59,184 nt of DNA from Desulfuromonadaceae bacterium (GTDB lineage Bacteria; Desulfobacterota; Desulfuromonadia; Geobacterales; Pseudopelobacteraceae), in assembly GCA_028712665.1 (NCBI GenBank), contig JAQTRC010000006.1, positions 1 to 59,184 of the forward strand, given 5' to 3'. The notes beneath the pieces were generated by a model. That model saw nothing but the letters and a program-made list of their open reading frames with translations, did no database searches and was not told where the DNA came from. Shown piece by piece: positions 1-59,184 of this stretch. Positions within the stretch are counted from its first letter, which is position 1. Every line of letters begins with the position of its first letter. Both the position numbers and the translations under genes were made by a program.

Positions 1-2
1 TG

Positions 3-251
3 TCGGTTCTGGAGAAGGTCTATGACATCTCGATGGAAGAGGTTGTAAGGAAACTGAACCTCTCCGACGATGTCAGGGATGCCCTTGTCGGGCGGCAGGG
101 GGGGCTTGGGAGCCTGCTCCATGTGGCTGAACTGCTCGAGACGCTCGATTTTAGCCAGCTAGGCGCATATCTGAATGGGATGGGGATCTCCCTTGAAGAT
201 GTCCTTATGTCGCAGAAATGTGCCTTCGCCTGGCGTAAGGGGATGCTCTGA
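3..251 (+). CDS. C-terminal end of an EAL/HDOD-type (YuxH-like) signalling protein, partial
   Basis: The frame is open from the first bases of the window, so this is the 3' end of a gene that begins upstream; the ATG at 33 is internal. The visible residues are helical. They carry a GxxGxLGxLL-type segment and end in AFAWRKGML, which resembles the end of HDOD domains in EAL-HDOD proteins (typically ...YLEALRWADEL). That family links cyclic-di-GMP or related signalling to an HD-like helical domain that is usually not catalytic. No EAL motif is visible because the N-terminal part lies outside the window. Assignment rests on a short region and is moderate. Confidence 0.5.
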   Translation, partial: SVLEKVYDISMEEVVRKLNLSDDVRDALVGRQGGLGSLLHVAELLETLDFSQLGAYLNGMGISLEDVLMSQKCAFAWRKGML

Positions 252-313
252 TGTCAACCCGACCCTTCTCTTTAGGCTTGCAGTAAGGAGATCTCCGATA
301 TCATAATGTCCGC

Positions 314-844
314 ATGTTACTAAAGAGCGAATCCAGCATTGAAGTTACTCTCGAAAAATCATCTTCCGGTACATGGAAGGTGCCGGAACCTATCAAGCGT
401 CAATTCAAACCCTGGCAGCGTCTCTGGCTTGTTTCAGGAATAATCTACCTGTTATTGCTGACAGGAAGTTATTGGATGCTTATCCCTGACCAGGAGAGTA
501 TAGAGCGGCGCATGGTCCTGTCCGTCACCGAGGAGGTCAGCCGGTACGACGGCTTGGCTTTTGCCGGAGAATCTCCTCGAAAAATCTTCGAGATTGCGAG
601 AGAGCAGGGATATGCCGCCTGGATTACAGCAATCCGATCCAAGTACCGCATTGGACCAGAGGGTAATAAAGGTTTTGCCAGGATTGAGAAAGAGTACCGG
701 GAAGCCATCTCCGGTCTTCCGATGAAACAAACGCTCGGTATCCTGTTATGCATTGTCGCCTGGGGGGTACCGATGGCTCTCCTGTATGCCATAGGATTCG
801 TGGTTGACTGGATCGAGCGAGGCGCCCATGGCATCCGGAGCTGA
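314..844 (+). CDS. Hypothetical inner-membrane protein with two transmembrane segments
   Basis: This 176-residue protein is not recognised. A hydrophobic segment at about residues 36-56 and another at about 140-163 flank a hydrophilic region of roughly 85 residues. Two membrane spans with a periplasmic or cytoplasmic loop is the likely topology. It is followed after 11 bases by a secreted protein gene, which overlaps a metalloprotease gene, so the three probably form one transcription unit. The ATG at 306 is in another frame and stops at once. A purine-rich AAGGAG lies about 23 bases before the chosen ATG, which is further than usual, so the start is uncertain. Confidence 0.55.
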   Translation: MLLKSESSIEVTLEKSSSGTWKVPEPIKRQFKPWQRLWLVSGIIYLLLLTGSYWMLIPDQESIERRMVLSVTEEVSRYDGLAFAGESPRKIFEIAREQGYAAWITAIRSKYRIGPEGNKGFARIEKEYREAISGLPMKQTLGILLCIVAWGVPMALLYAIGFVVDWIERGAHGIRS

Positions 845-855
845 TCGGATCAAAT

Positions 856-1425
856 ATGAATCGATATCAAGGCAGTTTTATTTCAGATTTTCGGTGGCAT
901 GAAGTGTTCAGAGGCGTTAAACTTATTCTTGCGGTGATAGCGAGCACAGTGATGTGTGGTACGACAGTTGCGGCTTCCAAGCGTCCGGCGACCGGCGTTT
1001 GGAACTATTACCACTTCAATGGCGCAGGTTTCGAAGCTGGTCCGTCGCTTGACGGAAGGGCTTTTATCGCGCTGCGCGAGCGTGTACATCCTGTGGTCCT
1101 GCTGGCCCGGACCAGAGACATCGAGCCGATCGCTTTGCAGGAGGATGCCGGTGTAATCGCCGGAATCTGTTATATCAAGAGTTCCGTTGGCAAACTTGGC
1201 GGCGGAAATAGCGGGTATGCCCCCTCTGTACATGCAGCGATCCTGGTCTCCTCCGGCGGTAAGCCGTTTGTCACGGCACAGACGGATGATAATGGTTATT
1301 TTGCGATTGTACTTCCTGAGGGGAAATATTCGATAGGAAGCGGCCCCTTCGCGACCGAGGCTACGGTGGAACGCGGCATAACCTCGCTTGTCACGCTAAA
1401 GGCAGGCAAAAGGATGGTGGATTGA
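856..1425 (+). CDS. Secreted protein with a carboxypeptidase-regulatory-like C-terminal domain
   Basis: The 189-residue product starts with a short hydrophilic stretch, then a hydrophobic segment (about residues 21-40) ending in TVAAS, consistent with an export signal. The last 80 or so residues contain the pattern of small beta-sandwich CarboxypepD_reg-like domains: [11 protein letters not shown], then [18 protein letters not shown]. Such domains are usually structural or binding modules on exported proteins. The stop overlaps the ATG of the downstream metalloprotease by 4 nt (ATGA), so the two are translationally coupled and may act together. The middle region (about 40-100) is not recognised. 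Confidence 0.55.
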
Positions 1426-3296
1426 TGAAACTGTTTCTTGTGCGGCCTATACTGGCCGCCGTAATTATGTTTCTGGCGCCGGCGCTGCCGGCTTTTGCCG
1501 GAGAGCTCGACGACCATTATCTGTCCGCGTTCGCTGAACAGCCCGGCAACGCTCTGGAAAAGGCAGTGCTATCGCAGGCTCCAGAGACGAGCGACCCCCA
1601 TTGCGGCACACCACTCAAGCATGGTCTACGCCGCGATTGGAGCAGGCTGGAGCCGGCCACACAGAAGCTGCTGGCCAAACAGTTGGCAGAGCCGGTACTG
1701 AGCGGCACGGAGTCAACTTACCTGTCGTCCGGCGGGCATTTTCTGATCCATTATGCCACTACCGGGTCGGATACTCCCACTCCAGGGGTTGGCTATACTC
1801 TTTCATCCTGGGTTCAGCAGGTTGCCCAGACATTTGAAGATGTGGCCGCTTTTTACACAGCCCGAGGGTGGAATCTGGCCCCCACCGTCAACGGCGCACG
1901 CTATAATATTTACCTGCGCAACCTGGCGCCGCTTAATCTCTACGGCCAGACAACATCCACAACCACGGTCCCGACCAGTTTCGCCAATTCGTTCGCCAGC
2001 TACATGGAGATCGACAAGGATTTCACCGGCCAAATCTATACGAACGCCCGCAACGGCAACTACACCCCCTTGCAGAGCCTGCAAATCACCGCAGCCCACG
2101 AATATCACCATGCTATCCAGTACGGCTACAACTATTTCTTCGATATCTGGTACGCGGAGGCCAGTTCCACCTGGTTCGAGGACGATCTGTACGACGGAGT
2201 CAACCAGCTTTACAGTTACATACCCACCTGGTTCAACAACAGCACCCTGCCTCTCGATACAGATGCCAGCACCACGACAGGTGGCGGCTACGGCCGCTGG
2301 ATATTCAACCGTTATCTGGCCGAACAACATGGTACTGGGGTTGTCAAAGCGGCCTGGGAGAGGCTGGCCACACTTAACTCGCCCGGCAGCAATGCCGATA
2401 TCCCAATGGCGCCTGTTCTGGATAGTATGCTTTCCGCTTCATATGCGAGCTCTCTCGGCAACGATTTTTTAGGTTTTGTCAAGAAAGTCTATCAACGCAA
2501 CTGGACAACCCACACAGGAGAGATCAGCCTCATTCACCCATACAGTCCGGTATCCGTCTACAGCGTATACCCGGTCAGCGCCACTTCCACGACACTGCCG
2601 CACTACTCGTTTGCCTACTATAAATTTTTACCGGCATCCGGGTCGCCTGCTGATCTTAACATCACCGTCAAAGGCACCGGTGGCATCAAGGCTTCCGCTT
2701 TCATAAAGAGCGGTAGCGGCGCCATCACCGAATATCCCTTCTTAAATGTAACCGGTGCTACCGTTACCATTCCCGGTTTTGCCGCTTCTGCCGAGGTGGT
2801 TCTTATGGTCGCCAATACAACCGGTGTTGACAATCACACTCTTAATTTCAGCACTAATGGAACTGTCCTGCCAGTTACAGAGCCTCCCGGAGGATCAACC
2901 CAGCCGCCTGGAAATACTGCAACTTCAAGTTCAGGAGGCGGAGGCGGCTGTTTCATCGCCACGGCAGCCTACGGTAGCTATCTGCATCCTCAGGTGGGGA
3001 TTCTTCGGGACTTCCGCGACCGTTTCCTTATGACCAATGCTCCCGGACGTACTTTTGTAGCACTTTACTATCGGATCAGCCCGCCTCTGGCCGATTTCAT
3101 CGCGCGTCATGAATTGCTGCGAAGCATGACACGTGTCGCTTTGACGCCGGTTGTTTTTGCGGTAGCGGAGCCGGTCCCGGCAGCTGCGGTATTGCTGCTG
3201 GCCATGGTCGCACTGTATCTCACGGTGAGACGACGTTTACGTTTACGGGCGAGTGAAAAACTCCCTGAAAAAAAGCTTGCTTTTGCCAAAAAATAA
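1422..3296 (+). CDS. Secreted zinc metalloprotease-like protein with CFI-box C-terminal region
   Basis: A 624-residue exported protein. Residues 1-26 form a signal peptide (hydrophobic core, then ALPAFA). A zinc-binding HExxH-type motif, AHEYHHAIQ, has its histidines near 226 and 230. Downstream, [15 protein letters not shown] (about 243-257) offers a glutamate as a possible third ligand, as in MXAN_6640-type putative metalloproteases. A proline/glycine/serine-rich linker (about 485-509) leads to [10 protein letters not shown] at about 510-519. This is the CFI-box C-terminal signature often found on exported proteins, and here it is followed by a hydrophobic helix (about 585-602) and a basic tail rich in R and K. 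That tripartite end suggests membrane anchoring or sorting. Protease activity is inferred, not shown. Confidence 0.75.
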
Positions 3297-3539
3297 CTAT
3301 ATGATATCAAATTGTTGTCCTACATGAAGCGACGGTATGGTGTCCGTTGTTTCGCTTTTGATCATCGCATTCTGCCCCCCTGCATCTTCAATCCTTTCAT
3401 TGAAACAAGCAGACCGTCTGGCAGGCGAAGATTTACTGTCTGCCCGCACGTTACTGCGATCTTTTCATGGAATCATCGGTTTGATTCCTCGGTTCGTGTG
3501 TGCTTCTCCCTTTACACCGCTCCCAGAAAAGGAATCATA

Positions 3540-4880
3540 ATGACATTTGCAGAACTGGGCCTTAACCCGGCCATCCTCTCGGCTGTTACCGCCTGCGGTT
3601 ACACAGTACCCACGCCCATCCAGGAACAATCAATCCCCCTTGTAATGGCAGGTCACGACCTGATCGCCACCGCCCAGACCGGCACGGGTAAAACCGCCTG
3701 CTTCGTGTTGCCGGCACTGGAGCGTCTGCTGGCAAAATCCGCTCTCCCAGGCAAAGGTCCGCGCATTCTGGTTTTGACACCTACCCGCGAACTGGCCGCC
3801 CAGGTCATGGAGTCTGCCCGTGGATATGGCCGCGGTATCCGTCCAAGATGCGGCACCTTGCTCGGTGGCATGCCCTACCGCGAACAGCTGCGCCTTCTTT
3901 CGGCGCCCGTCGACATCATAGTGGCCACTCCCGGCCGCCTGGTGGATCATCTCGAGCGCGGCAGCATTCGCCTCGACCGGCTGGAGATGCTGGTTCTGGA
4001 CGAAGCCGACAGGATGCTTGATATGGGTTTCAGCGAGGATATCAACAAGATTGTTTCCCGCGCACCTTCAGAAAGGCAGACCGTCATGTTCACCGCCACA
4101 ATGGGGGGCGAGATTGCCAAACTGGCAGAGAGCATGCTGCGGGAACCAAAGAGAGTTCAGTTGGCGGTCAGCACCTCCTCCATCCCCCTGATCGAGCAGC
4201 GGCTCCATGTTGCCGACAACCTGAACCACAAGAAGGAACTTCTGAACCATCTGGCCGGCTCGGCGGAACTGACCCGCGCTATCATTTTCTCGGCCACCAA
4301 ACGCGACGCCGACGAATTGTCCCGCGAACTGTCCCGAAATGGTTTTCCGGCGGCTGCACTGCATGGCGACATGACCCAGATGGCCCGCAACAAGACCATC
4401 GAGCGTATGCGCCGTGGTGGTATCCGCCTGCTGGTGGCTACCGATGTTGCAGCCCGCGGACTGGATGTAAGCGGCATCAGCCACGTTATCAACTTCGATC
4501 TGCCCCGTTTCGCCGAGGATTATGTCCACCGGATCGGCCGCACCGGCCGCGCCGGAGCGACAGGCATCGCCATCTCTTTCGCATCATCGGCGGACCGGAA
4601 CTATCTGGAACGGATCGAACGTTTCATAGGCAAAAAACTGCCCGAGCAGCAAATCGCCGGCCTGGAACCATCCACTACCCTGCGTAAGGCCGCCCCTAGA
4701 AGCGGCGCTCCCAAAAAAGGGGGCATACCGCTCGGCAATCGTTTCAGCAAATCGGGCGGCAGCAAGGAAAGTAATGGGAAGCCCTGGAGCAAAACGGCCA
4801 AGCCTGCCGGAGCCGCGCCACGCCGTGGACAGCGTCCGGAGCCGGTGATCGAGTACCGTTCGAGACGTCCGCAGCTGTAA
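3540..4880 (+). CDS. rhlE: DEAD-box ATP-dependent RNA helicase, RhlE-like
   Basis: A cytoplasmic RNA-unwinding ATPase of 446 residues. All core motifs are present: Q motif in GYTVPTPIQ (20-28), Walker A AQTGTGKT (45-52), PTRELAAQ (81-88), TPGR (130-133), DEAD (154-157), TAT in place of the usual SAT (185-187), ATDVAARGLD and HRIGRTGRAG in the second RecA domain. A basic, glycine/serine/lysine-rich tail follows from about residue 385 and probably binds RNA. The frame stays open back to 3312, but the family N-terminus (TFAELGL) and an AAGGAA ribosome site nine bases upstream support the ATG at 3540. It is transcribed alone and ends at a strong hairpin terminator. The RhlE subfamily assignment is based on general resemblance. 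Confidence 0.93.
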   Translation: MTFAELGLNPAILSAVTACGYTVPTPIQEQSIPLVMAGHDLIATAQTGTGKTACFVLPALERLLAKSALPGKGPRILVLTPTRELAAQVMESARGYGRGIRPRCGTLLGGMPYREQLRLLSAPVDIIVATPGRLVDHLERGSIRLDRLEMLVLDEADRMLDMGFSEDINKIVSRAPSERQTVMFTATMGGEIAKLAESMLREPKRVQLAVSTSSIPLIEQRLHVADNLNHKKELLNHLAGSAELTRAIIFSATKRDADELSRELSRNGFPAAALHGDMTQMARNKTIERMRRGGIRLLVATDVAARGLDVSGISHVINFDLPRFAEDYVHRIGRTGRAGATGIAISFASSADRNYLERIERFIGKKLPEQQIAGLEPSTTLRKAAPRSGAPKKGGIPLGNRFSKSGGSKESNGKPWSKTAKPAGAAPRRGQRPEPVIEYRSRRPQL

Positions 4881-4905
4881 TAAAGAGTTTAAATAGTTTT
4901 TAAGC

Positions 4906-4950
4906 AGAGACCTCCGAGGCTTTAAAAGCCTCGGAGGTCTCTCCGTTTTT
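4906..4950. terminator. Strong intrinsic terminator between convergent helicase gene and rlmN
   Basis: A near-perfect inverted repeat has arms at 4906-4923 and 4925-4942 (AGAGACCTCCGAGGC and its complement) around a short AT-rich loop. It is followed on the plus strand by CCGTTTTT. The left flank contains AATAGTTTTTAAGC, which gives only a modest U tract on the minus strand. It lies 25 bases after the helicase stop and 19 bases from the end of rlmN, so it may end transcription from both sides, best for the plus strand. Confidence 0.85.
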
Positions 4951-4968
4951 CACGATCTTGCCTTGTTA

Positions 4969-6147
4969 CTATTTTTCTTTAACTCTTCTCTCTGCTCTGA
5001 GTGACTCCGGGGTGAGAAGCAGTTTCTTTTCCAGCTTCCCCTTCAACTGTCCACAGGCCGCCGATATATCTCCTCCCCTGCTGTCACGGGTGATGACAGT
5101 TACGTGCCGGTCTATCAGATATTTGTGAAAAGCGTCGATAGCCCTGCGGGTGGGGGCTTTGAACCCGCATCCCTCATGTTCGTTGAAGGGGATCAGGTTA
5201 ACCTTGTTCGGGATATCGCTCGTCAGGCGCAAAAGCCGCTTGGCATCCTCCAGCGAATCGTTTACCCCCCCCAGCATGACATATTCAAAAGTTATCTTGC
5301 GGCGGCCCGGAAGAGGAAACTCCCTGCATGCCTGCAAGAGAGCCTTTAACGGGTAACTCCGGTTTACCGGCATGATCCGGTCTCGCAGCTCATCGGTCGT
5401 GGCGTTCAGCGAAACAGCCAGATTGACGTTCGGAATTTCCCGTCCCAGTCGCGCCATTTCCGGAACGAGGCCGCAGGTTGAGAGCGTCACCCGCCGGTTC
5501 GAGAGCTGTAACCCGTTTCCGTCGAGCATGATCTGTATGGCCGGGATGACATTGTCCAGGTTGTTGAGCGGCTCGCCCATCCCCATCAGAACGATATTCC
5601 GGATATTGGCCGGCGACTCCAGGCTGTTGTCATCACTGTCGTCGCTATCATCGTCATTTTCAGGAAGTTCCCCTCCGCCTGCCTGCATGGCTGGAGGATT
5701 CTCGAACATATCGCGTTTTACGGCCATGATCTGATTTACAATCTCGGCCGTGGTCAGGTTCCGTGTCAGCCTGAAGGTGCCGGTCAGACAGAATTCGCAA
5801 GCCATGGCACAACCGACCTGGGATGAGAGGCAGAGCGTATTGCGCCCCTCGATAGGGATCAGTACCGATTCGACAGCATTGCCATCTCCCAGGTTGAAAA
5901 GATATTTGCGCGTCCCGTCGCTTCCCTCCTCCACCGCTTCCGGTTCCAAGTTGCTGATGAAGGCTGTTTCGGCCAGCTCCTTGCGGAGGTTTTTGGAGAT
6001 GTTGGTCATCACCTCAAAACTGCCGGCATCTTGCTGATAAATCCATTTAAATACCTGGAGAGCCCGGAAGCGCTCTTTGCCCTGCCCTTTTAGAAACTGC
6101 TCGAGTGCGGGCAACGGCAAATTTTTAAGGTCGGTTTTTTCCGTCAT
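4969..6147 (-). CDS. rlmN: Dual-specificity 23S rRNA/tRNA A2503/A37 C2-methyltransferase
   Basis: RlmN is a radical SAM enzyme that methylates C2 of adenine 2503 in 23S rRNA and adenine 37 in some tRNAs. The 392-residue protein has the iron-sulfur motif CxxxCxxC at Cys113, Cys117 and Cys120 ([14 protein letters not shown]), the [11 protein letters not shown]-binding motif at about 189-196, and the C-terminal catalytic cysteine in SAACGQL (about residue 365). Between the cluster motif and GMGEP there is an acidic, low-complexity insertion (about 150-180, with DDDSDDSDD) not typical of the family. The ATG overlaps the stop of mtgA by 4 nt, so the two are probably co-transcribed. Confidence 0.95.
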
Positions 6148-7079
6148 TTCTTGTCGGCCTGGCTTTCGGCGGGAGTTGCCGGTGAGATATCCGGAAGCGG
6201 TTTTGGCGCGAGATTCTCTGTCTCTTCCCTCTTTTCCTGTTCCTTTTCTAGTGGCTTGCCAGTACTCTCTTTAGCGGCCGAAGACAACTCAGCAAAAACC
6301 GGCGGTCTGTTTATATTTTCGTCTACCTTAACCTGCATCCTCCCCACATTGGGCGATTCCGCCAGGGCCGCCTGATACTCCGTTTCGCCCAGAACGCCCT
6401 TTTGGCGCAGCAGTCTGAGGATCATGTCGGAGCGCTTCAAGACCCTGCCCAGATTTTTATAGGGGTTGTAGGCCAGCCTCGGACCGGGAAGCATCGCGGC
6501 AAGAAAGGCGCATTCGCGGGGTGTAAGCGCCGAGGCCGGTTTGTTAAAATAATATTGGGCGCCATGCCCGATGCCATAGACCATCGGCCCCAATTCAACT
6601 ACGTTCAGATATAACTCGATGATGCGCCCCTTGGTCAACTCCTGCTCCATCCGGTAGGCCAGGTATATTTCCTTCAGTTTGCGTGTAATGGTCTTTTCCC
6701 GCGACAGGAACAGGTTCTTGGCGGTCTGCTGGGTAATCGTCGAGGCCCCCCGTTTCAGGCTCTTCTTCTCCAGATCATACTTAATGGCATTCTTGATGGC
6801 TTTAACGTCAAAACCGTCATGCCGGTAAAAGTTGGCATCTTCCGCCAGAATCACTGCCCACTTCATCTCGGGAGGGATGCGGCCGGACGGAGTCCAGTTA
6901 CGGTTTTTGGGTCCGACCACAAAATTGTGGTACTTTCCTTGCCAATCTCTCACCTGGATTGTGCTGTTGAACTTCTTGTCCGCCAACTCTGCGACCGACG
7001 GCATCAGCGCCAGTGAAATGCCTATGTAGGCCAGGTAGGCGGTGATAGCCAGAAATATGTAGAACAGGAGCTTTTTCAT
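6144..7079 (-). CDS. mtgA: Monofunctional biosynthetic peptidoglycan transglycosylase
   Basis: A GT51 enzyme that polymerises lipid II into glycan strands at the outer face of the inner membrane. The 311-residue product has an N-terminal membrane anchor (about 4-26) and the GT51 motifs: catalytic Glu80 in [29 protein letters not shown] (110-123), and [13 protein letters not shown]. No transpeptidase domain follows, which marks it as the monofunctional MtgA type. A hydrophilic tail of about 65 residues rich in K, E and P extends past the usual end of the domain. It overlaps rlmN downstream by 4 nt and shares one base with the upstream DUF4124 gene, so three genes form one operon. Confidence 0.92.
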
Positions 7080-7447
7080 TATTCCTCTTCAGAACTTCTC
7101 ACCCGGGGCTTCCTGGTTTTTCTCGCGGCGTTTACCGTCGAGGTGTTGATTGGCGCCGGCGCTATTACGGATGCCGGTTCTTTCTGCCCGCTCTGGTTGG
7201 CAATCTGGTTACTGTTCTGGCTACTGCTCTGGCCTGGAGCGGAATCCCCGGCTTCAGGATAAAGAGGCTTGGCCCTCGCTTTATAACGGGCGGGTATCTC
7301 ATGCTCTTTATTGGTGTAATGAACAATCCCGGCTGAATCACGCCACATGAAGACGATGCCCTGAGCCGGCAACGCCGGTAGCATCAGGGTCAAGACAATT
7401 AATGCAAATCTGACTTTCAGTCGAAAAATAGTTGGTATCAAAACCAT
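7079..7447 (-). CDS. Exported DUF4124-domain protein
   Basis: A 122-residue protein with an N-terminal hydrophobic export signal (about residues 10-30). The DUF4124-type core MWRDSAGIVHYTNKEHEIP follows, a small beta-hairpin domain common on exported proteins. The rest is low-complexity, rich in Q, N, S, P and K, and ends in a basic then acidic tail. Its stop shares one base with the mtgA start, so it is likely the first gene of the DUF4124-mtgA-rlmN operon. DUF4124 domains often occur next to cell-wall enzymes; a role in envelope maintenance is an inference. Confidence 0.7.
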   Translation of the reverse strand: MVLIPTIFRLKVRFALIVLTLMLPALPAQGIVFMWRDSAGIVHYTNKEHEIPARYKARAKPLYPEAGDSAPGQSSSQNSNQIANQSGQKEPASVIAPAPINTSTVNAARKTRKPRVRSSEEE

Positions 7448-7640
7448 ACCCTCAGTCTGAATTTAAACAGATAGGCCTTTATGCCACAAGACGACCATGC
7501 TCTACAACAAAATCAGGACAAGAGGCTTTTGGATTTATTGCAATAATGCTATAAACAGCAACTATTGCAATATCGAGATAAGAAGCCTGCGAGTGGAACT
7601 CACCGGCGCAGATATTTTTAAAGAGCAAGAGGATTTGTAG

Positions 7641-8021
7641 ATGCTGATACAAGCTGTAATCTGGATGAATCTGGCTCTTATATTTTACACCTGGGCGGTA
7701 TTCAGCGGGCGGAAACATGGACTGCACCGGAAGCATCTGATCATTTTCGGCATCGGCCTCTTATGCGATTACCTGGGAACCCACCAGATGAACCTGTTCG
7801 CGCATACCTACGGCAAGGCTCCCGAATGGCACAACATCACCGGCATCGCCTCGCTGGTCGGGATGGCATTCCATTTCATACTGGCTTTGGTCGCCTCGCT
7901 GTCACACAGGGCCGAGGTGGCTAACCGCGTCTTCCATCGCGTCAGCCTGAGCATCTATACCTGCTGGCTGATCGCCTTCCTGAGCGGAGCCATCTCCGGT
8001 ATGATGCGTATGAAAGGATAA
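7641..8021 (+). CDS. HsmA/TIGR03987-type small membrane protein
   Basis: A 126-residue protein with four predicted membrane helices (about 4-22, 34-52, 69-90 and 101-120). Conserved polar residues sit at the helix ends: GTHQMNLFA and GMAFHFILA place histidines inside the bilayer. Length and the pattern match the HsmA/TIGR03987 family, whose function is not established. An AGAGGA ribosome site seven bases before the ATG supports the start. It is a single gene on the plus strand between the divergent DUF4124 operon and a convergent radical SAM gene. The 193 bases upstream carry no promoter that I can assign with confidence. Confidence 0.65.
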   Translation: MLIQAVIWMNLALIFYTWAVFSGRKHGLHRKHLIIFGIGLLCDYLGTHQMNLFAHTYGKAPEWHNITGIASLVGMAFHFILALVASLSHRAEVANRVFHRVSLSIYTCWLIAFLSGAISGMMRMKG

Positions 8022-8025
8022 AAGG

Positions 8026-8134
8026 TTGAAGCAAAGGCAGGCTGAAGGTCGAAGTAAAACCTTTAGCCTGCCTTTCTTAACCTTCAACCTTCAACCTTCA
8101 ACCTTCAACCTTCAACCTTCAACCTTCAGCCTTA
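8026..8134. repeat. Heptad repeat array (CCTTCAA)6 with inverted left arm
   Basis: Six perfect tandem copies of CCTTCAA run from 8081 to 8122, followed by CCTTCAG. A weaker left arm with GGTTGAAG and GGCTGAAGG-like units (about 8026-8056) is inverted relative to it, so the transcript could fold into a hairpin. It sits between convergent genes and could act as a terminator or REP-like element. Confidence 0.85.
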
Positions 8135-8139
8135 TTTCC

Positions 8140-9606
8140 TCAATAACTCTTGAATGCGTCCGTAGTGAAATGCATCGGCATTTCAGAACCGGCGAAATCG
8201 AAATATTTTCCGTGGTCTTTCATCATCAGTTTGAATGCGCTGAGCATGTACCTCCTTTTAAAACCGTCTTCCAACGCGACGATTTCCTGCACTTTATTAC
8301 TGTAAAATTGCATGTAACAGGTGCCGAGCGCCTGCGTTATTTCGTCCATGCTCATCTCCAAGGGCTCGATTATCGGGGTCACCAGGTTGTATTTTGAGTA
8401 ATCCCATACCCTGATCCGATCCTTCATCTCCGCGTGTATCGGGGTGAACGGCATCGGAGTGACCACGGGAAATACGGCAATATCCGGATTCAAGTAGATG
8501 GCCGAGTCAATGTTGTTTTGTATGGAGTGCCAGGTTTCGTTCGGAAAGCCGATCATGAACGATGCCTCCGTAATGATGCCGTTTTCGCGGCAGAGGTCCA
8601 ATGCCTGCTTGTTCTGTTCGAAACTGGTGCCTTTGTTCAGGCTGTTCAAGGTGTCCTTATCGGCGCTCTCTGCGCCGATGTAAATGTGGATGATCCCGGC
8701 ATCACGGTATTTGTGCAGGATGTCCGCATCCCTGATGATATCTTCAACCCTGGTTTCTATCAGGAGAAGGACTCCTAACTTCCGCTCGATCAACAGGTCA
8801 AGAAACAGTTCCCAGCGGTCCCGGTGTTTCGTCGGGTAGGCGTCGATCAACGTAAAAAAGCTGATATCATAGGTATCGATCAGATGCGCCATCTCTTCGA
8901 TAACATTTTCCGGTTTTCTGCATCGCCAATCCTCGCGCCAGAACATCCGTTGGCTGCAAAAAGCGCACCCCATATCGCAGCCGCGGGAGGTAAGGATAGA
9001 AGCCATTCTGCCGCCGGGCGCGACGCGGTACTGGTAGTCGTCCCAATCCAGCAGATGCCATGCTGCAGACAGGGAGTCCAGTTCGACTATATGGGCTTGA
9101 TTTTCATTTGATACTACCTGGTTCCCCTCCAGATAGGCGATCCCCTTGACGCTTTTTCCCTTTCCCTCGGGAATCGCGGCAAGCAGTTGTTTCAGCGTCT
9201 GCTCCGGTTCTCCCTTCAGGATATAATCCACGTGGTTTTTGTCGTCTTCAAGGATTTCATTAAACATGAACGTGGGATGAGGGCCTCCCAGCAAGGTGAC
9301 AATGGCCGGATTTACCTCTTTGGTAACATCCAGAATCTTGAGGGCGTCGGGAACCGTTGCGGTGCTGATGGCGCCGGTAACCGGAAGATAATCCAGGGTC
9401 ATGACGTAATCGGGTTGGAATCGTTCTATTTCCTGCCTGATATCATCGAAGTTAAGGCCTTTGTTCATCGCGTCAAATATTCTGGCTTCGTGTCCCGCTT
9501 CAATTGCCGCTCCGGCGAGATAGGCGAGATGCAGAGGGGGCCAGTTCCCGACAACCTGAACTCCCCAGCAGTGATAAGGTGCTGTTACAAAAAGTATCTT
9601 GCTCAT
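8140..9606 (-). CDS. B12-binding-domain radical SAM protein (first of two paralogues)
   Basis: A 488-residue cytoplasmic enzyme of the cobalamin-dependent radical SAM class. Residues 1-140 form a B12-binding Rossmann domain (KILFVTAPYH at the start, GGPHPTF at about 108-114). The radical SAM cluster motif CxxxCxxC follows at Cys210, Cys214 and Cys217 (SRGCDMGCAFCSQ). Members of this class methylate unactivated carbons or rearrange lipids and cofactors; the substrate here is unknown. The close relative at 11799-13268 shares architecture, length and motifs. Heptad arrays lie on both sides. Neighbouring kinase and regulator genes suggest the enzyme may belong to an envelope-responsive system, but that is inference. 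Confidence 0.88.
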   Translation of the reverse strand: MSKILFVTAPYHCWGVQVVGNWPPLHLAYLAGAAIEAGHEARIFDAMNKGLNFDDIRQEIERFQPDYVMTLDYLPVTGAISTATVPDALKILDVTKEVNPAIVTLLGGPHPTFMFNEILEDDKNHVDYILKGEPEQTLKQLLAAIPEGKGKSVKGIAYLEGNQVVSNENQAHIVELDSLSAAWHLLDWDDYQYRVAPGGRMASILTSRGCDMGCAFCSQRMFWREDWRCRKPENVIEEMAHLIDTYDISFFTLIDAYPTKHRDRWELFLDLLIERKLGVLLLIETRVEDIIRDADILHKYRDAGIIHIYIGAESADKDTLNSLNKGTSFEQNKQALDLCRENGIITEASFMIGFPNETWHSIQNNIDSAIYLNPDIAVFPVVTPMPFTPIHAEMKDRIRVWDYSKYNLVTPIIEPLEMSMDEITQALGTCYMQFYSNKVQEIVALEDGFKRRYMLSAFKLMMKDHGKYFDFAGSEMPMHFTTDAFKSY

Positions 9607-9627
9607 TAATTTCTCCCGTTCGTGTAT

Positions 9628-9716
9628 TAGGCTAAAGACTGAAGGCTGAAGACTGAAGGCTGAAGACCGAAGGTTAAAAACTGAAGTATTTTTTAGTACC
9701 TTCAGCCTTCAGTCTA
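9628..9716. repeat. Heptad repeat array with inverted arms
   Basis: The left arm (about 9628-9682) contains GACTGAAG, GGCTGAAG and CCGAAGG units every seven bases. A short AT-rich middle leads to the inverted right arm CCTTCAGCCTTCAGTC (about 9700-9716). It lies upstream of the radical SAM gene start at 9606. The next array is about 80 bases away. Confidence 0.85.
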
Positions 9717-9798
9717 TTTACCTGATTTATCGCTCGCTACACTAACAGGTAAAGGTAAAGAGAGGATAATGGTAATGTAAAGATTTGGTAAAGAAAGG

Positions 9799-9869
9799 CA
9801 GGTGAGAAGGTAGAAGGCTGAAGGCCGAAGGTTTCCTAAAAGCCTTCAGCCTTCTACCTTCAGCCTGAC
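9799..9869. repeat. Heptad repeat array overlapping the end of the kinase gene
   Basis: The left arm has GAAGGTAGAAGGCTGAAGG, the middle is TTTCCTAAA, and the right arm has CCTTCAGCCTTCTACC followed by TTCAGCC. The arms are complementary over about 25 bases. The stop codon of the histidine kinase (complement of 9860-9862) lies within the right arm. Confidence 0.88.
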
Positions 9870-10933
9870 TTCGGAAGTACGAACCATACGCGTGTGCCGT
9901 TTTCGTCGCTTTCAGCGCCAACGGTGCCGCCATGCGCCTCGATCAGTTCCTTGACGATCGCCAGTCCGATACCCGCACCTCCCGCATTTCGGGAGCGCGA
10001 ACGATCCGTCCGGAAAAAGCGTTCGAACAGATACGGAATATCATCTGCCGCGATCACTGCGCCGCTGTTGGTGAAGACGATCTTTACGCCGCCGGCGGTA
10101 CGCTGCTCCGAAATCGTGACGCGTCCGGACGGCGGGGTGTATTTCCAGGCATTGTCGACCAGGTTGCGAATCGCCTGCAACAGCTTGTCCCGATCCGCCT
10201 TCACCAGATCGCCGTCCGGATCGAGTTGCCACTGCACGTTAATCTCCTTCTCCTGGAAGTTCGGCCGATAAAGGTCCATGATCTGGGTCAGCAGTTCGTG
10301 GAGGGAGAGTTCCTGGCAATCGAGAAATGACTTGGCGGCATCTGCTCTCGCCAGTTGCTGGAGATCCTCGACCAGGTTGACAAGGCGCAGAACCTCCTGC
10401 TCAAGCATCCGGAAGGTCTCCGGAGTTGGCGGTATGACGGAATCGCTCAACCCTTCCAGATAACCGCGCAGATTGGTCAGCGGAGTTCGCAGTTCGTGGG
10501 ATATGTCGGCCACCATGTTCTTCCGAAGCCGTTCAATCATCTCCAGATTCTCGGCCATGTGGTTAAAGGCATCGGCAAGCTGCCCCCCTTCATAGCGGGA
10601 CAGCACGTTGACTCTTTCGGAATAATCGCCGTCGGCAACCTTTTTGGTGATGGCGGTGATCTGTAACAGGGGGCGCAAGACCCAGCTGGTCAAGAGATAG
10701 GTAAAGAGCAGGGTAAAGGCCAGCGCAACGAGAACCCCCCAGAACATGTGGTGGTGGATGGCCTCAAGAAACCTGTTATGCGCATCGACCGGCGAGACAT
10801 GGAAACGTTCTGCCAACTCCTTGTAATACTCTGCCGCACGCCGATCTACGGCTTGCCAGACAACCATTGCAAAAATCGCGAAGATCGGTACAATATGGCC
10901 AATCAATAATTTCCAGAGCAGCCTCTGTCGCAT
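9860..10933 (-). CDS. Membrane sensor histidine kinase, BaeS/PhoR-like
   Basis: A 357-residue kinase that would autophosphorylate in response to an envelope signal and pass the phosphate to the regulator encoded just upstream. Two membrane helices (about 9-27 and 64-84) enclose a short periplasmic loop of about 36 residues. A HAMP linker (about 85-137) follows, then the HisKA box with His146 in DISHELRTPLTNL, the N box VDNAWKYTPP, and G box GIGLAIVKELIEAHGG of the ATPase domain. The ATG has AGGGG eight bases upstream. The last codons and the stop come from a heptad array. The small sensor loop suggests it detects membrane state more than a soluble ligand. Confidence 0.92.
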   Translation of the reverse strand: MRQRLLWKLLIGHIVPIFAIFAMVVWQAVDRRAAEYYKELAERFHVSPVDAHNRFLEAIHHHMFWGVLVALAFTLLFTYLLTSWVLRPLLQITAITKKVADGDYSERVNVLSRYEGGQLADAFNHMAENLEMIERLRKNMVADISHELRTPLTNLRGYLEGLSDSVIPPTPETFRMLEQEVLRLVNLVEDLQQLARADAAKSFLDCQELSLHELLTQIMDLYRPNFQEKEINVQWQLDPDGDLVKADRDKLLQAIRNLVDNAWKYTPPSGRVTISEQRTAGGVKIVFTNSGAVIAADDIPYLFERFFRTDRSRSRNAGGAGIGLAIVKELIEAHGGTVGAESDENGTRVWFVLPKSG

Positions 10934-10944
10934 GAATTACCCCT

Positions 10945-11002
10945 TTAGGCTGAAGGGGGTCAGGCTGAAGGATTTTGTTTTAACCTTCACCCTTCAGCCT
11001 AA
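10945..11002. repeat. Heptad repeat between kinase and regulator genes
   Basis: A compact inverted pair: TTAGGCTGAAGGGGGTCAGG and GGCTGAAGG on the left, AACCTTCACCCTTCAGCC on the right, with ATTTTGTTTT between. It separates the co-directional regulator and kinase genes, so the hairpin could lower kinase expression relative to the regulator. Confidence 0.85.
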
Positions 11003-11008
11003 TTACCT

Positions 11009-11722
11009 TTATACCTCATCATCCTCACTGAAGCGATATCCGTGCCCCCGCACTGTCAGGATGAAACGGGGCATGGCAGGATCGTCCTCTATTTTTTGGC
11101 GAAGTTTTCCAATGTGAACGTCTATGACCCGGTCGATGACCTCCTCGCCGTGCCGATAGCAGTGGTTCAGGAGCTCCTCCCGGGAAAAGGCCTTGCCGGG
11201 CGAACTCATCAGCGCCTTCAGAAGTTTGAACTCCGACGATGTCAGCGCAATGGCGCGACCGTCGCGAGTGACCTTGTGCTTCTCCATATCCAGTTCCAGC
11301 CCATCAAAAGAGAGCAGCGACAGGGAAGGGGGGGAGGCCGGCCTGCTCCGGCGCAGGATCGCTTTCACCCGCTCCACCAACTCGCGGGGGCTGAACGGCT
11401 TGACCACGTAATCATCGGCTCCCATCGCCAGCCCCGCAACACGATCTACCTCCTCTTCCCGCGCGGTCAGCATCAGGACAGGGAGTTCGGAAATCTTTCG
11501 CAGGGAACGGCAGATCTCCCAACCGTCCATGTTCGGCAGCATGACGTCGAGGATCACTAAAACGGGATTGCATTCGCCGGCGGCCTGAATCGCCTCTCCG
11601 CCATCGTGGACAACCAGAGTCCTGAAACCCTCGCGCTCAAGATACGCTGCAACCAGCGCGGCGGTATTGCGGTCGTCTTCGACTATCAGCACCGTGCCCT
11701 GGTTGTTTATGGATGGGGACAT
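11009..11722 (-). CDS. OmpR/PhoB-family response regulator
   Basis: A 237-residue DNA-binding regulator. The receiver domain holds the acidic pocket EDD near residue 15, phosphoacceptor Asp59 in LVILDVMLPNMDG, and the conserved lysine in DDYVVKPF (about 109). A winged-helix C-terminal domain (about 135-230) includes LTSSEFKLLKALMSSPG and the end motif TVRGHGYRF, typical of OmpR-like proteins. It is the partner of the kinase downstream, from which a heptad array separates it. Target genes are unknown; the flanking radical SAM genes are candidates because of position only. Confidence 0.94.
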   Translation of the reverse strand: MSPSINNQGTVLIVEDDRNTAALVAAYLEREGFRTLVVHDGGEAIQAAGECNPVLVILDVMLPNMDGWEICRSLRKISELPVLMLTAREEEVDRVAGLAMGADDYVVKPFSPRELVERVKAILRRSRPASPPSLSLLSFDGLELDMEKHKVTRDGRAIALTSSEFKLLKALMSSPGKAFSREELLNHCYRHGEEVIDRVIDVHIGKLRQKIEDDPAMPRFILTVRGHGYRFSEDDEV

Positions 11723-11744
11723 GAATTACTCCAAAATCAGGTTA

Positions 11745-11808
11745 TTAGGCTGAAGGCTGAAGGTTAATGCATTCCAAACAGCCCTCAGCCTTCAGCCCTC
11801 AGCTTCGC
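11745..11808. repeat. Heptad repeat overlapping the end of the second radical SAM gene
   Basis: The left arm TTAGGCTGAAGGCTGAAGG faces the inverted CCTCAGCCTTCAGCCCTCAG across about 20 bases. The stop codon of the radical SAM gene (complement of 11799-11801) is the TGA contained in the repeat unit. Confidence 0.87.
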
Positions 11809-13268
11809 CCCCGTCTCATCTCTTCCATCTTAGCCGGGATCTTGCCGAGTATGCCAATCCCCAGTTTTTTCATGACAAAGGAGCTTCCCATGAACAGTTT
11901 GGTGATGCGCATCAGATAGTCTCGCTTGAAGGTGCCCTTCATGGTCATATATTCTATAATCTTTCCCATGTAAAAACGACGGTAGCCATCCGCGATCGCA
12001 ACTTCAATCTGAAGAATGCTCATGTTGTGCGGCTCCAGGACAGGATCAACCAGATTGTATTTTGCATAATCATCGATCCGAATAAGTGGTTTCAAGTCAT
12101 TGTAGCCGTCTGAATACGGCCAGGGGGTAAACGTAAAAAAGTTCGCAATGTCCGGGTTGTACCGCTTGACCAGTTGCATGGTTTTATTTATGCTCTCGGA
12201 AGTCTCCTCGGGAAAACCGACCATGAAAGATGCCTCGGACACTATCTCCTCTTCACGGAGAATATCAAATACCTGCTTCATCTCTTCTGAAACCGGCTCT
12301 TTATTCGTTGCATCAACGGTAGGCTGGCCGGCTGTTTCAACGCCTACCGAGATGTAGATGATTCCTGCTTTCCGGTACTTCCAAATGATCTCCCTGTCCC
12401 TGATGATGTCCGAGGCTCTGGTTTCCATCAACAGATAAACAGGTATATCCTTGTATATAACAGCATCAAGGAGAGCTTCCCAACGCTCCCGGCTCCTTGT
12501 GGGAAACTCATCCGTAATCATAAAGACGTTTACGTGGTACGTCCTATACAGATATTCCAGTTCGTCGGCTACCCTTTGAGGGTCACGGGCGCGCCAGGAG
12601 TTCTCCCAGAACTTCTGCTGGGAGCAGAATGTGCAGCCATGATCACAGCCTCTGGAGGTGCTGATCGCTCCCAGGCGGGAACCGGGAATCACTGAGCTGT
12701 AATACTCCTCCCAGTCGAGAAGATCCCACGCAGCCGGAAGATCATCAATACTCTCGATGAAACTGCGCCTCTCCGTCTTGACAATCGCACCATCCCGCCG
12801 GAAGGCCAGACCGGGGACCGCCGCCGGGTCGCCGCCCGTCTCCAGCGTCTCCAGCAAATGCCGCAGTGTGACTTCACCCTCGCCGATAACTATGTAATCG
12901 ACTGCATGAGAGCTTGTGAGGATCTCTTCAAACATGAATGTCGGGTGCACACCACCCAGGATGGTTACGGTGTCAGGTTTGATCCTCTTGGCAAGTTCAA
13001 GAGTCTTTACGGCGTCGCTGATGGTAGAGGTAACCGCAGTGGAAGCGGTGTAATCGGCCATGGATTCGCGAAAACGGTGTTCAATCTCAGCGTACGCATG
13101 ACCCTTGGCCATGGCATCGTAGATTTCTGCGCCCAGATTTGCCTGGCGGGCAGCAGCGGCAAGATAGACAAAACCGAGCGGAATCCAGCGGCCGGCAATT
13201 TCATCCACGCCACTATGATAAGGGGGGGTGACGAACAGGATTTTTTTATTGTTTGCTGCAGTTTTTAT
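11799..13268 (-). CDS. B12-binding-domain radical SAM protein (second paralogue), probable ATA start
   Basis: Paralogue of the product at 8140-9606, with a B12-binding domain (KKILFVTPPYHSG near the start, GGVHPTF) and cluster cysteines CxxxCxxC in TSRGCDHGCTFCSQ. The first GTG (13208) would remove the first beta strand of the cofactor domain. Reading upstream, the frame encodes the expected family N-terminus, but no in-frame ATG, GTG or TTG is present. An ATA codon at 13268 lies seven bases after a good GGGGAG ribosome site and gives 489 residues, close to the 488 of the paralogue. ATA is a rare start, so this is an inference. The substrate is unknown. The stop comes from a heptad array. Confidence 0.82.
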   Translation of the reverse strand: MKTAANNKKILFVTPPYHSGVDEIAGRWIPLGFVYLAAAARQANLGAEIYDAMAKGHAYAEIEHRFRESMADYTASTAVTSTISDAVKTLELAKRIKPDTVTILGGVHPTFMFEEILTSSHAVDYIVIGEGEVTLRHLLETLETGGDPAAVPGLAFRRDGAIVKTERRSFIESIDDLPAAWDLLDWEEYYSSVIPGSRLGAISTSRGCDHGCTFCSQQKFWENSWRARDPQRVADELEYLYRTYHVNVFMITDEFPTRSRERWEALLDAVIYKDIPVYLLMETRASDIIRDREIIWKYRKAGIIYISVGVETAGQPTVDATNKEPVSEEMKQVFDILREEEIVSEASFMVGFPEETSESINKTMQLVKRYNPDIANFFTFTPWPYSDGYNDLKPLIRIDDYAKYNLVDPVLEPHNMSILQIEVAIADGYRRFYMGKIIEYMTMKGTFKRDYLMRITKLFMGSSFVMKKLGIGILGKIPAKMEEMRRGRS

Positions 13269-13275
13269 TAGATAT

Positions 13276-13281
13276 CTCCCC
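13276..13281 (-). promoter_or_regulatory. Ribosome binding site GGGGAG deciding the start of the radical SAM gene
   Basis: GGGGAG on the minus strand stands seven bases before the ATA codon at 13268-13266. No similar site precedes the GTG at 13208. This position is the main argument for the longer N-terminus. Confidence 0.5.
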
Positions 13282-13563
13282 GGCCCTGATAAAAAGAATG
13301 ATATACGCCCTTGATTAATTGCGACGTTAGCATGTTAAAACGTTAAAATCCAGCCATTTCAAAGGGCGCCTTCCCTGATAAGAGTTCATGGTTTCAAGAT
13401 GGAAACGGAATAAATATCTAATGCTGCGACGACTGGGACCGTACAGGAAAATAATGGGCAATTCTTGCTAAAAAGTGATATACCGTCGTCTATGGGGCAC
13501 TGTTACAGGCATAACGTTGTCGATGAAATTATCTGAGCAGTGATGAATCAGCCGGAGAAATAT
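13282..13563. other. Divergent intergenic region between radical SAM gene and polysaccharide cluster
   Basis: About 280 bases separate two genes that point away from each other, so it should hold both promoters. It is AT-rich near 13300-13350, with the direct repeat GTTAAAACGTTAAAA. I see no clear sigma-70 or sigma-54 pair, no heptad array and no supported ORF. A GTG at 13540 could give the downstream gene eight extra residues. Confidence 0.4.
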
Positions 13564-14544
13564 ATGAAACTCTTCATCCAGATACCATGCTTCAATGAGG
13601 CGGAGGCGCTGCCCGTTACATTGAAAGAGTTGCCCCGCGAACTGCCGGGGTTTAGTTCTGTCGAGTGGCTTGTCATCAATGACGGCAGTACTGACGATAC
13701 TGCTGAAGTAGCTATAAAATCCGGGGTTGACCATATCGTAAGTTTCACCAGCAATCAGGGGCTTGCCAGAGCATTTCTGGCCGGACTGGATGCGGCCGTG
13801 AGGTTGGGGGCTGATATCATCGTTAACACAGATGCTGACAATCAGTATATGGCTGCCGACATTCCTGCGCTGGTAGCCCCGATACTCGCCGGAAAAGCCG
13901 ATGTCGTCATCGGTGCGCGACCGATCGACAAAATCAGTTCCTTTTCTCCGGTAAAGAAAATTCTGCAAAAGATCGGCAGCGCCGTTGTGCGATTAGTCAG
14001 CAGGACAGACATTCCGGATGCCCCAAGCGGTTTCAGGGCCATGACACGCGAGGCCGCCATGCGCTTCAATGTGTTCAATGACTATACATATACTTTGGAA
14101 TCGATAATCCAGGCAGGCCAGAAAGGAATTGCCATCACTTCGGTTCCTGTAAGGGTCAACAGGGCGTTGCGCCCGTCGCGCCTGGTGAAGAGCATTTCCT
14201 CTTATCTCAGAAAATCCCTGGTTACTATCGTAAGGATCTTCGTCGTATACAAAGCCTTCCGATTTTTTATGGGGGTGGGCTTAACGGTTTTATCTCTGGG
14301 GTTGGCGGGGGGCATCAGATACCTCTACTACTATTTCATCGGCGATGGCGCCGGGCATGTTCAGTCCTTGATATTATCATCCATACTTCTGGGAGTCGGT
14401 TTCCAGACCATGCTGACCGCTTTCCTGGCGGACCTGCTGGCGGTAAACCGCCGGCTTATGGAGGATGTCCAGTATAGAGTGAAGAAGCTGGAGTTTTCAA
14501 AAGAGGGCGATCATATATCCGGCGGTAGAAGTAAACCATCATAA
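13564..14544 (+). CDS. Family 2 glycosyltransferase, DPM1/GtrB-like, with C-terminal membrane helices
   Basis: A 326-residue enzyme expected to move a sugar from a nucleotide donor to polyprenyl phosphate or a related acceptor. The GT-A domain begins with IQIPCFNEAEALPVTL and holds the nucleotide-binding NDGSTDDT and the metal-binding NTDADNQY. Two hydrophobic helices near the C-terminus (about 230-260 and 270-300) anchor it, as in GtrB-like proteins. The ATG at 13564 has GGAG at a good distance; the alternative GTG at 13540 lacks one. It is the first gene of the plus-strand polysaccharide cluster and is separated from the next gene by about 40 bases. Confidence 0.88.
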   Translation: MKLFIQIPCFNEAEALPVTLKELPRELPGFSSVEWLVINDGSTDDTAEVAIKSGVDHIVSFTSNQGLARAFLAGLDAAVRLGADIIVNTDADNQYMAADIPALVAPILAGKADVVIGARPIDKISSFSPVKKILQKIGSAVVRLVSRTDIPDAPSGFRAMTREAAMRFNVFNDYTYTLESIIQAGQKGIAITSVPVRVNRALRPSRLVKSISSYLRKSLVTIVRIFVVYKAFRFFMGVGLTVLSLGLAGGIRYLYYYFIGDGAGHVQSLILSSILLGVGFQTMLTAFLADLLAVNRRLMEDVQYRVKKLEFSKEGDHISGGRSKPS

Positions 14545-14584
14545 AAAACTTCTTTACAATAAGCTTAAGTCATTGGAGTTGAAG

Positions 14585-15577
14585 TTGATTTTACTATTTG
14601 AGCCCTGGAACCTCGGTGATGCATTCATCGCCGCATCCGTCGCCAGGCTCGCACCTGAACGTTTCATCCTCGCCTGCAACAGCCGCTGGCATGAAGTATT
14701 AACGCTGGCGTCAGAGAGTTCCCTTAACATGCTCCCCCTGGATCTTCCCTACGTCTGGCGAACGGACAAAAAATTCTTCTCTCTCGGCGACGCCGCTTCG
14801 ACTCCGTCAGCATTTATATCGGATACGAACAAAATCAGTGAGGTCATCAGCATTCGGGGAGATATCCGGGACTGGGTTGCAGCACAGAGGCTTTTTCGGG
14901 ATCTCCCCTTCAATTTTACCGGCTGGATTCCATTCTGCGCCCGGAAAATTTCGCTGGTTGACCTCCCCTTCAAACATGGATATCTGGCGGTTCGCAATCG
15001 CTACCGCGCCTGGGCGGCAGCAGCCGGTATCCCGTTCAGCAAGCTCGAGTCCGCCTACGCACTCCATCCGGAGAAAAAGGAGAATGCTCCCGTACTGATC
15101 CATGTTGGCGCACAATGGCGTTCCAAGCAGTATCCCAACGTAGCAGAGCTGGCCCAGCTTTTGAGTAGTACCGGAAATCGTGTGGAGATTTTGGCAGGGC
15201 CAAGCGATCCGCTTCCGGATCGGATCTTGGCTGAAATGGTGCAAAGGCCCGGATGGCGGGAACTGGTGGAGAAGCTGCGAACTGCGCGATACGTTGTTAC
15301 TAACGATTCCGGTCCGATGCATCTCGCCGCATATCTCGGCTGCCGGACCTTGGCGTTATCCCGTTGCTCCAATATCTCGGAATGGCTTCCCCCCGCCGTA
15401 ACAGCCCTGTCGTCACGATCAGCCCCTCGCGGATACCGGCCAAAGCCGGAATATTGGTCGGATCAAGTTCTGCCCGGCTGGCCCTCGCCGAGTGAAGTTG
15501 CGGCCATAATTGAGAGCGAGGTTCAAGGAACAATCTTGACAGACAACCAAATTATTAAAGGGTTTGAAAAACCTTGA
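14585..15577 (+). CDS. Family 9 glycosyltransferase (heptosyltransferase-like)
   Basis: A GT-B enzyme of 330 residues related to ADP-heptose:LPS heptosyltransferases. The N-terminal half starts with LLFEPWNLGDAFIAASV, matching the family pattern of a GD pair after the first strand. The C-terminal half contains VLIHVGAQWRSKQYP and TNDSGPMHLAAYLGC, the donor-binding signature. A TTG at 14585 follows GGAG by six bases and removes four residues from the longer TTG option at 14573. The gene ends in TTGA, overlapping the flippase start by 4 nt. The actual sugar is unknown; heptose is not implied. Confidence 0.82.
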   Translation: MILLFEPWNLGDAFIAASVARLAPERFILACNSRWHEVLTLASESSLNMLPLDLPYVWRTDKKFFSLGDAASTPSAFISDTNKISEVISIRGDIRDWVAAQRLFRDLPFNFTGWIPFCARKISLVDLPFKHGYLAVRNRYRAWAAAAGIPFSKLESAYALHPEKKENAPVLIHVGAQWRSKQYPNVAELAQLLSSTGNRVEILAGPSDPLPDRILAEMVQRPGWRELVEKLRTARYVVTNDSGPMHLAAYLGCRTLALSRCSNISEWLPPAVTALSSRSAPRGYRPKPEYWSDQVLPGWPSPSEVAAIIESEVQGTILTDNQIIKGFEKP

Positions 15578-16905
15578 ACGCCTCATGGACCAAATACCTG
15601 CCGGAAATTCTTCGGGAATGGCTGCATGGCCGACAGCAGGTCCAGATGGCTATCGGCAACACAGGGTGGCTGCTGTTTGACAGAGTTTTGCGTATGGGGG
15701 TCGGGCTGATCGTCGGAGCCCTGGTCGCACGCTACCTGGAACCCGCCAGATTCGGCGAGCTAGCCTATGTCATTTCCTTCATTGCCTTCTTCCAGGTCAT
15801 TGCCGGGTTGGAAAGCGATCCTTTCATCGTGCGGGACATTGTCCAGGAACGGGAGGATGCCTCGGTCATCCTCGGCACCGCCCTCTGGCTCCGAATAATT
15901 TTTGGGGTTTTCTCTTGGGGCGCAGCCGTCATCGCGATGCTCATGTTCCACGGGGGAGATGACCAACTCGTCCTGATTACGGCCATCGTCGGCGCAACGT
16001 TGGTCTTCCGTGCTGCCGACACGGTCGACCTCTGGTTTCAGAGCCAAAGCCAGAGCCGTAGAACAGTCGTTGCAAGAGTGGCCGCTTTCCTGTTTTCCAC
16101 CGGAGTGAAAGTCGCGCTTCTCCTCGTGAAGGCGCCCTTGGTAGCCTTCGCGGGGGTCATCTGCCTCGAAAGCGCTCTGGTCGCACTCGGGCTGGCCGTC
16201 GCTTACCGGCGCCATCCGACACGCGGTTACTGGCGGGCCCACTTCCAAAACGCAAAAAACCAGATGCACAGCTGCTGGCCCTTTATTGTCACAGGACTCA
16301 TGATCGCAACCTTCTCCAGGGTCGACCAGATCATGCTCAAGGAACTGCTGGGAGAGCGGGAACTCGGCATTTACGCGGCGGCGCTCCCCGTTTCCCAGGC
16401 GTGGAACATGATACCGATGACCCTGCTGATCACTCTTTCGCCGTTCGTTGCGAGGAAAAAAGTTCGGGACGAAAAGGAGTACCAGAATGCGCTAGTGACA
16501 ATTTTCCGGTTTTTCGGTATATTGGCGCTAGTCGGATCATCGGCAACCGCGCTGACAGCGCCTTGGATCATTGAAGCGATGTATGGTTCCCAGTACCAGG
16601 AGTCAGCTGCAATTCTTAGAATACATGTCTTCTCGAACCTGTTCATTTTTCAGGGGGGTGCGCAGGCTCTCTGGGTAGCTAACAATAATGTCAGGAGCGT
16701 CACTCTGTTCGCCACGGCTCTGTCGGCGATCATCAGCGTTATCTTAAGTACCGTTCTTATCAGCAGATTCGGTGTTATGGGCGCCCCTTATTCCATCATC
16801 ATTGCCGAATCCGTTTCCGTCGTCGTCATACCTTGTATTTTTCGCAGGGATCTGCTTGAACTTTATAAGAGGGCGTTTCTATCTGTTGGGCCGAAGTTGC
16901 TGTAA
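15574..16905 (+). CDS. Wzx-type polysaccharide flippase
   Basis: A 443-residue integral membrane protein of the MOP superfamily, expected to move lipid-linked oligosaccharide across the inner membrane. About twelve hydrophobic helices are spread along the chain. The N-terminal region, GNTGWLLFDRVLRMGVGLIV followed by ARYLEPARFGELAY, is typical of Wzx/RfbX proteins. RVDQIMLKELLGERELGIYA marks the second half. It starts with a TTG that overlaps the previous stop (TTGA), implying translational coupling. No Wzy polymerase or Wzz chain regulator was recognised in this cluster, so polymerisation may be encoded elsewhere or not occur. Confidence 0.88.
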   Translation: MNASWTKYLPEILREWLHGRQQVQMAIGNTGWLLFDRVLRMGVGLIVGALVARYLEPARFGELAYVISFIAFFQVIAGLESDPFIVRDIVQEREDASVILGTALWLRIIFGVFSWGAAVIAMLMFHGGDDQLVLITAIVGATLVFRAADTVDLWFQSQSQSRRTVVARVAAFLFSTGVKVALLLVKAPLVAFAGVICLESALVALGLAVAYRRHPTRGYWRAHFQNAKNQMHSCWPFIVTGLMIATFSRVDQIMLKELLGERELGIYAAALPVSQAWNMIPMTLLITLSPFVARKKVRDEKEYQNALVTIFRFFGILALVGSSATALTAPWIIEAMYGSQYQESAAILRIHVFSNLFIFQGGAQALWVANNNVRSVTLFATALSAIISVILSTVLISRFGVMGAPYSIIIAESVSVVVIPCIFRRDLLELYKRAFLSVGPKLL

Positions 16906-16976
16906 CTTGACGGAATTTTTGTCTCCCCCGGTATGATTCTGTCCCGATCATTGACGGTTGAAGATCAAGGTGCAAA

Positions 16977-17963
16977 GTGGAATCTGTTTCAGACCGCATA
17001 AAGAGTGCTCTGCTCAGGATGAATCTCCTCCTTGGAACGATGGAAAAGCTGAATCTCGTCAAAATAACCAAGGTGGACATGCTCAGATGGCGCGGACCGG
17101 GATACCGCAAACAGATACTGCTGGGTGAGGAGGGGCATGACCGGATCAAGGAACTGATCTCCCGGAATGAACCGGTGATGGTTGCCAGGGTCGGATCGGT
17201 GGAATTGGCTTGCCTCCGCCATTATCTTGAAAAGAGAGGGGAGAAGAGGAGAGGGTACGGCCGTAAAATCTGTTCTGCCATGGCCAATAACGCCGGCTTC
17301 TTTCCGGTCGACGATGACTCCCTCGACGCTTTCGCAAAAAATTTCCTGGAACATCTGTCCCATGTCGATGTCATGGGGATTTGGTTCAATCAGTATGAAA
17401 ATGTCATCTGCAACAACTATTGCAGGGAGGCGGAACTGGTAGATTTCGACTGTCTGGAGCCATTCCGGTTTACCGATCCCTGGAGCGGCAGGCTGGCTGG
17501 GCGGAAGGTGCTGGTCGTCCACCCCTTCGCCGAATCCATCATAAAACAGTACAAGGAGAAGAGAAGGTTTCTCTTCTCTTCTCCCGATGTGCTGCCCGAT
17601 TTCGATCTGAAGACAATCAAGTCGGTCCAGTCAATTGGCGGTTCAAAGGTAAATTTCGCCACATGGTTCGACGCCTATGACTACATGTGCGAAGAGATGG
17701 CAAAGGTTGATTTCGATATCTGCATTATCGGCGCCGGAGCATACGGACTCCCCTTGGCTGCATTTGCAAAGAAGCTGGGAAAGCAGGCAATCCATCTGGG
17801 AGGAGTGACTCAAATCCTTTTCGGAATCAAGGGGAAAAGATGGGAAGTTGACCCGGCGTATGCCACTACCACGGCGAAGTTGTTCAACGAACACTGGGTT
17901 CGCCCTCTTGATGGCGAAACTCCTGCAAACAAGGATAGAATAGAAAAAGGGTGTTACTGGTAG
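16977..17963 (+). CDS. GT-D-fold type glycosyltransferase-like protein
   Basis: A 328-residue cytoplasmic protein. It resembles polysaccharide-cluster proteins assigned to the GT-D fold: VMVARVGSVELACLRHYL near residue 65-80 occupies the place of the usual R-G-D/S-x-E nucleotide-binding loop. The strongly conserved IGAGAYGLPLAAFAKKLGKQ and HLGGVTQILFGIKGKRW lie near residues 250-295. Family members probably transfer a sugar, but their donors are poorly known. The GTG at 16977 has AAGGTG five bases upstream. It stands 71 bases after the flippase and 66 before a radical SAM gene, within a co-directional cluster. Confidence 0.6.
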   Translation: MESVSDRIKSALLRMNLLLGTMEKLNLVKITKVDMLRWRGPGYRKQILLGEEGHDRIKELISRNEPVMVARVGSVELACLRHYLEKRGEKRRGYGRKICSAMANNAGFFPVDDDSLDAFAKNFLEHLSHVDVMGIWFNQYENVICNNYCREAELVDFDCLEPFRFTDPWSGRLAGRKVLVVHPFAESIIKQYKEKRRFLFSSPDVLPDFDLKTIKSVQSIGGSKVNFATWFDAYDYMCEEMAKVDFDICIIGAGAYGLPLAAFAKKLGKQAIHLGGVTQILFGIKGKRWEVDPAYATTTAKLFNEHWVRPLDGETPANKDRIEKGCYW

Positions 17964-18029
17964 CCTTTCAAAAGGGGAGTTGAAAGATGCTTCCCATTTC
18001 TGATCCGCTGCATTCATCGAAAGAAGCTT

Positions 18030-18875
18030 ATGGGTATTATAGACAAAATTCCTTTTCTCCGAAATTTCTCAGGGGCGTCTCGTAAAAAAGAGAGTTACTC
18101 GACCCTGGAAATAACGACGGTATTCCCCTGTGCCGTTTCCTGCAAAATTTGTCCCCAGGACAAATGGAAGAGCGCCTATAAGGGGAAACATCACCTGACC
18201 TATGACGACTTCTGCAAGGTGCTTGAAAATATCCCTAAACAGGTTCGATTGGACTTCTCGGGATTTTCGGAACCGTTCCTGAATCGTGATTCTTCCAAAA
18301 TGATGCTTTACGCCTACCGGAAGGGGTATCAGATTGTGTTGTACACAACCTTGGCCGGGTTTACAACGGAGGATGCTGAAACTATTAAAGAGATACATTT
18401 TTCGGCATGCACCATTCACCTTCCTGATGATACCAACTTCAAAGTGCATGATGAGAGCAAATGGCTCCAGTCATACGAGCTTTTTGCCGGAATCGTCAAA
18501 TTTGACAATGCGATTTATCATATGGGAAGATTGTCCGAGAAAATAAAAAAAGAGGTGCCAAGGATCTGCAGACCTCCCATATTGACACGTGCAAACAATG
18601 TAGCCGACAGGGTTATCAAACCTCTGGGGCGTCGCAAAGGTGCTATAAGATGCGCCATATCGGATAATTTATTCAACCAGAATGTCATGATGCCAAATGG
18701 CGATGTTTATCTCTGTTGCATGGATTGGTCTCTGCAGCATAAACTGGGGAACCTCTTTGAGCACTCCTATGAAACCTTGCATGACTCTGCAGAGTATGAC
18801 AGGATATGTCAAAGCATGCATGACCCCTCAGTTGAGACAATCTGCCGTTATTGCGAAAGATGCAGGGGCAATTGA
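18030..18875 (+). CDS. Radical SAM/SPASM-domain protein
   Basis: A 281-residue radical SAM protein. The cluster motif CxxxCxxC is in CAVSCKICPQDKW (about residues 31-43). The C-terminal part has cysteines in VYLCCMDWS and ICRYCERCRGN, typical of a SPASM auxiliary-cluster domain. LDFSGFSEPFLN matches the strand after the cluster that binds SAM. SPASM proteins modify peptides, sugars or other small molecules; inside this cluster a modified sugar or lipid head group is possible, but no peptide precursor gene is visible. It is followed at once by a second SPASM gene. Confidence 0.8.
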   Translation: MGIIDKIPFLRNFSGASRKKESYSTLEITTVFPCAVSCKICPQDKWKSAYKGKHHLTYDDFCKVLENIPKQVRLDFSGFSEPFLNRDSSKMMLYAYRKGYQIVLYTTLAGFTTEDAETIKEIHFSACTIHLPDDTNFKVHDESKWLQSYELFAGIVKFDNAIYHMGRLSEKIKKEVPRICRPPILTRANNVADRVIKPLGRRKGAIRCAISDNLFNQNVMMPNGDVYLCCMDWSLQHKLGNLFEHSYETLHDSAEYDRICQSMHDPSVETICRYCERCRGN

Positions 18876-18883
18876 TAACGACA

Positions 18884-19975
18884 ATGTCAAAAACTAATTT
18901 GGTAACTTCTAAAGTCGATTCCCTCATCACCTCTATTCTTGCAAGCAGTAAAATTCCCCGTCCCGGAATCATCAATATTGAACCTGTCAGCAATCTCTGT
19001 CAGCTTAAATGCCCGTTATGTCCAACAGGGGTACAACTCCTGGATTATCCCCCAAAGATAATGTCTCTTGAGATATTCAAGGCTATTCTCGATAAAGTAC
19101 CATTCATCAGCCTCCTTGAACTCTACAGATCGGGGGAACCGTTTTTAAACCCGGATCTGTTCGCAATGATAAGGCTCGCCTATGATCGAAATATTGAAGT
19201 AGTAGTCAGCAGCCATTTCAGTTTTTCCAAGCCGGACGACTTTTTTGAAGATATAGCTACCTCCGGACTGGAAAAATTGTTTGTATCCCTCGACGGGGCC
19301 TCCCAGGAAACCTATTCACATTACAGAGTTGGTGGCGACTATGATCTGGTCATGGCCAATATTAAAAAGCTGATAGAAGCCAAAAAACGTTTAAACCGTA
19401 CGAAGCCGGAAATAATCTGGCAGTTTCTCGTCAATAAATTCAATGAGCATGAAATTACATCAGCGCAAAAAATTGCAAAGGATCTGAATATAGCGCTTGA
19501 TATTCGTCCTATCGATCTTGACGACGAGTTGCCGGATGTGACTCTTGGTCAAACCATAGAGGAGAGAATGACTGATTGGTTGCCGGCAAACGAAAGCTAT
19601 ATTGCCGAGCGCTACCGGGGTGAACGTCACTTTCCGCTGTTTCCGGGGGTATGCAAAGATTTGTTTACCCGCATCATCGTGACAGTCGATGGAAAAGTTA
19701 TGCCATGTTGCATGGTATGGGATCACGGAAATGTTTTTGGCGATTTGCTGGCGGACTCTTTCGATGATATCTGGTACAGCCGAAAATATCTGGATGCCCG
19801 CTCACGTTTTCTGATAGAAGATTACAGGCCGCAGATTCAATCGATCTGTTTCAGCTGCAACAATTTTGGATCAGCGCCCTCTTTACGCTACAAACTGAAT
19901 CTATTGCTGGTTGTCTTCAGAAAAAGCCTCAGCCTTCGGGTTAAGAAGTGCCTTGCGAAATTAGTTGCGAGATAG
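18884..19975 (+). CDS. Radical SAM/SPASM-domain protein (second of a tandem pair)
   Basis: A 363-residue radical SAM protein. Cluster cysteines lie in LCQLKCPLCPTGVQ (CxxxCxxC), with ELYRSGEPFLNPDL for SAM binding and LFVSLDGASQETYSHYR as in SPASM family members. C-terminal cysteines in KVMPCCMVWDHGNVFGD and ICFSCNNFG should hold an auxiliary cluster. Three in-frame starts exist: TTG 18851, ATG 18860 and ATG 18884; the first two would overlap the preceding gene by up to 25 bases. The neighbouring SPASM gene suggests sequential steps on the same substrate, which remains unknown. Confidence 0.82.
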   Translation: MSKTNLVTSKVDSLITSILASSKIPRPGIINIEPVSNLCQLKCPLCPTGVQLLDYPPKIMSLEIFKAILDKVPFISLLELYRSGEPFLNPDLFAMIRLAYDRNIEVVVSSHFSFSKPDDFFEDIATSGLEKLFVSLDGASQETYSHYRVGGDYDLVMANIKKLIEAKKRLNRTKPEIIWQFLVNKFNEHEITSAQKIAKDLNIALDIRPIDLDDELPDVTLGQTIEERMTDWLPANESYIAERYRGERHFPLFPGVCKDLFTRIIVTVDGKVMPCCMVWDHGNVFGDLLADSFDDIWYSRKYLDARSRFLIEDYRPQIQSICFSCNNFGSAPSLRYKLNLLLVVFRKSLSLRVKKCLAKLVAR

Positions 19976-20015
19976 TCAGGATGGAAATGTCAGGCGGTCA
20001 TCTGACGGAGCGGAT

Positions 20016-20735
20016 ATGATGAAACAATTACTCCAGCTGCTTGCCGGAATTCTGCGGATTCTGCTCCGGAAAAAATGTCCGGTACAATTCGGGGATCTGA
20101 CCAGGGCGTCTCCGGTAAGCTCCTGCTTCGGCTTTGACCGTGGCACCCCGGTAGACCGTTATTACATTGAAAACTTTTTCAGGGAGCAGGGGGGGCTGAT
20201 AAGCGGAAAGGTTCTGGAGGTTGGCGACAGCAGTTACAGCAGGAAGTTCTCCCAGGGTGGGGCAGACTCTTGCAATGTCCTGCAACATGCGGCTCTAGGC
20301 ACCGATGCCGATGCCAACGCCATTATCGGCGATCTGACCGACAGCGCCACGCTGCCGGAAAACCGGTTCGATTGTTTCATCTGCGCCCAGACATTCCAGT
20401 ACACCTTCGAGATTCAGAAAGCGGTGGCCGGGGCATTCCGGCTGCTCAAACCGGGGGGGGTACTGCTGGCCACCGTGCCGGGAATCAGCCAGATCAGCCG
20501 TTATGACGCCGACCGTTATGGAGAGTATTGGAGGTTCACCGTCGATTCGGTTACCAAGCTGTTTGAGCCGGTTTTTACAGGCGGCGTGGAAATAGCGAGT
20601 TTCGGCAATGCACTCTCCGCAACGTTACTGCTGCAGGGGGTACCCCTCGAAGAGTTGCCGGCTCCTGCACTTCTTGACGATCACGACCGCAACTACCCGA
20701 TGATAATCACGATAGTTGCCAGGAAAGCGCGATGA
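20016..20735 (+). CDS. Class I SAM-dependent methyltransferase
   Basis: A 239-residue protein with a Rossmann-type methyltransferase core: GKVLEVGDSSYSRKF (motif I, about 64-78), FDCFICAQTFQYTFE (motif IV region), and LLKPGGVLLATVPG (motif VI-like). It is common in glycan clusters and may methylate a sugar or terminal group. An in-frame TTG at 19965 would overlap the SPASM gene; the ATG at 20016 has GGAG five bases upstream and is preferred. The stop overlaps the next ATG by 4 nt (ATGA), so this and the deacetylase gene are coupled. Confidence 0.85.
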   Translation: MMKQLLQLLAGILRILLRKKCPVQFGDLTRASPVSSCFGFDRGTPVDRYYIENFFREQGGLISGKVLEVGDSSYSRKFSQGGADSCNVLQHAALGTDADANAIIGDLTDSATLPENRFDCFICAQTFQYTFEIQKAVAGAFRLLKPGGVLLATVPGISQISRYDADRYGEYWRFTVDSVTKLFEPVFTGGVEIASFGNALSATLLLQGVPLEELPAPALLDDHDRNYPMIITIVARKAR

Positions 20736-21712
20736 CTGGAGCCTTGGGTCATGCCAGGCTGCTCTGTTCGAGGCTGCGCAACATCAAGAGCCTGATCTGC
20801 AATATCATCGACTGTCCGGTGGTTGTCCTCTGCTATCACCGCGTGACCTCCAGACTGTCCGATATGAACTCGGTAGTTGTATCCCCGGACAATTTCCGGG
20901 CGCAGATGGATTACGTTAAGCGTAATTTCCGGATCGTCAGGTTTGAGGAAAATTGGGAGCAGCTTGACACGCCGGCCGTCGTCGTCACTTTTGACGACGG
21001 TTATGCGGATAATCTGACCGAAGCGCTTCCGATCCTGAAAGAGATGGGAGTGCCTGCCACCTTCTTCATAACTGCCGGGAATATAGACGCCCGCAACGAA
21101 TTCTGGTGGGATGCCCTGGAAAGGATGCTCTCAGGGTTGGGCGGCTATCCCGCCCGGTTTTCCCTGCAGGATTCTCGTCATGGCAGGGAATGGCCAACCT
21201 TGACCGCTGAAGATCGAGTGGCGATGTTTCGGGACATGCATTCCCTTTTCATGAGCGGCACGAAGGAGCAGAGGGTCGAATGGCTTCGGCAGGTAGTTGG
21301 CTGGGCCGGCGGGAATTGTCCGGAGGCTCACATCAACCGGCTTTTGACCGGCGACGAATTGCGGACACTGGCAGACAATGCGGAAGTAACCATTGGGGCG
21401 CACTCCGTGACGCACCCCCGGCTCTCCACTCTCCCGGAAGAGGAACAACGGCAAGAGATCGTCGGATCGAAAACGGAACTGGAAAAGCTCCTTGGAAGAG
21501 AGATCACGCTGTTTGCCTATCCGTTCGGGAAAAGAGCGGATTTCGACACGACATCGGCCCGGATCTGCAATGAAGCAGGTTATCTTAAAGCTGCGGCGGC
21601 ATTCCAGGGTGAGGCGCATCGTTGGACCGATCCCTACCAAATACCGAGACACTTTGTTTATAACTGGGATCTGGACAGATTTATCTTTAAACTGAAACGG
21701 CTCTGGGTTTAA
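20732..21712 (+). CDS. Polysaccharide deacetylase family protein (CE4)
   Basis: A 326-residue protein with the NodB-type deacetylase domain. The metal and catalytic motif TFDDGYADN is at residues 86-94, following VVLCYHRVTS at 31-40. The second motif GAHSVTHPRLS holds the two zinc-binding histidines, and LFAYPFGKR matches motif 3. The domain would remove acetyl groups from an N-acetylated sugar or glycan. No signal peptide is obvious, so it may act in the cytoplasm on lipid-linked precursors. It overlaps the methyltransferase gene by 4 nt and stands three bases before the next glycosyltransferase. Confidence 0.88.
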   Translation: MTGALGHARLLCSRLRNIKSLICNIIDCPVVVLCYHRVTSRLSDMNSVVVSPDNFRAQMDYVKRNFRIVRFEENWEQLDTPAVVVTFDDGYADNLTEALPILKEMGVPATFFITAGNIDARNEFWWDALERMLSGLGGYPARFSLQDSRHGREWPTLTAEDRVAMFRDMHSLFMSGTKEQRVEWLRQVVGWAGGNCPEAHINRLLTGDELRTLADNAEVTIGAHSVTHPRLSTLPEEEQRQEIVGSKTELEKLLGREITLFAYPFGKRADFDTTSARICNEAGYLKAAAAFQGEAHRWTDPYQIPRHFVYNWDLDRFIFKLKRLWV

Positions 21713-21715
21713 GCC

Positions 21716-22627
21716 ATGTCGCATTCCTTTTGTATTATAACGAACGGCAAACGGCCAGAACTACTCAGGATGGTCATCCGGAGCATTCAGGCACAGTCTG
21801 TTGCCACGTATGAAATCATCATTTCTGGTGCATATCATGCCGAGCCAGGAATCGTTTACGTGGCGGCAGAGGATGCCGCCGCTGAAGGCAGGCTTGGCGA
21901 AATGAGGAACAGGGCTGTAGCCCTTGCGCAGTATGAGAATATCGTGCTGCTAGACGACGATATTATCCTTTCGCCGCGCTGGTATGCCGCTTTTATGGCC
22001 TACAGCAAGCCATTCGATATTCTGACCTCACAGATAAGGCTCCCTGACGGTGGGCGATACTTTGACCATGTCACGACCGGCGGTCCCAAAGGGCAGGCGT
22101 TTCTGGACGAAGATGAGGATGATGATTTTGTTTACATGACCGGTGGAGGTGGTTGGGTCATGAAAAGTCATCTGGCTAGAAGCGTCTCCTGGAATCCTGA
22201 CAAGTTTTTCTATCAGGAGGAGGACGTTGATTTTTCCCGCCGCTGCCAGGCGCAGGGATATATAATTTCACACCATCATGGGATGTTAGTCTACCATGCA
22301 GATCCAACGTATACAAACATCGGTAGGAGTTTGAAACGTAGAAGTGAAGGGCGTTCGCAGGAGTGGGTGCTGCACGAACCGGACAACTTGACCTCTCTGC
22401 AAATCCTGAAGCGGTCGCTGCTGTTCAAAAACTCTGGGCGGAGCGCGGAAGCCGCAGATTATCTGCGAATGGCGATTCTGCGGGGCAAGAGCGGCTGGCT
22501 GTTCAAAATTATCTGGCAAATCTTCCTTCTCAGGACGGGGGGCGATCTTCCGGATAGCTCCTGGTCGCCGACCGGGACGGCTGAATATGCCGAGTGGATA
22601 GCGGCACTCGGAGACAAACATGAATAG
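21716..22627 (+). CDS. Family 2 glycosyltransferase
   Basis: A 303-residue protein with a GT-A fold. It begins SFCIITNGKRPELLRMVIRS and has the metal-binding triad in VLLDDDIILSP (Asp80-82). The acceptor loop contains YMTGGGGWVMKS, and FFYQEEDVDFSRR supplies the catalytic-base ED pair. No membrane helices are apparent. It begins three bases after the deacetylase stop, so the two are probably co-translated. Donor and acceptor cannot be named from sequence. Confidence 0.85.
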   Translation: MSHSFCIITNGKRPELLRMVIRSIQAQSVATYEIIISGAYHAEPGIVYVAAEDAAAEGRLGEMRNRAVALAQYENIVLLDDDIILSPRWYAAFMAYSKPFDILTSQIRLPDGGRYFDHVTTGGPKGQAFLDEDEDDDFVYMTGGGGWVMKSHLARSVSWNPDKFFYQEEDVDFSRRCQAQGYIISHHHGMLVYHADPTYTNIGRSLKRRSEGRSQEWVLHEPDNLTSLQILKRSLLFKNSGRSAEAADYLRMAILRGKSGWLFKIIWQIFLLRTGGDLPDSSWSPTGTAEYAEWIAALGDKHE

Positions 22628-22745
22628 AGCGCCGGAACGGGTTTCATTGCAATATGAGGCACTCTTTCAGCGGCTTAACAATGCGTGGCGTCCATGGCAT
22701 AATCGCCGAACAGGTCAGGATATTCAGGTTGTGCGGAGTACCTAA
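22620..22745 (+). CDS. Possible 41-residue small protein overlapping the GT2 stop
   Basis: An ATG overlaps the end of the previous gene (CATGAATAG) and opens 41 codons before TAA. The product is basic and rich in R, N and W (AWRPWHNRRTG). The overlap pattern matches the coupled genes nearby, but there is no recognised family. It could be a remnant of a longer gene. The rest of the gap to 22835 is AT-rich with a GGAG site before gmd and nothing else recognisable. Confidence 0.25.
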   Translation: MNRAPERVSLQYEALFQRLNNAWRPWHNRRTGQDIQVVRST

Positions 22746-22835
22746 AAGTTGCCGCGCCGGGCCAGATATTATATTGGGGAAATAAAAAACTTTATAATTG
22801 GTTATTTTTGTTAAGACCATAACCGGAGCCATTGC

Positions 22836-23816
22836 ATGTCACGACGAAGAGCGCTGATCACAGGAATTCCAGGGCAGGATGGTTCGTATCTGGCCGATCT
22901 TCTACTTTCCAAGGGGTATGAAGTACATGGCATTGTTCGTCGAACAGCCATTGAAGATACTGAGCATAAACTGAAAAATCTTCGGCATATCCTCGGCCAG
23001 ATCCATCTCCATGTAGTTTCTCTCGATAACGTCCTCTCCATGATCAAACTGGTAAAGGATCTCCAGCCCGATGAATGCTACCATTTGGCCGCATCCAGCT
23101 TTGTCAGCTATTCATTCGAGGACGAGATTTCGATCCTGAACAACAATGTCAACAGCACTCATTACCTGCTTGCTGCAATAAAAGAATTTGCGCCACATTG
23201 CAGGGTCTATTTTGCCGGAACGAGTGAGATGTTCGGGAATGCGGAAATCGAACCCCAGGATGAACGGACGCCATTCAACCCCCGCTCGATCTACGGCATT
23301 TCCAAGGTTGCAAGTTATCATCTGGTGAAAAACTATCGCCAGCAGTACGGGATGTTTGCCTGCACCGGCATTCTCTACAATCACGAATCTCCCCGTCGAG
23401 GTTATGAGTTCGTAACGAGGAAGATCGTTTCCATGGCGGTGAGGATCAAACTGGGACTACAGGAGAGTCTACAGCTTGGCAATCTGGATGCATTTCGCGA
23501 CTGGGGGTACACTCCTGATTATGTGAATGCGATGTGGCTGATGCTGCAGGCCGACCTTCCGGACGACTACGTTGTCGCATCCGGAGAAACGCATTCCGTA
23601 AGGGAGTTTGTCGAATCGGCGTTCTCGTATCTCGGCCTGGATTATCAAAAACATGTGAAAATGGACCCCAAATTATTCAGGCCGGCCGAAAAAGTCCGGC
23701 TTTGCGGGAATCCCGGCAAAATTATGGAAAAACTGAACTGGAAAAGAACAGTAACTTTCCAGGAAATTGTAAAAGAGATGATCGCAAACGAAATGAAAAT
23801 CCAGGGGAATGGATGA
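22836..23816 (+). CDS. gmd: GDP-mannose 4,6-dehydratase
   Basis: An SDR-family enzyme converting GDP-D-mannose to GDP-4-keto-6-deoxymannose, a precursor of deoxyhexoses. The 326-residue protein has the NAD-binding ALITGIPGQDGSYLAD (glycines at 10, 13 and 16), EMFGN, and the catalytic YGISK (Tyr153, Lys157). The third residue of the usual GITGQDG is proline here. RGYEFVTRKI near residue 190 is typical of Gmd. GGAG precedes the ATG by eight bases. No GDP-fucose synthase or RMD is visible in the window, so the next enzyme is presumably encoded elsewhere. The stop overlaps the next ATG by 4 nt. Confidence 0.9.
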   Translation: MSRRRALITGIPGQDGSYLADLLLSKGYEVHGIVRRTAIEDTEHKLKNLRHILGQIHLHVVSLDNVLSMIKLVKDLQPDECYHLAASSFVSYSFEDEISILNNNVNSTHYLLAAIKEFAPHCRVYFAGTSEMFGNAEIEPQDERTPFNPRSIYGISKVASYHLVKNYRQQYGMFACTGILYNHESPRRGYEFVTRKIVSMAVRIKLGLQESLQLGNLDAFRDWGYTPDYVNAMWLMLQADLPDDYVVASGETHSVREFVESAFSYLGLDYQKHVKMDPKLFRPAEKVRLCGNPGKIMEKLNWKRTVTFQEIVKEMIANEMKIQGNG

Positions 23817-24964
23817 AGATAGCCCTGAATGCAATATCATTTGCGCCAGGCAGGATGGGGGGAGTGGAGACGTATTTCCGCAACCTGGTCAGGTCGCTGC
23901 AGGAAATTGATACCGTCAATGACTATTATCTGCTCTGCAACAGAGGGTATATTGACTCTCTAATGCTTTCCAATCCCCATTTTACCCCGTTGCCGAGTTT
24001 GTACGCCAAGCCATCCCCGCTCTGGTATCTAAGGGTAGCGCTCAGAGACACAATCGGGCTCGATATAATACGCCCGCTAATGAACCGCCTCGACATGGAT
24101 ATCGTCCATCACCCCTTTTCCTTCCTCAATCCGATGGGGCTCCGTATCCCTTCGGTGCTCACGTTCATCGACATGCAGCACGAGTTCTTTCCCGAGTACT
24201 TTTCATCCCGTGCTCTTCGATTCAGAAGAGCGCTCTACCGCTCTTCCGCCGAACAGGCGAACCGAATCATCGCCATTTCCGAGCATGCCAGGATCTGCCT
24301 TGCCGACCGATACGATATAGCACCGGAGAAGATCGACGCCATCCATATCGGCTACAATCCGCAATTCCGCTTAATAGACAACCAGGATATTCTGGAATCC
24401 GTACGATCCAGGTATAACCTGCGTAAGCCTTTCATCTATTATCCGGCGGCAACCTGGCCACACAAGAATCATAAAAAGCTCCTGGCCGCCCTTAAAATAA
24501 TTAAGGAGAGATACGGCTTTGACGGACAGCTGGTGCTGAGCGGCATAGCTATGGAGGCAAATGACGATGTTATCGGGGAAATCGGACGGCTCGGGTTACA
24601 TGAAGATGTTGTCCTGCTAGGCTATCTTCCGGAGGAAGATCTGCCCTGCCTGTACAACCTCGCGCGTCTGATGGTGTTTCCGTCTCTCTATGAAGGGTTC
24701 GGCATCCCCCTGGTGGAGGCGATGGCCTGTAGTTGTCCTGTTGTATGCTCCAATGTAACCTCTATCCCCGAGGTAGTCGGCAATGCGGCGGTGACCTTTG
24801 ATCCGGTTTTCGCCGAAGATATGGCGGAGCGGATATGGGCTCTCTGGAGCGATGACTCCTTGCAACAGGAGTTGAAGACGAAAGGCCTCGACAGAGCCAG
24901 GCAGTTCAGCTGGGAGAATATGGCCCGCCAAACCGTAAACGTGTACGAGAAAGCCTTGGGATGA
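23813..24964 (+). CDS. Family 4 glycosyltransferase
   Basis: A 383-residue GT-B enzyme. The N-terminal part opens with KIALNAISFAPGRMGGVETY, the acceptor-side loop of GT4 proteins. The C-terminal donor site holds FPSLYEGFGIPLVEAMACS with the E-x7-E motif. YLPEEDLPCLYNLARLMVFP is typical of mannosyl or related transferases. The frame is open upstream into gmd (to 23534), but the ATG at 23813 gives the standard family N-terminus and overlaps the gmd stop as ATGA. Coupling with gmd suggests the same sugar pathway. Confidence 0.9.
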   Translation: MKIALNAISFAPGRMGGVETYFRNLVRSLQEIDTVNDYYLLCNRGYIDSLMLSNPHFTPLPSLYAKPSPLWYLRVALRDTIGLDIIRPLMNRLDMDIVHHPFSFLNPMGLRIPSVLTFIDMQHEFFPEYFSSRALRFRRALYRSSAEQANRIIAISEHARICLADRYDIAPEKIDAIHIGYNPQFRLIDNQDILESVRSRYNLRKPFIYYPAATWPHKNHKKLLAALKIIKERYGFDGQLVLSGIAMEANDDVIGEIGRLGLHEDVVLLGYLPEEDLPCLYNLARLMVFPSLYEGFGIPLVEAMACSCPVVCSNVTSIPEVVGNAAVTFDPVFAEDMAERIWALWSDDSLQQELKTKGLDRARQFSWENMARQTVNVYEKALG

Positions 24965-25908
24965 AATTCTCCATCGTCACCCCATCCTACAACCAGGGAT
25001 CATTCCTGGCCGAAACCATCCTTAGCGTCATCAGTCAGGAGGGTGACTTCTCCATCGACTACATTATCGTAGATGGGGGGTCGAGCGACAATTCCGTCGA
25101 TATCATAGAACGGTATGACACACTCCTGCGAAGCGGAGAATGGCCGGTTAACTGTCGGGGGATTACCTGCCGGTGGGTGAGTGAAAAGGACAGAGGGCAA
25201 ACCGACGCCCTGACAAAGGGCTTCAGTATGGCGGATGGCGATATTTTCGCCTGGCTTAACTCCGACGACACCTATCTGCCGGGGACTTTGCAGATTGCCG
25301 CCGACTATTTCCGCGATCATCCTGATACCGGGCTTATGTATGGCGGCGCCTGCTACACTGATGCAAAGGGAATCAACAGCGGCGAGTACCGGACCGAAGA
25401 GTTCGACCTTGACAAGCTGGCATACGCCAACATCATATGTCAGCCTGCGGCTTTTTTCCGGAATCAGGTTTTCAGGGAGGTCGGCGGTCTTGACAAAACC
25501 CTCGACTTTGTGATGGATTACGACCTCTGGATCAGGATCGGCAGGCGCTTTCCCTGCGGCTATTTACCCCGCCTGCTTGCAACATACCGCCTGCATGAGA
25601 GTTCTAAAACCATCAGCAGCGGCACTCTCATCAAAAACAGCGAGGAGTCGCTTGCCGTTACCATGCGGCACTTTGACTGGGCGCCCATTACCAGGGTCTA
25701 CACATCATGTAGCATACGCTGTAGTGACCGGTTGCCGGAGTTCTTGGCGAGGAACCGCATTCTGCTTGCAGTGGCGACGATCGGCTATACGATTGTCCGC
25801 TCAATATGTCTGAACAGGGGATTGCATCGAAACGATCTGAAGTTGCTGAACAGAGAAAATTTCCGCAAGCTCTCCAGAAGCAGGATTGAAATAATGACGG
25901 GGCGTTAG
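24961..25908 (+). CDS. Family 2 glycosyltransferase
   Basis: A 315-residue GT-A enzyme. It starts FSIVTPSYNQGSFLAETI and contains YIIVDGGSSDNSV, SEKDRGQTDALTKGF and the metal-binding NSDDTYLPG at residues 100-108. The GQxDAxNKG-like segment is common in transferases that add sugars to O-antigen-type chains. It overlaps the GT4 gene by 4 nt (ATGA). It ends in TAG, sharing 4 nt with the end of the convergent GT4 gene on the minus strand, so no terminator separates the two. Confidence 0.88.
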   Translation: MKFSIVTPSYNQGSFLAETILSVISQEGDFSIDYIIVDGGSSDNSVDIIERYDTLLRSGEWPVNCRGITCRWVSEKDRGQTDALTKGFSMADGDIFAWLNSDDTYLPGTLQIAADYFRDHPDTGLMYGGACYTDAKGINSGEYRTEEFDLDKLAYANIICQPAAFFRNQVFREVGGLDKTLDFVMDYDLWIRIGRRFPCGYLPRLLATYRLHESSKTISSGTLIKNSEESLAVTMRHFDWAPITRVYTSCSIRCSDRLPEFLARNRILLAVATIGYTIVRSICLNRGLHRNDLKLLNRENFRKLSRSRIEIMTGR

Positions 25909-27011
25909 AAAAGGACCATCCCTTCAATAGTATCCACCAGTGACCGCCACGACATCCCCGCATCAACGAATGAAGCTATATTCCTCTCGAAATCGAGATG
26001 TCGGTTATTATTAAACCATTGTATCCCTTCGGCAATTGCCCGGGGATCGCCTGGTTTGACGAGTTTGCCGGTATACCCGTCCAGAACCACCTCGTGAAAA
26101 CCTCCAACATCGGTTGCAAGAACCGGTTTGCCGAACCCGTAGGATGTGGCGATTACCCCTGAAGTTTTTGAGGCCCGGTATGGGAGCACCACAAGGTCGC
26201 TCCAGGCGAAATATCCGGCCATATCGGTATCGGAAACATAGCGATCGACAATTTCCACCATTCCGGAGATTTTAAGCTCCCGAATCAGATTCAGATACTC
26301 TTCACTGCCATGCCATAACTCTCCCACAACTTTCAGTTTAATATCCAGGTCAGCTGCCATGGCCACTGCCCTGAGCAGGAGATCCAGCCCTTTGTATGGC
26401 CTGACAAACCCGAAAAACAACAGGTTCAATCTGCTTCCGCTGCGGATCGACGCCGATGTTTCATAGCTGAATACTGGTAACAGATGCCTTCGTACAGAAG
26501 CCTTGCAGTTTATTTTCTGCAGCTCCGCCTGTTCAAGGGCGGAATGAACAATGACCAAGCCGGCGCGCCGGAGTACCAGGCGCGTCAGTATCTTTTTGAA
26601 AAGCGAGTCCTCATGCTCGTACACATTAATACAGAGCAGCAGGCACTTGATATTTTTCTTTCTTAAGTGTCGCATCAGCCAGAGATAGAGTGGCGTCCAG
26701 AATGTGACCCACCAAGGGAGAATTACTACATCGGGGGAGAAAGAATCTATTCTGCGAGCCGCTTCAATCCACGAAGCGATCTGCATCGAATCAATATCAT
26801 ATGAAATGCGACGGAAATCTTTGGCGATTGTACTGCGGTCATATTCAGGGTCAATTTGCGGTTTGTTGCCATATAACAGCGCCGGATACTGCCTGCGATA
26901 ACTGAGCAGCAGCAGTTCATGCCGCTTTTCCAGCTCCTGCGCCAGTGAATAACAGTATTTGGCAATCCCCCCCCTGAATGGAGGTATCGGGGCAATAAGG
27001 CATACTTTCAA
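25905..27011 (-). CDS. Family 4 glycosyltransferase
   Basis: A 368-residue GT-B transferase. The start matches the family (CLIAPIPPFRGGIAKYCYSL). LLFFGFVRPYKGLDLLLRAV precedes the donor site, and the C-terminal motif reads YRASKTSGVIATSYGFGKP with VLATDVGGFHEVV; the first glutamate of the usual E-x7-E is replaced here by a K-T-S-G-V segment, as seen in some GT4 members. The start is a TTG with GAGAAG five bases upstream. The gene runs against the plus-strand cluster and closes it. Confidence 0.85.
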   Translation of the reverse strand: MKVCLIAPIPPFRGGIAKYCYSLAQELEKRHELLLLSYRRQYPALLYGNKPQIDPEYDRSTIAKDFRRISYDIDSMQIASWIEAARRIDSFSPDVVILPWWVTFWTPLYLWLMRHLRKKNIKCLLLCINVYEHEDSLFKKILTRLVLRRAGLVIVHSALEQAELQKINCKASVRRHLLPVFSYETSASIRSGSRLNLLFFGFVRPYKGLDLLLRAVAMAADLDIKLKVVGELWHGSEEYLNLIRELKISGMVEIVDRYVSDTDMAGYFAWSDLVVLPYRASKTSGVIATSYGFGKPVLATDVGGFHEVVLDGYTGKLVKPGDPRAIAEGIQWFNNNRHLDFERNIASFVDAGMSWRSLVDTIEGMVLF

Positions 27012-27032
27012 GTAAACTTCTCAGGTGTTAAG

Positions 27033-27118
27033 TTGAAGGTTGAAGGTTGAAGGTTGAAGGTTGAAGGTTGAAGGTTGAAGGTTCTTACGGTTTACCTTTG
27101 ACCTTTAACCTTCAACCT
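27033..27118. repeat. Heptad repeat array (TTGAAGG)7 with inverted right arm
   Basis: Seven perfect tandem copies of TTGAAGG span 27033-27081. The right arm, ACCTTTGACC then TTTAACCTTCAACC, is inverted and slightly degenerate. It is the longest perfect array in the window and marks the right edge of the compact polysaccharide cluster. Confidence 0.92.
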
Positions 27119-27132
27119 GTTAAGCTGGCCCT

Positions 27133-27609
27133 TTACGGAAACTTTACTTTGTATTTGGACACCAGATCATATTGGGCTTGCTCGATCGGAGATCCTCGCA
27201 CAATCTTGTTCCAGGCGGTTTTGAACTCATCCCCGGTATCCTTGTTGGTGCAGAGCAATTTATTTCCCTTGTTATAATATCTCTTGGCTACGCCTCGAAA
27301 TTTCCCCTTCTCTATCTGGTAATCCAGCTGTATTTGTGCAATATCACCCATTTTTTCGATGTTCTGCTTGCATGCCTGATGTTTGGAAATGTTTGTTGTT
27401 ATAGTTGTGACGCCGCTGACGGTTAAAATGTACTTCTCGGTCCAGTTCACGACCGTGCCTTTCACCTTGATGCTTTCGGCATCATAGTAACCGGACTTGA
27501 TGTTGGCATCAGTATAGTCATTTTTATCCCACTTCGCCGCATGGCTCACAAAAACGCCAGATATAAGGACAGACACTAACACTCCGGACAAAATAACATT
27601 TCTTTTCAT
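27133..27609 (-). CDS. Small exported protein of unknown function
   Basis: A 158-residue protein with a clear signal peptide (ILSGVLVSVLISGVFVSHAA). The mature part is rich in K, D, Y and T and may form a beta-rich domain. Two cysteines occur (HQACKQN and LLCTNKD). I do not recognise the family. The ATG at 27609 has GGGAG six bases upstream; the ATG at 27615 would place that site too close. The gene stands alone between a heptad array and a divergent membrane protein gene. A periplasmic role is expected but not further defined. Confidence 0.55.
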   Translation of the reverse strand: MKRNVILSGVLVSVLISGVFVSHAAKWDKNDYTDANIKSGYYDAESIKVKGTVVNWTEKYILTVSGVTTITTNISKHQACKQNIEKMGDIAQIQLDYQIEKGKFRGVAKRYYNKGNKLLCTNKDTGDEFKTAWNKIVRGSPIEQAQYDLVSKYKVKFP

Positions 27610-27805
27610 ACTCATCTCCCTCGCAGTTTGTGTAATTCTGATTCAGGTAAAGAATCGCGGCAGGAGGAAGCATTGCTGTCTGATCTCAACAATGGCGCCC
27701 CCACCCGGTTAGGCAGGGTAACATAATTATCCTTTCAAATAAAGCTTCAATATGTGAAAATGCCCCGCTTATGGCAATCTACATCGGGCGTAAGGAATCA
27801 CGATA

Positions 27806-29338
27806 ATGTTTTCAGAATTACCGCAAGGGGACACTCGCCATATATCCGCAAAAACAGCTACAGAAACTTCCGGCAGCTCTTCAATCAAATGTTTTATATC
27901 GCCAAACCGGCTGAAGTGGTCAATCGGGCTCTTGCTCGCTTACTTCGGCGTTCGCCTTCTGTTTCTAGCCATGAACGTCTCCTCTTTTGTCCCTCCGGAC
28001 GAAATAACTCATGCCGGGCTTTCCAAAATATTTGCCTCGGTTTTACTGCTTCCCGATAACTCTTCGCAAACGTACGAATTCGGCCTGGTCACAAACATCC
28101 CCTGGCTCTATTACTTTACCATGGGGAAATTGCTTCACTTAAATATCTTTGGTCTTACTGATCTGCTGTTTCTCCGACTTCTCAACATCCCTCTGGCATT
28201 TGGGACTGTTATATTCGTCCGGCGAATCACGCTCCTTTTGAGTGAAGACCGCCTTACCCAAATCCTCGTCGTAGCTGTCATCACCAATACCGCAATGTTT
28301 TCCCTGCTGTCGGCTTCGGTCTCGTACGATAACCTGACAAATCTGCTCTCTGCCATGGCGATCTATTATCTTTTTGCTTTCTTCAAGAACCGCTCAGGAG
28401 ACATGCTCGCCGCAACGATACTCTGCCAGCTGGCCGGATGCCTCACCAAAGTCACATTCCTCCCCCTGGTGCTCATACTGGGTTTGCTACTGCTCGTTTT
28501 TGAATTGAAAAATCTGAGTAAATTCCCCGTTGCTATGACAAATTACTTCCGAACATCGAACCGCTATGCATGGCCGTATGCTCTGGCGATCCTCGTGGTT
28601 TTGGGGTTGAACCTTCATCTGTACGGCGGGAACTATCTCAAGTACGGGACTCTTAACCCCGGCATGACAGAAGTCTGCCCCAATAATGTCATGCAGTATC
28701 GAATCACGGCAAGAGAGACGATTTTCAGGCTATACACGCAAGAAAAGATCTCCTACATGGAAGCGTTGCAGATGACTGGAGGAATTGAACATCCGGGGGA
28801 CAAATCCGACACCTTCTTTATGCTGATGAGCTATGAGAACCTGAAGAGGAATCCGAAACTCTGGATGGGACCGGTTCAATACGCCAAGGTCTGGCTCGAA
28901 AACATTGTCGGCACAATTTTAGGTATTAAAGGGCATCTCCCAATGTACAAGGAGTTCCGGTATTTAATACCGGTATATCTGCTGCTGCTGCTTTCGATGC
29001 TCGGTTTTGCCGCGCGGTGGCGTCCGCAGCAATCCGGCTGGCTGCCGGCGTCTCTTGCCGTCATCGCCTGCTGTTACGCGGGATACATCATGTACAAGAT
29101 CAACTACAACGCGTATCTTTACTATGGAACGCCCGGAATTACCTTGCAGGGGCGCTACCTCTTCCCGGTAATCGGGCCGATATGCGTCCTTTCATGCCAT
29201 TATCTGTTGCGCCTCTTCAGCTCTGATTACATCCGGGTTCCGCTGGCTCTGGTGGCGGCGCTTCTGTTCATAACATATGATTTTCCATGGTTCCTGATGC
29301 ACGCAACCCCGGAATGGTATGTATGGATGCCGGAGTAG
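27806..29338 (+). CDS. DUF2142-like/GT-C membrane glycosyltransferase
   Basis: A 510-residue membrane protein with about ten to twelve hydrophobic helices. The first extracytoplasmic loop has FVPPDEITHAGLSKI; an acidic pair in this loop is the usual catalytic or metal site of GT-C enzymes. YEFGLVTNIPWLYYFTMGK follows. The product is strongly similar over its full length to the one at 45191-46714, with shared segments such as ASVSYDNLTNL and GRYLFPVIGP. GT-C proteins use lipid-linked sugars at the periplasmic face. AAGGAA precedes the ATG by eight bases. Acceptor unknown. Confidence 0.72.
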   Translation: MFSELPQGDTRHISAKTATETSGSSSIKCFISPNRLKWSIGLLLAYFGVRLLFLAMNVSSFVPPDEITHAGLSKIFASVLLLPDNSSQTYEFGLVTNIPWLYYFTMGKLLHLNIFGLTDLLFLRLLNIPLAFGTVIFVRRITLLLSEDRLTQILVVAVITNTAMFSLLSASVSYDNLTNLLSAMAIYYLFAFFKNRSGDMLAATILCQLAGCLTKVTFLPLVLILGLLLLVFELKNLSKFPVAMTNYFRTSNRYAWPYALAILVVLGLNLHLYGGNYLKYGTLNPGMTEVCPNNVMQYRITARETIFRLYTQEKISYMEALQMTGGIEHPGDKSDTFFMLMSYENLKRNPKLWMGPVQYAKVWLENIVGTILGIKGHLPMYKEFRYLIPVYLLLLLSMLGFAARWRPQQSGWLPASLAVIACCYAGYIMYKINYNAYLYYGTPGITLQGRYLFPVIGPICVLSCHYLLRLFSSDYIRVPLALVAALLFITYDFPWFLMHATPEWYVWMPE

Positions 29339-29377
29339 AACGGCATGTTGAAGGTTGCATTTAATAAGGACTTACTG

Positions 29378-31003
29378 ATGGCAAATATCTCGAAGATAGC
29401 GACATCGAAGTGGAGTCTCCCGCTCGCCTTGTTACTGATTGCGGGATTGACTGCGGCTGTCTTCTGGCCGGTGCTTTATAACGATTTCATAAGTTACGAC
29501 GATACCGATTACGTGACTCTCAACATGATGGTCCGCCAGGGGCTGACTTTAAAGGGGCTCGTCTGGTCCTTCACAGCGTTTCATGCCGGCAACTGGCATC
29601 CGCTCACCTGGCTATCCCACATGCTCGACGTGGAGCTGTTCAACCTGAACCCTCTGGGACACCATGCAACCAGCCTGCTGTTCCATCTCCTCAATTCAGC
29701 TCTTCTCTGCGCCCTCCTCCAGAGGCTGACCGGCTTTCTCGGCAGAAGCATGATTGTGGCGCTGCTGTTTGCGATCCACCCGCTTCATGTCGAATCCGTT
29801 GCCTGGATCTCCGAAAGAAAGGACGTCCTCTCCACCCTGTTCTGGCTCCTGACAATGTGGGCTTATGCCAGCTATTCAGAAAAGCCTGGCCTGAAACGCT
29901 ATCTGCCTGTTGTCGCACTCTTTGCCCTTGGTCTTATGGCGAAACAGATGCTGGTGACTCTACCGGTTGTCCTGCTGCTCATGGACTACTGGCCATTAAA
30001 ACGCCTTACTCCAAGCGATGGGGGGGATAAAATCAACCTGAGCGATTTGAAGATCATACTGATTGAGAAAATCCCTCTCTTCCTCATATCCGCAGCCGCT
30101 TCGCTGGTAACAATCAGGGCTCAGGATTCCGCAGGGGCGCTTGCCCATGGCGACGCAGAGTCGCTTCTGCTCTGCGCCGGGAATGCCTTCATCTCTTATC
30201 TGAAATACATCGGGAACATGTTATGGCCCGTAGACCTTGCCCTATTCTATCCTTTCGAACCCTCGGCCGTAACTCCGCTCAAGGTCGCCGGGTCGGTTCT
30301 TCTCCTGGCGCTGATTTCAGCTCTGGTCATAGCGTGGGGTAAAAAGCGCCCTTACCTGATTTTCGGGTGGTTCTGGTATCTGATTACACTGCTGCCGGTG
30401 ATTGGTTTCATAAGAATAGGGGGACAGGCTTTGGCTGACCGGTATACCTACATTCCGCTGACCGGGCTTATTCTGATGATAGTCTGGGGAGTTGCGGAGG
30501 AAGCGGCTAAATGGCGAAGAGGGATTCCGGCAGTGACGGCTGTTGCAGTAATCGTGATAGCAATCCTCCTGCCACTGACCGTCACGCAGATTGGCTACTG
30601 GCGGAACAGTTACGTTCTGTACAGCCACTCTCTGGCTGCAGTCGAGCGGAACTGGATGGCGCACAACAACATCGGAATACTGCTGGCACAGTACAACCGG
30701 AATGATGAGGCCCTTTTCCACTTTCAGGAATCGGTTCGTCTACATCCGGGAGGAGCGGAAGGATTCAGGAACCTCGGCAATTCCCTTCAGATGGCCGGAA
30801 AAAACCACGAAGCGATTGCGGCCTTCCGCCAGGCGGTCCGGATCGGCCCGAACGATGCGGAGAACCATTATCGTCTCGGATATGCCTATCTGCTGGGGGG
30901 AGACAGCGGCTCCGCTTACCAGGAATACAGGGAGTTACTCGTCCTGGATGAATCACGCGCAGGCTCGCTGCTCGATTCGATCAGGATTCTCGGCAGACGT
31001 TAA
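29378..31003 (+). CDS. TMTC-like polytopic membrane protein with C-terminal TPR repeats
   Basis: A 541-residue protein. The N-terminal two thirds contains about ten membrane helices, with YDDTDYVTLN near the start and FHAGNWHPLTWLSHMLD, plus HPLHVESVAWISERKDVLS. These match bacterial relatives of TMTC/DUF1736 O-mannosyltransferases. Three tetratricopeptide repeats fill the last 120 residues or so (LGNSLQMAGKNHEAIAAFRQ). It may glycosylate exported proteins, with the TPR part binding the target; this is inference from the family. The ATG at 29378 has AAGGA upstream, unlike the ATG at 29345. The stop overlaps that of the convergent ResB-like gene by 4 nt. A homologue lies at 37160-38902. Confidence 0.75.
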   Translation: MANISKIATSKWSLPLALLLIAGLTAAVFWPVLYNDFISYDDTDYVTLNMMVRQGLTLKGLVWSFTAFHAGNWHPLTWLSHMLDVELFNLNPLGHHATSLLFHLLNSALLCALLQRLTGFLGRSMIVALLFAIHPLHVESVAWISERKDVLSTLFWLLTMWAYASYSEKPGLKRYLPVVALFALGLMAKQMLVTLPVVLLLMDYWPLKRLTPSDGGDKINLSDLKIILIEKIPLFLISAAASLVTIRAQDSAGALAHGDAESLLLCAGNAFISYLKYIGNMLWPVDLALFYPFEPSAVTPLKVAGSVLLLALISALVIAWGKKRPYLIFGWFWYLITLLPVIGFIRIGGQALADRYTYIPLTGLILMIVWGVAEEAAKWRRGIPAVTAVAVIVIAILLPLTVTQIGYWRNSYVLYSHSLAAVERNWMAHNNIGILLAQYNRNDEALFHFQESVRLHPGGAEGFRNLGNSLQMAGKNHEAIAAFRQAVRIGPNDAENHYRLGYAYLLGGDSGSAYQEYRELLVLDESRAGSLLDSIRILGRR

Positions 31004-32268
31004 GCGTCTGTAGTATCAATCTTTCCGGCGCCAAGCAGGTCCAGTGCTTCATGAAATATCCCCGCATGTGCTCTTCTCCCCCCCTCGGAACCGGAAAAGG
31101 CCTTCATAATACCGGAATCATCATACCTGAACAACATTTCCTTACGGGGGAAGAAAGTGCGAAGCGGCAACCAGATAACAGCTGCGACAAAAAAGAACAG
31201 AGCGGTCGCCCAGATGAAAAAAACGCCATAATCTCCGATATAATCGGTTACGACAAGACGCCTTGCCTCCGGAAAAGCCATACGGTAGCCGTCACGCGCA
31301 AACTCTCCGCCAACCGGAGCGCTCCCGGAAAAGAGAAGCTCCTCCCCTTTAAGCAACTTGAACTGGAGGGTTTTATCCCTCGCCATATAGGATATGTAGC
31401 GGTCGCTGCTTGGTTCGGGCTCCGGAATAGTGAATACAATTCGATATGGTGAGCCGGATATCGTTTTGCTATCCTCTTTTCCAGGAGGATAGCAGTTCAG
31501 AATGATATGTTTAAGGTAACCGCCCGGCAAGTCGGGAGCTGAGAACTGCAGTAACAGGTCAAGCCCCAGGTAGCGCGGATAGACGAAGGAGCCGCGGTAC
31601 AGGGAGGGAGGATATATCCCAAAGATCCTATCCATCTCTCCTGAATAGGATGGTGCGACTTCTATTGTCAGTGCTCTGGCAAGTATTAAGCCGTTCGATT
31701 TTGCCAGGGCGATCCGTTTCACCGTACCGCCGATCCCTTCCGGCGTGGGCATCGGCTCCCCTTCGATGACCATCTGTCGATGCGAGGCGCGGGTGGTCAC
31801 ACTTATGAGAATGCCGGTGAAGAGACAGAAAGTGCCGGCGAGAAAGAGTATCCGTGCAGGAAAAACAGTGAACCCGCGCCAAGCTGCAAGCGCATTTTCC
31901 GTGCGGCGAGTTTTGTATCCGACGGCTGCAAAACGTCTCTCCAGTCCCGCAAAATGGGGAGATGCAGGCAGCTCGACCATTTCGTCGAACTGCTCCGGTA
32001 TAGCTTCAGTTGCCTTTTCTTTAAACATCTTCCGTTTTTTTAAAAACCTGCCCGTTTCCATCAGAAGACGGAGCGCGCTGTTCAAGGGGATCAGGGCAAG
32101 AAGAACCGCCAGGATAACGCTTTTACCGGTTAATGCCATCAGAGCGATCAGGGTCTCGTCGGTGAAGAAGGCGATCCCGATATAGATGAGGAAAAAGAGC
32201 CCGACAACGATGGGAGGAACGCCCCTCGAAGAGGCTGCAGCCAGGATGGTGCGGATAAGGCGCTTCAT
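31000..32268 (-). CDS. ResB-like membrane protein in an iron-uptake-type operon
   Basis: A 422-residue protein. Two N-terminal hydrophobic segments (about 15-35 and 42-62) and a third near 130-150 precede a large soluble beta-rich region, and one helix follows near residue 350. This layout and segments such as YPPSLYRGSFVYPRYLGLDL resemble ResB-family proteins of system II cytochrome c maturation. The ATG at 32268 overlaps the stop of the DUF2318 gene by 4 nt, so the two are coupled. In the C. jejuni Cj1660-1663 system thioredoxin-like proteins occupy this position; a ResB-like member may do redox work instead. Family match is moderate. Confidence 0.6.
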   Translation of the reverse strand: MKRLIRTILAAASSRGVPPIVVGLFFLIYIGIAFFTDETLIALMALTGKSVILAVLLALIPLNSALRLLMETGRFLKKRKMFKEKATEAIPEQFDEMVELPASPHFAGLERRFAAVGYKTRRTENALAAWRGFTVFPARILFLAGTFCLFTGILISVTTRASHRQMVIEGEPMPTPEGIGGTVKRIALAKSNGLILARALTIEVAPSYSGEMDRIFGIYPPSLYRGSFVYPRYLGLDLLLQFSAPDLPGGYLKHIILNCYPPGKEDSKTISGSPYRIVFTIPEPEPSSDRYISYMARDKTLQFKLLKGEELLFSGSAPVGGEFARDGYRMAFPEARRLVVTDYIGDYGVFFIWATALFFFVAAVIWLPLRTFFPRKEMLFRYDDSGIMKAFSGSEGGRRAHAGIFHEALDLLGAGKIDTTDA

Positions 32269-33605
32269 TTGGCCCCCTCCTTTGCCCGCACAGTTGCCTT
32301 GACGGTTGCCCCCCAACTGTTGATGAGGGTCATGCTGTCGATAACCACCCCTTCACCCCTCTCCGCAAATGGGACCGGAACCGGGTTGCATCCCCCCGGT
32401 TTACCCACTGTTTCGAGAGGAATAAGGGTCTTGCAGTAATAACAGATCACTGTTCCCTCAGCCTGGCCGTACCCGTCCGGTTTGCAGATGGCGCAGGCAT
32501 CAAGATCGACCGTCAACTCTCCGGCAGGGTTCATTAATACGAAGAACCGGGCCTCCCTCTCCCCCTGCTTGAAAATGTATTTGTGCAGTTTGCCATCTTC
32601 CAGGTCCACCTCTCCCCTCTTCGGGATTATGATCTCACCGGATGGTGTCGCAGTGACCGGCAACGGTTTAGGATCCCAGTATTCCACACTCGGGAAACTG
32701 CTCTGATAGGCGGCGGCAGCGAAGATCAGCAGGGCTAGCGCCGGAATAAAGAGCCGGTAGCGGCGTTCCCTGATCGCTGCAGCAAGAAGTCTGCGACGTT
32801 GTGCGCCCTGACGGATATGGGCAACCGAAGGGAGCCGTTCGAAGTGAATGGCCAGGGCAATCAGAATCGCCGGGGTAAACCAGATGACAATCCCCCCCCA
32901 GAAACCGACCTCCTTGCCGAACAGGAAACCGATGTACTTCCAGACAACCGGACGGACGAAGAGGTGGTCCGGGATCAGAATCGATTCCATGAACTGATGA
33001 ACGAAGTCATGAATACCCTTCATCACCTTCATGCTCAAAGGGGAAAAAAGATCGAGGCGGAGGATCGAAGAGGAGCTGAAAAGCAGGAGCGCCACAAGAG
33101 TCGCCAGCATACCTGACGGTGATACCTTGAATGATGCCGGCAGAAGCTTTTCGAGAAGCGGTGCAAGCCCGGTCAGAGCGCAGGCTGACAGTACGAGCGC
33201 CATGTATGCCAGGGCATTGCCGTCGGCTCCCGGAATTTTACAGGCAGAAACCGCCCCCGCAACAATCGCGGTTATACCGGTTACGGCTCCGGCAGATAAG
33301 GAGCCAGTCGCAAACCGCTCACCCCATAAGAGCATCGCACCCCGGCCGGTACTGCAATAAACGGTTGCGACGGATACTCCCCAGAGACAGAGAAAACCAA
33401 CCCCAAGCGACGACTTGATAATCCAGAATGGAGTTGCCCCCTGGAATGCGCGGAAGAGGAGAAGCGCACCGGCCACTCCGAGCAGAAACCCGGATATGCC
33501 TGTCACGGTCACTACGGTACGGCGTACTGGAAACCCTCTCAATAGGACGAGAAGAATCCCTAACCAGGAGAGGAGATGTGGTATCAATTTATAAAGAATT
33601 GCCAT
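32265..33605 (-). CDS. DUF2318 (Fe-S-containing) membrane protein, Cj1660-like
   Basis: A 446-residue polytopic membrane protein with about ten helices and a soluble C-terminal domain. That domain (about residues 365-446) has the DUF2318 cysteine pattern: DACAICKPDGYGQ, VICYYCKTLIPLE and PGGCNPVP. Such proteins occur next to FTR1-type permeases, P19 and ABC permeases in an iron-acquisition system, and are thought to handle electrons or iron at the membrane. Starts at 33605 (GAGG 12 bases upstream) and 33623 are possible; the longer frame to 33665 encodes heptad-derived LQPSAFSLQP and is rejected. It overlaps the ResB-like gene by 4 nt. Confidence 0.75.
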   Translation of the reverse strand: MAILYKLIPHLLSWLGILLVLLRGFPVRRTVVTVTGISGFLLGVAGALLLFRAFQGATPFWIIKSSLGVGFLCLWGVSVATVYCSTGRGAMLLWGERFATGSLSAGAVTGITAIVAGAVSACKIPGADGNALAYMALVLSACALTGLAPLLEKLLPASFKVSPSGMLATLVALLLFSSSSILRLDLFSPLSMKVMKGIHDFVHQFMESILIPDHLFVRPVVWKYIGFLFGKEVGFWGGIVIWFTPAILIALAIHFERLPSVAHIRQGAQRRRLLAAAIRERRYRLFIPALALLIFAAAAYQSSFPSVEYWDPKPLPVTATPSGEIIIPKRGEVDLEDGKLHKYIFKQGEREARFFVLMNPAGELTVDLDACAICKPDGYGQAEGTVICYYCKTLIPLETVGKPGGCNPVPVPFAERGEGVVIDSMTLINSWGATVKATVRAKEGAK

Positions 33606-33626
33606 TTGATGTAGATACCTCATTAT

Positions 33627-33717
33627 AGGTTGAAGGCTGAAGGCTGAAGGCTGAAGGAGAATCAAAACCTTTAACCATGTTTTCCTTCAACCTGCCTTTC
33701 CTTCAACCTTCAACCTG
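33627..33717. repeat. Heptad array encoding the end of the ABC ATPase
   Basis: Left arm AGGTTGAAGGCTGAAGG with two more GGCTGAAGG steps, right arm CCTTCAACC units separated by CTGCCTTT. The right arm (complement of 33687-33716) encodes the last nine residues and stop of the ATPase gene. Confidence 0.9.
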
Positions 33718-34376
33718 TCTTCCCTCACCAGTACCCCGTCATCCAGATGGATTGTCCGGTCCCCCCAGGCAGCCACTTCCTGATTGTGAGTCACCATGAT
33801 AACGGTGAATCGTTCCTCGGCCCGCAGTTCCTTGAGCAGTTCCATAACCATGACAGTGCTCTTGTTATCCAGGTTTCCCGTCGGCTCATCCCCCAGCAGC
33901 AGCTTGGGGCTGTTGATGATTGCCCTGGCGATGCATACCCTCTGCTGTTCTCCGCCCGATAGTTCTCCCGGCCTGTTTTTCAGGCGGTGGCCGAGGCCGA
34001 CACGCTCCAGTGCATGACGCGCTTCAGCCTCGTCGGGTACGCTGTGAAAATACTGGGCCATCATGACATTCTCAACTGCCGTCAGATAGGGAACCAGGTG
34101 ATGCTGTTGAAAGATGATCCCGACAAATTCTCTACGAAAACGGGCCAGACCGTCCTCATTGAGCGCAAGCAACTCTTCACCGCCGACACGCAAGGTACCG
34201 GAAGTTGGGCGGTCAAGTCCACCTACCAGGTTCATAAGAGTGCTCTTGCCGGAACCTGAATGCCCCATCACCGAAAGCCACTCCCCTTCCGGAACCAGCA
34301 AGTCAAGAGGTTTCAGGGCGCAGATATCGCCATAGCTTCTTGTGAGACCGTTTGTTTCGATAATTGCTGATGACAT
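33687..34376 (-). CDS. ABC transporter ATP-binding protein, MacB/LolD-like (Cj1663-like)
   Basis: A 229-residue ATPase with Walker [11 protein letters not shown] loop GIIFQQHH, signature LSGGEQQR, Walker [13 protein letters not shown] and switch histidine in MVTHNQEVA. The size and motifs match the ATPases that serve FtsX/MacB-type permeases. Two such permeases lie upstream in the operon. The final residues RLKVEGKAG and the stop are read from a heptad array, so the native C-terminus probably ended a few residues earlier. With the DUF2318 gene and the two permeases it matches the order seen in C. jejuni iron uptake. Confidence 0.92.
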
Positions 34377-34403
34377 CTCAAAACCTTTCTTAAACTGGTT
34401 GAT

Positions 34404-34511
34404 AGGCTGAAGGCTGAAGGTAAGTCAAAAAACCTTCAGTCTGAAACTCTTTGGTTCGCCGCCTTGTTTTCCTTCACCCTTCAGTCTAAACACCTTCAAC
34501 CTTCAACCTGT
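34404..34511. repeat. Heptad array between ABC permease and ATPase genes
   Basis: Left arm GGCTGAAGGCTGAAGG at 34404-34421. The right part is interrupted, with CCTTCAGTCTGAAA, CCTTCACCCTTCAGTC and CCTTCAACCTTCAACC up to 34511. It separates co-directional genes of the same transporter. Confidence 0.85.
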
Positions 34512-34514
34512 TTT

Positions 34515-35675
34515 TCACTCTCCCCGCAGGCTTCTGACCGGGTCGAGCCTGAACACCGATATCATCGGTCCGATGCTCCCCAGCAGCGCCAGAAACAGGC
34601 TGACCCCCAACGAGATGCAGATAAACCAGGGGATGAAATCGGCGGATGCGGAAAATACCGTGCGGGTAATGAACTGGGCTATGACGCTGCCGAACAGGTA
34701 TCCCGCGACCCCCCCCAGTACCCCCAGCATCGCTGCTTCGCCGCAAAAGATCAGCATTACCTCCCAACGGGTGCCCCCCATAGCCTTCATCAGGCCGATC
34801 TCCTTCCCCCTCTCCAGCACAGTGGTGCTCATGGTGCCGGCCACGCTGCTCCCCGCAGAAACCAGCACCACGGCGGTAACCATAAGCATTAACAGCTTGA
34901 CCTTGGCAAGCAGTCCTTCCGAAGTCCTCGCTGTCTGGCGCACTTCAGTGACCTTTGCCGTGGGGATAAGCATCTGCAGAGCAGCGGCGCTCGTCTTCAG
35001 AGTATCGCCACCCGCAGTCACCATGAGCCTGACGAGGGTAACGAGGCCTCCCAGTCCAAGAGTCTGTTGAAGTTCCGGAAGCGCCATAAACAGAAGGGCA
35101 TCCTCCTCACCACCGGATGTAACGATGCCGGAGATACGCAACTCTCTTTTATTGGCGATGCCGGCCAACTCCACCATATCCCCAACCTTGAGCTTCATCC
35201 GCGACGCCAGGTCATTGCCGACAACCGTCTCGCCGACTTGAGGCCAATTCCCTCTGAGCTGCCACCATGGGAACAACCGGCGGATATCGCTGAAATTAAC
35301 CCCCTCCACCATGACGTCGGCGTCTTTCATATGCAGAGCACCGCGCAGATGAAAAGAAACCCCGGCTTTCAACCCGCTCTTCAGTAGAGCTTCTTCCACC
35401 AGACTCTGCTGCAGATACGCCGGTTCGCTGACAACTCCGAAATTAAGTCCGCCGCTCCCGATATCCAGCCGCGCCGACTCCGGAATGACAATCAGGTTTG
35501 CCCCGTATTTTCGCACCTCTTCCGCCACCCGATTCCCCATGGAGGAAGAAACGATACCAAGGGCGGTGGCCAGGCTTGAGGCCATGGCGAGGACCGCCAG
35601 CAGGAGCAGTGTGCGCCCCTTGCGATGGGCGAGGGCGCGTAAAACGAGATGTATGAGCCAGCGGCGTCGATTCAT
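34515..35675 (-). CDS. FtsX/MacB-family ABC permease (second permease)
   Basis: A 386-residue membrane protein with the FtsX layout: one helix near the N-terminus (about 22-42), a large extracytoplasmic domain, then three helices near 265-290, 315-340 and 350-375. The C-terminal helix-loop ERGKEIGLMKAMGGTRWEVM couples to the ATPase, as in MacB-type permeases. It pairs with the product at 35808-37037 and likely forms a heterodimer. It resembles the Cj1661/1662 proteins of the iron-uptake module. AAAGGA precedes the ATG by five bases. Confidence 0.85.
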   Translation of the reverse strand: MNRRRWLIHLVLRALAHRKGRTLLLLAVLAMASSLATALGIVSSSMGNRVAEEVRKYGANLIVIPESARLDIGSGGLNFGVVSEPAYLQQSLVEEALLKSGLKAGVSFHLRGALHMKDADVMVEGVNFSDIRRLFPWWQLRGNWPQVGETVVGNDLASRMKLKVGDMVELAGIANKRELRISGIVTSGGEEDALLFMALPELQQTLGLGGLVTLVRLMVTAGGDTLKTSAAALQMLIPTAKVTEVRQTARTSEGLLAKVKLLMLMVTAVVLVSAGSSVAGTMSTTVLERGKEIGLMKAMGGTRWEVMLIFCGEAAMLGVLGGVAGYLFGSVIAQFITRTVFSASADFIPWFICISLGVSLFLALLGSIGPMISVFRLDPVRSLRGE

Positions 35676-35691
35676 AGTATCCTTTAAAAGC

Positions 35692-35815
35692 AGGTTGAAG
35701 AGTGAAGGCTGAGGGCTGAAGGAAAGTCAAAGCCTTCAGACATCTGTCTCATTTCCCTAAGTTCTGTTTTCCCTTCAGCCCTCAGCCTAAACACCTTCAG
35801 CCCACCTTCAGCCTT
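35692..35815. repeat. Heptad array between the two permease genes
   Basis: Left arm GGTTGAAGAGTGAAGGC with GGGCTGAAGG, right arm CCTTCAGCCCTCAGCC followed by CCTTCAGCCCACCTTCAGCC. The middle, about 45 bases, contains one extra right-type unit. The stop of the upstream permease (complement of 35808-35810) is in the right arm. Confidence 0.85.
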
Positions 35816-37037
35816 TAAGAACCCTCACAGGTTCGATTAAAAGCGCCCGGCGGAGCGGAGCCACACTGCCGGCAATGGCAACTATAAATGCCGATATGAT
35901 CGCAGTAGGAAAGAGCCAGAGCGGCGATGCAATTGTGGAGTTGAATACCGTGCGGCTGATCAGCTCTGAGAGTTGATCGCCGATCAGGAAGCCGATCACC
36001 CCTCCTGCAAGAGATATAAAAAGAGTTTCTCCGATAAAAATCGTACCGATCTGATAACGGTCGGCGCCGACCGCTTTCATCAGGGCAATTTCCGGGCTCC
36101 TCTCCGCCATGGAGGCCATCAGGCTGGTCGAAACTGCGGTCGCGGAGGCGCCCAGAGCCAGTACGGTGAGAAGAAGCATCACGCTGTTCAGTTTCTTCAG
36201 GAGCGCCCCTTCGGCGCTGGCAATCTGCCAAATCGGTTTGGCGCGACTCCCCCCCATCACCTCTTCGACATTCTTGGCCACTGAGGTAACATACGCGGTG
36301 CAGTACCACTTCTCGTATTCATCCCTGGTCATCGTGGCAGGATCCTTTTTGCCGAAATCATCCATCGGCACGGTCAACGCACTCACCAGCACCCTGGATA
36401 CTTTACCCTGCCGCTGCAGCAGTGACTGGACGGTAACCAGCGGAGCGAAAAGCTGCTCTTCTTCATAGCCGCCGGTGGTGACAACACCGACAATCCGGAA
36501 TTGCTGGATTCGTCCCCGAACGGCGCTCTTTACGTCACTGCCGGGAACAACATTCAGACGTTTCGCCAGCGCAGCTCCGACAATCGCCTCATCAGCATCT
36601 TCAGGCCATCGCCCTTTAACTTCCCACCAGGGTGCAATCCCCTTGATTCCTTGTGTGGAAATATCCTCTCCCGGCACCTCAAGCTGTTTCGCGAACCATG
36701 TTCCGGAAACAACCCCCCGTTCCTTCCGGCCCCCTGCTGAAAATTCGGCTATGCCAAACAGGTAAGGGGTAAACCCGGTGATATTATATTTCCAGAAAAC
36801 CGTCTTAATTTTAGGGAGATCTTCCTCACGCAAAAAACCGCCCCCCTGGGCGGCGGACGGTTCAAGTAGAATGTTTGCTCCATAGCTTCGGAGTTCCAAA
36901 GCCATCTTATGCGAAACCTCACCTGCAATGCCGAGAAAGGCCGTAGCTACGGCAGCGCCCATGGCAATGGAGAGGAACACCAGGAAAACCGCTTTGGGGC
37001 GTTTGAGGAAAGAGTTTTTTAAAATGCGGAAAAGCAC
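35808..37037 (-). CDS. FtsX/MacB-family ABC permease (first permease)
   Basis: A 409-residue membrane protein with the same fold as the next permease: N-terminal helix (about 15-35), an extracytoplasmic domain of about 240 residues, and three C-terminal helices. The coupling segment reads ERSPEIALMKAVGADRYQIG. It starts with GTG, eight bases after GGAG. The last residues VRVLKG and the stop are adjacent to or within a heptad array. It is the first gene of the five-gene iron-type operon; the 122 bases upstream carry no recognisable Fur box. Confidence 0.85.
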   Translation of the reverse strand: MLFRILKNSFLKRPKAVFLVFLSIAMGAAVATAFLGIAGEVSHKMALELRSYGANILLEPSAAQGGGFLREEDLPKIKTVFWKYNITGFTPYLFGIAEFSAGGRKERGVVSGTWFAKQLEVPGEDISTQGIKGIAPWWEVKGRWPEDADEAIVGAALAKRLNVVPGSDVKSAVRGRIQQFRIVGVVTTGGYEEEQLFAPLVTVQSLLQRQGKVSRVLVSALTVPMDDFGKKDPATMTRDEYEKWYCTAYVTSVAKNVEEVMGGSRAKPIWQIASAEGALLKKLNSVMLLLTVLALGASATAVSTSLMASMAERSPEIALMKAVGADRYQIGTIFIGETLFISLAGGVIGFLIGDQLSELISRTVFNSTIASPLWLFPTAIISAFIVAIAGSVAPLRRALLIEPVRVLKG

Positions 37038-37159
37038 AGAAATTTCTCCAGAATATGGCGAACAGGAAGGTGAGCCATTCTACATTTTTTTTGTAACTAC
37101 ACAAGAAAATGTTGGCGTTAACAAGAGGGGATGATTTGTCGGGCCCTCAACCTGAGTAG

Positions 37160-38902
37160 TTATTTTCTTTCAACCAGCAGGCTTTTCTGATGCAACGCTA
37201 TCTTTAAATTTTCATGCGCTTTTTCATCATTTGGATTCAGGCGTATCGCTTTTGAAAAAAGTACGATTGCATCATCAATGCCCCCCTGCTGCGCCAGAAC
37301 CACACCAAGGTTATTTAGATACTTCGTGTTGTCCGGCTCTATCCTGAGCGCCTCATCCAACTCACGGATTGCCTCGCTCATTTTACCTAAATTCCCCAGA
37401 ATAATTCCCAGCGTGAAATGTGCCTGTGCAAAACCGGGATCAAGAATTATCGCTTCTTTCAAATGTTTTATCCCCTCGGAACTGTTCCCCTGGGCATCAA
37501 GCAGAAATCCTAAATCAAAATGAACTATCGGTTCACGCGGTTCAATTTGGATAGATTTCATATATTCGGCAATTGCCAACTCCGGTTTTTTCTGCTGTTC
37601 ATAAACTAGTCCCAGAGAGTAATGGGCAAAATAGTTTTTCTCAGTGACCTCCAGGGCGTGGCTGAAAAGGGTGAAGTTGTCTCGCCAGTAACCAAGCTGG
37701 AACCATGTTGCAGCTGATAGCAGAATGACAATCCCGACCGCCGCCAACGCGCTGAATTTCCTGATTGCCGGGAGTTTTGAACAGAGTTCGGTTCCACCCC
37801 AGCTCACCATAATGAACAGGCCGATGAAAGGGATGTAGGTATAGCGATCAGCAAAAGCCTGTCTGCCAACCTGAATTATGCCTATTACCGGCATCAATGT
37901 GATCAGATACCAGAACCAGCCCGCCGCCAGATATCTGTATTTGCTGCCGTATTTAATTGCCATGATTGTAATTGCAGAGAGAATTGCTGCGGCAGCCACT
38001 GCTTTCCATAGCGGCACCTGTACCAGCGGATAAATAATTGCGAGATCGAACGGGAAAAGCATCTTTTTGAGATAGACAACGAGAGCCAGGAGTGCATTGG
38101 AACAGCGGTCAAGAAGAGGTACATTCGTGAAATTTGATATATTGGTTTTCTGTGCGAACAGAGTAAGTATTGAGGAGATTGCCGCAAGCAGTACAAAAGG
38201 TATTTTTTCGATTAGCAGAAATCTGAGACTATAACCGTCTTCGACCCGCTTATTGACGGTCTCATCCGGTCCAATTTTTGAAAAAAGTCTTAATCGCAAA
38301 CGATCAAACGGCCAATAATCGAGGAGCAACAAAATAATCGGAACTGTTACAAGCATCGGCTTGGCCATCAACCCAAGCGCAAAAGCGGTCAGTGAAAGCA
38401 GGTACAAACTCCGCTTTGTCTGCTTCAGATAACCGCTGTAAAAAAAGAGGGTCAGTATCAGGAAAAGGGTGCTGAGGACATCTTTGCGTTCCGCAATCCA
38501 GACTACAGACTCCACATGGAGAGGGTGCAGCGCGAAGCAGGCAGCCACAAACGCGCTTCTCCAGACAGCCCCGGTCATTGACCTGAGCAGAAGGAATAAC
38601 AGCGAGGCATTCACTCCGTGGAGTAGAGCATTGACCAGGTGAAATCCTCGCGGATTCAGGCCGAAAAGCTGACTGTCGAGCATCAGAGAAAGCCAGGTGA
38701 GGGGATGCCAGTTACCTGCATGGAATGCGGTAAAGGTCCATCTAATGTTGTCAATGGTTAGGCCCGACGTTATATGGGCATTATTAGTTACATAGTCCCC
38801 GTCATCAATAATGCAAAAAGGGAAAGACGCCCCCCTTGAGTAAATTACCAGCGTAATTACAAATAGGGCAGACATTATTGTCAACGGATAGTGTGATTTC
38901 AC
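37160..38902 (-). CDS. TMTC-like polytopic membrane protein with TPR repeats (second copy)
   Basis: A 580-residue homologue of the product at 29378-31003. Shared membrane-domain segments include DDGDYVTNN, FHAGNWHPLTWLSLMLD, HPLHVESVVWIAERKDVLS and GRQAFADRYTYIPFIGL. Five tetratricopeptide repeats occupy about residues 410-575. Expected role: O-glycosylation-like transfer or related modification of exported proteins at the periplasmic face, inferred from the TMTC/DUF1736 family. The GTG start has AAGG seven bases upstream. It is the last gene of the second glycan cluster, 122 bases before the iron-type operon. Confidence 0.75.
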   Translation of the reverse strand: MKSHYPLTIMSALFVITLVIYSRGASFPFCIIDDGDYVTNNAHITSGLTIDNIRWTFTAFHAGNWHPLTWLSLMLDSQLFGLNPRGFHLVNALLHGVNASLLFLLLRSMTGAVWRSAFVAACFALHPLHVESVVWIAERKDVLSTLFLILTLFFYSGYLKQTKRSLYLLSLTAFALGLMAKPMLVTVPIILLLLDYWPFDRLRLRLFSKIGPDETVNKRVEDGYSLRFLLIEKIPFVLLAAISSILTLFAQKTNISNFTNVPLLDRCSNALLALVVYLKKMLFPFDLAIIYPLVQVPLWKAVAAAAILSAITIMAIKYGSKYRYLAAGWFWYLITLMPVIGIIQVGRQAFADRYTYIPFIGLFIMVSWGGTELCSKLPAIRKFSALAAVGIVILLSAATWFQLGYWRDNFTLFSHALEVTEKNYFAHYSLGLVYEQQKKPELAIAEYMKSIQIEPREPIVHFDLGFLLDAQGNSSEGIKHLKEAIILDPGFAQAHFTLGIILGNLGKMSEAIRELDEALRIEPDNTKYLNNLGVVLAQQGGIDDAIVLFSKAIRLNPNDEKAHENLKIALHQKSLLVERK

Positions 38903-38971
38903 TGCATACCTTTTTATCCGGAGATAGGCTGAGCAAAGCTGTTCGGAAGCCTTGCTGATTAACTTTTGCTG

Positions 38972-40129
38972 TCAGTTAATGCCGGTTTCCGGCTTAACCG
39001 GCATTTTTGTCCGGGGATTGACGTCAGCCATCCCAACTGCCATTTTAAACATGAATGACTGATTGGGCTGCAGAAGCAGCTTGCCCCATAACAGGGCAAT
39101 GACACGATTGGTGTGGCTGGCAAGTGGAGTTTTGGCTTCCGGCTCGCCAACCTTTGCAAAGTCATTTGAGAAAAAAGCATAATCCGGGTGGTTTTCGTGC
39201 TGCCATTCGATGAAGTTTGCTTTATTTGTATAGACATGTTTTTCACCGGCAAGAATATTCCCGTAATCATAGATGCCAGCATGGTCATAATGCGAGGTAT
39301 CTACCGGCATTTCTGTTGTAACGAGGCGATCTTTGAGCCATCCGATATCGCCTGCTGACGTCCCGAAATTTCCTACCCACGGCTCATCTCCATACAAATA
39401 TGAAAATGCCGTACTGGTTTTACCAACATTGATAATCTTGGTGAGCAATGTAACATATGTGTTTCCGACTTCATAAAACAAGGTGCGCTCAACGGTAATC
39501 GGAACATTATTGATTACTGCCTGATGCCTGCTAAAAAGGGTCAAATCTTTTGGTGAGTTTTCCTGCACCCTGCTGTCAATATACTTCCAGTTCTCCGGGG
39601 AGATCAATCTGCTTGACTCGTCAATAATACCTTCATTAGCGTTGCACCAAATGTGATAGTAGCGAGTGCCATCAAAGTACGCCATGCCGGTTTCATTTCT
39701 GTCAAAATAATTGGCGTCAGGGTCGATTGGTGGCAAATTACCCCCCAGTATAAGACCTGAAGGTTTTTTATCAGCGCTGTCTTTGAAGCGGCTCAGACAG
39801 ATCAAAAATTTTCTGCCATCCGGATAGCTTGTTTTGATAAAGCCACGACCAGTTGCTGAATTCCATTCATAATTCATGCATGGGGAGTCCGAAGCTGAAC
39901 AGGCTCCATTTGAAACCACTCGCTTGAAATTTGAAAGCGCATAACCGGTTATAAACCTTTCGATGTCCTCGGGAAACAGGTCATCGGTAATTTCCAGCCA
40001 GGCACCATGTTGCCCTTTGAGCAGAAACACCCCTTCATAGTCACCACAAAAATCAAAGTTGACCTTTAATAGTATTGAGGAGACAACCGACAATACCGCG
40101 GCAGCAAGGAAATATTTTTTTGTGCTCAT
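38972..40129 (-). CDS. Exported protein of unknown family (first of a paralogue pair)
   Basis: A 385-residue protein with an N-terminal hydrophobic anchor or signal (about 7-23). The mature part is predicted beta-rich. Conserved blocks shared with the product at 41963-43144 include ITDDLFPED, RGFIKTSYPDGRKFLICLSRF, MAYFDGTRYYHIWCNANEG, YLYGDEPWVGNFG and NFIEWQHENHPDYAFFSND. The tryptophan and cysteine in HIWCN are invariant between the two. I do not recognise the family. The GGAG site precedes the ATG. A periplasmic or surface role linked to the adjacent GT39 enzyme is a positional inference. Confidence 0.6.
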   Translation of the reverse strand: MSTKKYFLAAAVLSVVSSILLKVNFDFCGDYEGVFLLKGQHGAWLEITDDLFPEDIERFITGYALSNFKRVVSNGACSASDSPCMNYEWNSATGRGFIKTSYPDGRKFLICLSRFKDSADKKPSGLILGGNLPPIDPDANYFDRNETGMAYFDGTRYYHIWCNANEGIIDESSRLISPENWKYIDSRVQENSPKDLTLFSRHQAVINNVPITVERTLFYEVGNTYVTLLTKIINVGKTSTAFSYLYGDEPWVGNFGTSAGDIGWLKDRLVTTEMPVDTSHYDHAGIYDYGNILAGEKHVYTNKANFIEWQHENHPDYAFFSNDFAKVGEPEAKTPLASHTNRVIALLWGKLLLQPNQSFMFKMAVGMADVNPRTKMPVKPETGIN

Positions 40130-40278
40130 AAACTCCAGCTCAATCCGTGCGATAAATAGTCGTTCTCAAAAAATACTATTTCACGCAAGGTCATTTATAA
40201 CAGGTGCTCCGGCATCTAGAAAATGGTGGCGGATTTGGTTACAGCAGCAAATGTTGCTTGAGCTTTTCATTGGCTCAA

Positions 40279-41898
40279 TTAATAACCGCTCTTCCTTTTA
40301 AAGACGGTCACAAAAGTTTCTGAAACCGGAGTATATCCTGAAGTTTTCTCACCCCAAATATAGCGGGTCGTGACTGGATCGATAATATCTATCATCCCCA
40401 CCAGATCATACAGATTGGCGACGTAACGCTCTCCCCACTCTAGAACAAGCCGGATGGAAGATTTTTGCACCATCCAGGACGCTGCCACATTGACAACAAC
40501 AATGAACTTCGGTCGTGCCGCCTCAATTTCACGGATCATCTGCGTCTGCATACCAGAAGCGTACTTCTGATTTTCCATCAACCCGTACATGTAGAGATGG
40601 CCGGTTGCCGAAACTCTGTCGGCATAGAAATAAATCTCCGGCTCGGAACCGAGGACGGCAACCGGTTCACCCGGTTCGGAATTGTTTTTAATGTAGTTTG
40701 CAATCTCCAGAGCTTCCGGAAAAGGGTTCGCGCCATATGTGGTCCGGCTCACCTCGAGCGGGGTGTATCTGAATAGGTTATCTTTTTCAAGCCAGAGATT
40801 ATATGTGATCGCCACAATCAGCAGAAAAGGGGGAATGAATGGAGTAAATCCTGGCGATTTGCCGGGGAAAAAATGCCCGGTCGAACTTATACCGGCGCCT
40901 GCCATAATCGCCACTGCCGGAAGAAGTTGAACAAAGTAATGCGACCGGAATATCAATCCGGGGCAGATGGAAAGGAACGAGAATAGGAGAAAACCGATCA
41001 GGAAAAGCCTGTCACTGCAACATCTCTGTTTTATGAAGAGCAAAACGGTGCCGAATCCGGCAAAAAGCCATAACGGGAACTGTAGTTTTGCAATTATTCC
41101 CAAAGAATCTGTTAAATTGTTCCAGCCTAGAGCAAGCGGGGGAGTTGATGCGTATTCACTTGCATACTGTACGGTCCAGAACCAGAAATTGGCAAAATTT
41201 CGCGCCTTGAGCATCCAGAGAGCAATCAGGGAGTAGGGAATGATAATGCCGAGAAGGAAGAGGGCGCTTCCTGCCAAGCGGTTTTTATTGTCCAAGTCAG
41301 GATTTTTGCAAACAGTCCAAGCATAATACAACAGGGCGAAAATCAGCAGCAGCGCGGCATGTTGCTTCATAGTGACGGCAAGGCCGAAACATAACCCGCT
41401 GATAAGGAGATGTAACATTCGCCGATTCTCAAGTGAGCGGAGCAATAGCAGAAAGCCTGCCAGGGCAAACAGCGCTACAAAGTGGCTCGCATGGGCAAAA
41501 ACGCCGTTCACTGAACTACTGAGGGATAGCACTGCGTAGCTGACGGAGGAATAAATGGCGGTATTAGTGTCAAAAAACCGTTTCGCAAGGAGGTAAACCA
41601 GGTAGATGGATATGACGTTGACGATCAATAATCCGAGATGAATTCCGAAAAGGGTCTGGCCAAACAGAGAGATGAAGAGAGCATACATAATGCTAGCTCC
41701 GGGTAGTTTCATCGTGTAAGCATTGGTAAACGGAGGAACTCCTTTCAGCAGGAGTTGCCCCATATAAGCAAACTCCCCTTCGTCCCGTTCCAGAGGTACG
41801 GTTAGCAACCGGATGCGAACATAAGCGACAACTGCAAGAGCCAGGGCTGCGATAATGTACTGCAAGTATTTAGTCGGAACGTCTGATTCCCTTATCAT
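40279..41898 (-). CDS. GT39/ArnT-like membrane glycosyltransferase
   Basis: A 539-residue GT-C protein with about twelve hydrophobic helices. The first periplasmic loop has LERDEGEFAYMGQLLLKG, the acidic pair typical of ArnT/PMT catalytic sites, then NAYTMKLPGASIMYALF. A soluble C-terminal domain of about 140 residues follows. It would transfer a sugar from a polyprenyl-phosphate donor. The gene lies between two paralogous exported-protein genes, which suggests that one or both are acceptors or partners. A TTG at 41907 is an alternative start. Confidence 0.82.
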   Translation of the reverse strand: MIRESDVPTKYLQYIIAALALAVVAYVRIRLLTVPLERDEGEFAYMGQLLLKGVPPFTNAYTMKLPGASIMYALFISLFGQTLFGIHLGLLIVNVISIYLVYLLAKRFFDTNTAIYSSVSYAVLSLSSSVNGVFAHASHFVALFALAGFLLLLRSLENRRMLHLLISGLCFGLAVTMKQHAALLLIFALLYYAWTVCKNPDLDNKNRLAGSALFLLGIIIPYSLIALWMLKARNFANFWFWTVQYASEYASTPPLALGWNNLTDSLGIIAKLQFPLWLFAGFGTVLLFIKQRCCSDRLFLIGFLLFSFLSICPGLIFRSHYFVQLLPAVAIMAGAGISSTGHFFPGKSPGFTPFIPPFLLIVAITYNLWLEKDNLFRYTPLEVSRTTYGANPFPEALEIANYIKNNSEPGEPVAVLGSEPEIYFYADRVSATGHLYMYGLMENQKYASGMQTQMIREIEAARPKFIVVVNVAASWMVQKSSIRLVLEWGERYVANLYDLVGMIDIIDPVTTRYIWGEKTSGYTPVSETFVTVFKRKSGY

Positions 41899-41962
41899 AA
41901 CACCCAATTTCGTGAGAATTTCTTGCGGTCACACCGCCCCGGATATTGGTTTGGAAATAATA

Positions 41963-43144
41963 TCAATTAAGATTGGTAAACGGTTTTTCAGGAAACTGCG
42001 AAACAGGATTGCTGCCGGCCATTCCAATTGCAAGTGTAAATGAGAACGACTCCGCGGGTTCGAGCTCCCTGGCCCATTCAAGACCTATAAAACGGTTGTC
42101 AGGATTAGCGAGCGGATTGTTTGGCCCGAAGCCGGTCCCCCCTTCCCTGTTTGCAAAATATCCCACTTGAGGACGACTCTCCCTGTCCCACTCGATAAAA
42201 TTTGCCACCCCTGTATACTCCCCATGTTTCTCGCCGGCCAGAGGATTGCCGTAGTCGAACATGCCGGCAAACGTGTTGGTCCAAGTGTCGAAGTGGCTCT
42301 CCGTATTTACGAGCCCTCCGTTGAGCCAGCCCACATTCCCTTTTGAGCTTCCGTAGTTGCCCAGAAAAGGTTCATCCCCATACAGATATATGAATCTTGC
42401 CGGCTTGTCGCCTCTGTTGGTGATTTCAGTGACAAGAGTGAAGTATGAGTCGCCGGCGTTGTAAAACAGATATTTGTCGATTTCATACGGAGTCCCGTTG
42501 ATTAACGCTCTATGGCTGCTGCTGAGGGTCAAATTCTTGCCGCTGTTTTCCAATACCTTGCTCTCAATAAACTCCCACTCTGTGGGATGACTTATGGGGG
42601 TGTTGTCCAAGTCCGATGCCATGCCTTCATTGACATTGCACCAGATATGGTAATAACGGTTGCCGTTAAAAAAAGCCATCCCGGTTTGATCAGCGTTATT
42701 GATATTGTAATCCGGATCGCCCGGAGGCAGACCGCCACCGACAAAAAGACCTTTTGCCGCGATCCCTTTGTGACCTTGAAAACGCCCCAGACAAATCAGA
42801 AGCTTCCTGCCATCCGGATATAAATTTTTGATAAATCCCCTGCCGGTACTTTCATTCCAGTCAAAGTTAATGCAAGAATCGCTGCCGGCAATGCATTGGG
42901 TTGCAGAAACGACCCTCTTGAACCAGGTCAGGGGAGTTCCGTATATCAATCTTGGAGCCTCTTCCGGAAACAGGTCGTCTGTAAGCTCAAACCAGTATCC
43001 CGCCTCACCCTCCAACAAAAAGAATCCTTCACGATCTCCGGTACTGTTGAAATTTATCTTACTGGATGAAAAAGCTCCCGCCAAACAGACAACCGCCAGT
43101 ATTACCGCTATGCTGTTGCAATATTTTTTTAAATAGGATTTCAA
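41963..43144 (-). CDS. Exported protein of unknown family (second of a paralogue pair)
   Basis: A 393-residue homologue of the product at 38972-40129, with the same N-terminal hydrophobic segment and block order: LTDDLFPEEAPRLI, RGFIKNLYPDGRKLLICLGRF, MAFFNGNRYYHIWCNVNEG, YLYGDEPFLGNYGSS and NFIEWDRESRPQVGYFAN. The TTG start follows AAAGGA by about eight bases. About 65 bases separate it from the GT39 gene. The region upstream (43145-43432) has no supported ORF. Function unknown. Confidence 0.6.
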   Translation of the reverse strand: MKSYLKKYCNSIAVILAVVCLAGAFSSSKINFNSTGDREGFFLLEGEAGYWFELTDDLFPEEAPRLIYGTPLTWFKRVVSATQCIAGSDSCINFDWNESTGRGFIKNLYPDGRKLLICLGRFQGHKGIAAKGLFVGGGLPPGDPDYNINNADQTGMAFFNGNRYYHIWCNVNEGMASDLDNTPISHPTEWEFIESKVLENSGKNLTLSSSHRALINGTPYEIDKYLFYNAGDSYFTLVTEITNRGDKPARFIYLYGDEPFLGNYGSSKGNVGWLNGGLVNTESHFDTWTNTFAGMFDYGNPLAGEKHGEYTGVANFIEWDRESRPQVGYFANREGGTGFGPNNPLANPDNRFIGLEWARELEPAESFSFTLAIGMAGSNPVSQFPEKPFTNLN

Positions 43145-43432
43145 TCTCTTGTTCCTTTGATCCAGTATCGTTCAATACAGATGTTTTCAGAATTCCCTTT
43201 TTACCCGGCATAGTCAAGTTGAAACCGTATTTACCGACCGCATGATTTCCCCCTGTTTGTATTCGGTACGCCCGGATTTTATTATCGCCTGGAACCGGGG
43301 GGACGGACTGTTTACTCGCCATAAAACCCGCATTGTCAAAAAAACCTTGAAATCCTGACGGGTAAGACCGATCCATCCCGGGAATATTCGTCTGTACCTA
43401 TTCAAATTTATTGATTTAACGCGCGAAGGTAA

Positions 43433-44959
43433 TTATTTCCGTATCTTTTGATAAATAACTACCGGCTCTTCGTTCTGAACTGTTCTGTACAGATGTTCTC
43501 CGGGAGATTCCCTGTTTTCGAATGGAATGTCAGGAGAGTTAATCCGTATGCCCCTATAATTATTCGGATCTATATTCTGTTCAAGATACTGCCGGACTTT
43601 ATCGTCTTTTTCACAGATCACATACTTCCTGATGATTATCCACTCCGCATTGCGGGCGGGTGACAGATCTTCGCCGGTCAGCCCGCCGACGACCCGTAGG
43701 GGTGTATAGAACTTGAGAGGCAGATCCCCATAGGTGATGGCGACAATGTCACCCGTTTTTGCGTTGCTATTCAAATAACTTACGATCCCTTCGACAGGAC
43801 CGTTATATGTATGTGTCAACTCGTACCAGTACTCTTTTAACGGATTAGAGAACAACAAAAAAGCCACAATCAGAGCGCCGATGATGAGCGACCTCTTCAG
43901 AACCGTTTCGACAACAAGCGCCAGAAGAATACAGAACAGCGGAATCAGCGGAGAGAGATACCGGAAGAACGGAGCCGGACTTGCAATCGATAGTACGGCC
44001 AGAGAGCTGATTATAAAGAGGGTTAGCAGGACAACCAGCCCTTCATTGGTCTTGTCCAATGGAATAAAGCGCTTCAGGGTGCGGTATCCGGTAATCCAGA
44101 GGATAATGACCGGTATAAGAATGAGCAGCGGAACTACATATTGAAATAGCTGTACGATATAGTCAAAGGCAAACCTGAAGAACTGACTCCCTGTATGGAT
44201 GGTTTGATATGCGCTGCTGTAGGATATGCCGCCATACCAGATAATGCCGGGGATATTCAGTATGCCGGCAATTGCATATACAAGAGCAATCTTCTTTATG
44301 CGCGCCCGATGGTATATGAAGGCATGAATCATCATTGTCAGACAGAGCGGCGCACAGTAGATGTAATGGGTATTGAAGAGCAGGACTAGGGCGGTTACAG
44401 CGATGGATGCGCCGAATCTCTTCTCAGAAATTATGCGGGAATAGCCGTAAAGAGCCAGGAGAGAGAAGAAGGCTGTTATGCTGTAGTACCTGCACTGCCT
44501 CGATAGAAGCAGGAAGGGGATAGAGGCAGTGAGAAGCAGCGCCGAAATGAGGGCGAGACGCCGATTCTGCCAGAGTGTCCGGACAAAGAAGTACACTAGG
44601 ACGACGGTTGCAATGCCAAACAGGGCAAATGGAAGGCGGGCGGTTAATGTTGATATCTGAACATAAAAAAAGATCGCAAGGAGATAAAACGGAAACCAGG
44701 GGTGCCACCTCCAAACCAGGTTTTTCCCGTATTCCGCGCCAAGTTCCTGGGAAAAGGAATTCAGCCCATCGTAGCCTAGCGGTATTCCTCCGTGAAGGAT
44801 TGTCTTGGCTATCAGTGCAGTTTGAGCTTCGTCCTGCCAGAGATGGCCATTTCCGAGGTTGGCAAGGAATAGAAAGATAGTTCCGGCAAATAACAAGAGC
44901 TCACACAGCATCCCGCGATCGCTCCGCTCTCGTGCCAGTATGTTATGTATCCATGCCAT
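43433..44959 (-). CDS. GT39/ArnT-like membrane glycosyltransferase
   Basis: A 508-residue GT-C membrane protein. The first loop carries HLWQDEAQTALIAKTILHGG with the acidic pair, then NLVWRWHPWFPFYLLAIFF. About eleven helices follow and a soluble C-terminal region contains AITYGDLPLKFYTPLRVVGG. GGGGA precedes the ATG by about eight bases. Its upstream gap to 45190 contains an imperfect inverted repeat. It differs from the GT39 gene at 40279 and shares only the general fold. Confidence 0.82.
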   Translation of the reverse strand: MAWIHNILARERSDRGMLCELLLFAGTIFLFLANLGNGHLWQDEAQTALIAKTILHGGIPLGYDGLNSFSQELGAEYGKNLVWRWHPWFPFYLLAIFFYVQISTLTARLPFALFGIATVVLVYFFVRTLWQNRRLALISALLLTASIPFLLLSRQCRYYSITAFFSLLALYGYSRIISEKRFGASIAVTALVLLFNTHYIYCAPLCLTMMIHAFIYHRARIKKIALVYAIAGILNIPGIIWYGGISYSSAYQTIHTGSQFFRFAFDYIVQLFQYVVPLLILIPVIILWITGYRTLKRFIPLDKTNEGLVVLLTLFIISSLAVLSIASPAPFFRYLSPLIPLFCILLALVVETVLKRSLIIGALIVAFLLFSNPLKEYWYELTHTYNGPVEGIVSYLNSNAKTGDIVAITYGDLPLKFYTPLRVVGGLTGEDLSPARNAEWIIIRKYVICEKDDKVRQYLEQNIDPNNYRGIRINSPDIPFENRESPGEHLYRTVQNEEPVVIYQKIRK

Positions 44960-45045
44960 AGACCATTCCCCTGCTCAATATTGTGAACCTCTCTTACATA
45001 AAATCCTGATTAGAACCAATCTACCGCTATGACGGCTAAATAAAT

Positions 45046-45152
45046 CCCCCCTCCCTTGACGGGAGGGGGTTAGGGGGTGGGTGAAGCTGCAACATGCTGA
45101 TTTCATAGCAACCTCCCCCCCACCCTAACCCTCCCCTGCGAGGGGGGAGGGG
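45046..45152. repeat. Large imperfect inverted repeat, MITE/REP-like
   Basis: Two G/C-rich arms of about 40 bases, 45046-45086 and 45110-45152, are inverted around a spacer of 23 bases. Each arm has its own small palindrome, for example CCCCTCCC TTGAC GGGAGGGG on the left. The core GGGTTAGGGGGTGGG appears on the left and its near complement on the right. It lies between co-directional glycan genes and has no coding potential. Confidence 0.75.
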
Positions 45153-45190
45153 ACTTTCTGGAGTTTTGCAAAAGCCTATAAGGAAGTTCT

Positions 45191-46714
45191 CTACTTAAGA
45201 GGCATGGAAAACCACCCAGGAGTGGCATGCGTGAGAAAAAACGGAAAATCGGATGCGATTAATACTAAAGCCGCCGCTGCAGTTATGGAGAAACGGGCAT
45301 ACTTTCCATTAAACAGGCGCAACAGGTAGAAGCAGGAGAATACATAGAGCGGCCCTATTACGGGGAAAATGTAACGCCCCTGCAGAGCAATGGGAAAGGA
45401 TGCAAAGTAAACGTATATCCGGTAATTCACTCCATACATCAGGAAGATGCCGTAAAGGGCGGATATAATTCCCAAAAACGATGGGAGCAGCCCGTCCCTC
45501 TTTGGCCGACAACGAATCAGGACGGCAAGAGCGGTCAACAGCATGAGGATTACAACCGGCAAGATCGTGGGCCACTCGTTGAACATGGCAAGATGCCCTG
45601 AGATGCCAAAAACGCTCGACAACATTTGCTTCCCCCAGGGTACTATATACGAAAAGGGTCCCATAAGGTTGGCGCCGCTGTACAGATACTGCAGATAATT
45701 CCGGACAAGGTAGACGACCGCCCCTTGATCGCCCGGATGTTCTATGTACGAGGCCATTAGAAGAGCCTGATCGTATGAGATGCTCTGTTCCTTAAAAAGC
45801 GTGAAGATGGTGTCACGGGCGGAGATGCGATACTGCATGGCGATTTCGGGCGAAAGGACCGCAGACATCTCCGGGGCGATTTTTTTATAGCCAAGTAAAT
45901 TTCCGCCGTAGAGATGGAGGTTCAGTAACATAAAGAATGAGATTGCGAGAAGAAGAGCAATCGACCTCCTGCTCCGGTCATGGAGATATGCCGTCATAGC
46001 CGGTCCGAATGCACGAATATTTCTGAACTCATGAACAACCAGCAGAAGGTTCAAAACCAGAACCAGCGGCAGAAAAGAGCTCTTTGTCATACAGCCCGCA
46101 AGCTGGCATAACAGTGATCCAGCCAACAGGTGAGGCGAGCGGTTTTGAAAAAAGCTCATCAGATAATAGACTGACATTGCAGCAAGCAAATTGGTTAGAT
46201 TATCGTACGATACGGAAGCTGACAGGAATGTAAACATGCTAGTATTTGTCATCGCGACGATCAGCAGAATTTGGGGAAGGGGGTCGATCGTGAGGAGCCT
46301 GAGAGTGCGCCAGACAAAGTATACGGTGCCGAAGGCTAACGGAATATTAATAAGACGCAGAAACAAAAGGTCCGACATGCCGAACAGATTCAAGAGCAGT
46401 AGCTTCCCCATTACCCAGTAATATAACCAGGGGACATTGGTAACAAGTCCGTACCGGTATGTCTCCGGTGAATTCTCAGGCAACAGTAAAACTTGCGAGA
46501 AAATTCTGCAGAGCCCCATATGCGTCACTTCGTCCGGCGGGACAAAATCAGAAATGGTCACTGCGTAAAAAACAAGCCGCAGAGCAAAATATAACAGGAG
46601 AAATCCAACTATCCATTTTAGCTGCAGCTCGGACGGAATGCTCTCCTGCTTGTCGCTTTCCAGGCAGGATGTCACTGCTGAGGGATCTATTTGTATTGAC
46701 GATTTACCATTCAT
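45191..46714 (-). CDS. DUF2142-like/GT-C membrane glycosyltransferase (second copy)
   Basis: A 507-residue membrane protein closely similar to the product at 27806-29338. It has FVPPDEVTHMGLCRIF, YRYGLVTNVPWLYYWVMGK, LFGMSDLLFLRLINIPLAFG, SASVSYDNLTNLLAAM and GRYIFPVIGP in the same order. Both members of the pair have a hydrophilic N-terminal extension of 35-40 residues. It is likely a periplasmic-face sugar transferase. It is encoded in the second glycan cluster between GT39 and flippase-type genes. Confidence 0.72.
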   Translation of the reverse strand: MNGKSSIQIDPSAVTSCLESDKQESIPSELQLKWIVGFLLLYFALRLVFYAVTISDFVPPDEVTHMGLCRIFSQVLLLPENSPETYRYGLVTNVPWLYYWVMGKLLLLNLFGMSDLLFLRLINIPLAFGTVYFVWRTLRLLTIDPLPQILLIVAMTNTSMFTFLSASVSYDNLTNLLAAMSVYYLMSFFQNRSPHLLAGSLLCQLAGCMTKSSFLPLVLVLNLLLVVHEFRNIRAFGPAMTAYLHDRSRRSIALLLAISFFMLLNLHLYGGNLLGYKKIAPEMSAVLSPEIAMQYRISARDTIFTLFKEQSISYDQALLMASYIEHPGDQGAVVYLVRNYLQYLYSGANLMGPFSYIVPWGKQMLSSVFGISGHLAMFNEWPTILPVVILMLLTALAVLIRCRPKRDGLLPSFLGIISALYGIFLMYGVNYRIYVYFASFPIALQGRYIFPVIGPLYVFSCFYLLRLFNGKYARFSITAAAALVLIASDFPFFLTHATPGWFSMPLK

Positions 46715-46737
46715 GGTTCTGTTTACTCATATCCGGT

Positions 46738-47691
46738 TTAAAGCTGTTGGGATCGGCCTGACGAAAACACTTTAAGCTTGATGCCAATATAAAAAGCCAT
46801 CAAACCGAGTAGCGCTTCGGCAAGCAAGAACATGACGCGGGATAGGATTGGAAACAGCAGGGCTGTCTGAACATTCATTACATTATTCAGCATCAACAGC
46901 ATAAATCCTTCCCGAACGCCCAGGCCGGCCGGTGTGAAGACCGCAAGGTAGCCGACCAGCCATGATAGGGACATTGAAGCAATAAGCGCAAACAGTTCTC
47001 TTGTTTCTATCTGCAGACCGACGCCTTTGGCCAGAAAATAACCGGAAAAACCGGTTAGAAGCCAACTGCACGCATATATGAACTGTACATAAACGAGTAA
47101 CGGTATTGAGTTAGTCAGGAGCTGGATATCCTGTTTGAAATATTTATTTACAGCAGTAATGATCTTGTTTAACAAGATGGAATTACAGGTTATGTATAAT
47201 ACGTTTAAAAGTAGCAGAACCGTAGAAGATATTATGATGAGGTTGGCATTTATCAGATCGGTGTACAGAGATGTATAGACAAGGCCAAGGTACAGCGATA
47301 CGGTGATGGAGCCGATTATGCAAATCAAATCAGAATGAAATATCTTTGAATTTGAGATGCCGTACTTTTTCAGCCATGCCAATTGTGCTGTATACATCCA
47401 GATTCTACCCGGCAGGTACTTAAACAGACCGCTGGCATTTAAAATTGCAATGCTTTCAGGAAATGTAAGTTCATGCTCCTTTAGATGCCTGTTGATGCAT
47501 GCCTTCCAGATATACGTATCCAGAAGATATGACAGAATCAATAATGACAGAGAAACCGTCAGGAAGTAAATATTAACTGTGAACGTATGATTATGCAGCA
47601 CCGTCCAGTTTTTCTTTAATTCCAGGAAATAAAAATAACCAATCAAAATAATGATCAGAACAGAAGCGGATATCCTCAGAGTCTTTTTCAT
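46738..47691 (-). CDS. UPF0104/AglD-like flippase-domain membrane protein
   Basis: A 317-residue membrane protein with about eight helices, of the lysylphosphatidylglycerol synthase TM-region (LPG_synthase_TM/UPF0104) family. Signature segments are FKYLPGRIWMYTAQ near residue 90 and FTPAGLGVREGFMLLMLNNV near residue 250. Members are often found in glycan clusters, where a lipid flippase or transferase role is proposed. An in-frame TTG at 47724 would overlap the methyltransferase stop by 8 nt; the ATG at 47691 gives the usual N-terminus. Confidence 0.75.
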   Translation of the reverse strand: MKKTLRISASVLIIILIGYFYFLELKKNWTVLHNHTFTVNIYFLTVSLSLLILSYLLDTYIWKACINRHLKEHELTFPESIAILNASGLFKYLPGRIWMYTAQLAWLKKYGISNSKIFHSDLICIIGSITVSLYLGLVYTSLYTDLINANLIIISSTVLLLLNVLYITCNSILLNKIITAVNKYFKQDIQLLTNSIPLLVYVQFIYACSWLLTGFSGYFLAKGVGLQIETRELFALIASMSLSWLVGYLAVFTPAGLGVREGFMLLMLNNVMNVQTALLFPILSRVMFLLAEALLGLMAFYIGIKLKVFSSGRSQQL

Positions 47692-47716
47692 CAAGGGTAT
47701 GCAGGGTCCTTTCCGA

Positions 47717-48514
47717 TCATGCAACTTCCAGCCTGAATACGATATCGGTAGGTTTTCTACTATTAATCAGCCCTGTTCTGCCAGCATTATCACCCATCAA
47801 TTTTCTGTCGAAGTGAAAAAAACACTCCGCCCTGTTTGCCAATCTCTTCGGCAGGAAATTACAGATGACATGTATCAGTTTGTATATAGGGCCATGATGC
47901 CTTTCCCCCATTACAACATATCCCTGAATGTTGAAGCCGGAAGCACGGAAAATTTCGGTATATTCTTCTATCGTACGATAATAGCAATTGATTCTGCCGT
48001 CGCGGTACTCCGTTTGCGAGCAGCTTTTAACCTGCTCCAGAACTACAGCAGTTTTCAAATGCGGTAATGCTTTCCTGTAATTTGTCAATGTTTCAATAAT
48101 TTCGTTTCTGTCAAACAGGTACATCAGCACCCATACGATATACATCTTGTTAACTGACGACTCTCCAAGTTTTCCCAATTCATTGGATTTCAGATAGATC
48201 GTATTCGCTCTCTTTCGAACATTTGCTCTGCAGTCATCAATAAATTTGTCGATGATATCTATCCCGTAGACTGTATGTACAAATTGAGCCATGTATTCGG
48301 TCAGCCTTCCAATTCCGGATCCGATTTCCAGCAAGGTATCCATTATTTCGGGTTGCAACGATTCCTGCAGATAACATTTAAGATATCCGTCAATATAGGA
48401 ATTCTTAACCCCCTTGACATCAGCAGGGTCCAGAACTTTACGAAGGGCATCGATTTCATCATTTTCCTGAACTGATGCCTGATGTAGCCAGTAATCTTGT
48501 ATTTCTTTTTTCAT
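47717..48514 (-). CDS. Class I SAM-dependent methyltransferase
   Basis: A 265-residue protein with a methyltransferase core. Motif I is MDTLLEIGSGIGRLTEYMAQ, followed by YGIDIIDKFIDDCRANV, and a motif IV-like VNKMYIVWVLMYLFD. The C-terminal part contains TYFRTIEEYTEIF-like sequence and a basic region. It most probably modifies a glycan or lipid intermediate. The short spacing of TAGGAT before the ATG is tight but acceptable. It lies 36 bases from the FemAB/GNAT-like gene upstream. Confidence 0.78.
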   Translation of the reverse strand: MKKEIQDYWLHQASVQENDEIDALRKVLDPADVKGVKNSYIDGYLKCYLQESLQPEIMDTLLEIGSGIGRLTEYMAQFVHTVYGIDIIDKFIDDCRANVRKRANTIYLKSNELGKLGESSVNKMYIVWVLMYLFDRNEIIETLTNYRKALPHLKTAVVLEQVKSCSQTEYRDGRINCYYRTIEEYTEIFRASGFNIQGYVVMGERHHGPIYKLIHVICNFLPKRLANRAECFFHFDRKLMGDNAGRTGLINSRKPTDIVFRLEVA

Positions 48515-48550
48515 ATCCTACCGCTATCTCTGATTACGATGCGACAAATA

Positions 48551-49543
48551 TTAAAACCCGGTGTTTTTCATAACAAATTTATAGGCTGCGCTGTTACGCA
48601 GCCTGTTCCTTAAAACTCTGGATAGTTGCATAAATGGCGATTCATAGATACGAACCTGTTTCAGTTGGGGAGAAAACCCCCCTTTGAACTCGATCACCCC
48701 TTCAATACCACTGCTGGGAAGAAAATCATAGATCAGAAAGCCCTTGTCGCAGGCATCCTTGATTATCTGATACTGCAATACATGGGTGGCATTGAGTTTC
48801 TTGTAAAAGGTCTGCGAGGTGGCGCTGTGCCAGTAGGCAACGTGCCTGTTGTGATAAAAACAGAGCGCGCCGGATATCAAATTCCCATCATGCCTGGCAA
48901 GCCATAGCTTTATCTTGGGTGATCGTCTTTTGTACAGAGATTCGAACAATTCCCAGGCATAATCGTTTGTGGCGCTCTTTCCCCAGCGGGACAGGTTGTC
49001 CTGGTATATATCGAAGTAGTTTCTCCAATCCTCTTCAGTTCCAGCCTGCTCAACCACTATTCCCTGTCTCAGCCCCTTCTTGGTTCGGGTATAGTGCCCC
49101 ATAGCCCACTCCTTGAAGATCAATTCAAATCCACGGGTCAGATCCAGGTACTGGGTGGAATCTTCACTGTTTAACCCCGGTAGTTGGTTTGTCAACTCAT
49201 CGTAGGGATTGACCACGCAGCGCAGCATCTTGAGGCTCTTCAGGAGATTGGAGAGATCTCCTCTCTCCTCCGCTGACAATGCGCCAATTGTAAGAAAGCC
49301 GCCCATCCCCTTGGGGGCAAGAAAGTGCGCCGTGACGACTCCCTTAAACAGTTTCAGGCGGGTCAGGGGGAGCAGCGCCTTTTTGCCGCTCTCGAAGGAG
49401 ATGAGCTTCGTATCGTTTTCAAAACCGGCATAATCGGCCCATATGTCAAACCACTCCCTCGTTTGAAAATATATTGCCGACTCCGCCGAATCAGCGAAAT
49501 AGTCCCACTCTTCATCCGTAGCGTTTCTAATGGAGGTTATCAA
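48551..49543 (-). CDS. FemAB/GNAT-like (BioF2-type) acyl- or aminoacyl-transferase
   Basis: A 330-residue protein with two tandem GNAT-like halves. It starts ATDEEWDYFADSAESAIYFQ, and has HFLAPKGMGGFLTIG, GALCFYHNRHVAYWHSATS and YDFLPSSGIEGVIEFKGGF, as in Acetyltransf_6 (FemAB-like) proteins of exopolysaccharide clusters. It may attach an acyl or aminoacyl group to a sugar or lipid-linked intermediate. The start is a TTG near GGGACG. It is the third gene of the run that also holds GT4 and DegT genes. Confidence 0.75.
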   Translation of the reverse strand: MITSIRNATDEEWDYFADSAESAIYFQTREWFDIWADYAGFENDTKLISFESGKKALLPLTRLKLFKGVVTAHFLAPKGMGGFLTIGALSAEERGDLSNLLKSLKMLRCVVNPYDELTNQLPGLNSEDSTQYLDLTRGFELIFKEWAMGHYTRTKKGLRQGIVVEQAGTEEDWRNYFDIYQDNLSRWGKSATNDYAWELFESLYKRRSPKIKLWLARHDGNLISGALCFYHNRHVAYWHSATSQTFYKKLNATHVLQYQIIKDACDKGFLIYDFLPSSGIEGVIEFKGGFSPQLKQVRIYESPFMQLSRVLRNRLRNSAAYKFVMKNTGF

Positions 49544-49564
49544 CTCGTCCCGCCTGTACCATTT

Positions 49565-50725
49565 TCAAGAGTGATCCTGTATAAGGGGATCTCCGGTGTC
49601 CAGCCATCTTTTCACCGTACTTTCTATCCCGAATTTCTCGAATGCATTTTTGACGCCTGTCTGGAAAGTTTTCCTATCACTCTTTATCGCCTTAACCAGT
49701 GCGTATGCAAATGCCTGGGCAGTGACCTCATCGGCCACGATTCCGCATCCGAATTCATTAATCAGAGGCCCCAGGTCGCCGACCGGCATTGAAACAACCG
49801 GTGTGCCGATTTGCAGGGCATCGGAAAACACGACGGGAATACTTTCAATTCTTGAAGGTATCACCAAAAAAGAAACAGAGTCCAGACAGTTGGATAATTG
49901 CTGAGCCTCGATCGGACCGTTTATTTCAATCCAGTTGCCTAGCCTCATCTCTGCGACCAACATTCTAAGCTCGTTTTCCATTGGACCGAGTCCGTACATA
50001 TGAACATGGATGGAGTTTCTCTCTTTTGGGGAGAGACAGGAAACTGCCCGTATGAGCAGGTCGGGGCCCTTGTTGATGTGATATCTCCCGACAAATAGTA
50101 AATGATAGATATTTTGCGAGCAGGGCAGGAACATCTTTTCTTTTGGAAGGGGGATAATCCTGCTTGAATAGAGGATCTCGCATGGTACGCCGGTGATTTT
50201 TTTCACCTCCTGGCAAAGTTCCATGCCGTCGGCGAATACCCTGTCGGCGTTTTTTATGACCAATCTCAAAACAGCTTTGCCAATCAGAGGGATTTTTCTT
50301 ATTTTCCAGATATCCGATCCCAGTGCCCAGATATCGTAAGGGATATTCCCTATGAGCTTTCCTATAAGCCCGAAAATTCCAGATGGCACCGCCCACATGC
50401 AAAGGGTGCGCTCAACCGAATATGACCTGTTTATTACTAGCGTGTTTCTCGCGCCCTGTATGAAAAACAGAGAAATAATCCACCAGTTCCTTGGACTCAT
50501 AAGATTTATCGAGGCAAGTTCCTGATCTCCCCCCTTCCATGGCGCCGGAACGAGGGAAATGCCTGGGTCCGGGATATACACCTTTTTCTTCGCCGCAGGC
50601 TGCACTACGACGCTATGGCCGGCAGCAGCAAGCTCCAGGGCAAATTGTCGGATAAATAACCCCGCTGTTCCTGAAGGATCGTTTGGATCTGCGGGGTAAG
50701 AACTGGTGATGATCTGGACGTTCAC
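49565..50725 (-). CDS. Family 4 glycosyltransferase
   Basis: A 386-residue GT-B enzyme. The N-terminal domain begins NVQIITSSYPADPNDPSGT and contains HSVVVQPAAKKK. The donor site holds FVGRYHINKGPDLLIRAVSC and VIPSRIESIPVVFSDALQIG, where the usual E-x7-E is represented by E-S-I-P-V. Its GTG overlaps the stop of the upstream aminotransferase gene (GTGA), so the two are coupled. The donor is likely an amino sugar made by that aminotransferase, an inference from coupling. Confidence 0.85.
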   Translation of the reverse strand: MNVQIITSSYPADPNDPSGTAGLFIRQFALELAAAGHSVVVQPAAKKKVYIPDPGISLVPAPWKGGDQELASINLMSPRNWWIISLFFIQGARNTLVINRSYSVERTLCMWAVPSGIFGLIGKLIGNIPYDIWALGSDIWKIRKIPLIGKAVLRLVIKNADRVFADGMELCQEVKKITGVPCEILYSSRIIPLPKEKMFLPCSQNIYHLLFVGRYHINKGPDLLIRAVSCLSPKERNSIHVHMYGLGPMENELRMLVAEMRLGNWIEINGPIEAQQLSNCLDSVSFLVIPSRIESIPVVFSDALQIGTPVVSMPVGDLGPLINEFGCGIVADEVTAQAFAYALVKAIKSDRKTFQTGVKNAFEKFGIESTVKRWLDTGDPLIQDHS

Positions 50726-51885
50726 TTTTTGGCGCTCTCCAAAATAATCGAACGGACAGCGCTGATGACGTCCTCTGTGTCCTGCACGGTAAGTTTGGGG
50801 GATATCGGCAGACTGACCGTCTCTCTGCCGAAAGCGTACGCCTCTGGGAAATCCTCTTTCCTCCAGGAAAAGGTTCTTTGGTAATAGGGGTGCTCCGGCA
50901 AGGACATATAATGGACGCCGACACCGATATTTCTCTCTGTCATCGCCTTAAGAAATTCGTCTCTGCTTACGCCGCTGTTTTCGGGCCGGATTCGAATGGT
51001 AAACAGGTGATAGGAGTGCCGGATCTCTTTTTCAATGGGTGGGGGGAGCCCGATATTCAAATCGGCGAAGGCTTCCAAATATCTGTTCCAGATTATCTGC
51101 CGTCTCCGCCAGTATTCGTCGATTCTCCGGAGCTGGTGAATACCGATTGCGGCCTGCAGATCCATCATGTTGTACTTAAAGCCGGCCTCTTCCACAAAGT
51201 ACTGTTTGTAACCCGAGTCGGAAAAGCGTTTCCAGGCATCGTGGCTCAGGCCATGCAGCGCCATTGTTTTGATGCGGGAAAGCATGGATTCGTCACGACT
51301 TATTATCATGCCCCCCTCTCCGGTTGTGATGTTCTTGGTGGCGTAAAAGCTGAAACAGCCAAGATCGCCTATGGTGCCGGCCTTCCTCCCCCGATATTCA
51401 GACTCGATGGCATGGGCACAATCTTCGATAATCTTAATGTTTCGAAATTTTGCCAGATCGGCTATTGCATCCATATCAGATGGACGTCCGGCAAAATGAA
51501 CTATCAAGAGCGCTTTGGTCCGGGGGGTTATTTTCTTTTCAATTTCATGTACATCTATGTTCAGCGTAGTTGGGTCGATATCTGCCAGCACCGGCCTGGC
51601 GCCTGAGTGAATAATGGCGTTTACTGTTGCGCAAAAGGTCATCGGGGTCGTTATGACTTCGTCCCCGGCGCCAAGTCCGAGCGCCAGGCAGGCCAGGTGC
51701 AAGGCCGCCGTGCAGGAATTCACCGCAGCGGCATTTTCGATCCCCTTGTAATCGGCAAACTCTTTTTCAAATTGATGGACTTTCGGGCCGGTGCCAAGCC
51801 ATGCGCTTCTCATGGAGTCCAAGACTTCATCCATCTCATCCAGTTCGATCAGTGGTTGTCCAAAAACTAAAAAGTCTTTTCGCAT
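50722..51885 (-). CDS. DegT/DnrJ/EryC1/StrS-family sugar aminotransferase
   Basis: A 387-residue pyridoxal-phosphate enzyme that would aminate a keto-sugar nucleotide. The cofactor lysine is Lys184 in CFSFYATKNITTGEGGM, with Asp155 in KIIEDCAHAIES and the ring-stacking segment NSCTAALHLACLALG near residue 56-70. SAWLGTGPKV is typical of the family start. The ATG at 51885 has AAGGAA upstream; the frame to 51921 lacks one. It is the first gene of the second glycan cluster and provides an amino sugar for it. Confidence 0.9.
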   Translation of the reverse strand: MRKDFLVFGQPLIELDEMDEVLDSMRSAWLGTGPKVHQFEKEFADYKGIENAAAVNSCTAALHLACLALGLGAGDEVITTPMTFCATVNAIIHSGARPVLADIDPTTLNIDVHEIEKKITPRTKALLIVHFAGRPSDMDAIADLAKFRNIKIIEDCAHAIESEYRGRKAGTIGDLGCFSFYATKNITTGEGGMIISRDESMLSRIKTMALHGLSHDAWKRFSDSGYKQYFVEEAGFKYNMMDLQAAIGIHQLRRIDEYWRRRQIIWNRYLEAFADLNIGLPPPIEKEIRHSYHLFTIRIRPENSGVSRDEFLKAMTERNIGVGVHYMSLPEHPYYQRTFSWRKEDFPEAYAFGRETVSLPISPKLTVQDTEDVISAVRSIILESAKK

Positions 51886-52210
51886 AACGACCGGTTCCTT
51901 CTCTGTACGACACGGCAGCAATCTGCTTTGAAATCCATTTCAACAGATCAGACAACTCGCAATACGAATACCTCGGCTTTATAAGTTCTGCTTGATTCCG
52001 GCGCCTTTTTGCGGCTGCTCATTCAGCTGACGCAACCCTTGTATTTACTGCAACGCCTTTGTATCAACATGTTCAGGAGAGTTGGCCCTGCGTGGTTGAC
52101 AAATTTTCAGGGGGGATGAGATGGGGCGCTTCCTGCTCACTTAGTTGAAGTAAGAGTTGGGCAGGGGAGACTCCCATGTGGATATTGTCATGGAGTTTCC
52201 TGAAAGACGA
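51886..52210. other. Intergenic region upstream of the aminotransferase gene
   Basis: About 325 bases without a supported gene. It has an isolated TTGACA at 52097-52102 on the plus strand without a convincing partner, and GGGGGG/GGGG runs near 52110-52130. No heptad array and no RNA gene was recognised. It marks the right edge of the second glycan cluster. Confidence 0.4.
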
Positions 52211-52639
52211 TTATTTATCCACCTCAGCCCGCATCTCCGGCGACAACGATTCCCGCAGTTCGACTACCTTAACCTTCAATCTCCGCCAGGCGCGAATACC
52301 ATAAATAACTGCTCCGGCCATTAGGAGATGCTTGATCATCAGGGCCGGCACCTGCAGTTTATCGGCAAAATGGTTCCACTCGAAGCTGGTGTAGAAAATA
52401 GTGCGTGGCACACCACCTATAATTATCCACCAGAGCGAAAAGCGGAAGAATTTGACCATCTGCTTATGCATCTTCAGGAAGAATACAGTCGCAACCGGCG
52501 TATTCATCGCAGCCTCTGTACGGACAATGGCATGCAGCACAAAAGCGCTGGCCATCATCAGAGCTGTTGCCACATCATGGAAATAATTATTCATCATGAT
52601 GGCGACCCCAAGGGCGGGGGTTATTTCGAATGTAGGCAT
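52211..52639 (-). CDS. Small membrane protein with intramembrane histidines, unknown function
   Basis: A 142-residue protein with four hydrophobic segments (about 8-22, 28-43, 65-83 and 98-116). Histidines in NNYFHDVAT, FVLHAIVR, KMHKQM and IKHLLMAG could bind heme, a speculation based on position near cytochrome c maturation genes. The C-terminal tail is charged and amphipathic. I do not recognise the family with confidence. GGA precedes the ATG by about nine bases. It is separated from the WG-repeat gene by about 95 bases with weak heptad-like units (52672-52737). Confidence 0.5.
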   Translation of the reverse strand: MPTFEITPALGVAIMMNNYFHDVATALMMASAFVLHAIVRTEAAMNTPVATVFFLKMHKQMVKFFRFSLWWIIIGGVPRTIFYTSFEWNHFADKLQVPALMIKHLLMAGAVIYGIRAWRRLKVKVVELRESLSPEMRAEVDK

Positions 52640-52734
52640 GTTGCGTTTCCTTTTGTCTATTTATTCAGCTAAAAAGGCTGAGGGGCGAAGGTAAATCTGG
52701 TAATCGGTTAAACTTGGCCTTGAAGCTTTATCCT

Positions 52735-53820
52735 TCATTTCTCCTTCTTTGCCGTCGTTGATTTGAAGTGGGTGTAATAATGGGTAAGTTGGTCAATAGA
52801 TCGCTGGTCCCACTCAAAGCGTGGCTCTATTACCATCTTCCCGGTCTTGTCTATAAAGCCGCACTTGTCTCCCACCTTGACCGGCGCAACGCCTTCCACA
52901 AATATCGAACCAGCGTCAAATTGAGGTTTAATGACCATATTGCCCTTTTTATCCATATATCCGACTTTTCCCTTGACCATCATTGGCGCCAGTCCTTCGG
53001 TAAAAATGGTCGGCGAGGGGAACTCCTTGTCAATGATCGGTTTTCCTGTATGGTCAATCAGTTGCCAGGTATCCTTCTTCTGCACCGCCGCAACTCCATC
53101 GTTAAAGTTTGTCGCCAAACTGTACTGGGCAGGTATTACCATTTTCCCGGTATGGTCAATAAAGCCAATCATACCGAATTTGCCGTTTATCTTGACCATT
53201 GCCAGTCCGTCGCGGAACATGGCTGCGTCGTAGAACTGCTCAGGGATGACTACTTTGCCGCTCTTGTCTATATAGCCACGCTTGGCGCCAATTTTAACCG
53301 CCGCCAGCCCTTCGGAGAAATGCGATGCGTCATCAAATTGGGGTTTGATGGCGAATTTGCCTTTGTCATCGATAAAGCCCGCTTTGGCGCCGCTTCCCTC
53401 TGGGACGATCACAGCCGCCATCCCTTCGGTAAAGCCGAATGTCGAGATATATTTGTAATCAGCCACTATCTTTCCGGTCTGGTCAATGTAGCCCCACATG
53501 TCCCCCTTGCGTACTGCCGCTCTCCCATTCAGGAAAATCGAGGCCTTGTCGAAGGTCGGAGGAATTGCCATTTTCCCGTCCGCATCGATATAACCATCCT
53601 TGCCGTCAACTTTAACCGCCGCCAGGCCCTCGGAAAAGATCGATGCAGAAGCATAATTGGGGAGAATGACAAGCGCGCCCCCCTGGTCGCAATATCCAAA
53701 TTTACCGTTGAAATTAACGAGCAGACGTAACGGCTCTTTCAGAGTGACCTTTTTTTCTTCACTTTTGCAAGCGGTGCAAAGTGTCAGTAATGCCAGTGCG
53801 AGTAATAGTAAACGTTTCAT
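52735..53820 (-). CDS. WG-repeat-containing lipoprotein
   Basis: A 361-residue exported lipoprotein. A signal peptide ends in LTLCTAC, giving a lipobox with a candidate acylated cysteine near residue 16-19. The rest is nine tandem units of about 38 residues of the WG-repeat/KWG type, each with a GYID--GK core (for example GKDGYIDADGKMAIPPTFD). These build a beta-propeller-like or solenoid surface and probably bind a partner or ligand. GGAG before the ATG at 53820 rules out the longer start (53886). It follows the ResB gene and a short heptad array. Ligand unknown. Confidence 0.85.
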   Translation of the reverse strand: MKRLLLLALALLTLCTACKSEEKKVTLKEPLRLLVNFNGKFGYCDQGGALVILPNYASASIFSEGLAAVKVDGKDGYIDADGKMAIPPTFDKASIFLNGRAAVRKGDMWGYIDQTGKIVADYKYISTFGFTEGMAAVIVPEGSGAKAGFIDDKGKFAIKPQFDDASHFSEGLAAVKIGAKRGYIDKSGKVVIPEQFYDAAMFRDGLAMVKINGKFGMIGFIDHTGKMVIPAQYSLATNFNDGVAAVQKKDTWQLIDHTGKPIIDKEFPSPTIFTEGLAPMMVKGKVGYMDKKGNMVIKPQFDAGSIFVEGVAPVKVGDKCGFIDKTGKMVIEPRFEWDQRSIDQLTHYYTHFKSTTAKKEK

Positions 53821-53843
53821 TTTATTCTCCATGTATTTTAAAG

Positions 53844-53890
53844 TCAGGCTGAAGGTTAAAGGTATAAGCAAGCCTTCAACCTTCAACCTA
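53844..53890. repeat. Short heptad array between ResB and WG-repeat genes
   Basis: GTCAGGCTGAAGGTTAAAGG on the left faces GCCTTCAACCTTCAACC on the right. It separates co-directional genes. The end of the ResB gene (LKLDR) lies just beyond the right arm. Confidence 0.75.
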
Positions 53891-53891
53891 T

Positions 53892-55256
53892 CTACCTATC
53901 TAGCTTCAACCCTTCTCCAACTATTCCAGCAAACAGCTTGTTAAATTCATCTTCAGCAAGGCTTTTGTAATACTCGGAACGCCCGGCAATCACGAGGCAG
54001 CGTTCTCCATCGATATCACGCACAGCGCCGGAAATCTCTCTCTTGTAGAAAAGCAGCCTCCAGATGACACCGATTGTCGCTAGGGCAAATCCTGCATACA
54101 AGATTGAAAGCCCGCGCTGCTTGACGACGTAAAAGCGGACCCAGAACGGCATATCCCGCATTTCCAGCCGGTAGCCGGCAAATGTCATTGCGCCGTTTTT
54201 CGGGACTGCTGCCTCGGCGAACTTACGGCCGTCCCGTTCGACAGAAATAACAAATACAGGATTGGCAAATTCCATCGATTTCGACGTATGTGCGCCATCT
54301 TTCAACTCGTAATCAGTAAAAAAATCGGCTGTAAAGATGAAGTCGCCAATTCTGAAGGTGTCCTGACGTCCTTTTACAACATCAAGTTTGAAATATGCGC
54401 CATGTATCTCCTTACCCGACTGATCCATGAGAACAAAAAGCGGCGCCACACCTAGGTGCTTGAAGACAAATGATGAGTTGTCTGTGTTATAGGGGGTATT
54501 GATGCCGACTTCGTGAACCTTTCCGCCGGCATCTGCAAGTTTGATACTGATGCCGGTCACCGTATTACGCACGACCCGCGGCTCAATACTCCGGATCGTA
54601 AATGACACATTGGGAATAGAACCGAACTCAGGTAATTTCGCGCTTGGTCTTGAATTGTAACGAGCAAGCTCCCCCTGAAAGTATTCACCCTGTGCAAGAT
54701 CCACATAACCTATGAATTCGGTATAGACACTTATCAATCCACCTAGAAGGACCAAAAAGAAACTGAGATGAAACAGCATGAACGCAATAGGGGCGAGTCT
54801 GTTTTTTACCCCATAAAAACCGGCGCTGTCACCTATAACCGTGTAACGGCTCTTCCTCAGCAGTTGAATAATCTTGTCTCCATCCAGGCCGGGGGGGAGA
54901 GGATATGAATTACGGAACGGAAAGCCCCCTGAAGTGACAGGATCTGTTATATTGGCATCTGATATTTTAATCCGGTTTTTAACAAGCGGCCAACGCTGCC
55001 ACAACACTAACGACAGGTTGAGGAAAAACAGCAGCCATAATGTAATGGTAATCGGAGAAGCATAGACATTAGTCAACCCGAATGTGTCAAGGAAGGAGAC
55101 CAATCCAGGCGAACTCCTCTGCCATTCAAGGTATATTGTTCTCAGCAAGCGTTGCTGCGGAACCCACAGTCCGACTATAAACATCAGGCCGAGCATGCAG
55201 ATGAGCAGAATGGTAAAGCGGAGGGAACTCAAGTATTTTATTAATTTATTGAACAT
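53892..55256 (-). CDS. ResB-family cytochrome c biogenesis protein (second copy)
   Basis: A 454-residue membrane protein. Helices lie near residues 12-32, 66-84 and 154-178, with a large periplasmic part (about 180-390) and a last helix near 385-405. The first helix region, SSLRFTILLICMLGLMFIVG, and GFPFRNSYPLP match ResB. ResB with CcsA forms the system II heme-handling complex that attaches heme to apocytochrome c at the outer face. No heme-binding motif is needed in ResB. It differs from the ResB gene at 56639-57817. Confidence 0.85.
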   Translation of the reverse strand: MFNKLIKYLSSLRFTILLICMLGLMFIVGLWVPQQRLLRTIYLEWQRSSPGLVSFLDTFGLTNVYASPITITLWLLFFLNLSLVLWQRWPLVKNRIKISDANITDPVTSGGFPFRNSYPLPPGLDGDKIIQLLRKSRYTVIGDSAGFYGVKNRLAPIAFMLFHLSFFLVLLGGLISVYTEFIGYVDLAQGEYFQGELARYNSRPSAKLPEFGSIPNVSFTIRSIEPRVVRNTVTGISIKLADAGGKVHEVGINTPYNTDNSSFVFKHLGVAPLFVLMDQSGKEIHGAYFKLDVVKGRQDTFRIGDFIFTADFFTDYELKDGAHTSKSMEFANPVFVISVERDGRKFAEAAVPKNGAMTFAGYRLEMRDMPFWVRFYVVKQRGLSILYAGFALATIGVIWRLLFYKREISGAVRDIDGERCLVIAGRSEYYKSLAEDEFNKLFAGIVGEGLKLDR

Positions 55257-55276
55257 TGGCTTTTGAGGTTGAAACC

Positions 55277-55361
55277 TCAGGCTGAGGGCTGAGGGCTGAA
55301 GGTAGAATCAAAATCTTCCGTCTTCAGCCTTTACCTATCAGTCTTCAGCCTTCAGCCTAAA
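55277..55361. repeat. Heptad array between CcsA and ResB genes
   Basis: CAGGCTGAGGGCTGAGGGCTGAAGG on the left is partly inverted against CAGCCTTTACC, CAGTCTTCAGCC and TTCAGCC on the right. It lies between co-directional genes of the same complex. Confidence 0.8.
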
Positions 55362-55367
55362 TCCTTT

Positions 55368-56204
55368 TTATCTTACCTGAAATACGTGCAGACTTGTATT
55401 AACCACCAGATTCACACCGAAAAAGCATATAATAACGCTGCCCAGAGCAGCAACTGCAAGCCACGCAAGGCGTTTTTCACGCCAGCCGAAGGTCACCCGC
55501 AGATGGATGGTAATACCGTAAATAAGCCATGAAATGAGAGACCAGGTTTCGACCGGATCCCAGGCCCAGTAGCTCCCCCAGAGGTCTTTTGCCCAGATGG
55601 CGCCGGCTGAGATCATGATGGTATCGGTAATGAAACCAAAAACAACATAGCGAAAAATCAGCTCATCAAGACGCCCAAGAGAGGGGAAACGGTCATAGGC
55701 CGGATTAGGCGTCTCTCTTGCTTCACTCTTCTGTTTCAGCAGGAAAACTACACCGGCTGCCATGGCCAGGGAGTAGGCGCCAAAGGAGAGCCATGCAAAA
55801 TATACATGGATGTACAGCCAGATGGTTTTGAGACTTGCGGCCATTGGAGTCAAAGAGGGGTTCTGCATATAACCGTAGCCAAGCATGATAAGCACCAGCG
55901 GTACGGTAGCGACCGCCAGACCTTGAAGCTGTTTGTTCTGCCATCCGATGAAGAGAGTCCCGGCGATGATGAACCACCCCCCCATCAGTGCGTATTCATA
56001 ATGCCCCGACCAGGGAAGGTGCCCTGTCGCATTAAATCTTGCGCTAATCGCAATTGTCTGGGCGATGAATCCAAAGCAGACCAGCATGGTTATCTTGGAT
56101 ACCACCCGTGGATTCTTGAAGACGAAAGAGTAAATGAATCCCCCCCCCGCCAGGGCGTAAACAATCATTGAAACCAAGTAAAATATCATTTCCCAAAACG
56201 CCAT
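55368..56204 (-). CDS. ccsA: Cytochrome c assembly protein CcsA/CcsB
   Basis: A 278-residue membrane protein with about seven or eight helices. It has the tryptophan-rich heme-binding WGSYWAWDPVETWSLISW near residue 210-227 and histidines in IHVYFAWLSFGAY and YGITIHLRVTFG that would ligate heme. This is the partner of ResB in system II, exporting or presenting heme for covalent attachment to apocytochromes. AAGGAG precedes the ATG by about five bases. It lies between two ResB genes, with a frameshifted gene and heptad arrays around it. Confidence 0.9.
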   Translation of the reverse strand: MAFWEMIFYLVSMIVYALAGGGFIYSFVFKNPRVVSKITMLVCFGFIAQTIAISARFNATGHLPWSGHYEYALMGGWFIIAGTLFIGWQNKQLQGLAVATVPLVLIMLGYGYMQNPSLTPMAASLKTIWLYIHVYFAWLSFGAYSLAMAAGVVFLLKQKSEARETPNPAYDRFPSLGRLDELIFRYVVFGFITDTIMISAGAIWAKDLWGSYWAWDPVETWSLISWLIYGITIHLRVTFGWREKRLAWLAVAALGSVIICFFGVNLVVNTSLHVFQVR

Positions 56205-56215
56205 ATCTTCTCCTT

Positions 56216-56275
56216 AGGCTGAGGGGTATTAGGCTGAAGACTGAAGGTAGATCTTTTTAAGTCTCACCTTCAACC
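56216..56275. repeat. Heptad array upstream of CcsA
   Basis: TTAGGCTGAAGACTGAAGG on the left, then AGATCTTTTTAAGT, then CACCTTCAACCTG on the right. The array is degenerate compared with those near 8.1 and 27.0 kb. Confidence 0.7.
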
Positions 56276-56280
56276 TGAAA

Positions 56281-56629
56281 TTATTTTTCTCGCAATGCTC
56301 TTATCAAACTATTCATAACTTTTTCAGCATCGACGATTTTCAGTTCTATCAAGGACGAATCCTGATTATTCAGAAATCCTAAACGTTTGGACAAACTCAC
56401 TTGATAATGCAACTCTCTCAATGAAGCGAACGCGATTGTAAGAAATCTGAGATAATTCGCTTGGCTGCCACGCGCACAACCCTCTACTATATTAGAAGGT
56501 ATCGAACCTCCGCATTTGAGAAGTAAGGCCGTACATTTCTTCTTTGGGAAATACGGAGGTAACCTGATAGGTCAATAGCGCAACTTCATCTGCCAATTCA
56601 AACGCCTTAAGTTTTGTATGGTCGCGCAC
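56281..56629 (-). pseudogene. Four-helix-bundle (S23/TIGR02436-type) protein, frameshifted
   Basis: Read from a GTG at 56629 the frame encodes RDHTKLKAFELADEVALL and ends in TSQMRRFDTF then a stop. The other frame resumes SIPSNIVEGCARGSQANYL and LRFLTIAFASLRELHYQVSL up to the stop at 56281. Both halves match the four-helix-bundle family, where the junction normally reads RRAAVSIPSN. Between AGG and TCG only one base remains where nine would be expected, so an 8-base deletion explains the break. The junction is near 56501-56511. Such proteins often occur in rRNA intervening sequences or next to other small genes. The gene lies inside the cytochrome c maturation cluster. Confidence 0.75.
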
Positions 56630-56638
56630 GATTTGCCT

Positions 56639-57817
56639 TCAGCCTTCAGCCTTCAGTCTTTTTTCAGCATCATTCCCTACCGCTCTCACCCGACATCCTT
56701 CACCCGTCTCTTCCAGCCAAACTCTTTGCGGTCGAATCATGACCCGCATCAGCAGTCCGATTACGGCGAGTACCCCTCCCAGATAGATCAAAGACATATG
56801 CCTTCTATGCACAACATAAATTTCCGACCAGACTCCCATCGTTTCGCAAGCGACGGCAAAATTGGCCGACCTGCTCAACCTGTCTTTCTGGAATAGCAGC
56901 TCCGTATCGAGAAGTTGTTGCCGCCCCTGATGGACTACAACTCTGAGACGGCTCTTCTCTGGCTGGTAATACACCTTACCGTCGATAACGCCTTCGGCAA
57001 ACGTACCGTAAAAACTAAACCCGTTCTCGTTTTCCGGCAGTTGATCAAGTAGAACCCGGCCGTTGAAAACCAGTTTGCTGCCGTCAATCGTTATCGCAAG
57101 CTTTGGCTCGTAGACCATTTTAGACATATAGATGTCATAGGCGCCAGCCTTGAACGGTTCAGGCGATTTCAGAATTACCGTCCGCTCTTTGCCGTCATTA
57201 AATTGAAACACAACCTCTGTCGCCCCTCTGGGGTACGTGTCATCCGGAAAGAACTGACCGATAATTCTCATTTTTGGCAGCGTTGACAAATCGGTAGTAA
57301 CAGGGCCGACTGAAACCTTTTTGTATGCATCCAGCATCTTCAGGTCTGTCGGCACACCGATGCCGTCACGAATAGTGCCGGAAAACTGGAACAGGTTGTC
57401 CAATGAGCCGGTGAACAGCACAAAAAAGAGCCCGGCATATAAAAGTACGGTGCCCAGATACCCTGTTTCGCGCTTCTCCCCGTAATTCCCGGAGGTGTCG
57501 AACAAAAAACCGGCATCAGCCAGAGTTTTCCTTGCCGCATCGGTTGGACATGCAAGTTCAACCGACCGGCGCGGCATGCCATCACCTGATCCGTAGCGGA
57601 TGCTCTTTTTGATGCCGAGCAGAGTGTATAGAAAGCGGGAGAACAGAAACAGCGTGAAGCAGACGTTATTTAGAAGAAGAGGGTATTTCGAACCTGCGAG
57701 CGGCAGCTTGATGTGGAAGATAACACTCAGTATGACAATAAGCGGGATAATAAAAAAAATGAGAAGTGACCAAGGTGATCTGAGAAAGAATCTGAAGAGC
57801 TTTGAATCAATATTCAT
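56639..57817 (-). CDS. ResB-family cytochrome c biogenesis protein (first copy)
   Basis: A 392-residue ResB-type membrane protein. Its start MNIDSKLFRFFLRSPWSLL is followed by helices near 15-37, 48-68 and 115-140, and a large beta-rich domain with YPRGATEVVFQFNDGKERTV. A last helix lies near 345-365. The frame extends upstream to 57949 through heptad-derived PSAFSLNPFSL, so the ATG at 57817 is used. The final residues RLKAEG and the stop (56639-56659) come from a heptad array. It and the ResB at 53892 flank CcsA. Confidence 0.85.
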   Translation of the reverse strand: MNIDSKLFRFFLRSPWSLLIFFIIPLIVILSVIFHIKLPLAGSKYPLLLNNVCFTLFLFSRFLYTLLGIKKSIRYGSGDGMPRRSVELACPTDAARKTLADAGFLFDTSGNYGEKRETGYLGTVLLYAGLFFVLFTGSLDNLFQFSGTIRDGIGVPTDLKMLDAYKKVSVGPVTTDLSTLPKMRIIGQFFPDDTYPRGATEVVFQFNDGKERTVILKSPEPFKAGAYDIYMSKMVYEPKLAITIDGSKLVFNGRVLLDQLPENENGFSFYGTFAEGVIDGKVYYQPEKSRLRVVVHQGRQQLLDTELLFQKDRLSRSANFAVACETMGVWSEIYVVHRRHMSLIYLGGVLAVIGLLMRVMIRPQRVWLEETGEGCRVRAVGNDAEKRLKAEG

Positions 57818-57896
57818 GGGTAATTTTGTTCCTTTTCCGGGTTTTTTGAACTCGGAATAATAGCACAATTGACACGCAGGCAAAAGCATAAAAAAC

Positions 57897-57967
57897 AGGC
57901 TGAAGGGGTTTAGGCTGAAGGCTGAAGGAAAATTCCATAAAGCCTTCAATATTCGGCCTTCAGCCTG
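57897..57967. repeat. Heptad array between ResB and a lipoprotein gene
   Basis: CAGGCTGAAGGGGTTTAGG and GGCTGAAGG on the left, GCCTTCAATATTCGG and CCTTCAGCC on the right, with AAAATTCC in the middle. It precedes the ResB gene and follows the lipoprotein gene. Confidence 0.82.
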
Positions 57968-57970
57968 CCT

Positions 57971-58489
57971 CTATTTGATTCCCTTCTGGTTGATCCCGGT
58001 CAGTTCCATCGTCCCCTTTTTTGAGCGGCCAAAGGTTAGCCGCAACTCTTTCTTCATCTTCTCGTACTGGACTGTACAGGCGTACACAATAAATCCGTCC
58101 GAAGGACGTACCGTGTGGCCGGTCTCTTTTGCGTCCTTGAACGCGCCGGTCTCCTCAAGCTGTTTGTTCCAGAAAGCGACAAACTGCTCTCCTGGGCCGA
58201 CTTTCCTGAACCCCTCGGACGCCTCTTTATAGATAGCCGTAAATTCGCCATTTTTGATTTGAGATAGTACGCGGGTTTTCAGCGCGGCCGCATCGGTCTC
58301 GTCCTGTGGCGTCGCCACTACGGCGGAAGGCTTTAGCGGGGGGCGGCGTCCCGACGTCATCTGGGATTGCGTCTCTCCCGGCTTGATTTCCGGAGCCTTG
58401 GAGGCTTTATCCTGTTTGGAATTGCATCCGGAGAGCGCGGCCAGAAGAATTATGAAAATAACAGGGATAATGTTTCTACTGTAGCTCAT
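57971..58489 (-). CDS. Exported lipoprotein with a DUF4019/DUF3887-like domain
   Basis: A 172-residue protein. The signal peptide ends in LAALSGCNSK, a lipobox with Cys22. A short, charged linker precedes a domain of about 100 residues: AIYKEASEGFRKVGPGEQF, FWNKQLEETGAFKDAKET and TVQYEKMKKELRLTF. This resembles DUF4019/DUF3887-type small exported domains, a weak assignment. GGAG seven bases before the ATG supports the start. It is the first gene of the cytochrome c maturation cluster on this strand. Confidence 0.6.
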   Translation of the reverse strand: MSYSRNIIPVIFIILLAALSGCNSKQDKASKAPEIKPGETQSQMTSGRRPPLKPSAVVATPQDETDAAALKTRVLSQIKNGEFTAIYKEASEGFRKVGPGEQFVAFWNKQLEETGAFKDAKETGHTVRPSDGFIVYACTVQYEKMKKELRLTFGRSKKGTMELTGINQKGIK

Positions 58490-58515
58490 TTAATACTCCA
58501 ATTAATCGTATATTT

Positions 58516-58588
58516 TAGGCTGAAGGTATTTAGGCTGATGGCTGAAGAGAAAATGCTTTAAAACCTCCAGCCTTCGACCTTCAACCTG
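58516..58588. repeat. Heptad array upstream of the lipoprotein gene
   Basis: TTAGGCTGAAGGTATTTAGG and GCTGATGGCTGAAG on the left, CCTCCAGCCTTCGACC and TTCAACC on the right. The right arm is degenerate. Confidence 0.75.
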
Positions 58589-58662
58589 CCTTAAACTAAC
58601 AGATGCAACTTGCGTCCGTCAACGTCAATATACCAACACACTGCAAATAAGGCTGTTCTTTC

Positions 58663-58692
58663 ACAAAAAAAACCGGCGCTTGAAGGCGCCGG
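58663..58692 (-). terminator. Intrinsic terminator of the gene at the window end
   Basis: On the minus strand the sequence reads GCCGGCGCC, loop TTCAA, GCGCCGG, then eight T residues. The stem has seven or eight G/C pairs (58673-58679 with 58686-58692) and the T tract is at 58665-58672. It lies about 60 bases downstream of the exported protein stop at 58753. Confidence 0.88.
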
Positions 58693-58752
58693 CAATAATT
58701 GCATTTTTCATCCGGAGAGAGGTTCCCCTCTCTCCGGTGATAGAGTTAAAGC

Positions 58753-59184
58753 TTAGTAACTAACCTTGCGGAGAGTTTTTCTGACAATGCCTGTGCCTGC
58801 GCCCTGTGCGCCGGTGTGGTCATCGCAGCCGCCCCATTGGTCGAACATTTCGCGTCCGTCAGGACCCAGCTGCCCTTCGGTGGCTGCATAGGTGAACGGA
58901 TTAGTCCCAGTAACAGCTGAAGAACCACCGGTTGATACCAATGATTTCTTCGTTCCTGGAGGTACGAGAGTGTAACAGCCCATGGACTTGGCTTGGTAGT
59001 CAAACTCGCCGGAAACGGTCTGCTGGGTCTGCTGCTCCCAGTTCAGGTCGTTGCTGGTGCCGCCAGTTGTGTACTGGTAGGAGCCTCTGGTAAGAGCTGT
59101 AGCTGTTGTTGCGCCGTTCACTCTTGCCGAACCGGCTACGATGGTCCTGACCGGAAGTGTGGTGTAGGTCTGACCACCTGTACC
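58753..59184 (-). CDS. C-terminal part of an exported protein, unknown family, partial
   Basis: The frame is open to the window edge, so the start is outside; the GTG at 59121 is internal. The visible 143 residues are rich in G, T, S, N and Y with little charge, and contain two cysteines (MGCYTL and GGCDDHTGA). The composition suggests a secreted or surface protein with beta structure. No CxxCH heme motif is present in this part. It ends at a strong intrinsic terminator. I do not recognise the family. Confidence 0.5.
   Translation of the reverse strand, partial: GTGGQTYTTLPVRTIVAGSARVNGATTATALTRGSYQYTTGGTSNDLNWEQQTQQTVSGEFDYQAKSMGCYTLVPPGTKKSLVSTGGSSAVTGTNPFTYAATEGQLGPDGREMFDQWGGCDDHTGAQGAGTGIVRKTLRKVSY

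Follow-up and report, generated by a model that had tools for sequence, protein, structure and literature searches.

A five-gene module in a Desulfuromonadaceae bacterium probably represents a branch of the Fet systems that is independent of FTR1 and P19 and was recruited to the assembly of conduit c-type cytochromes in Geobacterales; the evidence is all genomic. It lies in a 59,184-nucleotide stretch of DNA, analysed as a whole and referred to here as the window. Because the module is without an iron channel and travels with heme-attachment genes, it probably helps to build cytochromes and does not import iron.

Gene content of the module

ORF calling identified five intact open reading frames on the minus strand, running from 37037 to 31000 in the order permease, permease, ATPase, DUF2318 protein and ResB-like protein (Table 1). 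A sequence-only reading of this region had named two FtsX permeases, an ABC ATPase and a DUF2318 protein, all of which were recovered by profile searches (PF02687, PF00005 and PF10080). The Walker A, signature and Walker B motifs of the ATPase are all intact. For the DUF2318 gene, which we term FetA-like, the ATG at 33623 is preferred to an alternative TTG start at 33665. The gene for the ResB-like protein (ResBL) starts inside the end of the FetA-like gene through an ATGA overlap (32268-32265). This 4-bp overlap is kept in 41 of 41 related loci, as ATGA in 36 and as GTGA in 5, in agreement with the coupling of the two genes proposed earlier. There is no thioredoxin gene in or next to the module, and no gene for a metal permease or metal-binding protein within it.

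Repeats based on a GGYTGAA heptamer, in both orientations, occupy the module gaps at 33628-33715, 34405-34508 and 35693-35787. They are also found near 8081-8131, 9644-11797, 27031-27117 and 53847-58586, with 41 matches in place of the 0.01 expected, and fill many other intergenic gaps. Since the first permease gap comprises only a few bases in most relatives, the repeats look like inserted interspersed elements.

Table 1 Features of the module, the System II block and the cytochrome fragment in the window.
Feature	Position	Strand	Basis
ResB-like protein (ResBL), 422 aa	31000..32268	-	hhalign against ResB; AF2 model and Foldseek to CcsBA 7s9y; TM helices, His
FetA-like polytopic membrane protein, DUF2318/FtrD-like	32265..33623	-	PF10080 84.6 bits; alignment; comparison with classical FetA
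ABC ATPase, LolD/MacB type	33687..34376	-	PF00005 118 bits; motifs; tree: sister of FetD
FtsX-type permease 2	34515..35675	-	PF02687 63.2 bits; tree: sister of second Fet permease
FtsX/MacB-type permease 1	35808..37037	-	PF02687 55.9 bits, MacB_PCD; tree: sister of first Fet permease
Small membrane protein (DUF8)	52211..52639	-	conserved H21, H36, H104; no recognised family
WG-repeat putative lipoprotein	52735..53886	-	conserved block member; lipobox LCTAC
Canonical ResB (CcsB)	53892..55256	-	PF05140 65.6 bits; TM-His H163, 19/19
CcsA/ResC heme lyase	55368..56204	-	PF01578 139.6 bits; WWD motif, conserved His
Second ResB-like protein (ResBL2)	56639..57817	-	hhalign against ResB 98.2%; weak PF05140; TM-His replaced by Tyr
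Small putative lipoprotein	57971..58489	-	conserved block member; lipobox
Cytochrome C-terminal end	58753..59184	-	33-40% to 10-heme proteins in relatives; runs off contig end

The FetA-like protein and ResBL

The FetA-like protein contains about eight TM helices followed by a C-terminal DUF2318 domain with the motif CxxC-x13-CxxC-x14-C. Alignment revealed the five cysteines to be invariant in the family and intact in the window protein. The membrane domain carries a family-specific motif with invariant H205, D206, H209, E213, D219 and H220. The alignable part of classical FetA and the FetA-like protein is confined to the last TM region plus DUF2318 and leaves out the N-terminal membrane domain. 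A Pfam scan did not find a YHS domain in the window protein, and some classical FetA proteins are also without one. Foldseek searches with the FetA-like model returned only partial matches to Rieske-type oxygenase chains (probability <=0.97, E >0.1). Comparisons by hhalign with CcsA, ResB and DUF8 gave no relation, and the notion of a membrane domain descended from a CcsA-like partner was therefore rejected.

As a single sequence, ResBL has no Pfam match, and searches of NCBIfam and of PDB sequences gave nothing usable; profile-profile and fold comparisons were therefore applied. One of 36 ResBL homologues matched the Pfam ResB profile weakly (E=0.0097). A profile of the 36 homologues aligned by hhalign to the ResB of the same locus with 97.7% probability over 318 columns (E=1.7e-12). 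Reversed controls gave 0.2%, and CcsA, the FetA-like protein and WG also remained below 1%. The AF2 model of ResBL (pLDDT 87) has CcsBA (7s9y) as its top PDB match in Foldseek, with E=1.1e-4 and a probability of 0.99, at a global TM-score of only 0.15. The topology of four TM helices, with a large periplasmic beta domain between the third and the fourth, follows the layout of ResB. By profile and fold comparison, ResBL is remotely related to ResB, as the sequence-only reading had supposed.

TM-His2 of CcsB is a heme ligand (PMC10663686). At this position in TM3, canonical ResB has H163 (19/19), and the window ResBL has a leucine. Since this histidine is lost and no TM histidine is conserved across the ResBL family alignment, ResBL is a ResB-fold protein whose standard site probably binds no heme. 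There is also no conserved cysteine in ResBL; the redox-capable cysteine motif resides in the DUF2318 protein instead. The earlier proposal that redox handling is done by the ResB-type protein may hold, but ResBL has neither of these residues conserved.

Distribution and relationship to the Fet systems

ResBL was detected in 47 of 147 Geobacterales relatives at E<=0.001, with strong matches in 46. Wherever the contig allows, the five genes occur in the same order, with 31 loci containing all five. Culturable carriers include Geomonas, Geotalea and Geobacter sp. AOG1. The survey of other genomes that had been suggested thus upholds the notion of a variant without FTR1 and P19 but with a ResB-type partner. 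Trees placed the module ATPase and both permeases as sister clades of classical FetBCD from Geobacterales clusters, which supports descent from the same heterodimeric ABC transporter. A wider survey with the FetA-like alignment returned Geobacterales only, because its patterns were drawn from that clade.

FTR1 (PF03239) and P19 (PF10634), noted earlier as missing beside the module, were both absent from the whole genome (98.7% complete) in Pfam profile searches, and P19 assignments throughout rest on PF10634 searches. The sequence-only reading had hinged on their not being encoded elsewhere and on the ResB relationship of the last gene, and both points hold. Among the 147 Geobacterales genomes, FTR1 is found in 11 and P19 in 9; FTR1 is missing in 44 of the 47 genomes with ResBL. 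The three genomes that have both FTR1+P19 and the ResBL module (G052, G109 and G113) encode FTR1+P19 apart from the module, in a classical cluster that has a FetA, two permeases and an ATPase of its own.

Linkage to System II genes

The window contains a System II block (52211-58489) on the same strand as the module and ~15 kb upstream of it. Its CcsA-ResB pair is complete, with the WWD motif, His ligands and TM-His all present; CcsA scores 184.3 bits against TIGR03144, just below the cut-off of 187.6. Counting this CcsA, the genome encodes five Cytochrom_C_asm proteins, so the System II set in the window looks dedicated rather than housekeeping. There is no CcdA in the locus, and CcdA-like proteins are encoded elsewhere in the genome. 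The stretch between block and module (37160-51921) contains PMT/TPR-type glycosyltransferase, flippase-like, GNAT/FemAB-like and DegT genes, mostly named by eye, and many other genomes also have PMT/TPR homologues on the flanks of the module.

In most well-assembled loci of relatives, the module adjoins ResBL2, CcsA, canonical ResB, the WG-repeat lipoprotein and the small membrane protein, and more than a dozen loci have less than 70 bp between block and module, with short gaps of 12-60 bp in strains such as those of L091 and L093. Geomonas and strains like AOG1 instead have the System II part directly downstream of ResBL. The same partners thus lie upstream or downstream of the module, indicating that the link survives rearrangement. 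Of the 41 module loci that were fetched, many of which sit on short contigs, 24 have CcsA, ResB or ResBL2 no more than 15 kb away; among named loci whose sequence spans 19 kb or more, the proportion is 15 of 19. At 14 control loci of this order, which are either classical FTR1 clusters or HMA-type DUF2318 clusters, none of the three genes lies within that distance. ResBL has 46 carriers and ResBL2 has 37 among the 147 genomes, with both present in 35 (Fisher p ~1e-21, a value inflated by genome relatedness). They share a contig in 26 of these 35 genomes, and lie within 14 kb of each other in 25 of the 26. Eleven of the 46 ResBL genomes have no detectable ResBL2, some of these with short contigs.

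DUF8 usually lies between the System II block and the module, or at the block end, and in several relatives is found directly upstream of permease 1. It possibly binds heme b.

The cytochrome conduit

The cytochrome fragment at the contig end is the sole match to the 10-heme conduit cytochrome in its own genome, where only this C-terminus of the conduit is assembled. Upstream, several relatives encode a porin-like protein of 403 aa, in which no heme motif occurs, together with two cytochromes, one with 8 hemes and the other a lipoprotein with 10. This arrangement matches the layout of porin-cytochrome (Pcc) conduits (PMC4245776), and the Pcc-type gene content (porin-like protein, 8-heme and 10-heme lipoprotein cytochromes) is found at L198, L050, L202 and L208. 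In the 10-heme cytochrome (L198:3553-5823) and its relatives, invariant cysteines, which may belong to a disulfide or to an unusual heme site, occur outside CXXCH motifs: C514 in 10/11 sequences, and C697 and C732 in 11/11. C732 sits in a CxxH with H735, which is likewise kept in 11/11; we do not claim this as a heme site. Unusual heme motifs were considered as a reason for a dedicated lyase and set aside: 13 proteins contained no CXXCK or CX3CH, and only an occasional CX4CH.

A proposed role in cytochrome assembly

CcsA-ResB carries out heme export and attachment and requires that other proteins have first reduced the thiols (PMC10663686). At this locus, the CcsA-ResB pair would export and attach heme by this known System II chemistry. 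In the periplasm, the FetA-like DUF2318 protein would form a complex with the co-translated ResB-fold protein, which the FtsX-type ABC pair would power with ATP. This complex would most likely prepare the substrate: it might hold the thiols of the apocytochrome, or the heme iron, in the reduced state, or else pass on or release heme or the cytochrome. The module would thereby act on the substrates of CcsA-ResB from the periplasmic side, most plausibly as an ATP-powered reductant or release step. We infer participation in cytochrome maturation; the biochemical step, be it thiol, heme-iron or heme handling, is the least certain part of the proposal.

The assembly role is suggested by the co-occurrence with System II genes, the two gene orders, the conduit upstream, the ResB relation, the sisterhood to FetBCD, the invariant five cysteines, and the absence of FTR1 and P19. 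Against it, 15 kb of glycan-type genes split the two halves in the window, the sister FetBCD is needed for low-iron growth in C. jejuni (PMC10783030), and conserved neighbours need not share a pathway. That same sisterhood, of the ABC genes and the DUF2318 domain to a proven low-iron growth system (PMC10783030), speaks for the acquisition of iron or another metal, the frame in which the sequence-only reading had placed the module. In place of FTR1, the metal path would then run through the membrane domain of the FetA-like protein, where His, Asp and Glu residues are conserved, with support from the ABC pair and ResBL; the invariant membrane motif fits this scheme. However, FTR1 and P19 are both absent from the genome, the neighbours are cytochrome assembly and multiheme conduit genes, and no metal permease or binding protein accompanies them. 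A scan upstream of the module also revealed no Fur-box-like site that stands out, which is a weak test, since most classical loci likewise yielded no such site. Given this context, we regard metal uptake as unlikely.

Alternatively, the ABC genes could encode a machine akin to LolCDE/MacB, whose task would be to release or export the lipoprotein cytochrome of the conduit; the DUF2318 and ResB-like proteins would serve it as adaptors. Among characterised families, the ATPase matches LolD best (212 bits, below the cut-off of 307.75), permease 2 resembles LolC/E, and the 10-heme cytochrome has a lipobox, as do further lipoproteins in the block. However, no lipoprotein partner accompanies FetBCD, the sister module, and a Lol role would not explain why the redox-type FetA-like protein is invariably retained in coupling with ResBL. 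Such a machine is quite improbable. We give little credence to a genomic accident, in which a Fet-derived module of unrelated function would be co-inherited within a respiratory gene island. The patchy distribution (46/147), the 15-kb split in the window and the glycan genes that also recur nearby would fit a chance neighbourhood, but the co-occurrence, the same partners in two different orders, the 0/14 controls and the coupling of a second ResB-family protein within the module itself all argue against it.

A branch without the permease and P19 that is tied to cytochrome assembly uncouples the ABC/DUF2318 core from iron import. It points to a shared periplasmic redox job of this core, which can be tested in Geobacterales, as these are non-pathogenic, and suggests that large cytochromes for extracellular electron transfer may need dedicated ATP-using helpers beyond CcsA-ResB. 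More tentatively, and with considerable doubt, the ATP-driven FtsX-type complex of Fet ABC pair, DUF2318 redox protein and heme-ligandless ResB could be an energised System II accessory for extracellular electron conduits in Geobacterales; the FetABCD half of Fet systems would then generally be a periplasmic redox-delivery machine and not an iron importer.

Comparison with known systems

We found no description of the combination of module, System II and conduit in the open-access literature, although an earlier one may exist. The module shares with C. jejuni FetABCD (Cj1660-1663; fetMP-fetABCDEF) homologous ABC genes, as judged from trees of Geobacterales clusters, and the DUF2318 motif CxxC-x13-CxxC-x14-C. 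Unlike the C. jejuni system, it has no FetM/FTR1, FetP/P19 or thioredoxins, no YHS domain was found in its FetA-like protein, the N-terminal membrane domain of which is non-alignable, and a ResB-like partner and a cytochrome context are added. The gene order differs as well, contrary to the sequence-only reading: the C. jejuni order is fetA(DUF2318)-fetB-fetC-fetD (PMC10783030), with the DUF2318 gene first, and in the window it is fourth. The C. jejuni FetBCD genes are required for growth in low iron, while the role and substrate of the transporter are stated as unclear (PMC10783030).

With System II (ResB/CcsB and ResC/CcsA) the locus shares the full CcsA-ResB pair, and ResBL and ResBL2 have the ResB fold and topology. 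Both are without the TM heme-ligand histidine, however, and neither an ABC transporter nor a DUF2318 protein is a known System II part. The dedicated heme lyases of Wolinella (NrfI and CcsA1) are likewise extra System II machinery for particular cytochromes, but they are fused CcsBA proteins with all ligands and no ABC module. Relatives resemble the Pcc conduits (OmbB-OmaB-OmcB) in what lies immediately upstream: a porin-like protein, a cytochrome with 8 hemes and a multiheme lipoprotein cytochrome. They differ by a heme number of 10 in place of 12 and by the attached assembly genes. Open-access papers on pcc/conduit clusters were found to make no mention of assembly genes beside them. The GSU2500-GSU2493 block, linked to OmcS maturation/secretion (PMC12977616), is similar by position: it too is a conserved set of accessory genes that follows a cytochrome for electron transfer.

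Other DUF2318 clusters

In an earlier account, DUF2318 falls into P19 clusters in almost every case (PMC6083913). Contrary to this statement, the majority of the DUF2318 loci that we examined in the phylum belong to a third type, which is common there and combines a small DUF2318 protein with a single FtsX permease and a single ATPase; an HMA protein is frequently present as well. The genome of the window has such a second FTR1-free cluster on another contig (C153, L040:13160-16237), comprising an HMA-domain protein, a small DUF2318 protein, one FtsX permease and one ATPase. This cluster adjoins a divergent TetR-type gene.
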